From Chrysophaeum taylorii (lineage: Eukaryota > Sar > Pelagophyceae > Pelagomonadales > Pelagomonadaceae), in assembly GCA_029834535.1 (NCBI GenBank), contig JAQMWT010000038.1, positions 62,001 through 126,000 of the forward strand: a DNA stretch of 64,000 nucleotides. The letters run 5' to 3'. The position numbers were made by a program, and so were the translations under genes. Shown here piece after piece: positions 1 through 64,000 of the stretch. Each line of letters starts with the position of its first letter. Position 1 is the stretch's first letter. The notes under the pieces are model-generated. The model ran no database searches and was not told the DNA's origin. It was given only the letters and a program-made list of their open reading frames with translations.

Positions 1-220
1 CGTCGCCATCTCCGTGAATCTTCTTAAAGACGGACGCGAGCTCCTTGTCGATCAAGGCCTTGATCGCCGCCGGGGGCACCACCTTGACCGCGGTCGCCGC
101 GACGCGCTTCACCAAGGTGCCCTCCAGGATCGCGCGGTACACCGACCACGCCGCCTTGGCGACCACCGCCCAAAACACCACGCTTTGCACGCGACTTAGT
201 AGTAGCTGCTGCTGCTGCAT
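1..220 (-). CDS. N-terminus of an unidentified membrane-anchored protein (runs off the left edge)
   Basis: Reading leftward from an ATG at 220, 73 codons stay open until the window ends, so only the N-terminus is present. It starts with Met and four Gln, then a hydrophobic stretch containing SVVFWAVVAKAAW that could be a membrane anchor, then a basic and hydrophobic linker with two prolines and IDKELASVFKKIHGD. Codons are GC-rich like the other host genes. The anchor plus IDKEL-type linker faintly resembles the N-terminus of sphingosine-1-phosphate lyases; that is a guess from a short stretch. A CA dinucleotide repeat (about 244-263) lies just upstream, and a hAT transposon begins 86 bp upstream of the start, within the likely promoter. 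Confidence 0.55.
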   Translation of the reverse strand, partial: MQQQQLLLSRVQSVVFWAVVAKAAWSVYRAILEGTLVKRVAATAVKVVPPAAIKALIDKELASVFKKIHGDGD

Positions 221-305
221 TCGTTGGTCTTCTTGCCACACTTGCAACACACACACACACACCTTTGTGCTTGTTGAACAAGAGGAGAAATATTATTACA
301 AAAGT

Positions 306-3171
306 CACCGTTGTTGGGAATTTATTCACTCGCTTCACACTACTAGGTTCGCTGAATTTGGTTCACGAAATTTATTTTTTTCTTTCCAACAAGGTTCACT
401 TCACGTTCATTCACTTTGGCTGACGGCCTGACCCCCGTCTGATGAGAGCCAAGTCGAGCCGCGCTACCTGGAGGTGGAGGATAATGTCGATGATGAGGAG
501 GACTTTAAACGCGGTGTTAACAGAAGGAGGAAGTGAGCCGATTGCGACGTCGATGTTGTGACGTGGAACACGCCCGGCAACAAAACTGGACGATCAACAA
601 CCAGGTTTTTTTTTTCCAAGGTGTGGTGGGACTGCGTGCGAAAAACCGAAGGAAAATAAATCATCCTGACCACCGCGTTGACTGACCATTGGGAAGGCGA
701 CGACGCGTGTGCGTATCCGGTGCTGGGAGCACCTAAAGGTGACGAGAGTTTATTCAAGAAAGGCACGTGGCAGACGATCGGAGGAGGATTCGACGAGCTG
801 GGACGTCAACAGCTCACGAAGAAACAGAAGACAGACCAAGAAAAGGAGGGCGTTTTTTATGACGGCCGTGGGCGTTGTGGCAACCTCGAAGGGGAAATAT
901 CGGATATTACGAGATACTTCATGGCCATGCCCAGCCAGGCAAAAAAAGCACTCTTCCCTGATGGCGTTCTCGGCTCGCCACTACGTGTACACGTCGCAGC
1001 GATTTTTTCCAAGCGCACCTTTGACTGACGACGAAGATCATCGCAACCTAATAATCGAGGCGGCGTATTACCGCGGCGGTGGCGGGAAAGGCAAGCGCCC
1101 TCGTTCATGACTCGAAAGGCGCTGTTTGAATGAGTGGACGCGGAATATCATTGTTTTGTTGTTCGAATCTTGAAGCACGTCCTTACGGAGTGTTATTTAT
1201 GAAGCGGCTTTCGGCAATCCATTCGCCCAGGTGCTGCATGACACTCGAGGAAAACTTCAAGCGACAGGCCATTGGCCTATCCTTCATCTGGCCCGATTCG
1301 AGTGGCGTTGAGACGGTGTTCCCGCGTGGGCCTAGTTCCAGAACCGATTCTGGCACGGCTTCTCTGCTCCTCCGTTCTGTGGTCGCGGAGCGTGCGGGAA
1401 TCGATATCGATTTGGCGGCCGCAACCATTGTTCAAGACCGGGCTGCAATTCGCGTCGCCGAAGAATTTTTTGTTGAGTTCGAAGCGTGTGACATGCATGA
1501 TATATCTCAAAAATCTCGGCAGCGGCATGCGGCGACTTGACACGATCCAGAGGCAAGCAGGTGATTAATCCATTCCCAGCAGGCCAGGAGCTGCTGAACA
1601 GTGCCCACGATGGAGCCACGTACTTTTCTTCTTACGGCACACGTTTGAAGGATCTGCGTGCGCTTTTGCCATTACAGCCGGGGAAATAAATCCCCGAAGC
1701 TCAAGCTCGACCTCAATCAGACGAGGTTCCGGGCGCGATACCAACTTATTATTCGTTCCTTGCTGCGTATGCACCGCGTGCTCAAACTGTACACGGCGAC
1801 CAACATTGGATTACCCTGGACAATCAGTGATGAGCAATGGGTGGCGTTGGCTGAATTCGAGGCGATTTTTGCTATAACGGATGAGGCCGTTGTTTTCGTG
1901 CAACATGAACACTTATACCTGGGGGCGTGCGCCGCATTGATCAAGCACAACATGATCGAGTCTCTGCGAGCTGGGACGCTAGAAGTCATTGATCTCCCGA
2001 ACATAACTGCGAAATCCATGCCGCGTAAGACTGTCTCGATGTTGACGACCTCAGCGAGACCGGCAAAATCTGTCTTGAACGGGCTCTTCTCGAATGTGAG
2101 CGTCGGTTTTGTGGGAATAATGAAAACTACGTGCGTCACTTCAACTACGAATTCAACGATCGCGAGCAGATTACCTTCCTTCTTGATTTTCGGACTATCA
2201 ACTGCCGGCACCTGTCGTCCAATCAGAAAGCTCAGGCCAGGAAGTTGCTCAAGCAAGAATATGTGATTTACGCACGGACTGCATTCCACCACGAAAAGGC
2301 AAAGACTTCCTCCGAGTCTGCGCCGCCCTCCGAGCCTGCGCCTGACCGCAGCCTCTTGGCGGCACTCGACGCACCCGACGCTTGGGACGACGACATTAGT
2401 GGCGGCGTGCCTTCTTTTGTTATGCCTGAGAACCATGGAAAGAGCATTATCCTAAACTCGAGAAGAAGGATGAAGTCGGCTTCACAGCTCTGGCTGTGCT
2501 CGACGATGTTGAAAGCTGTATCGACCGCTCACCAAGGTGCAGTATGATTTCCTTCCGGACATGGAGAGAGCCTATAAGGGTTTTTTCAATTGGTACACAT
2601 GGCGCGCAGAGCTACTGCGAGCGCTGCCTGAGCATTGGAAATCTCGTCCTGACCGAGGGAAACACTTTGCTCAGCGCGGACGAGACGGACAAAGTTGCCA
2701 GTATACTGCGCATGAACAAGAATTTCATTTCGGCGGCCCGGATTAAGTACCCCTGGACCTCGGACACGAGACCGAGTTTTTCAAAAACGCCGGGATCTCC
2801 ATCCGCGAAGACTCTTTGGAGATGGAGGTTGATGAGGAAGAACCAGACGAAGATACCGAGGTCGTTCACATCGCCTAAAGTAAGAAACACTGAACCCCAT
2901 CCACGGCAACTCCTCCTTCGCCCCAAATCGCGAATGAATCTAAGATCACCAGACCTAGGCAATAGCGCGCGGGGGGCACGGAACTGGCGGGGCGCGGCAG
3001 GGACCGACGCTGGCGTTAAAAAAAAAAAAAAAAAAATGAAGTGGCGTTCACTTCACAAAGGTTCACGATGGCCACGTAGGGTGACGTGTTCACTTCAAAT
3101 CACTTCACCAATATTGAATCGCTGGTGAAGCGGTTCACGTTCACTTTCACTGAAGTGAATTCCCAACGCTG
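306..3171 (+). mobile_element. hAT-family DNA transposon, decayed
   Basis: The two ends are imperfect inverted repeats. The left end reads CACCGTTGTTGGGAATT, and the right end read from the other strand is CAGCGTTGGGAATTCACTTC, with the CAG start typical of hAT elements. Both ends are followed by scattered GTTCAC/TTCACTTCA motifs, like the subterminal repeats hAT transposases bind. A plus-strand hAT transposase remnant lies inside (about 1660-2730). I could not find a convincing 8-bp target duplication: ACAAAAGT on the left does not match TTCTTAAT on the right. The last two bases overlap the first two of the adjoining LTR, so one of those boundaries is uncertain. Apart from the transposase remnant, 430-1650 shows only short unconvincing reading frames. 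Confidence 0.75.
1658..2730 (+). pseudogene. hAT transposase remnant (frameshifted)
   Basis: Three successive segments in different frames look like consecutive parts of a hAT transposase. Around 1700-1960 a segment with TRFRARYQLIIRSLLRMH and later DEQWVALAEFEAI matches the TRW...W..L.E.I region of the RNase H-like fold. Around 2060-2290, in another frame, ITFLLDFRTINCRHLS resembles the conserved LLDPR...L segment. Around 2616-2727, in a third frame, ERCLSIGNLVLTEGNTLLS followed by ILRMNKNF matches the C-terminal hAT dimerisation motif (SERxFSxxG...T..R..L...L..N). At least two frameshifts separate these parts and no N-terminal zinc finger is recognisable, so the gene is dead. Family assignment rests on motif order, not on a database search. 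Confidence 0.7.
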
Positions 3172-3351
3172 TTCTTAATCATAAAGCAACAGCCGATCCT
3201 CAAGTCGTGAGGACCAGGCACGGAAGTTGTTTGTGGTTGTGTGGCGAGCGAACGGCCTTCCTCGTCCAGTGACTCGACCAAGAGCGCGGACGTGAGCGGC
3301 GAGCCCCTAGATGCGAAGGCGAGCCAGGTAGGCATAATTCCCATGACGCCA
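3170..3351 (+). repeat. 5' LTR of gypsy element 1
   Basis: This 182-bp direct repeat pairs with 13124-13317. It starts TGTTCTTAATC and ends TGACGCCA, obeying the TG...CA rule. The central stretch, including GGCACGGAAGTTGTTTGTGG and GAGCCCCTAGATGCGAAGG, is shared almost exactly; differences cluster near the two ends. The first two bases coincide with the last two of the hAT right terminus. Confidence 0.75.
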
Positions 3352-6300
3352 CAGGTGGTGGAGGAATACGAGATTCGAGCGACCATGTCGGTCGCAGCGG
3401 ACGAGTGCATCTTGCATTCTCTACACGGTCCGGACAAGCCAAGCGCGCCCTGATCAAGCGCGCCGACGAAGAGTTCGAGAGGGACCATCGCCGTGGGAAA
3501 GATCCCCGGCCGGATACGTTAGTCGTCGGAGGTGACGACGCGCGGATCGGTTCGAGACGACGCGCAACCCGGGTACCGCTGCCGCAGGCGAGCGGAGTGA
3601 GATCGCAACTCACTGAGGCATTGATTGCCGGGCAGAGACGGATTCTGCCGCCACCGGAACTGATAGATCAGTCGGTGGAAGACGCGAGCGGCGACGATAT
3701 TACGCGTGACGAGTGGAAGTCCTAGATTCGAAGGAGCACGAGAACGACGACGACTCGACCATTTTGGACCCGTTCAGACTTTGGCCGATTGGAGCGAGCC
3801 GAAGCCGACATGGAGGACGATGACGCTCCTGACGAGGAGATACGAGAAACTAAACCTTCAACAAGTCTTCGCGAGGGGACGAACGAACGGCATGATAATG
3901 ATGATGATGATGATGAGGAAGAAGAGCTGAAGCACAACGGCGATGAACCACCGAGGGCGCCGCCGGCGAGGCAACCGACAGCCCATCCAGAACGTGCGCG
4001 AGACGATGAACCACCGAGCGTTACAGAGATTTACGAAGCCCCATTTACGCGAGATACGCCGAGAAAATATGCGCGGACAAGAGATCCTCATCCAGCTGAT
4101 AGAAGAAGAGAATATACGGCGTGAATGGCTACACCGGAAGAAGATAGAAATAAAGCAACTGCGGCACGAACACGCTCGATTAGATGAGATACACGAACCC
4201 GAGTACGATGGTTGACCCGCGAGAGGGATGAGTTGCGTACGCCGAGTCGCTCGAGCGAGCGAGCAGTCCTGAGGGAGAATTCCGACCCTCGGAGGAACCG
4301 CCGCCTACGCGAACGCGCGCGACAGTTAGGACGCCGCGCGACGACGACGACGAGTCGTCCGAGATGGCCGAAACGTCGTTAAACTACGAGCGAGAGCCAT
4401 CCAAGTCGAAGGAGCTCACCCAAACCAAAATCCCCACAGGATCGGAGAATCTGACCGAAACGTCGTTAAACTGCGGGCCGAAGCCAACAACCGCTTCTGA
4501 CCCGGTGTCACCGTTTGTGGCACGATATGATTTGTCGTCAGCTGACACACAACCCTTGGTTTTGACGACGCGCCGTGCAGCCGATGACGCCCAAAGGAAT
4601 GGACCCGCCGCTGCTACGCTCGATGCTATGAGTCTACCTCCGGACATTCAAGTGGATGACACTTCGTCTCCACGATCGATCAACGATGCTGCGTCGCAGA
4701 GGATTATCTCGAACGATAAGCGCGCACCTGTTTACGCGCCCATCGAACGTCACCTTTTGGTGGCCATTTCTTGACAGATGTGACGTCGGGGACGACGCCT
4801 TCTTTTTTTGCAGGGCCCCCCGACGAACCGATTGCAGACGTTTTTGCATATACGTTTTGTTCTTTTTGACGATGGCAGACATTTCGCGTGCCGACATTTT
4901 TATTGACGAGGCGATTGGCGATATTTTAAGCGATGGGGCGAATGATAGGCAGAGTGAAGCGACCGAGAAAATGGATACGAAACCTGAAGAGGTGAAAAAC
5001 CTTATAATGCATGAACCGCCTTCGGAGCTCTGTGAAAGCCCTGGCGTATTACTCACGAACGAAGAGTTAAAAGATTTTCAGCCTGCATATGATGATGGCT
5101 ACGTGATAAAGAAAGATCCCGAACATACTATATGAGGGATGAGTATAGCTGCCGCCCGGAATCGAATTTGGATGGGACGATCAGCATGGATAAGAGGAAT
5201 ATGAGCGTACCGACGATATGGATACGAGCTCACTGTTTCCCAAGGAAGAAACCGCCAGATCGGAAAGAAGTGCGATTCCGACCCCGAGGCATGGGTTTAT
5301 TCGCCAACGGAGAGTTAATTTACGTTTGGTCGGAGTTTTGGCAAGAAGACGACTCATGTGTCGATGTTTCGATAGACGAGACGATTGAGGCAGTTCGGAT
5401 AGGCTTGGGAGCACCTGTCGCCTACACTGGCTACAGGGACAATCAAGAGATACTAGGACCTGCCGAACTGACGCCAGAGAGAGACAAAGATAACAAGAGC
5501 CCCAGTCGAAGTTCGCGCCGGCACAGACGACGCCGATCGCGCGACGACGAATACGACGGAGGCCGATACCAATATAATTTGGGTTCTTTGAGCGCTACGT
5601 TCGCGTTTACGACCCCTTACGGTCAACAGTTACCATTAGGAGTGATGATGTACCCGAACACGGACACCAACTCCGACGACGCAGCCAGCCGACGCCAATG
5701 CCGCGGCCGCATTCGAAGATCTTGCTCGCCCGCCGATGGACGAGCCACCCAGCGACGTGCTGACCAATCGTCGGTCTTTGGCACAGATTTATGAGCAGAT
5801 GTCGAGCGATGAACTCGAAGCTCCACGGTACTGGAAAGGCGATTCGGACTCGGAAGACGACGAAGCCGCACCTTGTGTGCCAGTGTCCTCGATTACGTTA
5901 CTCGACGAGTCGTCCACGGACGACCCACCGTTTGTTTTTGACGAGGAAGCCCTCGACGCTATCGGCTCAGCTTTGGATCCTCCAGAGATGACCTTTGGCG
6001 ACCGGACTGGCAGTGAGCCAGCAGCGCTAGCACGGATGATCATTCGACAGATGAGACGATGACCATTGCGAGTGATGCAGAAGACGACCTTACGATAGAG
6101 TTGACGTCGGGGACGACGCCATCTTTTCCTGCGGACCCCCCCCCAAACGGTTTCGGTTACGACGGATCGAGCCACGGATACACCGCCGGAAGAAATGGAT
6201 ACGAAATCGCATAATGCGTCGTCGGACGAGAAGCTACGTGCACGTTGCGAAGATGAAAGGGACGCGTCTCCAATCGAGCAATACCTGGATTTGTCACCGC

Positions 6301-8054
6301 CAGAAGAAGAGAGCAGTGACGGCGTTGTCGGAGTCGCTTGAAAGAAGCCACCAGAACGACCGCTCAGCTACGGAATCGAAGCCGCAGCCGACATGGAACC
6401 GATCGGCACCGACTGTGACGATCAACCGATGATGAATGAATATACGGATGCATTCTGGAAAGACGAAATGGGCGAGTTATGGGAGAGGTCCTTTGCTCCC
6501 GAGAACGCCGAAGATCGGGATCCCCTACCAGCATTGATTCCCTCCGAGATTGTCATGGAGGAAGAGCGGAAGGCACCAGATAAAGAGGCTGCCGCGAGCG
6601 CTGCGTCGATGACGCCGACGACAGATGATACGAGTGCTCAAGCCGCAGTGTCGATGCCCAACCCCGGCGACGAGCGAGTCAGAGACCAATGTTCTCACAC
6701 TTCGTTAACGCCGCGAGACGGCCAGACTATCGAAGATGATTTGGTTACCCTAAGTTGCTTGGATACGGGTACTCTTACGTTTATGGCCTGTCACATCTAC
6801 AGGAATCGTGACGGACCGAAATTCTCGACGACCATCGGTGTCGATGGAATGGCAGATGTTTCTTATATTTGCCGCCGCGAACTGGTCAGAAAGTTGGCCG
6901 AAAAAGATAAGTTGGCCAAAGATAAGCTGATTTTCGATGAAGGCGAGCTTCCGATCAAGCGTAAGCTGTACTGATCGGGGTTGAATCCGACGACGATCTA
7001 TCGTTGGATAGCGATCCGGGTTGCCGTCGCCGACGACATCGCTGCCCCCATTGTCGCTATTGTGGCCGACACCAACTATCTTTTCCTGTTTGGAGGACGC
7101 GATATCCGAGTTTTAGGAGCCGTCGTGGACTACCCTCACGATCGGATCTGTTTTTCATCGAACCCAAGTCGTCTACGGGCGCAAGAAGATTAAAGTCAAG
7201 GGTGAACGAGTCGATGCACCCATCGTGACCTTTCGATCTGTTTACGATCGAGACCCGATAACCGTGCCGATTTACAATCATCATCAGCGCGACGCATTTC
7301 GGCAGAGTCTCGACATGGTCAAGACTCGAGTTTACGCTCGTCTGAGCACGATTAAAGATCTCCGCAGCCCGCCGCCAGAACGAGCGGTAGCCTTGACGAC
7401 GCGCGGGCATTCTACGACCGAACTCTCCCCAGCTCGGGGAGAAGCCGCGCAGGAAGTGGTTGCTTACGCTTCGCGCGCGCTACAAATCAAGCCCGGTCGG
7501 ACTTGCAATTTACCGGTTATTTTGTCGAAGCCTATGGAAAAAGGACAGGTCTTCGTCGCTACGTTTGCTGAAAACGAGCAGTTGGGAATTGTCGAAGGGA
7601 TGTGTTCTTCTTGCGAAGAGCACGACAAGTCATCTGCTCGCGTGGCTGTTACTTCCACGCAAGAAGTGCCAACGGTCGTCACTCAAGGCGAGGTTCTCGC
7701 AATTGGCGATATCGTTCGGTACGAAGATGAGTTGAACGTTTTTTTCAGATCAACGAGCTTACGAAAGAATGTGAAGAAGGGTACGACAAGGGGAGCCTTT
7801 CCTTTCCTTCACCGTTTCCGTCGCTAGTCACTTGACGCGCTCTGACGAATCTCCCCTGCCGATGTTGCTGAGCACGGCGCAGAAGGACGCTCCAGCCGCT
7901 GCTGTGGGCGTGTCTTCCCCCGTACGACGACCCAAGCGAGACGACGATTTCGCTCGACGGTCTGAAGAATATGAGAAAATGTGCCGCGAGATCACCGAAG
8001 CAGAGATCCGCCGCCGATACGAAAAGGTTCATTGGCTTCCGATCACTTATCGCA

Positions 8055-8900
8055 AGGTGGTGATGCTGTTCAGTGGAGCCAGAGGCAGCACTTTAGGTCT
8101 CCAACGAGCCAACGAAATGTGTGGGACGTCGTTTCGAGTCGTGTTAGCACTCGATGCGTCGGACACCGCCAACAAGATCCACCGCAAGAATCTTCCGAAC
8201 ATTCCTGTGGTGCAGCACACGCTTTGTGGGCGCTATGTTACAACCTTACGGTTGATCGATTTTTTTTTACCTTACGCGGAAAGGTCGTCGTCGATGTGTA
8301 TCGAATCGTCACCCTGCGTACACTCCGCTCTGTGCAACTTGACTTCCAAAGATGTTGGGAAGGGAGTCACCGCCACCCACTGGACGATGAAATTGTGCAA
8401 GATGGCTGGTTTCTTCATGTGGTTGATAGAGCAGGTGGCCTCGATTATTACTTATGTTGCGCGTTTACACCCTTACGTGTACGTCGTCAATTTTTTACGA
8501 CATAACGCCCAGTTTGATGAGCTGTCGCGTGCGGTTGTTGGTTTCCAGCCATCCGCCCCATTTACGCGCAGTTCCCAAGACTTGCAAGAATATGCAACGA
8601 GAGTTCGCCGCTGCGCTTGGTTACGCAGACGAACGGCATTTACTTCAGATGAACAAACAATTTAGGATCATCACGAGCCGTGACAGACGCAGCTTATACC
8701 GTTACGCGTGTCCCACTTCGCGTAGGACCGCACCGTTCCGATTACAGATCTCTGAACCTGAAAATGACTTCGGAGTTGCTGACGATGCCCCTTGATTTTG
8801 ATTGGGCCCGCTTCTCCAGGACGACCTCGTTGAAACACTTGGCGTCCGTCGTGCCACCAGATACGATGGCTTTGTTGGTACCCGATCTGCACAACCCTGG
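8055..8900 (+). mobile_element. C5-cytosine DNA methyltransferase-like domain inside gypsy element 1
   Basis: The stretch has the order of landmarks of C5-cytosine methyltransferases: a SAM-binding motif I-like segment (FSGARGSTLGLQRAN), then VVLALDAS as the following acidic motif, a Pro-Cys pair in the position of the catalytic motif IV, an IEQV segment in the position of motif VI, and a late LASVVPPDTMALLV segment resembling motif X (IGN.VPP...). It lies between the protease-like and reverse-transcriptase parts and aligns along its length with the domain at 58.6-59.5 kb in element 2, which is easier to read. The domain belongs to the element and shares its fossil state. Known C5 methyltransferases transfer a methyl group from SAM to cytosine in DNA; activity here is not claimed. 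Confidence 0.65.
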
Positions 8901-11900
8901 GACCAACGATTTTCGCTTGAGCGGCGAGGCTTTGCCGTTCGCGTTGAGTCCTGTTGACCGACCGTTTGATTATTATTCGTAAATCGATGAAACCACCCTT
9001 CGTCACGTACAAGTTCCGCTACTAAAGACGCGCGCGCGTGTCGTAAGATGGGTGTCGACTGATGATCTCCAAGATCGCACCAGATGGAAACCTCCAGAGG
9101 TGCCTTTGCTTCCGCCTGCAACAGATGCGCCGGGTCGTCTCATGCTTCTTCTGCTGCCCCCCCCCCGACAACCAAATTTGGACGTTCCGCCAGATCCTGA
9201 GCGAGATCGGGAACCGAAGATTAAAAGAGCGAGCCGAGCGTTCGTGTCAAAGGCGAGAAGATCAACAAAAGCCACCCGGAAGTGAGACTAAAATATGAGA
9301 AAAAGTTCGACGTGCCATGGAAAGATGCGCCGCGCGATGCTGATGGTGCACCGCTGCCGCAAACTCCCGAGCATGTCAAGGATACCCCCGTTATGAAAGT
9401 GAAGATTCCTACGAAGGAAGAAGTTGACAAGGTTGTTCAGGAGCTTGGAATTCCTGACAATCCGCACTTAGATGACGATGCGAAGCTGATGCTCCGTCAC
9501 TGTGTGCAATATTCTTGGGCCTTTTTCGACCAGAGTATGAGACCTGTGGACTCGCCTCCTGTATCTCTACGATTCAAAGACGCGAATCCGCGACCCGATT
9601 AAGATGACGCCCTACCGACTGACGCATGCGAAGCTCGATTGTCTCCGCGAGCAGATCAGTGAGTGGTGTCGGGATGGAGTCATTCGCCCGGCCAACTCAC
9701 CTTGGGGCTTTCCGGTGTTGATGCTTCCCAAGAAAGGAAAGGATCAGAGATTGGAACGTCAAACGCGTTCCGTGCTGCAATTGACTTACGTCAGCTCAAC
9801 GATCAATAATTGGTCAACGACAGTTGGCCGAATATTCGACAAGACGATGCTTTAGCTTTTCTCGCCATGCGACGATGGCGGATATGCATCGATATCAGAT
9901 GGGGATACCACAACCTTCGGTCTGGATCCAGCAGCAGCGCAAGACGCTGTCACGATGGGTAGCCCACTTGGCGCTCATAGTTTCTTGCGATTACCTCTGG
10001 GTGTGAAGACGGCCGGAGCTCTTTTCTGCAAGCAAATGGCGAGCGACCTTTCGAAATGGATGTATCGAGACTTGGTTGCGTTTGTTGACGATATTATGAT
10101 GGGATCCAACGATCTTCATCGACATTTACAAGTTTTGATCGAGAAGTTATGTGTCATTTGGCACAGAGAGGGTACAGCGGTCGAACCGCAAAGTTCCACC
10201 TTCTCAAGGATGAGATAGAATTTCTGGGACACATTTCGACCCCAGAAGGCTTGAAGCCGAATCCGAAGACGCTGGAAGCACTCCAGAAGATGCCGATTCC
10301 AGGTACTTTACCGAATACTTCTCCGAAGACCCAGATACGCTCTTCCATCGGCATGAGTAATTACTGCCGGCGATATGTGAAATGCTACTCGAAGATTTTG
10401 GAACCGCTGAGACGATTATGTCTCGAAGGTGTAAAGTTCGAGTGGACGGTCAAAAGGCTTGGGATGCGATTATTGAAGCTTTGGTTGATTCCAGAGGAGT
10501 CTACCACCCCGATTATGATCTGCCCTTTCAGATCCGATCCGATGCTTCCAAGGATGGACTTGGAGCATATATCTTCCTGATTGCCGAAGTCAAGGACAAG
10601 GCAGGAAGAGTGACTCGAGAAGAGCGAGTGATTGAATACTGGAGCCGAGCCGTGCCGAAGGAGATGCGCAATTATGAGCCCCGTCGGCTGGAGCTGCTGG
10701 CTGTTATCCTTTCTCTGGAGCACTTTCGAGCCTACATCGAAGGGCATCGGACTGTTTTGGAGACCGATCACCGAGATTTGACGTTTTCGTACGTAAGGCG
10801 ACGCACGGACAGCTTGCTCGTTGGGCGATGCGCCTCGCCAATTTTGACCCCGAACTTGGCTACAAGCCGGGAAAGTCACCGGGAATGAGTATCCCTGACT
10901 GTCTCTCCCGCAATCCGATAGATCATGTCATCGAGACTGACGAGTTTGGAGAACCTTTGAACCACGCGTATTTAGTGTTCCAAGAGCTTCCCCGACCTGT
11001 TGATGACCGAGGAGTTCCCGTCTCCGGCTGCCACTTCATATTGTCGTTTGTTTCGACCGAACTGCCGGAAGACGAGGAAGAAGATCCCGAAACAGATCCG
11101 ATGAGATTGGCTACGTCTCGCGCTACGAGACAACGTCGGAAGAACCGCGTGCGCGATGAGCCGCAGCTCTTCAAGGACGCAGCCGCCTACAAGGATTATA
11201 TTGATATAATTCCCGATAATATGACGCTCGATGAGATCGCACGCGAGCAAGAGTCTGATGCTACTTAAGAGGATATTCGCTATCGGATGGCCAAAGGTCA
11301 GACGACGCGACGTTACCGAGCGAACGAACGATATGAAGTTGTGAAAGACATTCTTTACCGCATTTCTGCTGATTTGCACCCGATGATTGTGGCCCCTGCC
11401 ACGTTGCGCAAGCGCATTATTCGACTCTACCATGACACTCCGGTTAACGGTGGTCATACGGGACGTCACAGTACTGTCCAGGCTATCCAGGAACGATTTT
11501 GGTGGCCTCACGTGTCGAACGAAGTAGGAGTCTTCATTGCTGAATGTTTAGTTTGCCAGAAAGCTCGTACGCCTAAGCCGAAACGAGCTGGACTCTTGCA
11601 ACAGCCTGTCTACGATGGTGATGGCGCTGTTCTAAGCATGGATTTATTTGGACCATTGCCTAGCGCTTGTCCCGAGACGTATCTTCTAGTGTTTTTTGAT
11701 CCGTTCTCGCACTTCTTGATTTTGGATGTTCTGAACTACAAGACCGCAGAATCCGTGCTTGAGTCTTTCGTCATTAACATCTTCCTCTAAGGCTACTTGT
11801 CCCAGATGATTCGTACCGACAACGGTAAAGAGTTCGTGAACAAGTTGATGCGCGAGTTTTGCCATCTCTTCAACACGCGATACCAAACTACGATCCCCTA

Positions 11901-13123
11901 TCATGCCCAGTCGAACCCCCCTGCTGAGCGCGTGAACCGATTTATCAAGGCCTTCCTCCGTGCCTGCCTTCAGGGCCGGAACATCACGGATTGGCCCGAC
12001 TTTGCCCACTATATTGCGTTTTGCTACAACCGCAAGCTTATTCCAGGCACGCAGATTTCTCCCTTTATGCTACGCTTGAACCGTCAGCGGATGTTGCCGA
12101 CCGATTATACGCTTATGGATTTCGATACCAGACTGTTGCCAAAGACTCGCTCTGATGCAGTCGCTGAAACTCGTGAACGATTGAAGTATTATACGAAGAT
12201 CGTCCACGAAGCTCGCGATAAAGCTTTGAAGAAACAACGATTGGCTTACAACGCCGACCTTGTCGATGTCGAATACAAGGAAGGATCGCATGTTTTGCTC
12301 TACATTCCTTTCCTTCAGAACAAGCTTCGACCGGAATGGCGAGTGCCGTTTATTATCAAGGAACGCCCTTCCCCGGTCACCTATAGGATTGAGTCTCTCG
12401 ACTCTCCGCCCGAAGAACGACGTGTTCATGTTAGTCAGATCACGCCTGTGATGGTTCCCCCGATCGTTGATCAAGTCATCCGCAAACCCGAAGAAACCTT
12501 CCGTGATGATTATCAGCACGGTAAGTTTGTTGTTTTCTCCGGATTCCTGACCGAAAGCGCTCTGATTGGCGCAAGAAGATCTATGTTGCTGAAGTTTGCG
12601 AGCCTTACGAGTACCAGAATGATCGTGTTGCTCTACATTTCTATTCCGATTTGGGTCCGAACGACGATGTCGCTTATTTCAAGGCGACCTCTCACCTTTC
12701 GAACCGCAAGCTCAAGCCTGAGTACAAGGACGTTGACGGTCGCAGTTTCATCGACAAGTCCAAGATCTCGTCCAGCACAACTCCTTTTGTCACGGATTTC
12801 GCTCCGCACGAGATTGATGTGTTGGTCCCCAAGTTTACTTTACGCAGTGGTGGTCGAGTTCCCGAACCGATCATCACCCGCGTTTACAAGAAGATTCGTG
12901 CACGAGATGCTCGTAAGGCGACGAAGCCGCGCTCCTCGCGCTAGCCGCTCGCTGGGGCAGCTCGTATTCTCACCAGAAAGAAGAGTCCTGTGGTGGAAAC
13001 TCCCGCCTCCTAAGGCTTACCTCTCAATTATTCCACCCGCTTATCAGGGGCACCCACCCTACTCCGTTCTGATGATGTCAGTTTTCTCTATGACATCATC
13101 TTCCGTGATTTCTGTGATTCAAG

Positions 13124-13317
13124 TGTTCTTATTACAATCATAAAGCAAAACACCCGATCCTCAAGTTACTTTTTGCGGACCAGGCACGGAAGTTGTTTGT
13201 GGTTGTGTGGCGAGCGAACGGCCTTCCTCGTCCAGTGACTCGACCAAGAGCGCGGACGTGAGCGGCGAGCCCCTAGATGCGAAGGTGAGCCAGGTAGGCA
13301 TAATCCCCCTGACGCCA
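13124..13317 (+). repeat. 3' LTR of gypsy element 1
   Basis: This 194-bp repeat matches 3170-3351. It is followed directly at 13318 by a second copy of the hAT 3' region instead of by unrelated host DNA. Confidence 0.75.
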
Positions 13318-13565
13318 CGCCGAGGTCGTTCGTTCACTTCGCCTAAAGTAAGAAACACGGAACCCCATCCACGGTAACTCCACTTTAACGCGAATGAATC
13401 TAAGAGCGCCAGACCTAGGAGGCAATAGCGCGCGGGGGGCACGGAAGTGACGAGGCGCGGCAGGGACCGGCGCTGTGGCGTTAAAAAAAAATCGTCGCGT
13501 TCAGTTCACAAAGGTCCACGATGGCCACGTAGGGTGACGTGTTCGCTTCAAATCACTTCACCAAT
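13318..13565 (+). repeat. Second copy of the hAT element 3' region
   Basis: About 250 bp match 2858-3110 of the hAT element. Shared stretches include GCCTAAAGTAAGAAACAC, CAATAGCGCGCGGGGGGCAC and GATGGCCACGTAGGGTGACG. The copy lacks the last 60 bp with the terminal inverted repeat and stops at CCAATAT. The two copies flank gypsy element 1, which suggests either a duplicated flank or insertion beside a related non-autonomous hAT copy. It ends 65 bp upstream of the sulfotransferase start and so may form part of that promoter. Confidence 0.8.
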
Positions 13566-13630
13566 ATATCTAGGGGTGGTTGTTTGTTGTCGAGGAAACA
13601 AAAAAAGTTGCGAAAAAAGTTCCGGCAAAG

Positions 13631-14500
13631 ATGCATCTCATAGGGTGGTTGCTTCTTGTTGTCTCGGCCAGCGCCGACTTCCAGTGCCGCTTCGATGATG
13701 ATGAGGGCAATAAGAAACAAGCACTTCGCGGGACCATGTTGGTGCTGAAGAGCCCCCGGGTCGGGTCAACGTACCTGAGGTCGGTGCTCGAAGCGCACCC
13801 GAACGTGGTGCTTGAGTGGGAGGTCGGCTCGATCTCGAACGTAAAGAAATCGATGGCGTGCGCGAACGCGTCGATACCGCGTGCCTGCGGCGCCTCGATC
13901 AACGACTTTGTGAAGACGCGGGAGAGAACGTGCGAGATATTTCGGCTCGTCGCCGCGATGACACCTCGCGTCGTGCTCCAGCTTCGCTGGAACGTCGTCG
14001 AAAAAAGTCTGTCGGCCTATCGCTTGTTCAACAGGGACTTTGTTTCCAGAAAAAAAAGGTGCCGCGACGACGAGGCTTGCGTTGACGCGCTGCGTGTCGA
14101 CGCCAAGGCTATAGCGACGGGCGCGCGCCGCGGCGACGAGACCATTCGAGCGACCGTCGCCGCCGCCACGTGGCTGGCCTCCCCCTACATCTTCGTCTTC
14201 TACGAAGATCTCATCAGAGAGACGCGGACGGTGCTGGTAAAGATCTATGACTTTTTGGGCGTGCCGCGTTGCGACGCCTGCGCGCGTCCCGCGCGCTTTT
14301 CGCCCCTCGAGGTACCCAACTTGGACGAACTTGTCGCCGCGTTTTCATCTGACCTCGACGACGCCGAGTACCTTCGTATGCTCGACCCTCGCTTCAACCT
14401 CGAGGTCCATACCCCGACCCGCCTCGCCCGCCTCCAAGGAGAAAAAAACGCTCACGACCGTCGAAACTTTACCGTCGGCCACTGGCGGCGGCGGACCTAA
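13631..14500 (+). CDS. Secreted or Golgi carbohydrate sulfotransferase-like protein
   Basis: The 289-residue protein begins with a signal-peptide or anchor-like sequence (MHLIGWLLLVVSASADF). It has the two PAPS-binding elements of sulfotransferases: KSPRVGSTYLRSVL (about residues 37-50, the 5'-phosphosulfate loop, with Arg-Val in place of the commoner Arg-Ser/Thr-Gly) and LRWNVVEKSLSAYRL (about 116-131, the 3'-phosphate site with the Ser and preceding Arg). Members of this family move sulfate from PAPS to sugars in the secretory pathway. I chose the ATG at 13631 because the signal peptide follows at once; an in-frame ATG at 13580 would place charged residues ahead of it. The last 32 bases overlap the 3' end of the convergent Sfi1-like gene. 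Confidence 0.72.
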   Translation: MHLIGWLLLVVSASADFQCRFDDDEGNKKQALRGTMLVLKSPRVGSTYLRSVLEAHPNVVLEWEVGSISNVKKSMACANASIPRACGASINDFVKTRERTCEIFRLVAAMTPRVVLQLRWNVVEKSLSAYRLFNRDFVSRKKRCRDDEACVDALRVDAKAIATGARRGDETIRATVAAATWLASPYIFVFYEDLIRETRTVLVKIYDFLGVPRCDACARPARFSPLEVPNLDELVAAFSSDLDDAEYLRMLDPRFNLEVHTPTRLARLQGEKNAHDRRNFTVGHWRRRT

Positions 14501-16046
14501 GTTTTTGGAAGGAGCGTCGAGAATCGTGGAGAACCGCGCACGCCCACCACCGGAGGAAGGCGTGCCGCGTATCGTGGGTGGATTGGAGTCGTCGGGCGAG
14601 GACCGAGGAGAAGCGGCACGTCCCGCGAAGCGTCGCGGCCGCCTCCGCGAGAGTATTCCGCTCGCGCCGGAGGCTCTCTTCCTGCGCTCGAACCGCCGCG
14701 TCGTAGATACCCCGGCTCACCTCGTACATCTCAGCCTTGACCTTGTCAGCCAAGACGACCGCTCGCCACGCGAAGAACCTCTTCGCGAGGAGCAGGACCC
14801 GCGACTTCCCCCATGCAATAACGCGGTTGTTGTTTTTTTCAAACTCGCGTCGTTTTTTTTTACTCTCCTCCAGCTCGAGCCGGCACCAGCGCCACGAGTA
14901 AAAACACCGCGCTCGGCGTTTGAGCAGCGAGCGCTCTACGGCACGGCGTAGCAGCGATTGTGCCCACGCGGTGGCGGCGGAGCGCGCGACTCGTTTTTTG
15001 TCGAGATAGCCTTCGTCGTCGGTCGACGAGCCGCCGCGCGGCGTCGCGACGAGTAGTCGAGTTCTCGATCTAGCCCACCACGTCTTGAACGCGACCGCGA
15101 TCCGGCGGCGCCGACATCCTGCGAGCATCTTCGTCGTCGGTCGCTCCCTCTCGACGACGACGACGCCAACCCGTCCAAGGAAGCACGAATCCGAGCTACT
15201 ACTCGATACCTTCTTTGTCTGGAAACGCACCATCGAGTGCGCGGCGCCGCGATGCCTCCCAACGATACGCCGGACGTCGCCAACCGCCCTCGCGACCACA
15301 ACCCACGTTCGGAACGAGCGCGCGGTCGCGGCGCGCGCGGAGCGTCGCGCCGCGTCGACGGCGAGCCGTATCGATCGGCGCGAATTCTCCGCGCGACGCT
15401 TCCACGAGAAAAACCGAAACTCCATTTGCTCCGTCGAGCGGGCGCGCAAGAAACGGCGCACCAAGCGCGCCCCAAGCACAAACGAATCGAGATACTGGAC
15501 GCGCCGCCGCCACCGCGCCAGAACGGACGCTTTCGCGGCCCGCGAAGAGCGCCGCCGCGCGCGTACCAACGCGTCCTCGACGCGCCGTTTCGACGCCGCG
15601 CGTCGCGTCCACAGGACCCACACCTTCGCGAGTCGCCGTCGCATCGCGACACGCAACAACAAACGAGCCCTAGAGTTGCGCGTCGTCGCATAAAAGGCGG
15701 CGTATCGCCACCGCTCGACCGCCCGTCGCAAGATAAAGGCTCGAGCGGCGAGACCGTCTACGAGGCCCGCCATCACGCTCCGCACTAAGCGAGTCGCCAG
15801 CCGCTGGAGGATCCGCACCCGCCGTCTCAGGCTCCAGTTTGCGCAGTGTCGCTTGGCTAGCTTGAGGTGCGTGCGCACCACGCCGAGCAACTCTGAGCTC
15901 TGCAGCTGCATGCGCAGGACCTCGGACCGGAGCGCCGGAAGGTCGTCCTCGCTCGTCGTGTTGCTCGAGCAACTGAGATCCACTCGCCCCTCGAACAAGT
16001 CGCTCACCGGCGACACCTCCTCCAAAACCGACTCGCTCCTCGCCAT
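14469..16046 (-). CDS. Sfi1/centrin-binding-type tryptophan repeat protein
   Basis: This 525-residue protein is very rich in Arg and carries at least nine repeats centred on an aromatic and a Trp followed by basic residues: VWVLWTRR, VLARWRRRV, RFFSWKRRA, SFRTWVVVA, AFKTWWARS, CFYSWRWCR, RFFAWRAVV and AFLRWWACA, among others, spaced about 30-60 residues apart. Such AX7LLX3F/LX2WK/R-like repeats are typical of Sfi1, a long helix that binds centrin at centrosomes, basal bodies or spindle poles. The first 60 residues are acidic and Ser-rich and lack repeats. A role in the basal body or centrosome is inferred from the repeats alone. The start is the first ATG of a long open frame, and the 3' end overlaps the sulfotransferase gene by 32 bp. 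Confidence 0.65.
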   Translation of the reverse strand: MARSESVLEEVSPVSDLFEGRVDLSCSSNTTSEDDLPALRSEVLRMQLQSSELLGVVRTHLKLAKRHCANWSLRRRVRILQRLATRLVRSVMAGLVDGLAARAFILRRAVERWRYAAFYATTRNSRARLLLRVAMRRRLAKVWVLWTRRAASKRRVEDALVRARRRSSRAAKASVLARWRRRVQYLDSFVLGARLVRRFLRARSTEQMEFRFFSWKRRAENSRRSIRLAVDAARRSARAATARSFRTWVVVARAVGDVRRIVGRHRGAAHSMVRFQTKKVSSSSSDSCFLGRVGVVVVERERPTTKMLAGCRRRRIAVAFKTWWARSRTRLLVATPRGGSSTDDEGYLDKKRVARSAATAWAQSLLRRAVERSLLKRRARCFYSWRWCRLELEESKKKRREFEKNNNRVIAWGKSRVLLLAKRFFAWRAVVLADKVKAEMYEVSRGIYDAAVRAQEESLRRERNTLAEAAATLRGTCRFSSVLARRLQSTHDTRHAFLRWWACAVLHDSRRSFQKLRSAAASGRR

Positions 16047-16147
16047 CTGTTCTTGTGCATCAATTACTGGGATTCTTTCTTATTACAAAAAAGTAGTATT
16101 CCACTATACTTTAATATGCTGCAAAATTTTGAAATCTCTCTAGTCTT

Positions 16148-19100
16148 TTAGACAAGGAACTTGAGCTCGGCCTTTATCGAGGGGCCGAGGGCGAGCTTGA
16201 TGGTGCCGCTGGGGTCGGGCGCGCGACTGCGAAAATCAAACTGTCAGGGACGGCATGCTTGTCGACAGACAGACAGGCAGGCAGACAGACAGACAGCCAG
16301 CACCTCTGGGGAGTCAAGCCCCGTCGACCTTCGAAGTCTTCTAGTGTCTGGACGAACTCGATGAAGTTGCGCTTCCTGCGGAGGAATCATCAAAACAGGA
16401 GATCGGCACGCACTCGAGAGGGGTTGCCGAAGTGGTTAGCCACTGGCCAACGGAGCCGTGGCCATTCCCAACGCCGCCGACGAGCTCGTCGATGACGTCG
16501 TCGTCGGGCGCGAGCGTCGGGTGCCAGGGCGCCGTTCGTGTGCGCGGCGGCGAAGTGCCGCCCCAGGAGGAGGGGGAGGTAGAAAGCTCTCGACGAAGCT
16601 CGCGATTCTCCCGGAGGAGGTGCTGGATGTCGGCATCTATGATGATGATGATGATGATGATGATGGGTAGGAGTCAACAGAACAAATCTCTCACGGTCGA
16701 GGTCGGCGTCGTGGCGGCGGCCGTCGACGCGCGCGAGACGGCCGTCGCGCTCCTTGTTGAGGCGATCTTCGAGCTCGCGTAATCGTTGTCGCAAGCGACG
16801 CGTATCCTCGGCGCCTATGCCGGCTTTTTAAAGATGACTAATAATCTCGCACCTCGATGGTGGTGGTCGTCGTCGTCGTCGTTGTCGAAAGAGTGCCGCG
16901 GAGACTCTCTTCGCGCGCGGTCGTCGTGCCTCTTCGCACGAACATGTTCGTCCTTGACACGCTTCTCCTTCTCGCCATCGTCGTAGTCGATGTCGTAGGT
17001 CCCGTCGATGTTCGCGGCCGCGACGACGCCCGGAACCCATTTGCCGCGACCCCGGTAGCGCGCCTCGACGCGGTCACCCCCGCGAAACGACGCTTCAGCA
17101 GCAGCAGCAGCAGCAGCCTGGGGCCGATCCTCGAGAATCCGGATCAGGTCCTCGCGGATGCGGGTCTCCGTGGCGCCGTCGTCATAGCGAATGTCGTACG
17201 TGCCGTCTCCGCGATCCGTGCGGACGGTGCCGGGATAATACGTCTCCTTGCCACGAAACCGAGCCTCGACGCGATCCCCTTCGCGGAACTCCCCGCGGCG
17301 AGCGCTGCTTGGAGCCGACGGGTCGCGCGCGCGAATCAACGCTCCAAGAACGCGACTTTCCTTCTCGCCGTCGTCGTAGTCGACGTCGTAGGTCCCGTCG
17401 ACGTTTGCTCGAGAAACCACACCAGGATAAAACTTTGACCGTCCTCGATACTTTGCCTCGATCTTGTCCCCCACTTGGAACTTGGGGTTTTCTGCGCCCG
17501 ACTGCCTGATAAACTCTTCGGCGACGCGGCTTTCCTTCTCGCCGTCGTCGTACTCGACGTCGTAGCTGCCGTCGACGTTTGCTCGGGCAATGCGCCCGGG
17601 GTAATATTTGCTTCGCCCACGATATCGCGCTTCCACCTTGTCACCCACTTGGAAACCATTCTTTTTGCTGTTACCACCATCGCGAGACCGGATCAGCTTT
17701 TCTTCGACCCTTGTTTCTCTCTCCCCATCGTCGTAGTGGATGTCGTAGGTGCCGTCCCCGCGGTCCCTGGCTATCTTGCCGGGATAATACCGTTCGCGCC
17801 CACGATAGCGCGCCTCAACCTTGTCACCCTCGCGGAAGCCATCCTGCTTGCTATCACCGCCATCGCGAGACCGGATCAGTTTCTCTTCGACTCTTGTTTC
17901 TCTCTCCCCATCGTCGTAGTGGATGTCGTAGGTGCCGTCCCCGCGGTCCCTGGCTATCTTGCCAGGATAATAGCGTTCGCGCCCACGATATCGCGCCTCA
18001 ACCTTGTCACCCTCGCTAAAACGGCGGCCCTTTTTACTGTCGCCGCCGCCATCATCATCACGAGATCGGATAAGCTTCTCTTCTACGCGCGTTTCTCTCT
18101 CGCCGTCGTCGTAGTCGATGTCGTAGGTGCCATCCCCGCGGTCCCTGGCTATCTTGCCGGGGTAGTAGCGTTCGCGCCCACGATATCGCGCCTCAACCTT
18201 GTCACCCTCGCGGAAGCCAATCCTCTTGCTATCACCGCCATCACGAGACCGGATCAGTTTCTCTTCGACTCTTGTTTCTCTCTCCCCATCGTCGTAGTGG
18301 ATGTCGAAGCTGCCATCCCCGCGGTCCCTGGCTATCTTGCCGGGGTAATAGCGTTCGCGCCCACGATATCGCGCCTCAACCTTGTCACCCTCGCGGAAGC
18401 CATTCTTTTTGCTATCACTTCCATCACGAGACCGGATCAGCTTTTCTTCGACGCGAGTCTCTTTCTCGCCGTCGTCATAGTCGATGTCGTAGGTGCCATC
18501 CCCGCGGTCCCGGCTAATCTTACCAGGATAATAGCGTTCACGACCACGATATCGCGCTTCGACCTTGTCACCCTCGCGAAAGCCGCTCTTCTTACTTCCG
18601 CCGCCATCACAAGACCGGATCAGCTTCTCTTCGACACGCGTCTCTTTCTCTCCGTCATCGTAGTCGATGTCGTAGGTGCCATCCCCGCGGTCGCGGCTAA
18701 TCTTACCAGCATAATAGCGTTCGCGCCCACGATATCGCGCCTCAACCTTGTCACCCTCGCGGAAGCCATTCTTCTTGCTATCACCGCCATCACGAGACCG
18801 GATCAGCTTTTCTTCGACGCGAGTCTCTTTCTCGCCGTCGTCATAGTCGATGTCGTAGGTGCCATCCCCGCGGTCCCGGCTAATCTTACCAGGATAATAG
18901 CGTTCACGACCACGATATCGCGCTTCGACCTTGTCACCCTCGCGAAAGCCACTCTTCTCACTGCCGCCGCCATCACGAGACCGGATCAGCTTCTCTTCGA
19001 TTCTTGTCTCCTTCTCTCCGTCATCGTAGTCGATGTCGTAGGTGCCATCCCCGCGGTCGCGGCTAATCTTACCAGCATAATAGCGTTCGCGCCCACGATA

Positions 19101-22100
19101 TCGCGCCTCCACTTTGTCGCCCTCGCGAAAGCCGTTCTTCTTGCTTTCACCGCCATCACGAGACCGGATCAGCTTCTCTTCGACTCTTGTCTCCTTCTCT
19201 CCGTCATTGTAGTCGATGTCGTAGGTGCCATCCCCGCGGTCCCTGGCTATCTTGCCGGGGTAATAGCGTTCACGCCCACGATATCGCGCCTCGACCTTGT
19301 CACCCTCGCTGAAGCCATTCTTTTTGCTCTCACCGCCATCACGAGACCGGATCAGCTTTTCTTCGACACGCGTCTCTTTTTCGCCGTCGTCATAATTGAT
19401 GTCGTAGGTGCCATTCCCGCGGTCCCGGCTAATCTTGCCAGGATAATAGCGTTCACGCCCACGATATCGTGCTTCTTGTCAACTTGCCGCCGCCATCACG
19501 AGACCGGATCAGCGGACACGCGTCTCTTTCTCCGTCATCAGTCGATGTCGCCATCCCGCGATCTTACTAATAGCGTTCGCGCCCACGATATCGCGCCTCG
19601 TCAAGCCTTTCTTCTTGCTGTCGCCGCCATCACGAGACCGGATCAGCTTTTCTTCGACACGCGTCTCTTTTTCGCCGTCGTCATAGTTGATGTCGTAAGT
19701 GCCATCCCCGCGGTCTCTGGCTATCTTGCCCGGATAATAGCGCTCGCGCCCACGATATCGCGCCTCGACCTTGTCACCCTCGCGGAACCCATTCTTTTTG
19801 CTATCACTCCCAACACGAGACCGGATCAGCTTTTCTTCGACGCGAGGCTCTTTTTCGCCGTCGTCATAGTCGATGTCGTAGGTGCCGTCCCCGCGGTCCC
19901 GGCTAATCTTACCAGGATAATAGCGTTCACGACCACGATATCGCGCTTCGACCTTGTCACCCTCGCGAAAGCCGCTCTTCTTACTTCCGCCGCCATCACA
20001 AGACCGGATCAGCTTCTCGTCGACACGCGTCTCTTTCTCTCCGTCATCGTAGTCGATGTCGTAGGTGCCATCCCCGCGGTCGCGGCTAATCTTACCAGCA
20101 TAATAGCGTTCGCGCCCACGATATCGCGCCTCCACTTTGTCACCCTCGCGGAAACCGTTCCTCTTGCTATCACCGCCATCACGAGACCGGATCAGCTTTT
20201 CTTCGACGCGAGTCTCTTTCTCGCCGTCGTCATAGTCGATGTCGTAGGTGCCATCCCCGCGGTCCCGGCTAATCTTACCAGGATAATAGCGTTCACGACC
20301 ACGATATCGCGCTTCGACCTTGTCACCCTCGCGAAAGCCGCTCTTCTTACTGCCGCCGCCATCACGAGACCGGATCAACTTCTCTTCAACACGCGTCTCT
20401 TTCTCTCCGTCATCGTAGTCGATGTCGTAGGTGCCATCCCCGCGGTCGCGGCTAATCTTACCAGCATAATAGCGTTCGCGCCCACGATATCGCGCCTCCA
20501 CCTTGTCGCCCTCGCGAAAGCCACTCTTCTCACTGCCGCCGCCATCACGAGACCGGATCAGCTTCTCTTCGACTCTTGTCTCCTTCTCTCCGTCATTGTA
20601 GTCGATGTCGTAGGTGCCATCCCCGCGGTCCCTGGCTATCTTGCCGGGGTAATAGCGTTCACGCCCACGATATCGCGCCTCGACCTTGTCACCCTCGCTG
20701 AAGCCATTCTTTTTGCTATCACTTCCATCACGAGACCGGATGAGCTTTTCTTCGACGCGAGGCTCTTTCTCGCCGTCGTCATAGTCGATGTCGTAGGTGC
20801 CATCCCCGCGGTCCCGGCTAATCTTACCAGGATAATAGCGTTCACGACCACGATATCGTGCTTCCACCTTGTCCCCCTCGCGAAAGCCGCTCTTCTTACT
20901 GCCGCCGCCATCACGAGACCGGATCAGCTTCTCGTCGACACGCGTCTCTTTCTCTCCGTCATCGTAGTCGATGTCGTAGGTGCCATCCCCGCGTTCGCGG
21001 CTAATCTTACCAGCATAATAGCGTTCGCGCCCACGATATCGCGCCTCCACTTTGTCGCCCTCGCGAAAGCCGTTCTTCTTGCTTTCACCGCCATCACGAG
21101 ACCGGATCAGCTTCTCTTCGACTCTTGTCTCCTTTTCTCCGTCATTGTAGTCGATGTCGTAGGTGCCATCCCCGCGGTCCCTGGCTATCTTGCCGGGGTA
21201 ATAGCGTTCACGCCCACGATATCGCGCCTCGACCTTGTCACCCTCGCTGAAGCCATTCTTTTTGCTATCACTCCCAACACGAGACCGGATCAGCTTTTCT
21301 TCGACGCGAGTCTCTTTCTCGCCGTCGTCATAGTCGATGTCGTAGGTACCATCCCCGCGGTCCCGGCTAATCTTACCAGGATAATAGCGTTCACGACCAC
21401 GATATCGCGCTTCGACCTTGTCACCCTCGCGAAAGCCACTCTTCTTACTGCCGCCGCCATCACGAGACCGGATCAACTTCTCTTCGACTCTTGTCTCCTT
21501 CTCTCCGTCATCGTAGTCGATGTCGTAGGTGCCATCCCCGCGGTCCCGCCGAATCTTTCCTGGGTAATAGCGTTCGCGCCCACGATATCGTGCCTCAACC
21601 TTGTCACCCTCGCAGAAGCCAGCTTTCTTGCTAACACCGCCATCACGAGACCTGATCAGCTTCTCTTCGACACGCGTTTCTTTCTCCCCGTCGTCGTAGT
21701 CGATGTCGTAGGTGCCATCCCCGCGGTCCCTGGCTATCTTTCCCGGGTAATAGCGTTCGCGCCCACGATATCGCGCCTCCACCTTGTCGCCCTCGCGAAA
21801 GCCGCTCTTCTTACTGCCGCCGCCGTCGCGAGACCGGATCAACTTCTCTTCGACTCTTGTTTCTCTCTCCCCATCGTCGTAGTCGACGTCGTAGGTGCCA
21901 TCCCCGCGGTCCCTGGCTATCTTTCCGGGGTAATAGCGTTCACGCCCACGGTATCGTGCCTCAACCTTGTCACCCTCGCGGAAGCCATTCTTCTTACTAT
22001 CTCCGCCATCACGTGACCGGATCAGCTTCTCTTCAACTCTAGTCTCTCGTTCACCATCGTCGTAGTCGACGTCGTAGGTGCCATCCCCGCAGTCCCTGGT

Positions 22101-23617
22101 TATCTTGCCGGGATAATACCGTTCGCGCCCACGGTATCGTGCTTCAACTTTGTCACCCTCGCGAAAGCCATTTCTCTTGTTGTCGTCACCATCGCGAGAC
22201 CGGATCAGCTTCTTGTCGACACGCGTCTCTTTCTCTCCATCGTCGTAGTCGACGTCGAAGGTGCCATCCCCGCGGTCCCTGGCTATCTTACCGGGGTAGT
22301 AGCGTTCGCGCCCACGATATCGCGCTTCAACTTTGTCACCCTCGCGGAAGCCATTCTTCTCACTGTCGCCGCCATCACGAGACCGGATCAGCTTCTCTTG
22401 GACCCTTGTCTCCTTCTCTCCGTCGTCGTAGTCGATGTCGTAGGTGCCATCCCCGCGGTCCCTGGCTATCTTGCCAGGGTAATAGCGCTCGCGCCCGCGA
22501 TATCGCGCTTCCACCTTGTCACCCTCGCGGAAGCCTGTCTTGTTGCTGTTCTCAAGACTTCTGATGAGATCTCGAGCAACACGCGTTTCTTTTTCGCCGT
22601 CGTCGTAATCGACGTCGTACGTTCCGTCGCCGCGGTTTCGTGCGATTCGCCCAGGATAATGTTTGCTGCGACCACGATAACGCGCTTCGACCTTGTCTCC
22701 CTCGCGAAGCTCACCATTTGTTTTGTTCCTACCCTCGACGCCACGAATCAGTCTCCCCTCAACACGCGTTTCTTTTTCGCCGTCGTCGTAATCGACGTCG
22801 TACGTTCCGTCGCCGCGGTCGCGACTGATCTTGCCGGGATAAAAGCGCTCGCGACCACGATACCGTGCTTCGACCTTGTCACCTTCCCTGAACGAATCGG
22901 CCAAAGGCCGTCGCGGGCTCTTCCGCGGGCTGGCAAGGCCGCTCTCGCGGATGAGACTCGCGTCGATGCGCGTTTCCTTCTCGCCGTCGTCGTAATCGAC
23001 GTCGTAGGTTCCGTCGCCGCGATCCCGCCCGATGCGACCAGGGTACCATCGAGTGCGGCCGCGGTAGCGCGCCTCGACCTTGGCCCCTTCTCGGAACTTG
23101 GTCCCCCCCATTTTCCGCACGCACGAAGCGGTGACCTTCCGCTCCTCGTCGCCTGCGCGACGGGTGAACGGGCGTTGATCAGCGGCTCGATCGCACCGTC
23201 GTCGTAGCGAATGTCGTAGGTGCCATCCGAGTTGACGCCGAGGACCTTGCCCTTGTGCCAGCGCGAGCCGTTTTTGAATCTTGCCTGCGTACCCCGGTCG
23301 TCCGCGTGCGCGAGTTGCTTTGCCATCAGACGTACCTCGACGGCTTCGCCCATGCGAAACAAGCCGCTCGTGCTCGCGAGATCCAAGTCAGAGTCCGGGC
23401 GGCGCGGAGACTCTAATGAAGATCGATTGCGCGCCTCGGGACTCTCAGCGCGAGTGCGCGTAGAAATGCCTGCGGGCCGAGGCCTCGCCCCTGGCGATCG
23501 AGCGCGAGGCCGCTCGCCGGGGGCGCGATTCTGGAAGCGTGCCGGCACGCGACTGCCGCCGCCGCCCTTGAACCCGCCCGAGTCGATCACCACCTCCTCG
23601 CCCCCCGAAGGTGGCAT
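16148..23617 (-). CDS. Giant Tudor-like repeat protein (about 35 repeats), spliced, with one corrupted repeat unit
   Basis: Starting at ATG 23617, a Ser/Arg/Pro-rich N-terminus leads into about 35 copies of a 64-residue unit of the form FREGDKVEARYRGRERYYPG...DGTYDIDYDDGEKETRV, a Tudor/Agenet-like fold common in stramenopiles and often linked to binding methylated or chromatin proteins. I infer five introns from GT-AG borders that keep phase: 23153-23196, 16815-16852, 16637-16694, 16376-16413 and 16241-16290 (44, 38, 58, 38 and 50 nt). Spliced, the C-terminus continues past the repeats through a His/Asp-rich stretch, a coiled coil (LRQRLRELEDRLNKERD; HLLRENRELRREL), a Ser/Pro linker and an unidentified end with KRNFIEFVQTLEDFEG and SGTIKLALGPSIKAELKFLV. 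The first repeat is completed only by splicing at 23153-23196. Around 19478-19615 one unit carries several small deletions that shift the frame, so the gene is either broken there or misassembled. Confidence 0.7.
16925..23340 (-). repeat. 192-bp tandem repeat array coding for Tudor-like units
   Basis: About 6.4 kb consists of 192-bp units in head-to-tail order. The central units are nearly identical, while those at both ends (for example those with RSKYYPG, RGKWVPG or RTRWYPG) are diverged, the usual pattern of an array that grows from its middle. A higher-order period is visible in the linkers, which cycle through GGGSKKSG, GSDSKKNG and GGxSKKNG, and in the alternation YYPGKIA / YYAGKIS / YYPGKIS. 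This points to duplication of three-unit blocks of about 576 bp. Because 192 is divisible by three and the units contain no antisense stop, a 1,513-codon frame is also open on the plus strand. Confidence 0.9.
19478..19615 (-). other. Corrupted Tudor repeat unit (cluster of small deletions)
   Basis: Compared with its neighbours, this unit lacks about eight short pieces of 2-18 bp spread over its length, for example in the segments that normally code RVEEKL, YDIDYDD, ISRDRG and FREGDKVE. The frame leaves the array near 19509 and the next units resume in another frame after about 19481. Units on both sides are intact. Such a cluster in one unit could be a consensus error in a collapsed repeat or a real local mutation. 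Confidence 0.75.
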
Positions 23618-23927
23618 CAACCTACTATCTGCTGCTGCCTATCAACATGTCGCAGAATCGTTCACCGACAGCTTTAATATCTATCATCCGCGGTTTTTCG
23701 GATAGACAAACTGACGTGGTGCCACGTCACCAGGCTGGATCGATCTCTCTTTGAACATGCAACCATATCGCCCTCTTTGAAAGCAACGCTTCTACTCCTC
23801 CTCCGAGTTTTCTCGCGCCGTGCTGTGGACATCCCTCTCTCTCTCTCTCTCGCCGCATGGCAAATAGGTTCTCGCTCGGGACAATGGTCATCTCGAGAGG
23901 CTCTGGGGGAGGAAAAAAAGCACGCAT

Positions 23928-24482
23928 CTAGCAGGCACCCCCTGGTTGTGAGAGGTCGAGTCGACGGCGCTTGGGGTCGGGCGACGCGAAGTGGAGGAGG
24001 GGGTCCTGGCGCGGAAGGAGGCGGCCGACGTCTCGGTCCTCGAGGGGCTTGCCTCCGCCAATGAGCGTCCTGAGGTCGGGAACGTCCCATTCTTCGTCGC
24101 TGTCGTAGTCGTCTCGAGGCGGAGACTCCAAGTACGGCCGCGCGGGCGCGGAAGACTGCGAGGATGAGGGTTCGGTTGGCTGCTGTTCGGGCGTGACCGT
24201 GTTGTATCGCTCGAAGAGCTGTTCGAGGCGCTGCTCGTGTCTGGCGCAGATGTTTTCGAGGCGACGCTCTGCCGCTCGCGGCGCAGACAGGTCGAGCTGC
24301 GACTCGACGTAGCCCGGTGCGGCGTGTTGATTAGCGGGTCGGCGGCCCAACCAGTCCCCCAAAGTCGGTGGGGACACGGGGGGGTCCTCGTCGAGACGCG
24401 CGATGTAGGCGTAGGCCCGCGCGTATGCGCTTCCGACTTGGTCGAGCTCCTGGAGCTTGCTTTCGAACTGGGCTTCGTCCAT
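23928..24482 (-). CDS. Unidentified acidic 184-residue protein
   Basis: The frame codes for 184 residues from ATG 24482. The first 30 residues (MDEAQFESKLQELDQVGSAY and onward) look helical. A middle segment, AERRLENICARHEQRLEQLF, is a probable short coiled coil. The second half is Pro/Ser- and Asp-rich (DDYDSDEEWDVPDL) and ends with a basic cluster (DPKRRRLDL) that could be a nuclear localisation signal. I recognise no family. It is divergent from the fucosyltransferase-like gene with only 29 bp between the two start codons, implying a shared promoter or overlapping 5' leaders. The 310 bp between its stop and the Tudor gene start contain a short CT repeat (about 23838-23850) and no gene. Confidence 0.55.
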   Translation of the reverse strand: MDEAQFESKLQELDQVGSAYARAYAYIARLDEDPPVSPPTLGDWLGRRPANQHAAPGYVESQLDLSAPRAAERRLENICARHEQRLEQLFERYNTVTPEQQPTEPSSSQSSAPARPYLESPPRDDYDSDEEWDVPDLRTLIGGGKPLEDRDVGRLLPRQDPLLHFASPDPKRRRLDLSQPGGAC

Positions 24483-24511
24483 ATACCCTGATCCTAGATA
24501 CTCGTACTATA

Positions 24512-26251
24512 ATGTGGTGCGTTTTGCGAGCATTGGGTGTCGACCTCTCACCGATCGAGCGGGTGCTCCCAGCGGCCGTCCCCGGATGCCGGCGCGTCGC
24601 CGTGTTCCGCGAGCCCGTCGCGATCGAGCTCGAGTCATCACATCGCCGCGAGCTCAGGACAGTCGACCCCTTGTCTCGCTTCGCTGTTGTTGGAGTTGTC
24701 GAAGAGCCAGCGGCGAGCGCCGTCGCCTTTGGGAAACACATTCCAAACGTGTCGTGGGGGCCCGTGTTTGAGGAGGTTGCGCGGCTGAATCCCTGGTACG
24801 TCGGGGATGGCGACCCGACCTACGAGTTAGCTTTGGCGCGAACCCTAGAAGACTCTGGCGAAACCGGTTTGTTCTACGCCCCCCCAGAAAGGCCGTGCCC
24901 TCGCGACGACTGGGGTGCCGACCGCTACTTGTGGCTGCACTCGTACGGGTTTGGGCCCCTCGAGCCGATCCGCGGCGAAGGCGTCAACGGCTGGCGAATC
25001 GTATTCGCGAGGGTTTTGGCGCTCGCGAAAAAATCGAATTCGTCGGTCATTTTGCCGTGCGTCCGGCACTCTGTCCTCGTGCCCTGCGGCGTGTCTGGCT
25101 GGTTGACGTCCCCGGATCCCCTCGAGAATTCGGCGGACGACGATTTTGTTCCGGAAGAAGCAAGAATATCGGGCGTTAGCCTCGAGATGCGCCGGTGGCT
25201 CGAGCTCGAATCTGCGGCGGCGAAAACGAAAACGAGCCTTTTTGATTACGACGACGACGCCTCGAGGGGCGTGAGGCACCTCAAAGTGTCGTCGGCGGAG
25301 GCCTATTTCGACGTGGATGCGATACAGCGCTTCCTCGGGTATCCGGTATTGTCCGTCGAATGCGCGTCGTTACTTCCGACGACGAAAATGCCGGTGACCT
25401 TTGCGAGCGCCAAGACTGCAAGGGCTGAGGACTTGTTGACGTCGACGGGCATAATAAAATTCGGAGGCGGATTCGACCTCGGAACGATGCGCGACGCCGT
25501 CCCGCGGAGCGACTACCTCGAGGTCGAGGAAGGTCCGCTTCGAGGATTCGCCCCTCGCCTCCACGCGGCAGCCCGCAAGTTTAGGAAGCTGCTGGTAGGA
25601 AGAGACAAGCCGGTGGCCGTCGTTCACTGGCGCTCGGAAACCCTCGTAGCACGGCGCGACTCGCGCGCGCCGGACGCCTTCCGCGAGTGCGCGACGTTGG
25701 TACTGAACCAAACCCGCCACCTCGTCGCAACCCACGCCGTTGTCCTTGTTTCTGACATCCCGTTCAAGCCCGAAAGGCCTTTGTGGATTTCGTTCGATAA
25801 TAAAGTCAAGAGAGCGCATCCCCAGACCCCAGCGCAAATCCGAGCCTTCCTCCGCGAATTTTTCCGCATTGGCGGCGTCAAATTGGACGCCCTCGCCGAC
25901 CGATACGCTAGTTACGACTTCCTCGACCTCGGCGCTTTGGGAATTATCGACCAGATCATCGCCCTCGACGCGGACCTCTTCGCAACCCATACCGACTCCC
26001 CGAACACGACGCTCGCCGAGTGGCCGGGCGTCGGCTTCAACGACTGCGGCTACGCGGGCCGCTTTATGCGCACCATCCTGACGCGCCGCCTCGCTGCGGG
26101 GGCAAAGGTCGCCAACTGGTACGTCCCCGTAGGCTTCCGCCCCCCCAAACAGAAACAGAAGCAGAAGCAGGAGCAGAAACAGAAGCAGAATCAGAATCAC
26201 CCCCCGCCGCCGAAAGATAATACCCAACGGACCGTAGTCGACGAAGACTGA
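24512..26251 (+). CDS. Putative GDP-fucose O-fucosyltransferase-like glycosyltransferase
   Basis: The 579-residue protein has features of the O-fucosyltransferase family. [10 protein letters not shown] segment (about residues 370-378) sits where GT65/GT68-type enzymes have their H.R.E nucleotide-sugar loop. It is followed by [13 protein letters not shown], a [22 protein letters not shown] segment split over the usual D..i...ad.F motif, and a final [14 protein letters not shown]. Such enzymes move fucose from GDP-fucose to proteins or glycans. The assignment rests on these motifs only. The C-terminus is an odd run of alternating Lys and Gln coded by a CAGAAG-type microsatellite (about 26150-26200). 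I chose ATG 24512 because upstream ATGs would run into the divergent neighbour. The stop codon shares one base with the first ATG of clpP. Confidence 0.5.
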
Positions 26252-26961
26252 TGATGATGAACACGCTTATGTTGTTGTTTGGCTTTCTCTTGGGCTTGGC
26301 CGAAGCGTTTCAGGCACTCCCGTCGAGGACGACGGCAACAATAACCCCGCGGTCAAAGGTGATCATGATGCCGATCGGGGTTCCCAAAGTCGCGTACCGT
26401 GTTCCAGGGAGTCCCTCCGCCGATTGGATCGATATCTACAACAGGCTCTACCGCGAGCGCATCATCTTCCTCGGCTCGGAGATTGACGACGAACTCGCCA
26501 ATCAGATCATCGGGGTCATGTTATACCTCGACTCGGAGACGAGCACCAAGCCCATCTATCTCTACATCAACTGCCCGGGCGGATCCGTCATCGCCGGCTT
26601 GGCCATCTTCGACACGATGAACCACATCCAGAGCAAGGTCGTCACCATCAACGTTGGCCTCTCGGCCTCGATGGCCTCCTTTTTGTTGTGTGGCGGTGCC
26701 AAGGGTATGCGCCTCGCGCTCCCGCACTCGCGGGTCATGATCCACCAGCCGATGGGTGGCGCGCAGGGCCAGGCCGAGGACATCAAGGTCGAGGCTGCCC
26801 AGATCGTACGCATCAAGGAAAACCTCGTAAAGCAGTACGCCATGCTCACCGGCCAGACTCAAGAGCGCATCATCCAAGACCTCGACCGCGACAACTTCAT
26901 GTCGGCTCAGGAGGCCGCCGATTATGGCATCATCGACAAGGTCATCGACGTCCATGATTAG
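26251..26961 (+). CDS. clpP: Plastid-targeted ClpP protease subunit, nuclear-encoded
   Basis: This is a ClpP serine protease subunit, the proteolytic ring of the ATP-dependent Clp protease. The catalytic triad is visible: Ser in [11 protein letters not shown] (about residue 140), His in [11 protein letters not shown] (about 165) and Asp in [16 protein letters not shown] (about 214), so it is a true ClpP and not an inactive ClpR. The conserved [13 protein letters not shown] segment is also present. The N-terminus has a signal peptide ([14 protein letters not shown]) followed by Phe-Gln, the signal/transit border used for import into stramenopile plastids. Three ATGs stand in a row (26251, 26254, 26257). 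The first shares its A with the upstream TGA, so translation may begin at the second or third. Confidence 0.93.
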
Positions 26962-27135
26962 CTAGCTAGCTAGCTATTATTATAGCATTCGCCGCCGCCG
27001 CAGCTCCGTTATAATAAATGAGTTTGAACTATTTCCGCGTCGTCGTCGTGGTCGTCTCTTCCAGCAGCACACCACCAGCAGCCTTGTTTGGTGGTTTGTG
27101 GTGGTTCGGGTGGCGACCGTAGTAGTACAACGAGG

Positions 27136-27222
27136 GTATAAATAGTATGAAAAAAAAAAAACCAAAACACGTCACGAGGGTATAAATAATAGTATGAAAA
27201 AAAAAAAAACAAAACACGTCAC
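27136..27222 (+). promoter_or_regulatory. Duplicated TATA-box block upstream of PPP1R11
   Basis: A block of about 43 bp occurs twice in tandem: GGGTATAAATA, an AGTATG segment, a run of 12 A, then AAAACACGTCACGA. The two copies differ by a few bases. Each contains a good TATA box (TATAAATA) and a CACGTCA motif that resembles a bZIP (G-box/CRE-like) site. The ATG of PPP1R11 follows 78 bp after the second copy. The rest of 26962-27299 contains GCTA repeats just after clpP and no gene. Confidence 0.6.
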
Positions 27223-27299
27223 GAGAGAGGAGGAAGGTAGCGCATTCGTGATCAACAACGGAGCGACCAAGAACAAGGTCTTTCTTTCGAAGGGGGCGG

Positions 27300-27665
27300 A
27301 TGGAGAGCATTGAGACGGAGACGGCCCCGAGCGTCGCGGAGCCCCAGCGGCTGGTGCTGCGGCTACGTCCGCGACGGCACATCACGTTCAGCGCGGATAC
27401 GGTGGACAACGAGCACATGAAGAAGCGATCTTCGAAGCGCTGCTGCATCTATCACAAAAGGCGCGAGTTTGGGGAGAGTTCGAGCGAGAGTTCGAGCGGG
27501 AGCGAGTGCGAATGCGAGGAAAAGGAGGTTGCCGTCGCCGAGCCGAAGACGTCGGCGCAAGATGTGCCGGGCGCCGGGTGGACGCGAAGAGGCGTCATCA
27601 GACCCGGCGCCGCCGCCGCCGCCTCCAAGCCAAAGGTGCCCGACTACCAGCGGTTCCATGCGTAG
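27300..27665 (+). CDS. PPP1R11: Protein phosphatase 1 inhibitor subunit 11 (inhibitor-3/Ypi1 family)
   Basis: The 121-residue protein carries the family's signature core (about residues 26-65): [20 protein letters not shown], then [20 protein letters not shown]. It includes an RVxF-like docking motif (HITF), the invariant VDNEHM and the Cys cluster. Members are small, mostly disordered proteins that bind the catalytic subunit of protein phosphatase 1 in the nucleus and limit its activity. The remainder is acidic and then Ala/Lys-rich, with no other domain. The length is normal for the family and the first ATG of the frame is used. A run of C (about 27693-27706) and a GATC repeat (about 27823-27838) separate it from the aureochrome. 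Confidence 0.92.
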
Positions 27666-27873
27666 GACCGACAACCGACCGGGAGGGAGATCCCCCCCCC
27701 CCCCCTCATTCTCAAAAGGTCAGGGTTGAAGGTCAAGGTTTGTGCAAGTCAAATTGCGCCTCACAAAAAAGGAAGAGTTTTAGGTACATATAGAGGGAGG
27801 GAGGGAGTACTAGCTACACCTATCGATCGATCGATCGATGTTGCGGAGCTGAGGCTGAGGATAGTGGGAAGGG

Positions 27874-29166
27874 ATGAACGCTCCCGTATTCCATCCGTTG
27901 TCGAGCGATGAGGGGAAGGGCTCGCTGTGCGGTCTCCCGATGAACGTGCTCCAGGACTACCTGATGGAGGGCCTCGTGGACGATTTGGGGGGGGACGATT
28001 TGCTCGCGGCGCCCCCCCCCGAGGACAGTTCGGTCGAGGAGACGGAGCCCGCCGAGAAGGCGTTGCCGGCGTCGGTGTTCGCGGCCGTGGTGAAGAGCGA
28101 GGGGTTGGACGTGGGGGGGTCGGGGGAGGCGGGGTCGATGATCCGCAAAGTTTATCATCCCCTCGACGACGAGAACGTTGGCGAGTCGATGCCGCCGTTG
28201 CTCGGGAGCATGCCGCCGCCGATTTTGGAGCCCGAGGAGAAGAAGCGCAAGGTGGACCCCCCCGAGGAGGAGCAACGTCCGAAGACCCAGGCCCAGATCG
28301 ACCGACGTCGAGACCGGAACCGGATTCTCGCCCGGCGCACGAGGCTAAGGAAAAAATTTTTTTTCGAGAGCCTTCAGCAGCAAGTCGCCGAGCTCGAACG
28401 CGAGAACGCGATGCTCAAGGAGATCATGCGGAGCCACCCGGCGCTCGCGGGGGAGACCAGTCACCTGCACTCGCAGCCGTCTCCGGTCGTGACCGACGCG
28501 CGCGGCCGCGGGACCGAGCTCCTCACGCCAACAGATTTTGCGCTGATGCGGCTCCTCCAGAGCGCGCAGCGCAGCTTCTGCATCACCGATCCCTCGCTCG
28601 AAGATAACCCGATTGTCTACGCATCCCAGTCCTTTTTGAGCCAGACGGGCTACGCTCTAGACCAAGTCGTCGGCAGAAATTGTCGTTTCCTCCAAGGACC
28701 CCTCACGGATCGCGCGACCGTCGAGCGCCTCAGCCGCGCGATTGCGCGCGGAGATGACTGCAGCGCGACCCTCCTCAACTACAAGGCCGACGGAACGACC
28801 TTTTGGAATCAGTTGTTTATCGCATCTCTCAGAGACATCAACGAACGCGTCGTGAATTTCGTCGGCGTGCAGACCCAGGTCCCGGGGCCCACCCCGCCCC
28901 CCGACGCCTGCGGGGGCATCCAGCACCCCGCCGAGGCCGCGAAAGTATCGCGCTTCCCCCCCTCGCGCGTTCTCGTCCCTGCCTCCCCCTTTGCCTCGAG
29001 GATTGGTCGCTCCAACTCGCGAGATGCCGACGTCGACGACGACGACGACGACGACGACGAGCCTCCTCCTCAACTTGCGGCAACCACGGTCCCCAGCGAC
29101 CACCCCGCCGCGTCCCTCCTCGCCTCGCCCGTCTTCAACCAACTCCCGAAGACGCCAACGGGCTAA
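27874..29166 (+). CDS. AUREO: Aureochrome: blue-light receptor transcription factor (bZIP-LOV)
   Basis: The 430-residue protein has the domain order unique to aureochromes. An acidic N-terminus is followed by a bZIP basic region (DRRRDRNRILARRTRLRKK, about 143-162) and a leucine zipper (LQQQVAELERENAMLKEIM). After it comes a LOV domain (about 225-345) with the flavin-adduct motif GRNCRFLQG, whose Cys (about residue 269) forms the light-dependent bond to FMN, and NYKADGTTFWNQLFIASLRD. Aureochromes bind DNA at TGACG-type sites and change dimerisation in blue light, controlling branching, cell cycle or gene expression in heterokont algae. A poly-Asp run coded by GAC repeats lies near the C-terminus (about 29033-29062). 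The gene is intronless. I cannot say which aureochrome subtype it is. Confidence 0.95.
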   Translation: MNAPVFHPLSSDEGKGSLCGLPMNVLQDYLMEGLVDDLGGDDLLAAPPPEDSSVEETEPAEKALPASVFAAVVKSEGLDVGGSGEAGSMIRKVYHPLDDENVGESMPPLLGSMPPPILEPEEKKRKVDPPEEEQRPKTQAQIDRRRDRNRILARRTRLRKKFFFESLQQQVAELERENAMLKEIMRSHPALAGETSHLHSQPSPVVTDARGRGTELLTPTDFALMRLLQSAQRSFCITDPSLEDNPIVYASQSFLSQTGYALDQVVGRNCRFLQGPLTDRATVERLSRAIARGDDCSATLLNYKADGTTFWNQLFIASLRDINERVVNFVGVQTQVPGPTPPPDACGGIQHPAEAAKVSRFPPSRVLVPASPFASRIGRSNSRDADVDDDDDDDDEPPPQLAATTVPSDHPAASLLASPVFNQLPKTPTG

Positions 29167-29635
29167 TCATTTCATTGCGAGAGCGAGTTCCAGCGACGAC
29201 GAAGACGACAAGACAAGCGACTTTTCTTTTTTTTTTCCCCCCGCGACAACACTTTCTTCTTCTTCTTCTTCTTCTTCCGACCCGGTCCGTCCCGGTCCGT
29301 CCCGTCCCGTCCCGTCCGAGAGTGCTTCTCCTGTTGCTGGCCTCGCGGCCACAGCATCCTTGTACAAGAACACCCAGCACCGCCTCTCGCAAGCGTGCTG
29401 CTGCGCCGACACGACCACGCGCCCTGCCCCCTCATGACGACTGCACACGCCCCGCCGCGCTTCCTTTCCTTGCGGGGGTGCACCGCCGCCTCCCCCTTAA
29501 GGTGGGTGGCTGGGTGGGTGGCACCCACCCACTCACTCACCCACCTGACTCCTGAGCCCGGCGGGCGAATACTTCTGGAAACAAACAAACATATTTAACT
29601 TCTCCCGCGCGTCTCTATAAATATTCTAACGTACT
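29167..29635. promoter_or_regulatory. Intergenic region with pyrimidine tracts and a TATA-like box
   Basis: This 469-bp gap holds a T run and a TCT repeat (about 29222-29278), repeats of CCCGGTCCGT/CCCGT (about 29281-29318) and CACCCACT/GGTGGGTGGC repeats (about 29500-29545). CTATAAATATT occurs at about 29615-29625, some 10-20 bp ahead of the next ATG. I see no gene in it. Confidence 0.45.
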
Positions 29636-30361
29636 ATGGATGAATTCTGGGACTGCTATGAGCAGCCCTTATTAGAGCGCAGGGAGCTCGCTCCCGACGA
29701 GATCGAAGCGCAATTCCGCTCGATGACCCCCGGCGGCCCGCGGCGCGAGATTCTCGTGAACGGCATTCGTTTGTTCCCCTCGCTCGTGAATGAAGACGGC
29801 CTCTTTGGTGCCACCGGTGGTGAACTTTGGGACGCGGCGCGCCACCTCGCGGCGTGGGTTGCGCAGAACCGATTCGAGGGCACCGTCGTAGAGCTGGGGG
29901 CGGGCTTGGGCCTCGTTGGGCTCGTCGCGGCGCGCGAGAACAACGTTTTGCTCACGGACAACGACCCTGAAGTGCTTCGCAACCTAAAAAAAACCGTGCG
30001 AGCCAACGCCTCACGGGCCGAAGTCGCTTACCTCGACTGGACCCGCTCCGAAGCACTCCCGGACGGTCCGCTCGTCTTCCTCGCAGCGGCGTGCGTCTAT
30101 ACGCCTCACCTCGGAACGGCTCTCGCTGACCTTTTGGCATCAAAAGGCGGTCGCGCCGTCGTCCTTCAACGCCCAGACAGGCCGGGCTTCCTCGACGCAT
30201 TTCTCCCCCGGCTCGGAGACCACAATATACCCTACACCTTGATCCCCCTCGAAGCTGGCGCCTTTGTCCGTTGTGATATTTTAGGTCGGGGGCCCACAAG
30301 AAGTGTTGCTAAAAAAAAACGAGACAACAAGAACTACGACGTGGAGTCAGTAATAAAATAA
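29636..30361 (+). CDS. SAM-dependent protein methyltransferase of the METTL21/FAM86 (Methyltransf_16) type
   Basis: The 241-residue protein shows the class I methyltransferase fold as it occurs in the lysine methyltransferase family 16. ELWDAARHLAAWV precedes motif I (VVELGAGLGLVGLVAAREN, about residues 84-102), then VLLTDNDPEVLRNLKKTV (the acidic SAM-ribose motif) and VAYLDWTRSEALPDGPLVFL. The normally DxxY post-I motif appears as AAACVYTPHL, so the substrate-side residues differ from the best-known members. The family methylates lysines of chaperones, elongation factors and similar proteins in the cytosol; the target here cannot be told. The C-terminal tail is Lys-rich. Confidence 0.7.
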   Translation: MDEFWDCYEQPLLERRELAPDEIEAQFRSMTPGGPRREILVNGIRLFPSLVNEDGLFGATGGELWDAARHLAAWVAQNRFEGTVVELGAGLGLVGLVAARENNVLLTDNDPEVLRNLKKTVRANASRAEVAYLDWTRSEALPDGPLVFLAAACVYTPHLGTALADLLASKGGRAVVLQRPDRPGFLDAFLPRLGDHNIPYTLIPLEAGAFVRCDILGRGPTRSVAKKKRDNKNYDVESVIK

Positions 30362-30540
30362 GCAGTTGACAGTTTTGTGCCAAAAAAAACAACAACAACA
30401 ACCAAAAAAATCGGGATCTCGAGGAGGGGCTGGGCTATAGCTGATGATGATGATTTTTTCAAAAGAAGTCTGGAAGAAAAGGGTAAGCGTACGAAAATAA
30501 TCAGCGCGATGTTGTTGTGGTTGCGAAAAAGGCATTAGGC

Positions 30541-32355
30541 ATGACGAGCCAAGCGAAGAGCATGTCGTCGTCCAAGGTGCGCGTATACTGCCGCGTGCGG
30601 CCTCTGCTCGAGCAGGGTCCCGCGAGCAGTGTGAGCGCGAGCGGGCGCGAGGTGAGCGTGAACAACGAGCAGTTCTTCACGTTCGACGGAGCGTTCGGCC
30701 CCGAGGCGACGCAAGAAGATGTGTATGAGGGCATTCGGTGTGCGGAACTGGTGCGCGACGTGCTCTCGGGCTACAACGCGACCGTGTTCGCGTACGGCCA
30801 GACGGCGTCGGGAAAGTCTCACACGATGGAAGGGGCGGTCATCCCCCGCGCGGCGGCGTCGCTCTTCGAGGGCGTCGCCGCGGCCGACTCGAATCTCGAG
30901 TTTGCCATAAGCGTGAGCTTCGTCGAGATTTACATGGAGAAGATCCGCGATCTCCTCGACCCTTACGGAACCTCGTCGCTGCAGATTAGAGAGGACCCGG
31001 AAAAAGGCGTCTACGTCTCCGGGTGCGCGACGACCTTCGTGACGTCACAAGCCGAGCTGATGGACGCGATGAGCGAAGGCTTGAAACTGCGAGCCGTCGC
31101 GGCGACCGGAATGAACGAAGGCTCGTCGCGGTCGCACTCGGTGCTGACGTGCGGGGTCGCGAGACGAGACCTCGAGACCGAGTCCCGTCGCGTCGGAAAG
31201 CTGGTTTTGGTCGACCTCGCGGGCTCGGAGATGGTGCGGAAGACTGGCTCCACGGGCCAGCAGCTGGAGGAGGCCAAAAAAATCAACAAAAGTCTGAGTG
31301 CGCTGGGTCAGGTGATAACGGCGCTCTCGGACGACGACGTCAAGCACGTGCCGTACCGCGATAGCAAACTGACGCGCATGCTTCGGGATTCGCTGGGCGG
31401 CACGGCCAAGACCGTGCTGATCGTCAACGTCTCGGCGGCCAAGTCGAACGCGCCCGAGACAATCTCGACGCTCCGGTTTGGCCAGCGCGCCAAGAACATA
31501 AAAAATACGCCGGTCGTGAACGAGCGCAAGTCCGTCGACGAGCTGACGGCGCTCTTGCACAAAGCCGAGGCGGCGATCGACGTGCAGGCTTCGTACATCG
31601 CCGCGCTCGAAGCCAACTCGGCCTCGCCCGGCGACGCGACAATCCTCGAACTTCGCGAGAAAGCTGCCAAGCTCGCCGAACTACTAGAAGACGAAAAGTC
31701 CGAAAATCAGCAGAACGCCGCGCGACTCAAGGAGTTGAAGACGCTGTTGCGCGACAAGGAAAGAACCTGCGCCGAGTCTGCGGGCCTCGTCGCACAGCTT
31801 GAGAGAAAACTCGACGATCTCGAACGCGAGCTCGAGGATACGCGGCGAGACCACGCGTCGGAAATTAGAGAGAGAGATCTTCAACTCGAAAAATTGGCCA
31901 GGCTCGAAGACGAGCCGGAGTTTGTGAACGCGCCTAACATCACGGTCGACCACCAGCGAGACCGCTTGGTCGCGGACCTCAAGGCAATGACAGACCGCGT
32001 TGCTCTGCTCGAGCAGACCAACGTCCGGCCGGCCGTCGACCGCGAGCGCCAGCACGCCAACAGCCTAAAACACCGTCTCGAGCAGCTCGTCGCGGTCCAC
32101 CGCCAGCTCCTTCGCAAGTACGCCGCCCTCGAACTCAATCTCGCCGAGGCGGCGAAGAAGATATCTATGCGGGACGATCGCATCTCGAAACTCGAGGCCG
32201 ACCGCGCCAAACCGTCCATCCTCGACGACCTCGCCTCGCGCCTCGCCTCCCTCGACGCCAAACTCGACCCCAAAAACAAACGTCCCGAACTCGGTGTCGT
32301 CCGCACGCTCCGCGGCGGCGGACCCGGCGGGCCTACGCGAGCTTGGTGGGGGTAG
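30541..32355 (+). CDS. Kinesin motor protein, kinesin-1-like
   Basis: The 604-residue protein has a complete N-terminal motor domain (about residues 10-325): VRVYCRVRPL, the P-loop AYGQTASGKSHTMEG, switch I NEGSSRSHSVL, switch II LVDLAGSE, then NKSLSALGQVITAL and VPYRDSKLTRMLRDSLGG. The neck and stalk (about 330-570) are predicted coiled coil rich in Glu, Leu and Arg. The ending is short, with a Gly/Pro-rich tail and no cargo-binding domain I recognise. NEGSSRSH and the order of elements are closest to conventional kinesin (KHC), but the tail is short for it. ATG 30541 is the first ATG in frame; 30562 (MSSSKVRV) is also possible. Confidence 0.9.
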   Translation: MTSQAKSMSSSKVRVYCRVRPLLEQGPASSVSASGREVSVNNEQFFTFDGAFGPEATQEDVYEGIRCAELVRDVLSGYNATVFAYGQTASGKSHTMEGAVIPRAAASLFEGVAAADSNLEFAISVSFVEIYMEKIRDLLDPYGTSSLQIREDPEKGVYVSGCATTFVTSQAELMDAMSEGLKLRAVAATGMNEGSSRSHSVLTCGVARRDLETESRRVGKLVLVDLAGSEMVRKTGSTGQQLEEAKKINKSLSALGQVITALSDDDVKHVPYRDSKLTRMLRDSLGGTAKTVLIVNVSAAKSNAPETISTLRFGQRAKNIKNTPVVNERKSVDELTALLHKAEAAIDVQASYIAALEANSASPGDATILELREKAAKLAELLEDEKSENQQNAARLKELKTLLRDKERTCAESAGLVAQLERKLDDLERELEDTRRDHASEIRERDLQLEKLARLEDEPEFVNAPNITVDHQRDRLVADLKAMTDRVALLEQTNVRPAVDRERQHANSLKHRLEQLVAVHRQLLRKYAALELNLAEAAKKISMRDDRISKLEADRAKPSILDDLASRLASLDAKLDPKNKRPELGVVRTLRGGGPGGPTRAWWG

Positions 32356-32798
32356 TGCTGTCTGTCGAACATATAAGTGGTTGTTTTTTTGGTCAACACC
32401 GCTGCTAATAAGGGGCCGGGTCTGGCTCCAATAAAAGTGGGCTCCGCGCATTGATTCTAGATGCGGACGCCATCATCATCATCATCATCATCATCGAGGC
32501 CCGAGAAGCTCAAGCATAACGCACGAAGGTCTGCGCCGCGGAATTCGCATGCTTGAGCGAAGCGAAAGGCGGGGCAATGCTACTACTCAATGGCCCGCAC
32601 GAAGTCGCCTGTTGTTGTTGTTGTTGTTGTTGTGGAAAAACACTTTTTTATCTTCAACGAGTCTACAACTCCCCCCCCCCCCATTTTTGAATGAAGCACA
32701 CAATAAATAAATAAATAAATAAGCCTCGTTTGATTGGCCGACGAAAAATAATAAGAGAAATTGCTTGATTGATTTTGCCAAAGGTTCTCTAACCAACC
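32356..32798. promoter_or_regulatory. Intergenic region, microsatellite-rich
   Basis: This 443-bp stretch holds CAT repeats (about 32471-32495), TTG repeats (about 32610-32632), a C run (about 32671-32682) and AAAT repeats (about 32702-32722). Inverted pieces of the kind GCTCAAGCATAACGC / GCATGCTTGAGC (about 32508-32560) could form a hairpin after the kinesin gene. I see no coding sequence. Confidence 0.4.
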
Positions 32799-33938
32799 AT
32801 GATGATGCTTTTCAGCTTGATGATGTTGTTTGGCGTCGGCGAAGCGCAGTTGTCCGGGATCACAAAGGCGACCTTCGCCTGCTCCGATGCCGCGGCCACA
32901 ACCGCGTACGACTGGTTGATCACCTACTTGCCCGTCGTTGAAGCGTTCGATGACTGCGAGAACCGGACGTGCACCTGTGGGAAGCAGTCGCGCGTGGAGA
33001 CGACCACTGGGTTCGGGATCCACTGCGTGTACGCCGCGGGCGTCGACGCCACGCGATACGATGCGAACGGCGGCACGACGCCGGAAACGATCGCAGCCGC
33101 GTACGCGGCGGCTATCGGCGATTGGAGCTCGTACGACACGGCGGCCACGACGCGCGCTTTCACGGACTACGCCGTGGGGCTGTGGGCGAGCGCGGGGCTC
33201 GACTCCTACGTCGAAGCGTTCACGGCCGGCGGGGTCGCGCATCGCGTATCAACGTGGACGTACTTCGGTACCGAGTACTACGCCGCGACGGTGTTGGTGC
33301 CCGACACGCCCGTCGTCCTCGAGCTGCTCGGAACCTGCTCGGTGTGTGTTGGGAAGCACCGCGAGCTGCGGGTCGTGCCGCCGACCGAGGTCTCGGGGTC
33401 TCTAACGCCTATCTTCGTGTCCCGGTCCGTCTCGAACCTGACCGCGGTCCAGGAATACTACGACAAGGTCTTCGGCGTGTGGGGCGAGGAATACGAGAGC
33501 GAGGACGCGACCATTATCGACTATGAGCTCTACGGGGCGACCACCATCATTCGCTACGCTTCCCGCAAGAACCAGACGGGATTCTACACGACAAACTGGC
33601 TGCGAGAGCGCCTTCTCGGCGCCGCCAGAGAGTATCAGACCTCACCTTCGGCGTGCTGGCCTGTTCATGGCGACTTCCACTACGCCTACGACGGCACCTA
33701 CGAGATCCTCCCCGTCGTCACCGCCGCCGGTTTGCTTGGTTACCCTTACCGCTCCTTCGTCAACAACTACAACGACGCCGATCCCTCCAACGTCTACCTC
33801 CTCGAGCCCTCGGGCATGTGGATCCAGCTCGACGGCACCTCCGACGGCATGTATCCGTACGGAGGCTTTGACGACGAGTACTGCTACACCTTCTGCGAGA
33901 ACGTCCGTTCATCCCCTGCTTTTTTTCTCGCGGGATGA
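32799..33938 (+). CDS. Secreted Cys-containing protein, possibly with a VOC/glyoxalase-like fold
   Basis: The 379-residue protein starts with a clear signal peptide (MMMLFSLMMLFGVGEAQ). The first third has a Cys cluster (CENRTCTCGKQ) and is rich in Ala, Thr and Tyr. The middle (about residues 125-265) has two stretches that resemble the halves of a vicinal-oxygen-chelate fold, with HRVSTWTYFGTEYYAATVLV and VSRSVSNLTAVQEYYDKVFG, but I cannot point to the metal ligands. Several N-glycosylation sequons (NRT, NLT, NQT) fit a secreted protein. Near the C-terminus DDEYCYTFCENV has two further Cys. No family is assigned; an extracellular or cell-covering role is a guess from the signal peptide. Confidence 0.6.
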   Translation: MMMLFSLMMLFGVGEAQLSGITKATFACSDAAATTAYDWLITYLPVVEAFDDCENRTCTCGKQSRVETTTGFGIHCVYAAGVDATRYDANGGTTPETIAAAYAAAIGDWSSYDTAATTRAFTDYAVGLWASAGLDSYVEAFTAGGVAHRVSTWTYFGTEYYAATVLVPDTPVVLELLGTCSVCVGKHRELRVVPPTEVSGSLTPIFVSRSVSNLTAVQEYYDKVFGVWGEEYESEDATIIDYELYGATTIIRYASRKNQTGFYTTNWLRERLLGAAREYQTSPSACWPVHGDFHYAYDGTYEILPVVTAAGLLGYPYRSFVNNYNDADPSNVYLLEPSGMWIQLDGTSDGMYPYGGFDDEYCYTFCENVRSSPAFFLAG

Positions 33939-35540
33939 AAGAAAAGAAGACCGAGTCGTCGTCGCCGATGCTTGTACACATACATACACACACGTGAAGA
34001 AGGACTTCGCGCGCTCACTGTAAAACAAAGTTGTAGTGCGGGGATTGGGATCGACTTCAGGACGACGATGCAAGGTTTTTTTGTAGTGCCCGAACGAACG
34101 CAGTTCTTCGTGAGGAGGTCTCTCGTCGTGATGCCCGGCTTTAAAACCGCCTCCCCTGACGTCTGATCGTCGGCTTGCGATGATGCCGCCGTACGACCGC
34201 GTCCCTCCTTTGTGACCAATTAGACACACGCAGGTTCAAGGTTTGGCTATTGAACGGGCCACGAGCACCTCCTTGAATCAATCGTTGCTTTGTCGTTGTC
34301 GCGACGTCGCAACCAAAAAAGAACATCTCCCAGTCGACGCGACGCGACGCGACGCGACCTTCTGGCGCGTCCATTTTACGATACACTCGCCTGCCTTGCG
34401 GGCTTCCTTGCCGTCCGAGTTAGGCTCGAAAGATAGTTCGCAACTCGGGCGATCAACGACTAGTTTTTGTCGCCAGCTCCGACGCATGCGAGCTTGCACA
34501 TAGTTGGGAAACTAATAGCGGCTCGCCCTACCGCTCGCAGCCCAAACCGTTTGGTGTTCTTGGAAATTGCCTCGAAGGTCGCACATCACGATGAACAACG
34601 ACGTGACATCGGATCTTAAGAGCTCGACTGCGAACGAGACAAGTCGACACGCATTACGCGATAAAAAGCCCTTCTGACCACGATTTAGCGTATCAACAGG
34701 GTGACATCGGCAGCACGAGGGCGAGCTCCCTTGCTTTCCCGTTGCACCGCCCCCACGAGGTCGAAGAAGTTACGGAGATCTACCGCCACGACTCCTAGAA
34801 AGGACGCGAGCTTCGTCAGAAAAAAAGCAGGATATGATTTTATCCCGCGCGGTGCGCTGCGTCAATAATATGAAGCGCGTCGATCTGAGGAGGATCAGTA
34901 ATCGGAGACAAACACGAAAGTAAAGCTTCGATGGAATCGACCTTCACTCCAGAGTCCGCATTATATTGCCGTCCTTGATATTATTTCCATATTGGAATGG
35001 CCGCCGGTCGCTTCTTGCTACTGCCACGGTAATTGGCCATCGCCGCTTGAAAGCACCTCGCCCTCTCCCTTTTCGTTGTGGTCTTCGTCGTTACCAACGC
35101 CGAAAAATCGAGCGTGGACATCGGAACACGGCGCCGCGAGCTTGGTGGCCCTCCTGCTTGGCTCTGGCAACATCGCGCTTAGTCTCCTCGCCTGACTCTC
35201 TGAGGTGTGAGACGCAGCTTATCGATAACATCTTTGCTGCTGTCGAGCCGATGTGGCCCCGAGTGCAGTGCAGTGCGTAGTGCAGTGCAGTGCACGAGGG
35301 GCTTTCGAGCCTGCCGCCGCGTGTCGCGGGCGCAGATGAGGAGCTTGTCGCTTTGGTGTTGGCCATCGAGCGGGCTGCTCCAGCGGTTTACATTGTGGAT
35401 CGCGCCGCCATCATGATCTGTTTCGCTCTCGAAGTTGTCCTTGTCGTGAATCTTCTCGCTTCTTTACTATTCTTCTTCGTCAACCGCGCGTAAGGAGCAA
35501 AAAACCGTCCGTTAATAGCAAGGCAGAAAAATAAGCAAGG
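33939..35540. other. 1.6-kb intergenic region without a supported gene
   Basis: Nothing here reads convincingly as a gene. There is a GACGC pentanucleotide repeat (about 34337-34358) and a GTGCA-rich palindromic stretch (about 35264-35294). One plus-strand frame at about 35290-35493 ends in a hydrophobic run (LVVNLLASLLFFFVNRA) and could be a small membrane peptide or the last exon of something unseen. On the minus strand around 34830-34960 a short frame has coding-like composition but no partner. Composition is less GC-rich than the flanking genes. Confidence 0.35.
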
Positions 35541-37202
35541 ATGTTGTTGTTGTTGTTCGTGTTGGTGTTTGCGGGTGTCGCGGCGGCGAAGAACGTGGTA
35601 CTGGTGGTCGCGGACGACCTCGGGTACGCGTGGTTCAACAGCAACACGTCGAGCGAGGTGGTGACACCTCGAATCGACGCGCTGCGAGAGTCTGGGGTCG
35701 TGCTCGAGCGCATGTACGGCCACTACAGTTGCTCGCCGTCGCGGTGCGCCTTGCTGAGCGGGCGGCAGCCGTTGTTCGTGAACGCCGGGAACGGCGCGCC
35801 CGAGCGGTCGTCGAACGACACGATATCGGGGTACGCGGGCATCTCGCTGGGTATGACGACGCTCGCCGAGAAGCTCGAAGGGTACGCGACGTTCGCGTTC
35901 GGAAAGTGGGATGTAGGATATGCGACGCCCGACCACACGCCGCTCGGACGAGGGTTCGACCACTTTCTGGGGTACTTTCACCACGACAACGACTACTGGA
36001 CGGGTGCGTACGGCGACGAAACGTGCGACGGCGCTACGTTGTGCGATTTTTGGCTAGACGACGGCCCGAGTTTCTTGATGGAGCAGCCCAACTGCTCCCA
36101 AAAAGCGCAGGAGGGCTGCGTCTACGAGGACGACCTGCTCGCGTCGCGCGTCGCGGGCGTCCTCGCAAACACAAACAGGTCGCGACCGGTTTTCGCGTAC
36201 TGGGCGCCGCATTTGGTGCACGGTCCGTACGCCGTTCCGGAAGCAGAGTACGACGAATTCGCGTATATCGAGACGCCGTTGAGGCGGATGATGGCCGCCA
36301 TGGTCTCCAAGCTCGATACGGCGCTGGGGGTTGTTGTGGACGCCGCCGCGTCGATATGGGACGAGACGGCGTTATTTCTCGTGAGCGACAACGGAGGCCC
36401 CGTCGTAGACGGCGGCGGCACGGCCGGCGCCTCGAACAACTGGCCGCTGCGCGGCGGCAAGTACGGCCCCCTCGAGGGCGGGATCAGGCTGGCTGCCCTC
36501 GTCTCGGGAGGGCTGATACCACCGGCGAACCGCAAAAGGTCCGTCGATGCTCTGCTGGCGATCAACGATATATACGCGACAATCTGCGCGATCGCCAACG
36601 TCTCCAAGGTCGACGAAAAGGCCGCAAGACTCGGCTTGCCGCCCGTCGACGGCCAGGACTTTTGGCCCCTCGTGCTCGGGGACGCGACGCGTTTTGTTGT
36701 CAGATCGGAGGTCGTCATCGCCGGCGGTCAGCAGGCGGCCGTCGGCCTCGTCACCTCGGACCTTCTCAAGCTCCTGGTCAGAAACGTGAGTGGTGCTATT
36801 TGGACGGGGCCCCAGTACCCCAACGCATCCTCGATGGACGCCGGCTCCGCCCTCGAAGCCACCGTCCTCGACTGCGACCACTATTGCCTCTTCGACCTCG
36901 CGACAGACCCCCTCGAAACGACGAACCTCGCCGCCCGCTTCCCGGACGCCGTCGACGCCATGCGCGCGCGCTTGGAGGAACTCGACGCCGCCGCCTTTCG
37001 TCCGGACAGGGGCGACCCCAACAGCGACCTCGACCGCGCCTGCGCGGTGGCCCTCGCCAACTACTCCTCAACCTGGGGCCCCTGGCTCCCCAGTCCGCCG
37101 CCCCTGCTGCCCGAGATTGTGTCCTTGGACAGCGACGGCGACGGCGACGGCGACAGCGACGGCGACAGCGACAGCGAGCGACGACGTGAATTATTATTAT
37201 AA
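35541..37202 (+). CDS. Secreted type I sulfatase (arylsulfatase)
   Basis: The 553-residue protein has a signal peptide (MLLLLFVLVFAGVAAA) and then the sulfatase start VVLVVADDLGYAW, with the metal-binding Asp pair. The active-site signature CSPSRCALLSGR (about residues 67-78) contains the Cys that is converted to formylglycine in this family. Later FLVSDNGGPV supplies the second Asp-Asn metal site and GGKYGPLEGGIR the usual downstream motif. It would remove sulfate from sulfated polysaccharides or similar esters outside the cell or in a lysosome-like compartment. The second signature usually read as GKWHLG is GKWDVG here. The C-terminus is an Asp/Gly/Ser run coded by a GACGGC repeat (about 37131-37176). 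Confidence 0.9.
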   Translation: MLLLLFVLVFAGVAAAKNVVLVVADDLGYAWFNSNTSSEVVTPRIDALRESGVVLERMYGHYSCSPSRCALLSGRQPLFVNAGNGAPERSSNDTISGYAGISLGMTTLAEKLEGYATFAFGKWDVGYATPDHTPLGRGFDHFLGYFHHDNDYWTGAYGDETCDGATLCDFWLDDGPSFLMEQPNCSQKAQEGCVYEDDLLASRVAGVLANTNRSRPVFAYWAPHLVHGPYAVPEAEYDEFAYIETPLRRMMAAMVSKLDTALGVVVDAAASIWDETALFLVSDNGGPVVDGGGTAGASNNWPLRGGKYGPLEGGIRLAALVSGGLIPPANRKRSVDALLAINDIYATICAIANVSKVDEKAARLGLPPVDGQDFWPLVLGDATRFVVRSEVVIAGGQQAAVGLVTSDLLKLLVRNVSGAIWTGPQYPNASSMDAGSALEATVLDCDHYCLFDLATDPLETTNLAARFPDAVDAMRARLEELDAAAFRPDRGDPNSDLDRACAVALANYSSTWGPWLPSPPPLLPEIVSLDSDGDGDGDSDGDSDSERRRELLL

Positions 37203-37463
37203 GTAAGACCGCTACGGGCGGGGCCCGTCCTCTCTTCGCCTGCCCCACGCCTCGGCGATGACCCCGACTAGGTCCCGTGTACTTATCTCTGCCCGTCAGG
37301 CACATCCATCATACCCCACAAACCCACCCACATCCTTCATGCTCCCCACACACACCCCCCTCTTAGCAGTCGACATTTAAAGACCCGCACATACGTACAC
37401 ACTACTGGTCGGCGGCACAAAAAAAAAGAAAAAACTCGCGAGGCATCCAGAATTTGACCCTGG

Positions 37464-37901
37464 ATGATGATGATGCCTTACCCTCGTCTTCGAGCGGCTT
37501 GGTATGTTGTGGTTGCCTATGTCAGCGCCCACCACTTTGTCTACGGCGCGCACCACGTTCTCGGCGCGTGGTTGCCGCGGTTGCGCGACTCGGCCGACAT
37601 CGGCAGTTTGATGACGCTTAACAAGGTCCCGCACAAAGCGATGGACCTTCTCGTTCACCTTGGCTTCTTCTTGGCTGCTGGTCGAAGGCCCGACCACTGC
37701 CTCGCCGCGGCCCTGCACGTTGGAAAGTATGCAGGATACCCGTGCGCCGGCCTTCTCCCCGACCTTCTCGACGTCGCCAGTCACACCGTTTCCGCCGTCG
37801 GACTCCTCGGACCCGAGGCTTTCGCGCTCGCGCTCCTAATCGCCGAACTCCACCGCCTCCTCCTCCTAATCACCACGACATGGGCGGCGGCGGCGGCGTG
37901 A
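37464..37901 (+). CDS. Small membrane protein of unknown function
   Basis: The 145-residue frame has three to four hydrophobic stretches: AAWYVVVAYVSAHHFVYGAH, AMDLLVHLGFFLAAG, the HTVSAVGLLGPEAFALALLI region and LLLLITTTWAAAAA. Several His are placed near membrane borders. Possible starts are four consecutive ATGs (37464-37475). I do not recognise a family. An opposing minus-strand frame across 37377-37784 is also open but lacks any recognisable feature, so the plus frame is preferred on its membrane-protein character. Confidence 0.45.
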   Translation: MMMMPYPRLRAAWYVVVAYVSAHHFVYGAHHVLGAWLPRLRDSADIGSLMTLNKVPHKAMDLLVHLGFFLAAGRRPDHCLAAALHVGKYAGYPCAGLLPDLLDVASHTVSAVGLLGPEAFALALLIAELHRLLLLITTTWAAAAA

Positions 37902-38010
37902 TAAGGAACGCATAAAGAGATTTGTTATACAAAGTGGTGGTGCATCGTACTCCCCCTGCACATCACCACAGACTTCTATAGGACGTGCGTGGCAAAGAAA
38001 GGGTTAGCGG

Positions 38011-38658
38011 ATGATGAGGTGGTTCCTTCTTGGTGTCGTCGTCGTGGTGGTACAGGCGTTCTTGGCTCCGCCGCCGCGACATGTCCGCCAGCATCGTCCT
38101 GTCCGCGCAACCGAGGAGGCCTTAACTGAGGCGCAGCTCGCCGCGAAGAAGGCAGCGCTCGAGTTCCGGAGAACCAAGTACTTCTTTGGCCGCGTCGACG
38201 TGTACCTTGGTGAGAAGTTCAAACCCCTGAGCGAAGTGCTTGATCCGACCTACAAGGACGACACCTCGGCCGTCGCGGCCGTCGTGCTCAAGAGCCCCTT
38301 CGGAATGGTGATCGAGGAATCGGCCTCGTTTCCGGGCCGCGTCGAAGTCATCGAAGTCGTCGAGGGTTCGAACGCCGAGAAGGCCGGAGTGCAGGTTGGC
38401 GACATACTGCGCGGCACGACGGCCATGGCCCTCGACATACGCCGCGCTTCCGAGGAAGACGCGGCCTTCTCGGTCGGCCTGTCCGAGGGTAAGAAGCAGC
38501 GAGCCTTCCTCAACGCCGACCGCCAGTCCTTCGACAACGTCATGTCGGCCCTCCAGTCGAACTCCCCTGACAACGGCGGCCCGGGGGAGGCCTGTCTCGT
38601 CTTCGAGCGACGAGTCAAGGACCCCGAGACCCCCTTCGCCGAGGACGACGATGAATAG
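38011..38658 (+). CDS. Plastid-targeted PDZ-domain protein
   Basis: The 215-residue protein has a hydrophobic signal (WFLLGVVVVVVQA) followed by Phe-Leu-Ala-Pro-Pro, matching the stramenopile plastid import motif (ASA-FAP type), and then an Arg-rich transit-like segment. The mature part holds one PDZ domain (about residues 85-190) with FGMVIEESASFPGRVEVIEV, GSNAEKAGVQVGDILRGTTA and a C-terminal strand ending ACLVFERRV. PDZ domains bind C-terminal peptides and often act in thylakoid assembly or protease complexes; no protease domain is present here. The pseudouridine synthase gene starts only 24 bp after its stop. Confidence 0.75.
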   Translation: MMRWFLLGVVVVVVQAFLAPPPRHVRQHRPVRATEEALTEAQLAAKKAALEFRRTKYFFGRVDVYLGEKFKPLSEVLDPTYKDDTSAVAAVVLKSPFGMVIEESASFPGRVEVIEVVEGSNAEKAGVQVGDILRGTTAMALDIRRASEEDAAFSVGLSEGKKQRAFLNADRQSFDNVMSALQSNSPDNGGPGEACLVFERRVKDPETPFAEDDDE

Positions 38659-38681
38659 TAAAGTACCCCCCTGAAAGATAA

Positions 38682-39713
38682 ATGGAGAACAACCCTCAAC
38701 GGTTCGTGGTCGCCGTCTTCGGGTACTGCGGCGCTGCGTATTTCGGGTCGTGCCGCGGCGGCGACGAGACGCGGTGTCCTACCGCCGAGGGCGCGCTCGT
38801 CGCCGCCGTCGGCCGCGCGGCGCGCCACAAGTGCGACGTGCTGACGCGCGCGTCGCGGACAGACAAGGGAGTTCACGCGCTTGGCAATGTTTGCATGCTC
38901 CGGATTGGTGGACGATGGGAGGAGACCGAGCTCGAGCGGCTTCGGGCAGTCAACCGGGAGCTCGAGAACGAACAGGTTAGGGTTCTGCGACTCATCGAGA
39001 GCCAGAAGCATTGGGACGCGAGACGGTGCTGCGCGCGGAGGGACTACGAGTATTCGGTTCCTTACCGCTGTCTCGGACTCCTCGAACGAGTCCCCGACAA
39101 CTACGGCCTCCTTTGGGTGGCCGGGGGGGCGGCCGTCGAGGGGAACGAGGCGACGTGTCTGGCGCTCGACGCCGCGCCCGGGGAAGTCGCGCTGCCCGAA
39201 GAGATCGCCGCGCCTCGAAGAGCACTCCACAAGCGACTCCGTGCGATCCTGCGCTCCTTCTCGGGGACGATGGACTACGCGCCGGTTTTGGGACTCGAGG
39301 GGACGCACCGCCGCACCGTCCGCCGCTGTTCCACGCGCCTCTGCTCTGGGATCGGGGACTTCTTGAACCCTTCGGTCGAACCCTGCGCCGTCCTCGCCAT
39401 CTCCGGCCAGAGCTTCTTGTACAAGCAGATCCTCACCATCGTCGGATTGGTCGTCCTCTTGGCAAGGGACAACAGCTCTGAACTCGGGGACCAACTTACC
39501 GCGTTCCGCGCCTGGCCGCTCGCGCCCGCGAGACACCTTCTTCTCCGACGCTGTCGCTTCCACCCAGGCAACCCCTATGCAGCTGAAATTTCCCATGTCG
39601 ACAAATACGAAAAAGACCTCGGCTGCCTCGCTGATCTCCACGATATGATCGACCCTCATCTCTGCGACGCCGACGCCGCCAAGGCCGCGTGGCCTCAGTA
39701 TTATTATTCTTAG
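38682..39713 (+). CDS. tRNA pseudouridine synthase, TruA/PUS1 family
   Basis: The 343-residue protein carries the catalytic TruA signature ASRTDKGVHALGNV (about residues 56-69) with the invariant Asp. Further family features are VAVFGYCGAAYFGS near the N-terminus, WDARRCCARRDYEYSVPY (the W.AR..C..R.YEY motif), GQSFLYKQILTIVGLVVLLA and a final APARHLLLRRCRF strand. These enzymes convert uridine to pseudouridine in tRNA (positions 38-40 or 27/28 depending on the member). There is no obvious targeting signal, so the cytosol or nucleus is likely. The start is the first ATG, 24 bp after the PDZ gene. Confidence 0.88.
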   Translation: MENNPQRFVVAVFGYCGAAYFGSCRGGDETRCPTAEGALVAAVGRAARHKCDVLTRASRTDKGVHALGNVCMLRIGGRWEETELERLRAVNRELENEQVRVLRLIESQKHWDARRCCARRDYEYSVPYRCLGLLERVPDNYGLLWVAGGAAVEGNEATCLALDAAPGEVALPEEIAAPRRALHKRLRAILRSFSGTMDYAPVLGLEGTHRRTVRRCSTRLCSGIGDFLNPSVEPCAVLAISGQSFLYKQILTIVGLVVLLARDNSSELGDQLTAFRAWPLAPARHLLLRRCRFHPGNPYAAEISHVDKYEKDLGCLADLHDMIDPHLCDADAAKAAWPQYYYS

Positions 39714-39877
39714 TTGCCTGCTACTGCTGCTGCTGCTGCTTTTCTATTTCTCGTAATAAATAAATAAAGGACGCAACCGCAAGCGCGTTCGATCGATCGA
39801 CCGTGCCTCTTGTGTGGTAAATCTGTTCCAGCCTCCTTGTGACGTCACTACTACTTCTTCTAGACCCCCCTAATCTC

Positions 39878-40792
39878 ATGAGCCTCGAGAGGTGGCTCGA
39901 CGAGCGCGTGCGGTCGGGCGCGCGGGTCTTCGCCGGCACGCTCCGCGAAGCCGAGTACGGCGAGGTCCGAGACCTCGAGTGCGGGGACGTGGACGGCATC
40001 GTCGAGACCCTGCGTGCCGTTGGGATGAAGGGTCCCACCGAACGGAAGCTGCGGAACGCGCTCGGAGAACTTCGGGCGCGGCGCACCGTCGTGCGGCTCA
40101 ACGTCGGGAACGACGTCGTGTGCGACGCGCTACGGTCGACGCTCGAGCATTGCGAGTTCTTCAGGTCGCTGCTGGCCGACCCGCCGATGGACAAGGACGG
40201 AAACGTGTTCGTCGATCGCGACGGACGCGCGTTCCGGTACGTCTTGAGTCAGCTTCGGGGAAACTTGCGCTTCTCGACGATCGAGAAGCTCGACGCGCGG
40301 ACGAGGCTCGACATCATCGACGACGCTTTGTTCTACGGCGTGCCGGGCCTCGTCGAGCGCGTGGTGATTCCCCCGCTCGGCGCCCGGGTCTGTTACCTCG
40401 CGCAACGCGGCACCTGCTGGATGCCGCACACCTTCGGGGTCGTCACCGACTTCGACTCGGTGCGCTGGCAGTGGACCATCCAGACGACCCCCGGCCGCGT
40501 CGACGTCTTCGCCTCTCACTTTGACGACGACGAGGCCCACTTCCTCCCGGGCGCTCTCCAGCGCCACCACCTCTGCCTCGCCACCCGCAGGGAGCTGGTG
40601 GTCCCCGCGACGGGCGACAAGGTCAGATTTCTCTGGAGATTCGAGTGGGACCACCCCTCGGGCTTCAGTTGGCATCACGCCTATCTCGACGACCGCCACA
40701 AACGCGACGCCGAGCTCCTCGCTGAAAACGAAAACGACAACCACGAGGAGGAGCAGCAGCAGCAGCGAATCAGGCTCGACGACAAAAACTAG
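39878..40792 (+). CDS. KCTD-like BTB (T1) domain protein
   Basis: The 304-residue protein begins with a SAM-like helical segment (LERWLDERV ... VETLRAVGMKGPTERKLRNA, about 1-65). A BTB domain of the potassium-channel tetramerisation type follows (about 73-165): VVRLNVGNDVVCDALRSTLE, FFRSLLADPP, NVFVDRDGRAFRYVLSQLRG. KCTD proteins form ring assemblies and often serve as cullin-3 adaptors. The C-terminal third (VCYLAQRGTCW, VRWQWTIQTTPG, HLCLATRRELVVPATGDKV) is a beta-rich region I do not recognise, and the tail is a Gln/Glu/Asn run. A GTG-led extension to 39839 is possible, but ATG 39878 is preferred. Confidence 0.75.
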   Translation: MSLERWLDERVRSGARVFAGTLREAEYGEVRDLECGDVDGIVETLRAVGMKGPTERKLRNALGELRARRTVVRLNVGNDVVCDALRSTLEHCEFFRSLLADPPMDKDGNVFVDRDGRAFRYVLSQLRGNLRFSTIEKLDARTRLDIIDDALFYGVPGLVERVVIPPLGARVCYLAQRGTCWMPHTFGVVTDFDSVRWQWTIQTTPGRVDVFASHFDDDEAHFLPGALQRHHLCLATRRELVVPATGDKVRFLWRFEWDHPSGFSWHHAYLDDRHKRDAELLAENENDNHEEEQQQQRIRLDDKN

Positions 40793-40801
40793 TAGTAGTT
40801 T

Positions 40802-41794
40802 TTAGATCTCGCACGCACGGTACGAATTGTACCGGAACGGATCGACGGGCGGGTGCTTCCGCCGCACTAACCCGAGGACGGTAGGCTCGTCCGGCGGCGG
40901 CGGCGGCGTGACCGCCTCCCCGAAAAAATATCGCCGAGCGACCGCAGAGAGGTCGCACCTGAGTCCGAGGGTTGTGGCGTGCGCGGCGCCCGGCACGACG
41001 ACGCGGGGGAAGGCCGCGAAGGTCGTGCGCGCCTCTTCGAGCGACGGGAGGGCTTCGTCTCGCTCGCCGACGACGACGACGAGATTCGTCGTCGCGCTAT
41101 CGGGGACCTTCCACGCCGCCGAGGCAGGCTCCAGCCAGTGCTCGAGGCGCCACCGCATCGTGGCTGGGTCGAACCCCAGGCGCGCAGGTAGGCTCGCCGC
41201 GAACCGCCCCATGTAGGCTTCGCGCTCGGGCGTGTCGATGGCACGCGGCAAATACCGACCGCCAAAGATGAGCAGTAGCTGGAGAGGGAAGAAAAAGGCG
41301 TCGCCCGCGAAAAAGAGCGACAACAGCCGCCGCGACTGCGCGAGCCGCGATCGCCGGTACGAGGTTGCCGGGTTAACCAATATGATCCCGCGGGCAGGCA
41401 GGCTTTCGTGGATCTTGAGGGCAACTAACGCGCCAAAGCTCTCGCCGAGAACGTAGTATTGCTGCCGCGACCTCGCCAATCGCTGCGCCGTCTCGACCAC
41501 CTCATCGAGCCCCGACCTGTCGTCGCTGCTTGCCTCGACGACGCGCACGTCGAACATTTCCCCGAGCTTTGGAAGCTGCAGGTACGCCGACATTCGCGTG
41601 CCGTCGATGCCGGGGATGACTACCAACAGCGGCTTCTCGGCCGCCTCGTCGGCCGCGATCACCCCGTCCTCAACGAGTGGCGACGCGATGCGCAGCGCCT
41701 CAACCCCTACGCATCGCCAACACTGCATCTCGCGCGCACACACCAGGCCCTCGACTGCTGCTGATGTAACAAGCACCAACCACATTATCATCAC
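40802..41794 (-). CDS. Alpha/beta hydrolase resembling phytyl ester synthase
   Basis: The 330-residue protein has an N-terminal signal-like sequence (IMWLVLVTSAAVEGLVCA) and an alpha/beta-hydrolase fold. PLLVVIPGIDGTRMS forms the oxyanion region, YYVLGESFGALVALKI the nucleophile elbow with Ser, RGIILVNPATSYRRS the segment characteristic of the phytyl ester synthase/diacylglycerol acyltransferase-like group, then ERDEALPS (acid) and PGAAHATTL (His). Plant members esterify phytol and fatty acids in plastids. Here only the hydrolase half is present; the acyltransferase half of plant PES is absent. A fossil copia element sits 24 bp upstream of the start codon, so its promoter is largely the element or lies inside it. 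Confidence 0.75.
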   Translation of the reverse strand: MMIMWLVLVTSAAVEGLVCAREMQCWRCVGVEALRIASPLVEDGVIAADEAAEKPLLVVIPGIDGTRMSAYLQLPKLGEMFDVRVVEASSDDRSGLDEVVETAQRLARSRQQYYVLGESFGALVALKIHESLPARGIILVNPATSYRRSRLAQSRRLLSLFFAGDAFFFPLQLLLIFGGRYLPRAIDTPEREAYMGRFAASLPARLGFDPATMRWRLEHWLEPASAAWKVPDSATTNLVVVVGERDEALPSLEEARTTFAAFPRVVVPGAAHATTLGLRCDLSAVARRYFFGEAVTPPPPPDEPTVLGLVRRKHPPVDPFRYNSYRACEI

Positions 41795-42585
41795 GCGTGA
41801 GGTAACCTAACCACAACTGCGAGGAAGCTATGACACTTACCCCTGCACCCACCACGTCCCCATTATAGTTCTCACATCCCCATTTCAGTTTTTCTCACAC
41901 GGTACCAGGTGCTCGTTCACGATCGAGCCTGTGCTTGACTTCGTGGCGACTCCTTCTCGGCTTCAGTTCATTGCTACGAGTTCGGTTCGTTGTCGTCTAT
42001 CATGTCCTCGATCGAAATTCAAGCTTGCAAGCTTTCGCAAAAAAAACTTGATGCCTTCAGCGGTGAGCGACATTTTTTTTTTTCCCACCAATGGCACGTC
42101 GTCTTGAGAACATGATCATCTCCACCGACGATCACATTATCTCGACCAACGATCCTTGGACTAGCATCTCAGCATCTCGCTGCTCTGAAGAAGAATTTCT
42201 CAGCATCTCGCTGCTCTGAAGGCGGATTTCGCGTCAAGCAACAACGTTGATATCCATGAAAACCGCGACATGAACTTCACGCGACTTTACAAGCGCATTA
42301 CCGATGTCTACATGGGCCGTGGGGATCGCGTAGCGAACTTCCTCAACAAGTTCATCATCGGAGTATACAAGTTGCTCGGCATCGTACCTATCACCGGCGT
42401 TCAAGTTGCTCGGCATTGTACCTATCACCGGAGTTCAAGTTGCTCGGCATTGTACCTGATCCGACGCACCCTCGAGTGTGTTCTCGCATTCGACTACGTG
42501 CATCGTGCTTCAAGACTTACTGGCTTTGTTTTATCGTCTCGCGTTTCGTACCGACAACTGTGGTTGTACCCTTGAGAAGTTCAAC

Positions 42586-42869
42586 TAACTAACTAACTAA
42601 CTTCAGACCTCTCCCAAGCATGGGAGCCAGGCCGGACCGACAGGAGCCAGTCCGGAATCACGGGCCTGTAGACGAGGAGCGCCGAAAGGTCGGTCGGCGG
42701 AGAGTGACCATCAAGCTTGTCGCCATGCGACGAGGAGACCGCGATGCGCTGACAACCAACTCGTCGATAACCTTCCGTCTTCGCCCCCCGGTCATACCCC
42801 GTCCCACTGCGAACGTTCCGGCTGCCAACCGGCCCGCCCGGGAGGCGAATAGGTGCCAACCTACGCCGG
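42586..42869 (-). mobile_element. SINE-like 284-bp repeat, copy 1 (inside the copia element)
   Basis: This sequence recurs at 59875-60156 with roughly 95 percent identity by eye. It is flanked by a perfect 10-bp direct repeat, GAAGTTCAAC (42576-42585 and 42870-42879), the mark of a separate insertion. Read on the minus strand it ends in a short AGTT tail (four units), like the simple-repeat tails of SINEs. No reading frame looks coding and no clear pol III A/B boxes are visible, so the SINE label is tentative. Confidence 0.7.
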
Positions 42870-43496
42870 GAAGTTCAACACCAATCAATTTAGATGGCAT
42901 GCACAACCACTTCCGCCGCGCTATCCGCCGCGTCGTCAGCCACGACTTCCGACTCTTCCAACTGACCTACCCTAGACGCTCCCCTTTTCAAACAACGTGG
43001 CTCTACTCGATTCCGACGCACTACCCAATGTCATTTTGGCGGCTGCAAGGATCACTTTAAGAGGGACTGCCGCACGTTTCAACGTTCCTAGCTATTCCAC
43101 GACAACGCGATACCCACCATCGCCGTTCTTCTCAACAGCGCACCACTTCCAATGACTCCAAAAACACCCAACAACACCAACCCAAACCCACCACCACTAA
43201 CACTACCTTTTCTGCTTTTATGCCTACTCCCACCTTGACTGATCCTAGTTCCACTCCGCCGCTTTTCTTAATACCACCATCTATTCCACCCCCTTCACCG
43301 CCTTAAACGGCCACACCCACCGTCTCACACCCCCCCCCCGATACTCTGTCTCATCATATTTGCACCTTTCTGCCAATCAAGATACTTCCAAGTCAGCGTG
43401 TGTACCGCCGAATGTCTGATGCAAGCACATCAACAACCCCATCCCACGGAAGCCCCTCGTTGTGGATTTTTTTTTTTAGCTCCCATTGCACAGGCG

Positions 43497-43690
43497 CCCT
43501 TCGTTCTGTATTTTCCGCTATTCGTTGCTCCACCCCTCGTTCTGTATTTTCCCCTCGTCGTCGCTCCTCTCCTCGTTCTGTCTTTTCGCCTATTCGTTGC
43601 TCCACTCCCCGTTGTGCATTTTCAGCTATTCGTTGATCCACTCCCCGTTGTGCATTTTCACCTATTCGTTGATCCACTCCTCGTCGTGCT
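43497..43690. repeat. 36-bp minisatellite inside the copia element
   Basis: About five tandem units of 36 bp have the pattern CTCGTTCTGTATTTTC followed by GCTATTCGTTGCTCCAC. Because 36 is a multiple of three, frames stay open through it. On the minus strand it reads as a 12-residue repeat of the form GVDQRIGENAQR. Confidence 0.7.
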
Positions 43691-46600
43691 TGTCGGTTTT
43701 GGTAAAACAAGCGAATCACGTTCCATCGCGCATTTCACCCGCCACAACTAAGCTGTGCCTGTCAATTTTTCGCGTGCGCAGCGTGCTTCCTATGTGGTTG
43801 GATCGCTCATCTTCGGGATCCTGGACAGACGCTTCTTTGCTGTGTGTTTTGTGGTTCTCCTTCGCGCGCTATCGCCTTTTCGCCGCCTTTCTGACATTTA
43901 AAATCCGGTTTTGCTATCGCAGTGAATTCCGTGTTCAGCACCCGCGACGCTATCTGCAATGTTCTTACGTGCCACTGCGACGCTATCTGCAACGTTCTTA
44001 CGTGCCACAACTGTTTTGCCACTATCGCCAACTTCTACCGCAGTCTATTCGAGTATGACGAGCGAAGCTCGCCGCTTGCTCCTCCAACGTTGGCCCATAT
44101 GGCAACTTCGTTCTTGCGAATGCGAAAACGGGCCACTTCCTTATCTGCCACAGCAGGCTGGCATACAGCAGCCTGGTCTACCCGTGTTCGTTCCTTACAC
44201 CGCTGGCGCGTCCGAAGTCTTCCATTTTCGCGTACAGGACGCGGTCGTGCCCATGGCAACTTGCTCGCACCACAACAACCAAACACCCACGTTCGCATCA
44301 AACCTGTTTACGCCTGTTTTTGCTTCTGTCGACTCCGACCATTGTCATAACCTGGTCACCATGCACCATGCAACATATCTGCCCAAAGGCCACGTTCTCA
44401 TCAGACGTCTGGTACACTTCCATCATATATACCAGCCTGTGTTCCCACTATCTTTACCCCGCTGCGATCCTCAGTGGCAACAATCGCTTAACGCAAGTCT
44501 CCCCAGGCACTTATGTCGCTATTGTTCTTCAGACCTCGATTTTGCTGACAGTTTCGCTTATCAGATTTCTTGCAATGTCAACCACCGAAGGAACTTCAAC
44601 GTTGTTCCGCCTTTCAGCTCTCGTCTACTGTTGCCCCATTGTCACCTGTTCCTGCTGTTGCCCGATTGTCACCTGTTCTTCCGCTGTTGCCCCCTTGTCC
44701 CCTGTGTTTGATGAGAATGCGCCGGTTTCACTGGGACTGATCACCCCATCACGTGAACCGACCATTCTACGAGCTCATGAACTCCACGAACCAAAGAGAG
44801 AAAACAACAAAAAGTGCACAACAAAGTCGAGCCAACCAGAGCCGACAAAACAACAAGCATGCAAAACAAAAAGCATGCGAAACAAAGTCGAGCCAAACGG
44901 AACCGACCGCGCAAAGTCGACAAAAAGCGCACATTATTCAGAAACAAATGGAGAGCCAACTCAAACCCCCAATACTGGCGTTTTACCACGCACTGTCGAT
45001 TCTGTGTCATCTTGTCATTCCCTTCGATTCTGTGTCATCTTGTCCTTCCCTGTACGTTGATTATTCTAGCTTTCGTTTGTTAGTTCATTCTGTCTTCCTT
45101 CCCCTCTGTCTCGCCCAGCCCATCTAAATCCTGCACGCCGGTTACAAGCCCTTGCCAAAGAATATCATATGTTGTTCGCGTTCCTTCTACTTTTTCTGGC
45201 ACCATCTGCCCTTTGAAGTGGGTCCACCGCACGAAGTATGAATCTGGCCGCTTCAAATCGTACACTGCTCATCTCGTTGTCCGCGGTTACACCCAGGTTC
45301 ACGGCATTGCTTACCACGACACGTACCGTCCTGTAGATGTCATCTCTGCTTTCATACAAGCCCCTGTCTGGCGTTGCTGTTCACGACTGGGATTCGCATA
45401 AGTTGGATATCAGCTCCGCTTTTAATCCAAGCTTCCATTGACGAAGACATCTATGTCTGGCCACCCGAAGGTTATGCTCCTCGCCAACCCACCGATGGTT
45501 TCAAAATCATTTACACGCTCCGTCGCTCTTGGTATGGTTGCAAACAAGCTTGTCGTAACTGGCTTTACTTAGAACGCTTCCTTGTCAATGATTGTAGCTT
45601 TGTCTGCGATTCTGGTGCCACTTGCAGCTACACACTCATGCTTAAGTCTACTGTGGTTCAGCGCCTTGTTCTCGTCGTTGATGATCTTCTTGTGGCGCAC
45701 CCTCGTCCTTGCCTTGGTCATTACCCAGCCTTCTTCCTCCGTTTCCGAACCTTCACTGATGTCAACGAGCTTGATCTGACCACTTACGTTGGTCTCCGCA
45801 TTACGCGTGCTCGCGCACAACCAGACTTGACTCCCGCTCCCAAAGTTCTTCCTCTTTCTGCAGCTGCTTCTCCTGCACCTGGGTCCCCTGCTCACGTCTT
45901 CATGGCACGCATCCCTTTTCGTCGTATTCTCCGTTGTGTCTTGTTTCTTTCTGTTATGCCTCGCCCTGATATCACTTGGACCGTCAATCCGTGTGCGCCT
46001 TTTACTGACAATCCTGGTAAACCCCACTGGCGCGCCTTATCTCATACCCTCCGTTATCTCCATGGTACTCAAGATCTTGCCCTTGTTCTTGGTCGCGCTT
46101 CTACCCTTCGTCTCTGTGGTTATTCCGACTCCAGCTGGGCCGACGACCCTGATGACCGCCACTCCACTACTGGTTTTTGTTTTCTCCTTGGTGGCTCTAT
46201 GATCTCCTACTGCTCCCGCTCGCAGTACCTCCTCGCCCGCTCCTCTTTTGAAGCTGAATTGCTCGCTCTTTACGCCGCTACTGCTAAGCTCTCTTGGCTT
46301 CTCAAACTTTGTGATGACTTTGATCTCCCTCGTCACACGGTACCAATGTATGTCGATAATAGCACCACCGTCACCCAAGTCCGTCTCCAATGTCTCGCGC
46401 GGCGCACCCGCCATATTGATATTCGCTTTTACAGCACCGCCGAATATCATCGCAACCACATCATTGATCTCCAACACATCACCCGCCTTGACAACCTTAG
46501 CGATATCTTCACCCGCAGTACGGAAGCTCCTTCCTTCCTCTGGCTTCGTGCTCGTTACCTCACCTCGTGACTTCGCCCTGATATCTCCTGTCTCTTTCTG

Positions 46601-46857
46601 CCACACTGCCTCTCCTGACGTCTTCCTTCAAGCTTCTCCTCTGTGAGCGTCTCACTTACCCCTTTTTCCTTTTCTTTCTTTTCCAGCACCTGTGTGCGGA
46701 CCTCACTTACCCCTTTTTCCTTTTCTTTCTTTTCCAGCACCTGTGTGAGGAAGCTATGACACTTACCCCTGCACCACATCCCCATTAGAGTTCTCACATC
46801 CCCACTTCAGTTCTCACAACAACACTCCTCCGGTGGTTGTCGTGGCTCTTATTATTA

Positions 46858-47478
46858 TTACGAGGGCGAACAGAAAATGGAGTTGTCTTTCTGGTCGAAG
46901 GCGTCGGCGCGGCGAAACTTAACGGCCTGTCGATGGGCCTGCTGGAAGATGTCGGCGTGGTCCATGATCGTCGCCGTCAGGTGCCGCACCGCCTCTTCGA
47001 CGTTGTAGGCGGTCTTCGCCGACACGTCGAACCAGGTGACGAAGCCGTGGTCCTGGCAGAACTTGTCGAGTTGGTGGCCGTCGGCCTGGGCGGTCTCGAG
47101 ATCGTGCTTGTTGCCGACGAGAAGGACGGGAAGGGGCTGGCCGTTTGGCAGCTTGACCTTGGCGTCTATCTCACGTTTCCAATCGGCTACGGTGTCGAAG
47201 CTCGAGGGTCTCGTGATGTCGTAGACGACCATGGCCCCGAAGGCGTCCTTGTAGTAGGCTTTCGCGATAGCCCCGATTCTGTTGTCGCGTCCAGCGATGT
47301 CCCAGAGCTGGAGCCGCACCACCTCCTCGCGGACGTGAATTTCGTCCAAGTAAAACTCCACGCCCGTGCTCCCCTTGTATTTTGGGTGGAATTTCCCGTG
47401 CACGAGCTGCTTAATCAGGCTCGTCTTCCCGGTCTCGGGATCACCCACCACAACAACCTTGATTGGCGCGCGCTCCAT
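46858..47478 (-). CDS. Rab32/38-like small GTPase
   Basis: The 206-residue GTPase has the P-loop VVVVGDPETGKTSLIKQ, a switch I Thr (YKGSTGVEF), VRLQLWDIAG in place of the usual WDTAG, which is the hallmark of the Rab32/Rab38 group, then LLVGNKHDLE (guanine specificity) and FDVSAKTAYNVEE. In switch II the residue after Gly, normally the catalytic Gln, is Arg (WDIAGRDN). The C-terminus ends FCSPS, a single Cys in a CaaX-like setting instead of the double Cys of most Rabs. Rab32 proteins act in lysosome-related organelle and mitochondrial membrane traffic. The start is ATG 47478, 21 bp from the divergent start of the AKR gene. A copia element ends 39 bp beyond the stop. Confidence 0.88.
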   Translation of the reverse strand: MERAPIKVVVVGDPETGKTSLIKQLVHGKFHPKYKGSTGVEFYLDEIHVREEVVRLQLWDIAGRDNRIGAIAKAYYKDAFGAMVVYDITRPSSFDTVADWKREIDAKVKLPNGQPLPVLLVGNKHDLETAQADGHQLDKFCQDHGFVTWFDVSAKTAYNVEEAVRHLTATIMDHADIFQQAHRQAVKFRRADAFDQKDNSIFCSPS

Positions 47479-47499
47479 CCTTACCCGTCCATCATCATC

Positions 47500-49047
47500 A
47501 TGTGGTTGTGGTTTGTTGTTGTCTGGGTGGCGGCCGCGTACGAGTGCGAGAAATGGGCGCGCGAGGGGGAATGTTCGGGAAACCCGGGGTTCATGCTGAG
47601 GGAGTGTCGCGAAGAGTGCCTGATCCAAGCCGGGGATTCGCGGGGCGAGTGCGAGGCGTGGGCGCGGGAGGACGAATGCTCTCGGAATCCCCTGTTCATG
47701 CAGGTGAGCTGCGCCGCGGCCTGCGGCCACCAGTGGGCGTGGGTGCCGTCGGTGCGGCGATTGCTGGGGCTCGAGGCGTTGCCGATCCGATCTTACGAGG
47801 AGACACCTAAAAAAAGCACCGGGCGAGGAGGCTTGACGGTGGACGCGGACGCTGCCGCTCGCTCGCAAATAGCAGCGCTGCGGGCTCTGGTGAGCGGCGT
47901 CTCGCAGCCCGGGCCGCTTCCCGATGACAACGGAATGTTGGTGACCGGGGTCGTGTCGATGTTCTTGTATGCCGCGCGGTTGCTTCGCGCCGACGACCTC
48001 GTCGAGTGGGCCGAGCGAGCGCTCGTCGACGACCCGCGGCGCGTGGACTGGGCCCTTCGGCTGCTCCCTTCCCGCCTCTTGGAGCTCGAGGAGGCGAGAC
48101 CACGCGTATCGGTGGTGACTGTCGTCGCCGGGGAGCAACCCCCCTCACGAGCACGAGGGACGGGCGTTCCGGCGATAGGACTAGGAACCTGCTGGCTGGA
48201 TCAAGCCGAGACGGAGAACGCCGTGCGGGCGGCGATCGAATATCTCGAGGAGCACCCCGACCATCCGGGAATCCACATCGACTCGGCCGACGCGTACAGG
48301 AACGAGCGCGCGATCGGTCGCGCGCTCGCGGCGGCGGCTTCTACGAAGCCGCGAAGGTTGTTTCTGGCATCGAAGATTTCTGACGAGAAAGATTTGACGT
48401 ACGACAACGCGCGCCGCCGCGTGCTCGAGACCCTCGAAAACTTCGGGACAGAGGTCGTGCACCTCTACTCCCTCCATTCCCCCTTCAACATGCGCGTGGG
48501 AGAAGCGTGGCGCGCGCTGAAGGATCTCAAAGACGAGGGTAAAATATTGGCGCTCGGGGTGTCGAATTTCGACAGAGACGAACTGAGAGCCTTCGTCGCT
48601 GACGTCGGAGTCCCAGATGTTGTCCAGAACAAGTTCGATCCCTACCGGCCTGGCCAGCAGACGGGCCGCCCGGGTGATCCGTTGGAGGTGATCCGCCGCG
48701 CGAACGCAACTCTGGTCGCGTATTCTACGCTCTCGGGCTGGCCGTTCGGAGTAGGCGCTCTCGGCGATCCCATAGTCAAGCAAATCGCGAATCGCCGCGG
48801 GGTTTCTCCCGCGACCCTTCTCCTTCGCTGGGTTCTGGATTTAGGTCACGCGATCATTCCCCGATCCAAGTCGAGGGCTCGCGTCCACGAAAACCTCAAC
48901 GTCTACTACGAACCGCCGCTCGACCCCGACGAGATCTACGCGCTGAGCTCCATCGCCCGCCTCACTGCGAGCCCCCGGTACCACCCCCCCCCAGACACAC
49001 CCGACGCCTTTGGTGTAGCTACCTCTAATTACAACCCCGACCTTTAG
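47500..49047 (+). CDS. Secreted fusion: two ShKT-like domains plus aldo-keto reductase
   Basis: The 515-residue protein starts with a signal peptide (MWLWFVVVWVAAA). Two short Cys-rich units follow directly (about 14-40 and 49-76): CEKWAREGECSGNPGFM...C...C and CEAWAREDECSRNPLFM...C...C, the WA..GEC..NP.FM core of the ShKT fold, each with four visible Cys. After a linker, about residues 220-500 form an aldo-keto reductase: IGLGTCWLD, HIDSADAYRNERAIGRAL with the catalytic Asp and Tyr, LFLASKISD with the Lys, VHLYSLHSPFNM with the His, LALGVSNFD and IIPRSKSRARVHENL, the cofactor phosphate site. Such enzymes reduce carbonyls with NAD(P)H, normally in the cytosol, so a secretory location is unusual. 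The 3' end overlaps the ankyrin gene by 23 bp. Confidence 0.82.
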   Translation: MWLWFVVVWVAAAYECEKWAREGECSGNPGFMLRECREECLIQAGDSRGECEAWAREDECSRNPLFMQVSCAAACGHQWAWVPSVRRLLGLEALPIRSYEETPKKSTGRGGLTVDADAAARSQIAALRALVSGVSQPGPLPDDNGMLVTGVVSMFLYAARLLRADDLVEWAERALVDDPRRVDWALRLLPSRLLELEEARPRVSVVTVVAGEQPPSRARGTGVPAIGLGTCWLDQAETENAVRAAIEYLEEHPDHPGIHIDSADAYRNERAIGRALAAAASTKPRRLFLASKISDEKDLTYDNARRRVLETLENFGTEVVHLYSLHSPFNMRVGEAWRALKDLKDEGKILALGVSNFDRDELRAFVADVGVPDVVQNKFDPYRPGQQTGRPGDPLEVIRRANATLVAYSTLSGWPFGVGALGDPIVKQIANRRGVSPATLLLRWVLDLGHAIIPRSKSRARVHENLNVYYEPPLDPDEIYALSSIARLTASPRYHPPPDTPDAFGVATSNYNPDL

Positions 49048-50338
49048 GAGGAGGAGGATGAGGAGGAGGAGGAGGAGGGGGGGGAGGAGGAGGGGAGGGC
49101 GTCGTCTCTTTTATCCACCGTAGGACCTCGAGGTGCCCGCCCTCCGCCGCGCTCGCAGAACACGTCTCCTCGCTCCACGGACACCCCTGGCTTCGCGCCC
49201 ATACTAAAACATCGAGGTGTCCGCCCCACGCAGCCCGCTCACACGTCTCCTCGCTCCACGGGCACCCGTGTCCCCGCGCCCACTTCAACACCTCGAGATG
49301 CCCTCCTCGCGCCGCCAAGGCACAAGTCTCTTCGCTCCACGGACACCCGTGTCCCCGTGCCCACTTCAACACCTCGAGGTGGCCAAAACACGCCGCTTGC
49401 ACGCACGTGTAGTCGTCCCACGGACACCCGTTGGCCCGCGCCCACTTCAAGATCGCGAGGTGACCGCTCCGCGCGGCCCACGCGCACGTCCTCGAAGTCC
49501 AATCGCACCCGTGAGCGCGCGCGTACTTCAAAACTTCGAGATTCCCGCCTACCGCAGCCTGCGAGCACGTGAAGGCGTCCCACGGACACCCATGGTGTCT
49601 CGCCCATTTGAGGATGTCGAGGTGACCGCCAAGGGCAGCGCACGAGCAGGCGTGCTCGGTCCACGGGCAGCCACCCGCGCGCGCCCATTTCAAGACATCG
49701 AGGTGGCCGCCTACCGCAGCCTGCGAGCACGTAAAGGCATCCCACGGACACCCATGGTGTCGCGCCCACGTCAACACTTTAAGATGCCCACCCAGGGCTG
49801 CCGACGAAGCCGCGTGCTCGGTCCACGGACAACCCTCGCCCCGAGCCCATCGCAACACCTCGAGGTTCCCGACCCGAGCGGCGACCTGGCAGACGCGACG
49901 CCGGAGATGATCGTGTCGATTCAAAAACCACTCGATCCATCCCATCGCCCCTACCTCCACTAACTCTTTGAGCTCGGCTTCGCTTCCGAAAGAGTCGGGT
50001 TCGAGCACGGCCCGCGGCAACCGAACGTTCTCGTCGACGCGAGGATCGTAGCCGTCGTGGCCGGGAACCATCACCGCGAGCAACTCGCGAAGGTGGTTCT
50101 CGACCCCGACCTTGTCGAACAGCTTGGAGATTTCCACAAGGTGCGACTGTTTTAAGATGTGTTTGTGCCGAAATGCCTCCAGAGCTTCCGCGGACACGCC
50201 CTCGAGCAAACTCAACACCCACTCCTCACCAACCATCTCGCACAACACTCCTTGCTTGTCGGTTTCGTCGTCGTCCACGCCGTTGAGCATCGCCGCCGCG
50301 TTCATCGAGATGAGCCTCAACACCACTTCCTTCATCAT
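49025..50338 (-). CDS. Ankyrin-type repeat protein (algal GHLEVLKWAR class)
   Basis: The 437-residue protein has an N-terminal helical region (about 1-150, F-box-like position but no clear F-box) and then about eleven units of 26-27 residues of the type GHLEVLKWARxHGCPWxxxTCxxAA. This shortened ankyrin repeat with a conserved CPW is abundant in brown algae, other stramenopiles and giant viruses. Such repeats bind proteins. The tail is a Pro run coded by an AGG-rich strand (about 49048-49100) that overlaps the end of the AKR gene. Units are similar at the DNA level, so local duplication is likely. The start is ATG 50338. Confidence 0.8.
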   Translation of the reverse strand: MMKEVVLRLISMNAAAMLNGVDDDETDKQGVLCEMVGEEWVLSLLEGVSAEALEAFRHKHILKQSHLVEISKLFDKVGVENHLRELLAVMVPGHDGYDPRVDENVRLPRAVLEPDSFGSEAELKELVEVGAMGWIEWFLNRHDHLRRRVCQVAARVGNLEVLRWARGEGCPWTEHAASSAALGGHLKVLTWARHHGCPWDAFTCSQAAVGGHLDVLKWARAGGCPWTEHACSCAALGGHLDILKWARHHGCPWDAFTCSQAAVGGNLEVLKYARAHGCDWTSRTCAWAARSGHLAILKWARANGCPWDDYTCVQAACFGHLEVLKWARGHGCPWSEETCALAARGGHLEVLKWARGHGCPWSEETCERAAWGGHLDVLVWARSQGCPWSEETCSASAAEGGHLEVLRWIKETTPSPPPPPPPPPPPHPPPPKGRGCN

Positions 50339-50556
50339 TTTTTTTTTTTCCTATAATGGTATATTCCCGGACTATTTATGTATTTTCGACCCTTTGTGTG
50401 TCTTCTCCAGTTTAAAAAATTTTCGCATTCGGGCATCACAATTCTGAGCGGTTCAAGTTACGTCAGTCCTCCAGCTGTTGTTATTCCTAGAATTCTAGAA
50501 TATAATCAATCAATCTATCTATTTGCAGGCGGCGCCTGCTGCGCCGAAAAAATTTT
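50339..50556. promoter_or_regulatory. Bidirectional promoter between the ankyrin gene and the small spliced gene
   Basis: This 218-bp AT-rich stretch lies between divergent starts. It holds TATAATGGTATATTC (about 50352-50366) near the ankyrin gene and ATATAATCAATC (about 50498-50510) near the other gene. No other feature is seen. Confidence 0.4.
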
Positions 50557-51449
50557 ATGGACCACCCGTGCTGGCGCGACGGCCAGTTCAAAGTCCACGC
50601 CCCCACCTGCGGCGGCGGCTGCGGAAACACCTGCTTGCGAGCGACCCTCAACATCCACCAACAGGCCTTGCTCGTGCCCTACTACTACAACAACGCCTTG
50701 TACTACCCGTTCATGCCCGCCTACCCACCGCAACCCATGGTGGTCGCCACAAGAAAACGACCCCGCAGCAAACCCCGCCCGCCGACCCAGACCAGAGGAG
50801 GATCCACCCAACCCGTCGCCGCCATCCCCCGCGCGGCGATGGGGATTCCTGCCCAGCCCAAACCCGTCGCCGCCCCTCCTTCTCAAAATGCTACCGAACC
50901 CCGCTGCATCGCCGAAACCGGCGCCAAAACTCGGCGTCGCTCCTGCGCGTCACACCTCGACGACGACGACGACGACGACGACGACAAAGAGGATGATGGC
51001 TACGGCCTTCCTCCGGGCAAACGGACCTACTTTTCGCCGCTGTGAGTGTTTGTTGTCGTCGTCCTGCGCGCGCGAAGCGGAGCCATCCGTCCATACGTCC
51101 ATCATCGGGACGTCTGAGCCGCTTCTTTGAATCTGATTCCTCCTCCGCTCCATATGTGCGTGCCACGCGCTATTTTTTAGAGGGGCACGCCGTGCAGCCG
51201 GACGACATACATCTGATGGCGGCTTTTATCCATAGGAATAATATGCGGCGGCCGCCGCCGCCGCCGCCGTCCATGCCAACAACAACAACAACAACCACAA
51301 CCTTCTGTTCTTTGGTGGGCGGCCGAAGTTCTTTGAACACCCATCCATATCCATCCATCACGTGGGGCGGAGGGCCGCTTCGAGCGCAGCCCCGATGTTA
51401 TTCGAGTCGGCGGCAGGGATCGCGGTGCCGGGCGGGAGCTTGTCGATGA
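50557..51449 (+). CDS. Unidentified Pro/Asp-rich protein, probably two exons
   Basis: Exon 1 (50557-51041) codes for a Cys-containing start (MDHPCWRDGQFKVHAPTCGG), a Tyr/Pro-rich segment (VPYYYNNALYYPFMPAYPPQ), a basic Pro-rich stretch and a poly-Asp run, ending GKRTYFSP. Continuing unspliced gives a stop at once. A GTGAGT donor at 51042 and an AG at 51117-51118 (77-nt intron) join it in phase to a coding-like exon with RFFESDSSSAPYVRATRYFL and GHAVQPDDIHLMAAFIHRNN. The frame then runs through poly-Pro and poly-Thr to a stop at 51449, which would overlap the end of the VWA8 gene by 92 bp; the true end may be earlier. No family recognised. Confidence 0.5.
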
Positions 51450-54400
51450 GTGCTCGGAGACGAGTCGGCGAGTGCGGTTGACTCGTCTGCAGGTGCGCGA
51501 GACTCGCGTCGGCAACGAGGAGCACCTTGACAGGGATGGTCGCCTCGCGGAGCGCGGCGGCGAACTCGTTGAGCGGCTGCTCGGGCGGCGTCGCGAGGTA
51601 AGCGTCGAGCGCGACGACCAGAAGCACGGGGTCCTCGCTCTTGGCGAGCGCGGCTCTAGTCGCGGCGAGGGTCGCGTCGCCGCGGCGGCAATGCTGCGCG
51701 TGCTCTGCGATCCGCCGCGCGAGAATTCCCCCGCCCGGACTTTGGTCGGCCCAGCGCTTGAACGCGATCTCGGGTCCCGAGCCAGAGAAACCGGAGAGAG
51801 ACCAGTCCTTCAGCGCCTCGGCGAGGGTCGCGACGACGCGCAGCACGCGCCGGAGCCGCCCGTCGAGCGCGTCCGCTTCGTACGTAGTCGCAGAAACGTC
51901 GACGACCACCTTGAACCGTCCGGGCCGTTTCGCGAGGATCCGACGACGGCAAACGTTCGCATCACCGAGGACTGCGTCGACGAGCCTCCCGTCGTCGAGC
52001 TCGCCGTGCGTCTGGCGCTTGGCCCAAACCCGCGCCTCGGCCGAAAGGATGCCTCGCACGAGCGCGACGTCGTACGCTGTCGTTAGCGTTCCGTAAATAT
52101 CGCCCGTATCGGCCCGGCATTCGTCCCTGGTCGTCGTCGCCTCTTCTACGACCTCGACGCTCGAAAGTCTCATCTCCTGCCCGTTGCTGCTGCTGCTGCT
52201 TCTCGCGAAGCCCCCGTTTTCATCCTGATGTTGTGCGTTGTTCTCACCTTTGTTGTCGTCTTCCGCGCCGCCACCTTCTTCATCTTCTGTTGCTCGTGCG
52301 TCCACAGGTTCTTCTTCTTCTTCTTCTTCTTCTTCTTGCTGTTGTTGTTGTTGTTGTGACGCATGATCATCATCATCATCGTTCGGCTGTTCTGATGAAT
52401 GGTGTTCGTCAACTTGGCACAAGAAATTGTCATCAGGATCCTCGAGACCTTGGAGGCGAGCGTCGAAGACTCTCCGCACCGTGTCGCGAATTTTAGGGTG
52501 CTCAAAGGCTAAAAGATCCTCGAGGGCTTCGTGGAGATCGTCGGGGAAGTGGTGGAGGTGCCGGGCGACGCGACAGAGGTCTCGCGTCGAGTATGGATAG
52601 GCGAGGCGGCCGGCGTCGGCTAAGGCCCGCAACTCGGCAAAAGCGTCGACGATCGCTCGGAGTTTTCTGCTGTCCACATTCGGCGCGATGGAAGTTGCCA
52701 CCCGGAGTTCAGACTCGGGATCGGGCGGATCGAGGACGATGACGGTCGAGAAAAGGTCTGCACACTCGGCATAGAGATCGATGCCCGTAAACGGATATCC
52801 GGGACGGTTCGCGAGCACGATAATCCGGAAACCGGGACTCGGTTCCAGGCGCGAGCCATCGGGCAACGAGAGCGGGACAACATCGGAGAGCAGCGCTTTG
52901 AGGATCCTTGCGACTTCGGGCGGCGCCTTGTCTGCCTCGTCGACGACAACGACGCGACCGCGCCTCGCGGCCGTCACGATCGGCGACGGCCGCCACCCGA
53001 ACTCGCGACGAGGCGAAATTTCTGGCGTCAAGAGGAGTTGCGACACGGTCGAGTCGCGGTGCAGTTGGATGTAGTCGCGCCGCTCCTCCGAAAAGAGCGT
53101 GTCGACGACGAGATTTTTTCCTACACCCTGATTCCCGACGAGGAGCGCGTGGCCGCGACTGGCCGCGAGTCTCTTCAGAGCTCGCGACTGCGGCGGCGTG
53201 AGGAAAGAACACCCGTCTTGTTCTTCTTTTTCTTCTTCTTCTAAAGAAGAAGAAGAAGAAGAAAGTTCAATGGGGGGGGCGAGGTCATCGAGCGCTTGGC
53301 GCAGGGTCGCGCGGTCCGCACCCCATCGCAGCTGGATTCCAAACGCCGAATCGATGGCGGATCGCAAGTTGCCGTTCGCCTCGCGCGAGGCGCGCGCGAG
53401 CGCTACGAGCTGCCGCGGCTGCGGGTTGGGGCCGAGGAACTGTAGCGCCGGTCCTCCGAGGATGGCCCTTTGCTCCTCTGGAGTCAGGTTCGGGAGCACG
53501 TGCGTCGTCTGGAAACCGCCAGGCATCCGTCTCGTCGCGGTAGCAACGAGTCGGAAGCCGGGTTTCGCTTCGAGGCGCGAACCGTCCGGCAAACCCAAGA
53601 ACCCGTGGCTGGCGAGCGTCCCCAACTCGACCTCGGGCAGGCGGTCGATCCCGTCGAGCACGACGAGGCCGCCCGTGCGGAGGGCTGTGGTGAGGGGCGT
53701 GTCGATCCACGTCGTAGACGACCCTTCGCCGTGACGTCGTTGCGCGAGATCTCGAGTCGCGAGGTCTGCGTGGCACGCGAGCGTCCACAGCGGCTCGTAG
53801 CCGATAAGCGCGGCGAAGGCGCGCACGACGGTCGCCTTCCCGGCGCCGCGCGGCCCAACGACCAGGAGGCACCGAGCGCCGGCCAGATGGTCTACGACGA
53901 GGTCTCTCGCGACGCGTCGGCGCGAAACCGCAAGAGCTTTGTAAAGCGCCGTATCGCCCGTTCTTTTGTTGGTGGGGACGCGCTTGGCGGCGAACTCGAT
54001 GGCCTGCGGCAGCACGCCCTCGATCAACCCGAGCGGCTCCTCGTCGGTCGTGCAGCGACCGCGTGACCTCGCTTCGGCCCGCGCTCTCGAGCCGCCGATC
54101 GCCGCGACCGCGTCTGCCAAACAATATTCTTCTTCGTATGAGGAGGAGGTCACGACGCGCGCCGCGAAGCGCGAACGCAAGGGTGGATCCAACGTCTTGT
54201 GCGTGGCGGCGATCGCCACCACAATAAAGCCGGGCTGCGCCTCGAGCATGCCGTCGTCCAGACCTATCCTCCTGTTCTCGAGAAGCTCGTGCAAGACGAC
54301 CAGCGCGTTGGGCTCTGCGCGGTCGATGCCGTCCAAAAGAAGCGGAACCCCCCGGCGCGCTGCGGCAACGGCGGGGGCGTCGACGCGCACGACCGCGCCG

Positions 54401-54852
54401 TCCCTCATTTCGAGTCGTTGCCTCAGATCCGATCCGCACGCGTCGCGAGTCATCAAGAAGTATTCGAACGACCGACCTTCGAGCCACGCCAGCGCCACGT
54501 CGAGCCCCCTGCCAATCAGCACCACGTCCTCCCTCAACTCCGCTTTGCGCTCGAGCCACCGCAGCATTCGCTGGCCCTCCGCGTCGAGGACACGTCCAAG
54601 GCACCTGCCGGTGACCCACCCTGCGCAAGGCTCACAAATCCGCACCCGTCGCACATCCCGAACCCACCGCTCCTCTTCCACAACCACCTCGGTTCCCTTC
54701 GCGAGGGTACAAAGAGCTTCCGTCGATAGGTCCCACCCACTCCGGACGCACGCTCCTGCTTTGCTTCGAACAACACGCAATCGACGACGACGACGACGAC
54801 CACACTGCATTTTTTTCGGATTTCGGTTTTTACCCTCACTCCTTGAATTCAT
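51358..54852 (-). CDS. VWA8: VWA8-like AAA+ ATPase with C-terminal VWA domain
   Basis: The 1164-residue protein has three AAA modules and a C-terminal von Willebrand A domain, the layout of VWA8. Module 1 (about 105-235) lacks a Walker A Lys but keeps FEYFLMTRDACGSDLRQRLE and LLLDGIDRAEPNALVVLHEL. Module 2 has Walker A GPRGAGKA (333-340) and LVVLDGIDRLP. Module 3 has GNQGVGKN (573-580) and VVVVDEADKAPPEVARIL. An acidic Gln/Glu/Asp-rich linker leads to the VWA domain (from about 985; RFKVVVDVSATTYEAD, a partial MIDAS). It is shorter than animal VWA8 (about 1900 residues), which is mitochondrial or peroxisomal. The N-terminus is Arg-rich, with M15 as an alternative start. The gypsy element 2 LTR begins 6 bp upstream of the ATG. 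Confidence 0.85.
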   Translation of the reverse strand: MNSRSEGKNRNPKKMQCGRRRRRRLRVVRSKAGACVRSGWDLSTEALCTLAKGTEVVVEEERWVRDVRRVRICEPCAGWVTGRCLGRVLDAEGQRMLRWLERKAELREDVVLIGRGLDVALAWLEGRSFEYFLMTRDACGSDLRQRLEMRDGAVVRVDAPAVAAARRGVPLLLDGIDRAEPNALVVLHELLENRRIGLDDGMLEAQPGFIVVAIAATHKTLDPPLRSRFAARVVTSSSYEEEYCLADAVAAIGGSRARAEARSRGRCTTDEEPLGLIEGVLPQAIEFAAKRVPTNKRTGDTALYKALAVSRRRVARDLVVDHLAGARCLLVVGPRGAGKATVVRAFAALIGYEPLWTLACHADLATRDLAQRRHGEGSSTTWIDTPLTTALRTGGLVVLDGIDRLPEVELGTLASHGFLGLPDGSRLEAKPGFRLVATATRRMPGGFQTTHVLPNLTPEEQRAILGGPALQFLGPNPQPRQLVALARASREANGNLRSAIDSAFGIQLRWGADRATLRQALDDLAPPIELSSSSSSLEEEEKEEQDGCSFLTPPQSRALKRLAASRGHALLVGNQGVGKNLVVDTLFSEERRDYIQLHRDSTVSQLLLTPEISPRREFGWRPSPIVTAARRGRVVVVDEADKAPPEVARILKALLSDVVPLSLPDGSRLEPSPGFRIIVLANRPGYPFTGIDLYAECADLFSTVIVLDPPDPESELRVATSIAPNVDSRKLRAIVDAFAELRALADAGRLAYPYSTRDLCRVARHLHHFPDDLHEALEDLLAFEHPKIRDTVRRVFDARLQGLEDPDDNFLCQVDEHHSSEQPNDDDDDHASQQQQQQQEEEEEEEEEPVDARATEDEEGGGAEDDNKGENNAQHQDENGGFARSSSSSNGQEMRLSSVEVVEEATTTRDECRADTGDIYGTLTTAYDVALVRGILSAEARVWAKRQTHGELDDGRLVDAVLGDANVCRRRILAKRPGRFKVVVDVSATTYEADALDGRLRRVLRVVATLAEALKDWSLSGFSGSGPEIAFKRWADQSPGGGILARRIAEHAQHCRRGDATLAATRAALAKSEDPVLLVVALDAYLATPPEQPLNEFAAALREATIPVKVLLVADASLAHLQTSQPHSPTRLRALIDKLPPGTAIPAADSNNIGAALEAALRPT

Positions 54853-54857
54853 ACCCG

Positions 54858-55208
54858 TGTGGCAGTAACGCCCATTTCCCCCGCTTGCCTGCCTGCCACC
54901 TGACTTACCCTGATTGTTGCCTTTTATTGACCTTGCATTTATGAGGGGGGGGTGTCATCTCGACACCTTCCTTCACCTGCTGCGCTTCCACTACTGGACC
55001 CAATGTACCGGGCATTTTTGTATTGCTTTTAAGAATATCTTCTTGATATTACCTACCCTCTTTTGACTGTCCGATTTCGTGATGGCGTGAGGTATTACGC
55101 TGAGATCGGGCGTGTGGTGGTTTCACCCGCGGTTCGGGTTGGGAGGAAGGGTTGTTGAGACCCCCGGTCCGGCCAGGAGGGGCGGGTATCTGAGAGAAAA
55201 CCACTACA
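54858..55208 (+). repeat. 5' LTR of gypsy element 2
   Basis: This 351-bp copy pairs with 62654-62979. Differences are mainly short insertions or losses around 54963-55060. The first base lies 6 bp upstream of the VWA8 start codon on the other strand. Confidence 0.88.
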
Positions 55209-55406
55209 GTGGTCTCAGAAACGGGAATCGATAGTCCAACTCCCGGACTATCGATCGATCTCCTGTTTTTCGGCGGCGAGTCGGTTCGTAACGGTCGAGT
55301 GAGTGCGAAGCCGACGCATTTGTGGGTGAAGATCCAGAGGATCACGGGTACCGCCGCGGGGTTCATTTTACGTGATTCGGATCGAACGGGGAGCGGAGTC
55401 ACTACG

Positions 55407-55644
55407 ACTCATTTTGCATAATTTTGCATATTGTAAGGCATCGTTTTATAAGTCCTAACCTAGCTCGCGCGAGGCAGACCACCTCCCTGACGGCGAGCGA
55501 CTACACCGGGAAGGCCGTCCATACTCATTTTGCATACTTTTGCATATCGTCATATCGTAAGGCATTGTTATAAGACCTAACTATAGCTCGCCCAGGCAGA
55601 CCACCTCCCTGACGGCGAGCGACTACACCGGGAAGACTGTCCAT
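55407..55644 (+). repeat. Tandem 116/122-bp repeat in the leader of gypsy element 2
   Basis: Two adjacent copies (55407-55522 and 55523-55644) share ACTCATTTTGCATA, GTAAGGCAT and a block that includes GCAGACCACCTCCCTGACGG and CGAGCGACTACACCGGGAAG. They lie between the 5' LTR and the gag-like region and do not look coding. Confidence 0.8.
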
Positions 55645-55971
55645 AGTCGTCACGCGCAAGGCTACTGCTTCCATAAGACCAGCGCACCGGTACAGCGCGC
55701 AGTAGTCAGACGGCTGCCGGCAATTGTCGTCTGAAGAAATGAATACAACAAGTGAGTTGAGAACGTCCGGAACAAACCTATTATCCGGGCAAATCGCGAT
55801 CATGGTAGAGAGGCCAATGACAGAACGATCGCAGTGGTTTCGGGACGCACAGGGGCGTCTGCAACGATTCAGTGCAGGGACTCCATTTGCGTCTATTGGA
55901 AGAACACCGTTCAGTACGCCCTTTCAACGGCAGGAAGCCGAGGAAAGCGGCATCGGAAGAGAGGCAAGATC

Positions 55972-56038
55972 CACAGGGGTATATATAGCCCCGGGCACTC
56001 GCACACACCAGGACCGGCTTTCCTACCCTCACCTTTTG
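55972..56038 (+). promoter_or_regulatory. TATA-containing block, copy 1
   Basis: A 67-bp block with GGGGTATATATAGCCCCGGG is repeated at 56344-56410 with one mismatch. The strong TATA sequence and CT-rich downstream part look like a core promoter within the element leader. Confidence 0.5.
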
Positions 56039-56343
56039 GTTATGGGCCCTTAAAGCGCTCGAGGTGGATCACGCGTTCGAATCCGCCCCACCGCTGCGCC
56101 GCAAGGAGCGTGTGAGTGCCTTCGAAGTAGTTGCCATCGCCAACTGCTGGAGCCCCATCGTCTAGCACAAACACTAGACCCCCCTCATCTGGGCGCTTTC
56201 ACTTACCAGGACCGGGTGTTCATCTCCGACGCAGATGTTCATCTTAAGCAGATGGCGTCGTCGTCTGCTGGGTCCCCATCGTCTCGCATACACATACATG
56301 CTTGACTCGCCCCAGATGTTCACGTTTCACTATGATGGGGAAG

Positions 56344-56410
56344 CACAGGGGTATATATAGCCCCGGGCACTCGCACACACCAGGACCGGCATTCCTACCC
56401 TCACCTTTTG
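56344..56410 (+). promoter_or_regulatory. TATA-containing block, copy 2, ahead of the gag-like region
   Basis: Second copy of the 67-bp block at 55972. The gag-like reading frame begins around its end. The duplication encloses about 300 bp of leader that includes several CCCATCGTCT/ATGTTCATCT motifs. Confidence 0.5.
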
Positions 56411-58605
56411 AGATCATCTGATAGCCTCGACAGCCCCCCAAGCGTGGTCATGCTTCCGGATCCTCGCGGCGGCGAAGGGGGAGCTACGGTTGCGTCAGAC
56501 GCAACTTCAAGACAAGGTGAGCCGACGTTCCCGTACGCACGACCCTACGAACGTGCGATGAATACTACGGAGTCATCTCGAGCGGAACCCGAACAGTTTA
56601 CGGCGATGCGTGGACCAGAGGAGAGTGCACCTCCTAGGCCACCATCTGTGAATACGAGAGGGACAGATTTTCGCGGGGATGTCGACCCCGAGGTTCTGCA
56701 GACCATCAACGAACGATTCGAGATGTACCAGTCGCAGATGGAGCAAATCATACGTGAACTTGAGAACACCCGCCGCGACGCTCAACAACAACGCTCAGAA
56801 GTGGAGCGACAGCGGATCGACAACGATCGACTTCGGCGAATGATGGAGGAATCCATGCGGGCGCATGCTCGAGAGGCACGGCCAACCTCTCCGAATGCTA
56901 CGCGTGTTACGCCCGACGACGATGATGACGCTGTATCGGCACTGACCGACGATCAGCCACCGCGAAGTCGACCGGAGCCTACCCCGCACCATCATACTGA
57001 CCCCGGTTCGGCGCGTCCTCGTGACGAAGAAGAAATACTTCGTATCAGGAAGGGAGCTGCTGGTATGACACGTATCACATTCTCGAATCTCACGGGGCAA
57101 ATTACCAAGGACCGTGATGAGGTGGACGCGTGGTGGATGCAATTGCGGCGTATGATGGAGGGAAAGATTGATAAACCCTCAATAGCGATGAACGTGATTG
57201 GAGGCGAGTATCAACTCGCCCCTATGGGAGCTTATCGCAAGTGGGAAGTTGAACGACCGCAGATGTGGAAACAATACAAGGATGGGACCATCACAATGAA
57301 AGAGTTGCGCCAGCATGATGAGGACTGTCTGGATGCTATGCAAGAAGCGACGAAGCTTCCTTGTCCACCTCGGGCTACGGTTGAGGAGCTTGAACGTGAA
57401 TGGTTCAATTTACGGCAAGGGAATTTGTCACGAGATCCGCCTCTTTGGCGTATGTGCCTGTGGCTATCTCTTCGCAAGATGGTTCGAAATATTCCATCAT
57501 CGCTGCCGGCTTGGATGGCATGGCTGATTCCCCGTACATCGATCACCGCTTGTATCGCAAACTTGATCGTGACGGCAAAATCATCTATCATCAGCCACTC
57601 CCTACGATTCGTACTCTAAATGGGTCAGGAGGCTCGGGAGCTGCTATTCGAGAATGGGTCATCCTCCGGATCTCCTTGGTGCCGACGACATCCATGCTGC
57701 TCATGTTCTTCGTTGGTCGAACGAATGGGCAGTTACTATTAGGAGCACGAGAATTACGACTCTTGGGTACGATTTTGGATTATGCGACAGAGCTATTTTT
57801 CGGCGTTCTGAAGTGACCATTGGAGTTCTCAAGAATCGGACTTCCGCCTCGCCACAAGACCAGCATGGAATTGTCCTTTACAATGATGCATTCGATGCGA
57901 CTCCGCAGGTAGTGCAGATGTTCCCGACAGCTAAGCTTGCTGTGCAATACGGAAACATCCAAACTTGGACGCCAGTTGGTAAACCGTGGAGTTATGACAG
58001 TCTATTGCGTTCTATTCGTATCAGAGCGAATCACCATCACATTCCTTCCGGTGATCAGACTGCTGGAAAAGCTGAAGACCAACTTGAATGCCCTGTAGAC
58101 GAGGAAGATATCATCCCTCATTTCGCGTACGTGACGAGTACCCGATTTCTTCTTCCAAGCCAACCGTACTTCTTGGAGATGGAGTGCGATGTGCCGCTGG
58201 AAAAGGGTCACGTATTCCGAGCTCATCGGTCACTCCTCCAAGATCTCCGCCTTGTACCCGGCTCCTATTCATCGTATTGTGCCGATGAGCCCAACGAAGT
58301 TCACGTGGCTGTGGAGCACATTGGTGACGAACCCATTGGTATCGACCCCGAAGTCCCGGTGGTCGAAGGCGAGATCATACCGCATGAAGGATGTGTCAAC
58401 ATGCAGCTAGAAGCCACTGATGACGTGTGTCATGCCACTCTTACGGCTGGTGTTGACGACGACGAAGTCAAGGAGGATGTCTTGAGTGACAAACCTCCTC
58501 CTCAGCCACCTCCAGATGAAGAAGTGAAAAAAACACCAGAAATGGAGATGGAGGCGACTGTTAAGGAGCTGCTATCTGAGCACGCCTCTTTGGTTTGGAT
58601 ACCCA

Positions 58606-59490
58606 TCACCTACACCTTTGTCGTCGTCTATTTTGCTGGCGCTGGAGGATCAACGTTGGGTATTCGGCGATGCAATGAGCTATATGGCAGTTCATTTCGC
58701 ATTGTCCTGGCTTTGGATGCTTGTCCTCAAGCCCGAGCCACCTTTGAACTCAATTTTCCGAAGATTCCCTATGTTTTGCATGAGTTGGGGAAATCTCATC
58801 GTCGTACATACGACTTGGTGTTGTCGTATTTACACTCAGATTTTAGGAAGCACTCTTATTTTCACGCCAGTCCGCCGTGTATCTATGGATCGACTGCCAA
58901 TTTGCACTACAGGGACGCACGCAAGGGCGCTACTATTACTTCTTGGGTCCTGCGTCATTTCCGCAACGCACCTTATGTGATTGGACGATGGACACTCGAG
59001 CACGAACCATCAGTGATCCCTTTGGTGCATCACCAATTTTATGTGCCGCGTATTGTTGATTTCTATAGTATCACGCCAGAGCTGCTGTGCTCGCGCACGC
59101 GCCTACTTGCTTGCAATGTTGGCTTGGAACTGCCGTTATTATCGCGTGTACCACCGAATTTACGGGACCGTTTTGGCCCAGCGTTGGGATTTACAGGTGG
59201 TCACCCGCTCATTATAGTGAACAGTTTCTCATCTACGCGCCCGGCTATCGGCCCTGCCTTCACGGTGACGCGCAATAAGCTCCGCTTAGGACCTCATTTC
59301 TCGAACACCCGTCCACTCACGTTGCAGATGCACCAGGAAATTATGACCATTCCTGCTACGTGGCAATGGGGTGCGACAGTTTCCGAGACAGTAGCTATGA
59401 AGATGCTTGGCAGTATGGTGCCACCCGCGACTATGACGCGGATTGCGCTAGCAGTGCACAATTCGTTTGAACCTTCACTTCGAAATTTGG
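58606..59490 (+). mobile_element. C5-cytosine DNA methyltransferase domain inside gypsy element 2
   Basis: The landmarks of C5-cytosine methyltransferases appear in the correct order. Motif I is VVYFAGAGGSTLGIRRCNEL (SAM binding, compare LFSGAGGLSLGF), followed by RIVLALDACPQARATFELNF (motif II). Motif IV is HASPPCIYGSTAN with the catalytic Pro-Cys. WTLEHEPSV stands at motif VI (ENV), CSRTRLLACN at motif VIII (Q.R.R), and RPLTLQMHQEIMTIPATWQW at motif IX. LGSMVPPATMTRIALAVHN matches motif X (IGN.VPP.....A). The region between VIII and IX, which holds the target-recognition part, is short. Enzymes of this family methylate cytosine in DNA using SAM. It lies between the protease-like and RT parts exactly as in element 1. 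Whether it was ever active cannot be told from sequence alone. Confidence 0.82.
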
Positions 59491-59874
59491 GTAAGTTGCG
59501 GAATATTGCGACGACTACGCTAGCCCGACCTGATCACCATATTCTACGGTTTTCACCTTTTGCTGTAGAGTCGCGCATTCCAACGCTCGACCCTGCCACT
59601 CGAAGTGTATCATGGATTGCGCCCGATGAACTGTATTCTTCTGCGAGTCCTGCACCATCCGCTGCTGCCACCACCACCCCGCCACCGCCTTCAGTTACAT
59701 CGCCTGGGACGGCTTCATCTTTTGCAGGGGGCACCGTCGCCACTGCTGTTATGCAGAGCAACCAAGTTGATAACCAGCCCTCCGCAACTGCTGAAGAAGA
59801 AGGCACCGCGAAAGAGCGACCAGCGTATTTCAATACGTACGACGTTCCGTGGGCGGACACGCCTCACGACGAAC

Positions 59875-60156
59875 TAACTAACTAACTTCAGACCTCTCCC
59901 GAGCATGGGAGCCAGGCCGGACCGACAGGTGCCAGTCCGGAATCACGGGCCTGTAGACGAGGAGCGCCGAAAGGTCGGTCGGCGGAGAGTGACCATCAAG
60001 CTTGTCGCCATGCGACGAGGAGACCGCGATGTGACTGACAACCAGCTCGTCGATAACCTTCCGTCTTCGCCCCCCGGCCATACCCCGCCCCACTGCGAAC
60101 GTTCCGGCTGCCAACCGGCCCGCCCGGGAGGCGAATAGGTGCCAACCTACGCCGGG
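59875..60156 (-). mobile_element. SINE-like repeat, copy 2 (inside gypsy element 2)
   Basis: About 282 bp match copy 1 at 42586-42869, including GAGCATGGGAGCCAGGCCGG, GTCGGCGGAGAGTGACCATC and CCAACCTACGCCGGG. The AGTT-type tail (minus strand) has about three units. No target duplication is obvious here. It lies between the methyltransferase and RT parts of the element, so it arrived after the element was in place or with a copied parent. Confidence 0.75.
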
Positions 60157-62653
60157 AGGGCGGATGCCCTCGCAAGGCTCAGGATTCATGAGGCACCGTC
60201 CTCCATCGCAACCACAGTCGGCGATCAGGGTCACGACGAACATGGTCAACCTTCACCGGTGATGCCTCCTCATTTAGCGGATCAGGAGAGCATGCAGGTC
60301 ATCCCTCCGACCGTCGCGCAGGTCGAAGAGGTGATGACTGAATTGGTATTACAGAGCATCCTGCCTTAAATGATGACGAGAAGTTGATGATGAAGCCTTT
60401 AATCTCGTATTCGTGGGCATTTTTCGATGATGTGATGAGACCTGTTGATTCACCAGAAGTGACGCTCCGGTTCAAAGAAGAGAACCCGACTCCCTTCAAA
60501 CTCTCGCCATATCGGTTGTCGAAAGAAAAGATTGAATGTTTGCGGATGCAGATTGAAGCATGGACCCGAGACGGAGTTATTCGTCCCGCGAATTCTCCGT
60601 GGTGCTGAGCCTGGCACTTCCAATGCTTACAGAGCAGCTGTCGACCTACGGCGCCTCAATGCATTGCTCAAGGATGATAGCTGGCCGAGTGTGAGCATGA
60701 CTGACGCGTTGATGTTTCTCATTGACAAGTTTTGTCGTTCCAGTTTGGATATTCGTTGGGGCTATCACAATTTACGATTGTCGCTGGATGCACAAGATGT
60801 GGTCACCTTCACTAGTCCTCTGGGAGCGTACAGCTACATGCGTCTACCTTTGGGAGTCAAACCAGCCGGAAGTTTGTTTTGCAAGCAGTTGAACACTGAC
60901 TTGTCGCAATGGCTATATCGTGATCTCGTGGCATGTACGCCGGTCACGCAGATACAAAGAATCACTTGCAGTGCCTTGTGCAAGTTATTCCCCATCTCGC
61001 CTTGAAGGAGTACAGCGCCAAGATCAAGAAGATTCATTTTATGCAAGAAGTCATTGAGTTTTTGGGTCATTTATCTACCCCGAACGGACTTCTTCCATCA
61101 CCAAGATCTTTAGAAGCCATCAGACACATGCCAATTCCTGGCACTTTGTCGGATGCTGACCCTAAGAAGCAAGTGCGATCTTTCCTTGGAATGGGGAGCT
61201 TTTGCCGGCGTTATGTAAGGAATTTTGCGAAAGTTGCAGAGCCATTAAGACAACTGACGTTGCCGGACGTGAAATTCAAGTGGACGAAAGAGTGTCAGGA
61301 AGCTTGGGATGCCATCATCGAGGCTATTGTCACGTCGAAGGGCGTCTATCATCCTGATTACTCATTACCTTTTTACATTCGAGCTGATGCTTCCGCGCAT
61401 GGGTTGGGTGCTTACCTATTTCAAAAAGTACCAGTCGTTGACGACGATGGAAGAGAAAGAATCGAAGAGAGAGTTATAGAGTACTGGAGTCGAACCGTGC
61501 CTAAGTCGATGAGGAAGTATGATCCTCGGCGCTTGGAACTCCTCGCAGTACTCTCTGCTCTCGAAAATTTCCGATTTTATATCGAAGGTCATCATACGAA
61601 GTTAGAGACGGCTCATCGTAATTTGACGTTTCTGCGGGATTCGAATCATACGTCTGGACAGTTAGCACGATGGGCTATGCGGCTTGCTGCGTTCGACCGG
61701 GAGCCCGGATACAAACCTGGAAGCTCCCCTGGCATGCGTATTCCGGATTGTCTGTCGCGCAACCCTATCGACAAATTGATCGAGAAAGACGAAGACGGGG
61801 AACCGATCAATGAAGCTTTTTTGATTTTCCAAGAAATCCCCACCGATGTCCCTGGCGCCGCTTGCTTCACCTTCTCTTCGGTGACGATGCCTATGCTGAC
61901 GGACAGCGGACCCACCGCAGCTATGGTAGCAGTTAGTACGCGACAGAACGTACAACCGCCTCAATTCTCGTACGACTCTGAGCCAGTTGACTCCGTCGAA
62001 CGTCTCCCTTTTGCGGATCAAGCGGAGGATGAGATCACACTCGATGAGATAGCGAAAGAACAAGCTGACGGATTACTACTCGGACGTTGAGCGGATTTTT
62101 GTGCGTCTCAAGACAAAAAGCGAGCCCAGGAGACCACCCACAGTCTCCGAAAAGAGGCAGAAAGAAGGCCGGAGAGACCAACCATAGTCTCTGAGACCAA
62201 CCATAGTCTCTGGCGAGGCAAAAGGCTTGTGCCGTGTAAGTCCGTCGCACCGGTCAACCGCGCGAGTCGAACAGTAGCCGGCAAATTTTGCTGCTCGACG
62301 AGAAGTTTTGGTGTTCGAGCTAGCCGTTGATATCCGAGAGAAACCGCACCATGGAAACTAGAGGAGACTGACGTTTGTTCTGCGACCGCTTCTGCTGAAG
62401 AACGACGCTTATGACCAGAAGACAAAGATCCTGACGGAGGTAGCTTCACATGCCTACGACCCAACATGGAGGGCTGTGAACCCTGTGTGACTGATTTTCG
62501 CCCGGATGAAATCGATGTCCTCGTCACTAACTTCGGTCTGCACAGCAACAAAGTTCCTGCTGATGTAGCTGAACGAGCTTATCGTACCATTCGTGAGCAT
62601 GACCTTCGTCACCCTTGAAGTCGAGGACGACTTCATCTCAAGTAGGGGGCTCC

Positions 62654-62979
62654 TGTGGCAGTAACGCCCATTTCCCCCACTTGCCTGCCTGCCACCTGAC
62701 TTACCCTGATTGTTGCCCTGGTATTGACCTTGCATTTATGAGGGGGGGTGTCATCTCGACACCTTCGCTTCCACTGGACCCAATGTACCGGGCATTTGTA
62801 TTGCTTTCTTCCTGTCTTCTTGATATTACCCTCTTTTGATTGTCCGATTTCGTGATGGCGTGAGGTATTACGCTGAGATCGGGCGTGTGGTGGTTTCACC
62901 CGTGGTTCGGGTTGGGAGGAAGGGTTGTTGAGGCCCCCGGTCCGGCCAGGAGGGGCGGGTATCTGAGAAAACCACTACA
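62654..62979 (+). repeat. 3' LTR of gypsy element 2
   Basis: This 326-bp partner of 54858-55208 is preceded by a purine-rich GTAGGGGGCTCC that fits a polypurine tract. It is followed by CCCG, the matching target duplication. Confidence 0.88.
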
Positions 62980-63250
62980 CCCGCTGCAGCAGCGGCGTTT
63001 AGTGGCTCGGGCGACGCCGCCAAGGAAAAATATTATGTCGTTGGTCACAACTATTCGAATCGTCTCGCAACCCTGCTGATAATCCCACCGCGCCTGAGGG
63101 AGGCGTCGTATTTGTACGTTGTTGGATGAGGGCAGTTTTTCAGTAGCGCGAGGTCGCGGCCGCAACCCGCGTCCACAGGCCAGTTGTGTGGTGGCATTAT
63201 CCTCGCGCAGCGCATCGCAGCCGAGTTCGTACTGTGCGAGCATGTGGCAC

Positions 63251-63676
63251 TTAGATGCGAGACAAAAGCGCCTCGTCGCTTCGACAAAAACGCCTCGTCG
63301 GTTCGACAAAAGCGCTTCGACAAAAGCGCCTCGTCGGTTCGACAAAAGCGCTTCGACAAAAGCGCCTCGTCGCTTCGACAAAAGCGCCTCGTCGCTTCGA
63401 CAAAAGCGCCTCGTCGCTTCGACAAAAGCGCCTCGTTGCTTCGACAAAAACGCCTCGTCGCTTCGAAAATGTCTTTTGGGACTCCGCAATGAAATCAACG
63501 AAAGCCTCGACCGCCGACGCCGGCTTTATTTTGAGCGAGTCCCAGATGATAGAAGGTAGGAGATCACGAGGTTGACGCTCCGCAATCCGCTTGGAATGAA
63601 TGCTCGCATGCAACGACACGATTTGCATCCACGCCACGGCCTTCGTCAAGGCAAAGGGCTTGTTGCTACGCGGCAT
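63251..63676 (-). pseudogene. Possible gene remnant read into the minisatellite
   Basis: The part outside the repeat (about 63465-63676) codes on the minus strand for a segment that looks coding: KAVAWMQIVSLHASIHSKR, then RDLLPSIIWDSLKIKPASAV and EAFVDFIAESQKTFSK. Upstream (63680-64000) the frame is lost and only short fragments remain, so this could be a decayed gene, a transposase piece or one exon. Nothing identifiable was found in 62980-63250. Confidence 0.25.
63261..63464. repeat. 22-bp minisatellite
   Basis: Ten tandem units fill exactly 204 bp: eight full units of GACAAAAGCGCCTCGTCGCTTC (spoken as GACAAAAGCGCCTCGTCGCT plus TC) and two 14-bp short units lacking CCTCGTCG. Units differ by single bases. 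The array has no stop in most frames on either strand, so long artificial frames run through it. Confidence 0.92.
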
Positions 63677-64000
63677 CGTTTATTGGGCTTGTAGAATCGA
63701 GAAGCACACGCACGAAGATAGAACTTGACTTGGCTTTTGCATCGCGATCGCCACGTTCGCAAGGCAACCACCTCCAAAGTCGTAGTAAAGTCCAAGTCGA
63801 TACCGACCTAGCGAGTGTTGTTGGTCGGAGGCCGATGGGACCAAGGGGAATGGGATACTTCTCCATTGTAAAACCAAAACTCATGGAAAAAAAGGCGACA
63901 CGATGCTGCGCTTCTGACCGCTGGCGGTAAGCGTCAACAGCGGCAAGGACGTCCTGTCGTTGCTTGGTATCGTTTTCGCAGCTGCTATGATCGTGACGCC

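What the first reader, a model, noticed from the sequence alone, without database searches (positions are those of the whole stretch)
58606..59490. Cytosine-5 DNA methyltransferase domain carried by a Ty3/gypsy retrotransposon in a stramenopile-like genome
Motifs I, II, IV (Pro-Cys), VI, VIII, IX and X of C5-cytosine methyltransferases are readable in order between the protease-like and reverse-transcriptase parts of gypsy element 2. Retrotransposon-borne C5 methyltransferases are known in Symbiodinium-type dinoflagellates and in the charophyte Klebsormidium. I know of no report in aureochrome-bearing algae. The inference is that elements of this family encoded an enzyme that methylated DNA, perhaps their own copies.
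Basis: partly seen in the sequence, partly recalled or inferred. Interest (0 to 1): 0.92.

Follow-up and report, generated by a model that had tools for sequence, protein, structure and literature searches.

The report
Jumping genes carrying DNA-methylating enzyme
In the genome of an alga that looks like a photosynthetic stramenopile, large families of retrotransposons carry, inside their own protein, what looks like a cytosine DNA methyltransferase kept intact by natural selection; this is known from dinoflagellates and one green alga, and I found no clear report for this group.

Summary
Confirmed and extended. The interval encodes a C5-cytosine methyltransferase (MTase) domain: PF00145 E 5.9e-10, motifs I-X in order. 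It lies in a Ty3/gypsy element with LTRs at 54858-55208 and 62654-62979 and a CCCG target duplication. The window copy is broken and lacks integrase; a relative on C311 has MTase-RT-RNaseH-integrase in one 2,115-aa frame. The MTase is listed at 125 places; 80 of 107 listed RT places have it just upstream. Selection on it matches RT (dN/dS about 0.06 each; flanking stretches 0.12-0.41). A second gypsy family in the window (6.6-12.9 kb) carries a 36%-identical MTase; a copia family (105 listed places) carries another, without detectable profile similarity. An apparently misbinned contig elsewhere holds the same gypsy order. The host has DNMT5, an SRA protein and DNMT2; no DNMT1/3 was recognised in incomplete searches. 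Retrotransposon DNMTs are known (PMC5890265), so this is a new variant. Methylation is untested, and no significant CpG-decay footprint was found.

The parts
54858..55208 (+). 5' LTR, TG...CA, 351 bp
   Evidence: Aligned with the 3' LTR; 21 differences in 325 ungapped sites
62654..62979 (+). 3' LTR, TG...CA, 326 bp
54854..54857 (+). target site duplication CCCG, left
   Evidence: Flanks printed; the partner is 62980-62983
62980..62983 (+). target site duplication CCCG, right
55209..55226 (+). putative primer-binding site directly after the LTR; the same bases follow the end of the LTR repeat of the C311 copy
   Evidence: Sequence; tRNA match not tested
56408..57619 (+). gag-like ORF (403 aa)
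   Evidence: tblastn of the C311 gag-position ORF, 38% identity over 56462-57427; no Pfam gag match
57430..57795 (+). protease-like stretch at the start of pol
   Evidence: tblastn of C311 pol residues 120-241, 74% identity; called protease from position and reading only, no Pfam hit
57654..59885 (+). 743-aa ORF holding the MTase
58587..59489 (+). C5-cytosine methyltransferase domain (the finding)
   Evidence: PF00145 E 5.9e-10; alignments A1, A3, A6
58632..58649 (+). motif I FAGAGG (SAM binding)
   Evidence: its three glycines are invariant in A6
58869..58880 (+). motif IV SPPC, catalytic Cys codon 58878-58880
   Evidence: Cys in 27 of 27 copies and invariant in A6
58995..59003 (+). motif VI LEH, catalytic Glu codon 58998-59000
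   Evidence: Glu in 25 of 27 copies and invariant in A6
59094..59102 (+). motif VIII RTR
   Evidence: Both Arg in 27 of 27 copies and invariant in A6
59406..59426 (+). motif X LGSMVPP (GS in place of GN)
   Evidence: in the C225 copy motifs IX-X are a PF00145 stretch of their own (profile 257-321)
60304..60933 (+). reverse transcriptase pieces in alternating frames
   Evidence: RVT_1 17.4 bits, under its cut-off
60933..62087 (+). end of RT and RNaseH (PF17917 E 2.2e-24)
62373..62615 (+). C-terminal end of pol; the integrase part is missing between 62069 and 62373
   Evidence: tblastn of C311 pol: residues 1565-2034 have no match in the element
6600..12914 (+). second gypsy element of the window (family 1), pol co-linear with the first
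   Evidence: tblastn of C311 pol
8021..8662 (+). MTase of gypsy element 1, motifs I-VI and an out-of-frame tail
   Evidence: 36% identity to the finding; 150 matches listed in the genome; this damaged copy itself scores only 13.9 bits with PF00145, open family members 27 bits
8653..8979 (+). MTase of gypsy element 1, motifs IX-X in another frame
   Evidence: 38% identity to the finding

Best explanation
These are Ty3/gypsy LTR retrotransposons whose pol polyprotein gained a C5-cytosine methyltransferase between protease and reverse transcriptase before the two gypsy families split. The domain travels with the element and is under selection as strong as that on RT. Most likely it methylates cytosines in the element's own reverse-transcribed or newly inserted DNA. 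The host's DNMT5 plus SRA maintenance system could then keep the mark, so new copies become quiet and less harmful, or recognisable as self. Shown: the domain, its place in pol, copy numbers (lower bounds), catalytic residues and purifying selection. Inferred: enzymatic activity, DNA (not RNA) as substrate, self-targeting and hand-over to DNMT5.
For: PF00145 over cut-off in open members of both gypsy families. A profile of four lineages (A6) finds 10 PDB sequences at E <= 1; all 10 belong to the C5-methyltransferase family (HaeIII 2, 3g7u 1, DNMT2 4, DNMT1 3), best HaeIII at E 0.0032. One uninterrupted 2,115-aa frame on C311 holds MTase, RT, RNaseH and integrase, and a protease-like stretch by position. 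Lineage comparison C311 against family 2: MTase dN 0.09-0.10, dS 1.5-1.6, ratio 0.06; RT-RNaseH 0.064; RT start 0.059; stretches before and after the MTase 0.18, 0.29, 0.41; in family 1 MTase 0.044, RT 0.062, flanks 0.12 and 0.16. Catalytic Cys, Glu, both Arg and motif I glycines are invariant in six sequences 27-83% identical to the finding. Of ten canonical residues (recalled from M.HhaI, and listed when the alignment was already in view) 7 are invariant, P 5.7e-6, indicative only. Host toolkit: DNMT5, one match, one SRA-domain match, DNMT2. Precedent: the retrotransposon DNMTs tested by de Mendoza and colleagues methylated CG de novo (PMC5890265 abstract text seen, section 9).
Against: Motif VI has Gln (His in the window copy) in place of Asn, and motif X lacks its Asn. 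TIGR00675 is far below cut-off. PF00145 finds neither L068 at E <= 0.01 nor P0001 at E <= 1. Single-sequence PDB searches find no MTase: window ORF 0 hits at E <= 1, L068 domain 10 hits, none an MTase. Narrower profiles give only E 0.33 (A1) and 0.17 (A3, DNMT2 on top). The structure model is poor (pLDDT 46). CpG decay is not significantly raised in the elements (five tests, P 0.09-0.50), and CpG observed/expected is 1.0-1.3, so no long-standing methylation with decay is visible from sequence. No methylome or expression data. The window copy is dead. dS near saturation makes the lineage ratios rough.
Confidence: 0.62

Rival explanations
1. The domain folds like a C5-MTase but acts as a structural or nucleic-acid-binding part of the polyprotein, without catalysis.
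For: Motif VI Asn and motif X Asn are replaced; purifying selection shows importance, not catalysis; no significant CpG-decay footprint.
Against: Cys98, Glu138, Arg170, Arg172 and the motif I glycines are among the 23 of 218 gap-free columns that stay invariant; a non-catalytic domain would be expected to lose the catalytic Cys in some lineage.
Confidence: 0.17
2. It is an RNA methyltransferase of DNMT2-like action, on the tRNA primer or the element's RNA.
For: The A3 profile has DNMT2 chains at the top (E 0.17) and 4 of the 10 A6 matches are DNMT2 (E 0.03-0.07); the host DNMT2 also has SPPC (L001).
Against: With L068 added and two near-duplicates dropped (A6), the best matches are the DNA methylase HaeIII and 3g7u, described as a putative DNA modification methyltransferase. 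The bases after PPC do not follow the host DNMT2 (SPPCQPHT against SPPCIYGS). The retrotransposon DNMTs tested in PMC5890265 methylated CG in DNA.
Confidence: 0.12
3. The MTase is a passenger: a one-off capture spread by hitchhiking and now decaying.
For: The window copy and many others are broken.
Against: dN/dS of 0.04-0.06 between lineages equals that of RT, and flanking stretches are looser; two gypsy families, a relative from another source and a copia family all keep an MTase.
Confidence: 0.03
4. The MTase protects the host or element against DNA viruses or nucleases, as proposed in general by Morozov and colleagues (PMC6338049).
For: Proposed there as speculation (passages read); algae have large DNA viruses (recalled).
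Against: Nothing in these calls points to viral DNA as target.
Confidence: 0.04

Closest known systems
KnitGypsy-Dnmt3 of Klebsormidium nitens (PMC5890265; section 9 read)
   Same: C5 MTase inside the pol ORF of an LTR gypsy element, several copies, intronless, purifying selection (Ka/Ks < 0.2 there; 0.04-0.21 here)
   Different: There the MTase is of Dnmt3 type and the repeats are described as DIRS-like; here the LTRs are ordinary with a target duplication, motif VI is EQ, and DNMT3 membership could not be shown. Its place within pol was not compared. Another eukaryotic supergroup.
SymbioLINE-Dnmt and SymbioDIRS-Dnmt3 of Symbiodinium (PMC5890265; passages read)
   Same: Hundreds of retrotransposon-borne DNMTs in one algal genome, in more than one element class
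   Different: LINE and DIRS elements there; the passages say that Symbiodinium Copia elements lack a DNMT, whereas here gypsy and copia LTR elements carry one
LTR Copia and DIRS elements with DNMT3 (PMC12344493; passages read)
   Same: The 2025 paper mentions DNMT3 embedded in LTR Copia and DIRS elements, referring to streptophytes and dinoflagellates
   Different: Stramenopile, Aureococcus and pelagophyte have 0 occurrences in that main text
DNA transposons with methyltransferases: Mariner-1_OLpv with a C5-MTase protein (PMC3627910) and the Ectocarpus Sola1-1_Ec32 protein with an N4/N6 MTase (PMC12477816); passages read
   Same: Mobile elements that encode their own DNA MTase; Ectocarpus is a stramenopile
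   Different: DNA transposons, separate proteins; the Ectocarpus enzyme is not a C5 MTase, and that species lacks cytosine methylation according to the paper
M.HaeIII and other C5 methylases (PDB 3ubt, 1dct, 3g7u)
   Same: Motif order; best PDB matches of the A6 profile
   Different: Free-standing enzymes; E only 0.003-0.004
DNMT2 / TRDMT1
   Same: SPPC in motif IV; weak profile matches
   Different: The host has its own separate DNMT2 (L001, PDB 1g55 E 3.9e-39)

Membership tests
C5-cytosine methyltransferase (PF00145) | Profile match over the curated cut-off | tested here: met
   39.5 bits for the slice, 35.7 for the ORF, cut-off 22; open family 1 members 27 bits; window element 1 piece 13.9 bits, not over
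C5-cytosine methyltransferase (PF00145) | Motif I F-x-G-x-G-G | tested here: met
   FAGAGG; glycines invariant in A6; F is Y in P0001 and L068; motif definition recalled
C5-cytosine methyltransferase (PF00145) | Motif IV catalytic Cys after Pro | tested here: met
   SPPC; Cys in 27 of 27 copies, Pro in 26; P0001 and L068 have SPSC
C5-cytosine methyltransferase (PF00145) | Motif VI catalytic Glu | tested here: met
   25 of 27 copies, invariant in A6
C5-cytosine methyltransferase (PF00145) | Motif VI Asn after Glu (ENV) and motif X Asn (GN) | tested here: not met
   EQ or EH, and GS or AS, in the gypsy families; L068 has EQ and AN; DNMT3 also lacks GN (recalled)
C5-cytosine methyltransferase (PF00145) | Motif VIII R-x-R | tested here: met
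   RTR, RVR, RKR; both Arg invariant in A6
C5-cytosine methyltransferase (PF00145) | Class I MTase fold | tested here: inconclusive
C5-cytosine methyltransferase (PF00145) | Methyl transfer to cytosine C5 in DNA | not testable with these tools
   Needs an enzyme assay
Ty3/gypsy LTR retrotransposon | Domain order PR-RT-RNaseH-INT | tested here: met
   RVT_1, RT_RNaseH, Integrase_H2C2 and rve in order in C311 pol; rve 29.4 bits is under its cut-off of 32.6; PR from position only; the window copy lacks INT
Ty3/gypsy LTR retrotransposon | LTRs TG...CA with short target duplication | tested here: met
   54858-55208 / 62654-62979, CCCG
DNMT3 (type known from gypsy and DIRS elements) | Placement with DNMT3 in sequence | tested here: inconclusive
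   No DNMT3 among the 10 PDB profile matches; DNMT3 tops Foldseek with a low-confidence model; no tree with DNMT1-6 built
DNMT2 | Significant match to DNMT2 | tested here: inconclusive
   E 0.17-0.30 with A3 and 0.03-0.07 with A6
Common origin of gypsy and copia MTases | Profile-profile homology | tested here: inconclusive
   hhalign probability 1.4 and 0.6; shallow alignments

The most novel reading that the evidence does not exclude
In a host that kept only maintenance methylation (DNMT5 plus SRA) and has no recognisable DNMT1 or DNMT3, retrotransposons of two LTR superfamilies have each taken up an MTase and now supply the de novo cytosine methylation of the genome; mobile elements write marks that the host only copies.
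Probability: 0.18. Interest if true: 0.92.

Novelty: new variant of a known kind. Interest (0 to 1): 0.72.

Why it matters
It adds what seems to be an unreported eukaryotic lineage to the few with retrotransposon-borne DNMTs, with two LTR superfamilies in one genome doing the same thing with unlike enzymes, and a relative from another source showing that the gypsy version is not confined to this species. DNMT5 is thought to be a maintenance enzyme without de novo activity (recalled; a title to that effect is in the reference list seen), so how DNMT5-only genomes renew methylation is an open question. A host with DNMT5, SRA and hundreds of element-borne MTases makes it directly testable with one methylome and one enzyme assay.

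Tried and rejected
Chance hit or one-off insertion: rejected by copy number, linkage to RT and selection.

Host gene captured once in this window only: rejected.

CpG-decay footprint as a sign of methylation: singletons counted in five sets (30 family 2 MTase loci; 8 RT loci; two sets of 5 of the 18 family 1 loci; 6 copia loci). Odds ratios 1.39, 1.80, 1.31, 1.60 (gypsy) and 0.81 (copia), P 0.18, 0.09, 0.09, 0.11, 0.50. The four gypsy sets lean upward, none significantly. One family 1 set has high counts of all changes; the cause was not examined and the set was kept.

Relatives in the 5.8-billion protein collection: three searches gave 0, 1 and 2 proteins, each scoring only the roughly 8,000 candidates sharing most words. 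Viral contigs: three scans for the gypsy MTase and one for the copia MTase gave no relative (67). Phage records: one weak hit, an Aphanizomenon phage C5-MTase, E 4e-3. Bacterial and archaeal genome contigs: two loci. PDB search with the copia MTase alone: one chance hit.

Structure: first model pLDDT 36.5, not searched. Second model 46.2, searched and read with caution.

Species: a recalled 18S primer of Aureococcus anophagefferens has 0 exact matches in the assembly, and a paper search for that primer's name found nothing. That does not exclude the species if rDNA is missing; the window's GC is 57%. Species left open.

Rows dropped: one search used 27 of 30 fetched family 2 copies (three have another length), 19 of them stop-free; the 27 include the window copy. 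Its family 1 set of 12 included L051, which has a frame shift; one search repeats it with 11, and four more fetched family 1 loci tried gave no full-length piece. PF00145 in the own genome scored 123 of 474 candidates and did not list the finding's own place, so it cannot give counts. 41 of its 57 rows fall in copia places, two are host genes, two more are copia-type by reading (L003, L005), 12 were not read.

No tree with DNMT1-6 was built: I had no full reference sequences of DNMT1 or DNMT3 to hand.

Full report
OBSERVATION. The window is G000:C38:62001-126000 of a 70.8-Mb, 697-contig assembly. Frame 57654-59885 (+) is open for 743 aa. Pfam PF00145 matches it at E 8.6e-9 and the slice 58587-59489 at E 5.9e-10, both over the curated cut-off. 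Motifs I, II, IV, VI, VIII, IX and X can be read in order in the alignment of copies (motif names recalled). The NCBIfam dcm model is only marginal (E 0.0011).

THE ELEMENT. Two LTRs, 54858-55208 and 62654-62979, begin TG and end CA, differ at 21 of 325 ungapped sites, and are flanked by CCCG on both sides. A gag-like ORF, a protease-like stretch, the MTase, RT and RNaseH follow in order. The copy is broken: pieces lie in alternating frames, and pol residues 1565-2034, which hold most of the integrase, have no match. A relative on contig C311 has pol as one 2,115-aa frame with PF00145, RVT_1, RNaseH and Integrase_H2C2 over cut-off and rve just under it. On C225 gag, MTase and RT lie in one 2,129-aa frame. 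Protease and gag are named from position and from similarity among copies; Pfam finds neither.

COPIES. The slice finds 140 stretches in the genome (131 of 896 candidates scored, so a lower bound). They merge to 125 places. One search lists 110 RT-RNaseH stretches (107 of 1,120 candidates scored), which merge to 107 places; 80 of these have an MTase match within 4 kb upstream on the same strand, and 80 of 125 MTase places have RT-RNaseH downstream. Both lists are capped, so the rest are not shown to lack the partner.

SECOND GYPSY FAMILY. tblastn of C311 pol also hits window 6600-12914. The MTase there is read in two frames, 8021-8662 and 8653-8979; this damaged piece alone is under the PF00145 cut-off (13.9 bits), open family members are over it (27 bits). 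The family has 150 listed matches (150 of 1,047 candidates scored), a good part in frames of 1,000-3,067 aa. Pol of the two families is co-linear, 36% identical over 1,151 columns from upstream of the MTase into RT. So the MTase was most simply gained before they split.

COPIA FAMILY. A third set (L003-L008, L049) has an ORF in gag position without a Pfam match, an MTase with TLPCQ and ENV motifs (PF00145 E 1.1e-9), a weak integrase match (E 0.093, below cut-off) and RVT_2 (E 7.7e-41). It has 111 listed matches at 105 places (105 of 616 candidates scored). Its MTase dN/dS over 15 pairs of 6 copies (motifs I-VIII, 175 codons) averages 0.13. Profile comparison with the gypsy MTase finds no homology (probabilities 1.4 and 0.6). 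Independent capture and deep divergence cannot be told apart.

BEYOND THIS GENOME. In the 5.8-billion protein collection two relatives were found: P0001 (JGI, 322 aa) and P0003 (ENA, 169 aa), with about 8,000 candidates scored per search. A scan of bacterial and archaeal genomes found L068, filed as a Phycisphaerae MAG (isolate MED835, presumably marine). Its 6.7 kb are one open frame, with RVT_1, RNaseH and Integrase_H2C2, so apparently a misbinned gypsy element. The MTase lies before the RT; PF00145 does not detect it at E <= 0.01, but it aligns with C311 at 28% (E 8.7e-21), and RT to INT co-linearly at 28% (E 3.3e-69). The second locus, L069, is a free-standing MTase with an intein.

CATALYTIC RESIDUES. 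In alignment A6 (six sequences, 27-83% identical to the finding) 23 of 218 gap-free columns are invariant. They include the three motif I glycines, the catalytic Cys, the motif VI Glu and both Arg of motif VIII. Seven of ten canonical residues recalled from M.HhaI are invariant, P 5.7e-6; I listed the ten with the alignment in view, so this is indicative only. In 27 equal-length family 2 copies Cys98, Arg170 and Arg172 never change and Glu138 is kept in 25. The Asn of ENV and of motif X are replaced in the gypsy families. The A6 profile finds 10 PDB sequences at E <= 1, all of the C5-methyltransferase family, 4 of them DNMT2. Narrower profiles and single sequences find nothing significant. The structure model is poor (pLDDT 46); its matches to DNMT3 and many other class I MTases only agree with the fold.

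SELECTION. Between C311 and family 2 copies the MTase has dN 0.09-0.10 and dS 1.5-1.6, ratio 0.06. RT-RNaseH gives 0.064 and the RT start 0.059. The stretches before and after the MTase give 0.18, 0.29 and 0.41. In family 1 the MTase gives 0.044, RT 0.062 (64 codons), flanks 0.12 and 0.16. Within family 2 the MTase gives 0.21 (27 copies) or 0.19 (19 stop-free copies) and RT-RNaseH 0.32 (8 copies). dS near saturation makes single ratios rough; the contrast with the flanking stretches is the point. Selection shows that the domain matters to the element, not that it is catalytic.

HOST. The two best PF00145 matches in the genome are L001, a DNMT2 (PDB 1g55, E 3.9e-39), and L002, a DNMT5 (PDB 7r76, Cryptococcus Dnmt5 as I recall, filed as DNA repair protein Rad8; E 3e-143). 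DNMT5 has one match (21 of 21 candidates scored). One SRA-domain match is present. No DNMT1 or DNMT3 was recognised, but the PF00145 and TIGR00675 searches scored only 123 of 474 and 122 of 327 candidates, introns are ignored, and 12 rows were not read. The window holds a bZIP+PAS ORF (27865-29163) of aureochrome type.

METHYLATION FOOTPRINT. C-to-T changes are not significantly more frequent at CpG in any of five sets, though the four gypsy sets lean that way, and CpG is not depleted (observed/expected 1.0-1.3). This does not support long-term heavy methylation with decay, nor exclude methylation.

LITERATURE. De Mendoza and colleagues (PMC5890265; abstract and other passages and section 9 read) reported DNMTs in Symbiodinium LINE and DIRS elements and in a Klebsormidium gypsy pol ORF, with purifying selection, and de novo CG methylation by retrotransposon DNMTs. 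PMC12344493 (passages) mentions LTR Copia too. PMC9998398 (passages) surveys SAR DNMTs; its four uses of the word retrotransposon, as shown, report no carried DNMT in a stramenopile. PMC3627910 and PMC12477816 (passages) report methyltransferases in DNA transposons, one of them a non-C5 enzyme in the stramenopile Ectocarpus. PMC6338049 (passages) says in one sentence that adenine- and cytosine-methylase retrotransposons of gypsy and DIRS clades occur in stramenopiles among others, without separating the two kinds or naming a species; this weakens a claim of priority. The listings of searches (titles and starts of abstracts; in 22 and 83 only the first 20 of 2,278 and 12 of 42) show no report of a C5 MTase in a stramenopile retrotransposon. 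Subscription papers and preprints are not held.

VERDICT. It works most likely like the known retrotransposon DNMTs, by methylating element DNA; membership in DNMT3 is not shown. A new variant of a known kind.

Noticed in passing
window 6600-12914: Gypsy element 1 of the window also carries a diverged C5-MTase domain, and many listed members of its family score alike, so part of the family may have spread recently.
   Followed up: partly
L049 (C120:34300-44299), L003-L008: A copia-type family with 105 listed places carries a different C5-MTase-like domain upstream of RVT_2.
   Followed up: partly
L068 2989-3870: A contig filed as a Phycisphaerae MAG looks like a eukaryotic gypsy element with the same MTase-RT order, so apparently a binning error in a public genome.
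   Followed up: partly
L069 2959-6192: A bacterial or phage C5 methyltransferase interrupted by an intein (Hint and LAGLIDADG matches) at its motif IV, by reading directly before the catalytic Cys.
   Followed up: no
window 51358-54858: Five bases separate the gypsy element's 5' LTR from the first ATG of a 1,164-aa ORF with AAA_5 domains (midasin-like, recalled) on the other strand; possible insertion at a gene start or inside a gene.
   Followed up: no
window 63239-63479: Direct repeats with spacings of 22 and 14 bases just outside the 3' LTR.
   Followed up: no
window 16818-19478: An 887-aa frame with many Tudor-type repeats (14 Tudor_5 stretches).
   Followed up: no
window 55972-56038 and 56344-56410: A 67-base direct repeat with TATATATA about 1 kb inside the element, outside the LTR; perhaps an internal promoter duplication.
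   Followed up: no
P0001, P0003: Two short metagenome proteins join an unidentified upstream stretch to the same MTase; the stretch resembles the gypsy linker in layout only, BLASTP shows no similarity there.
   Followed up: partly
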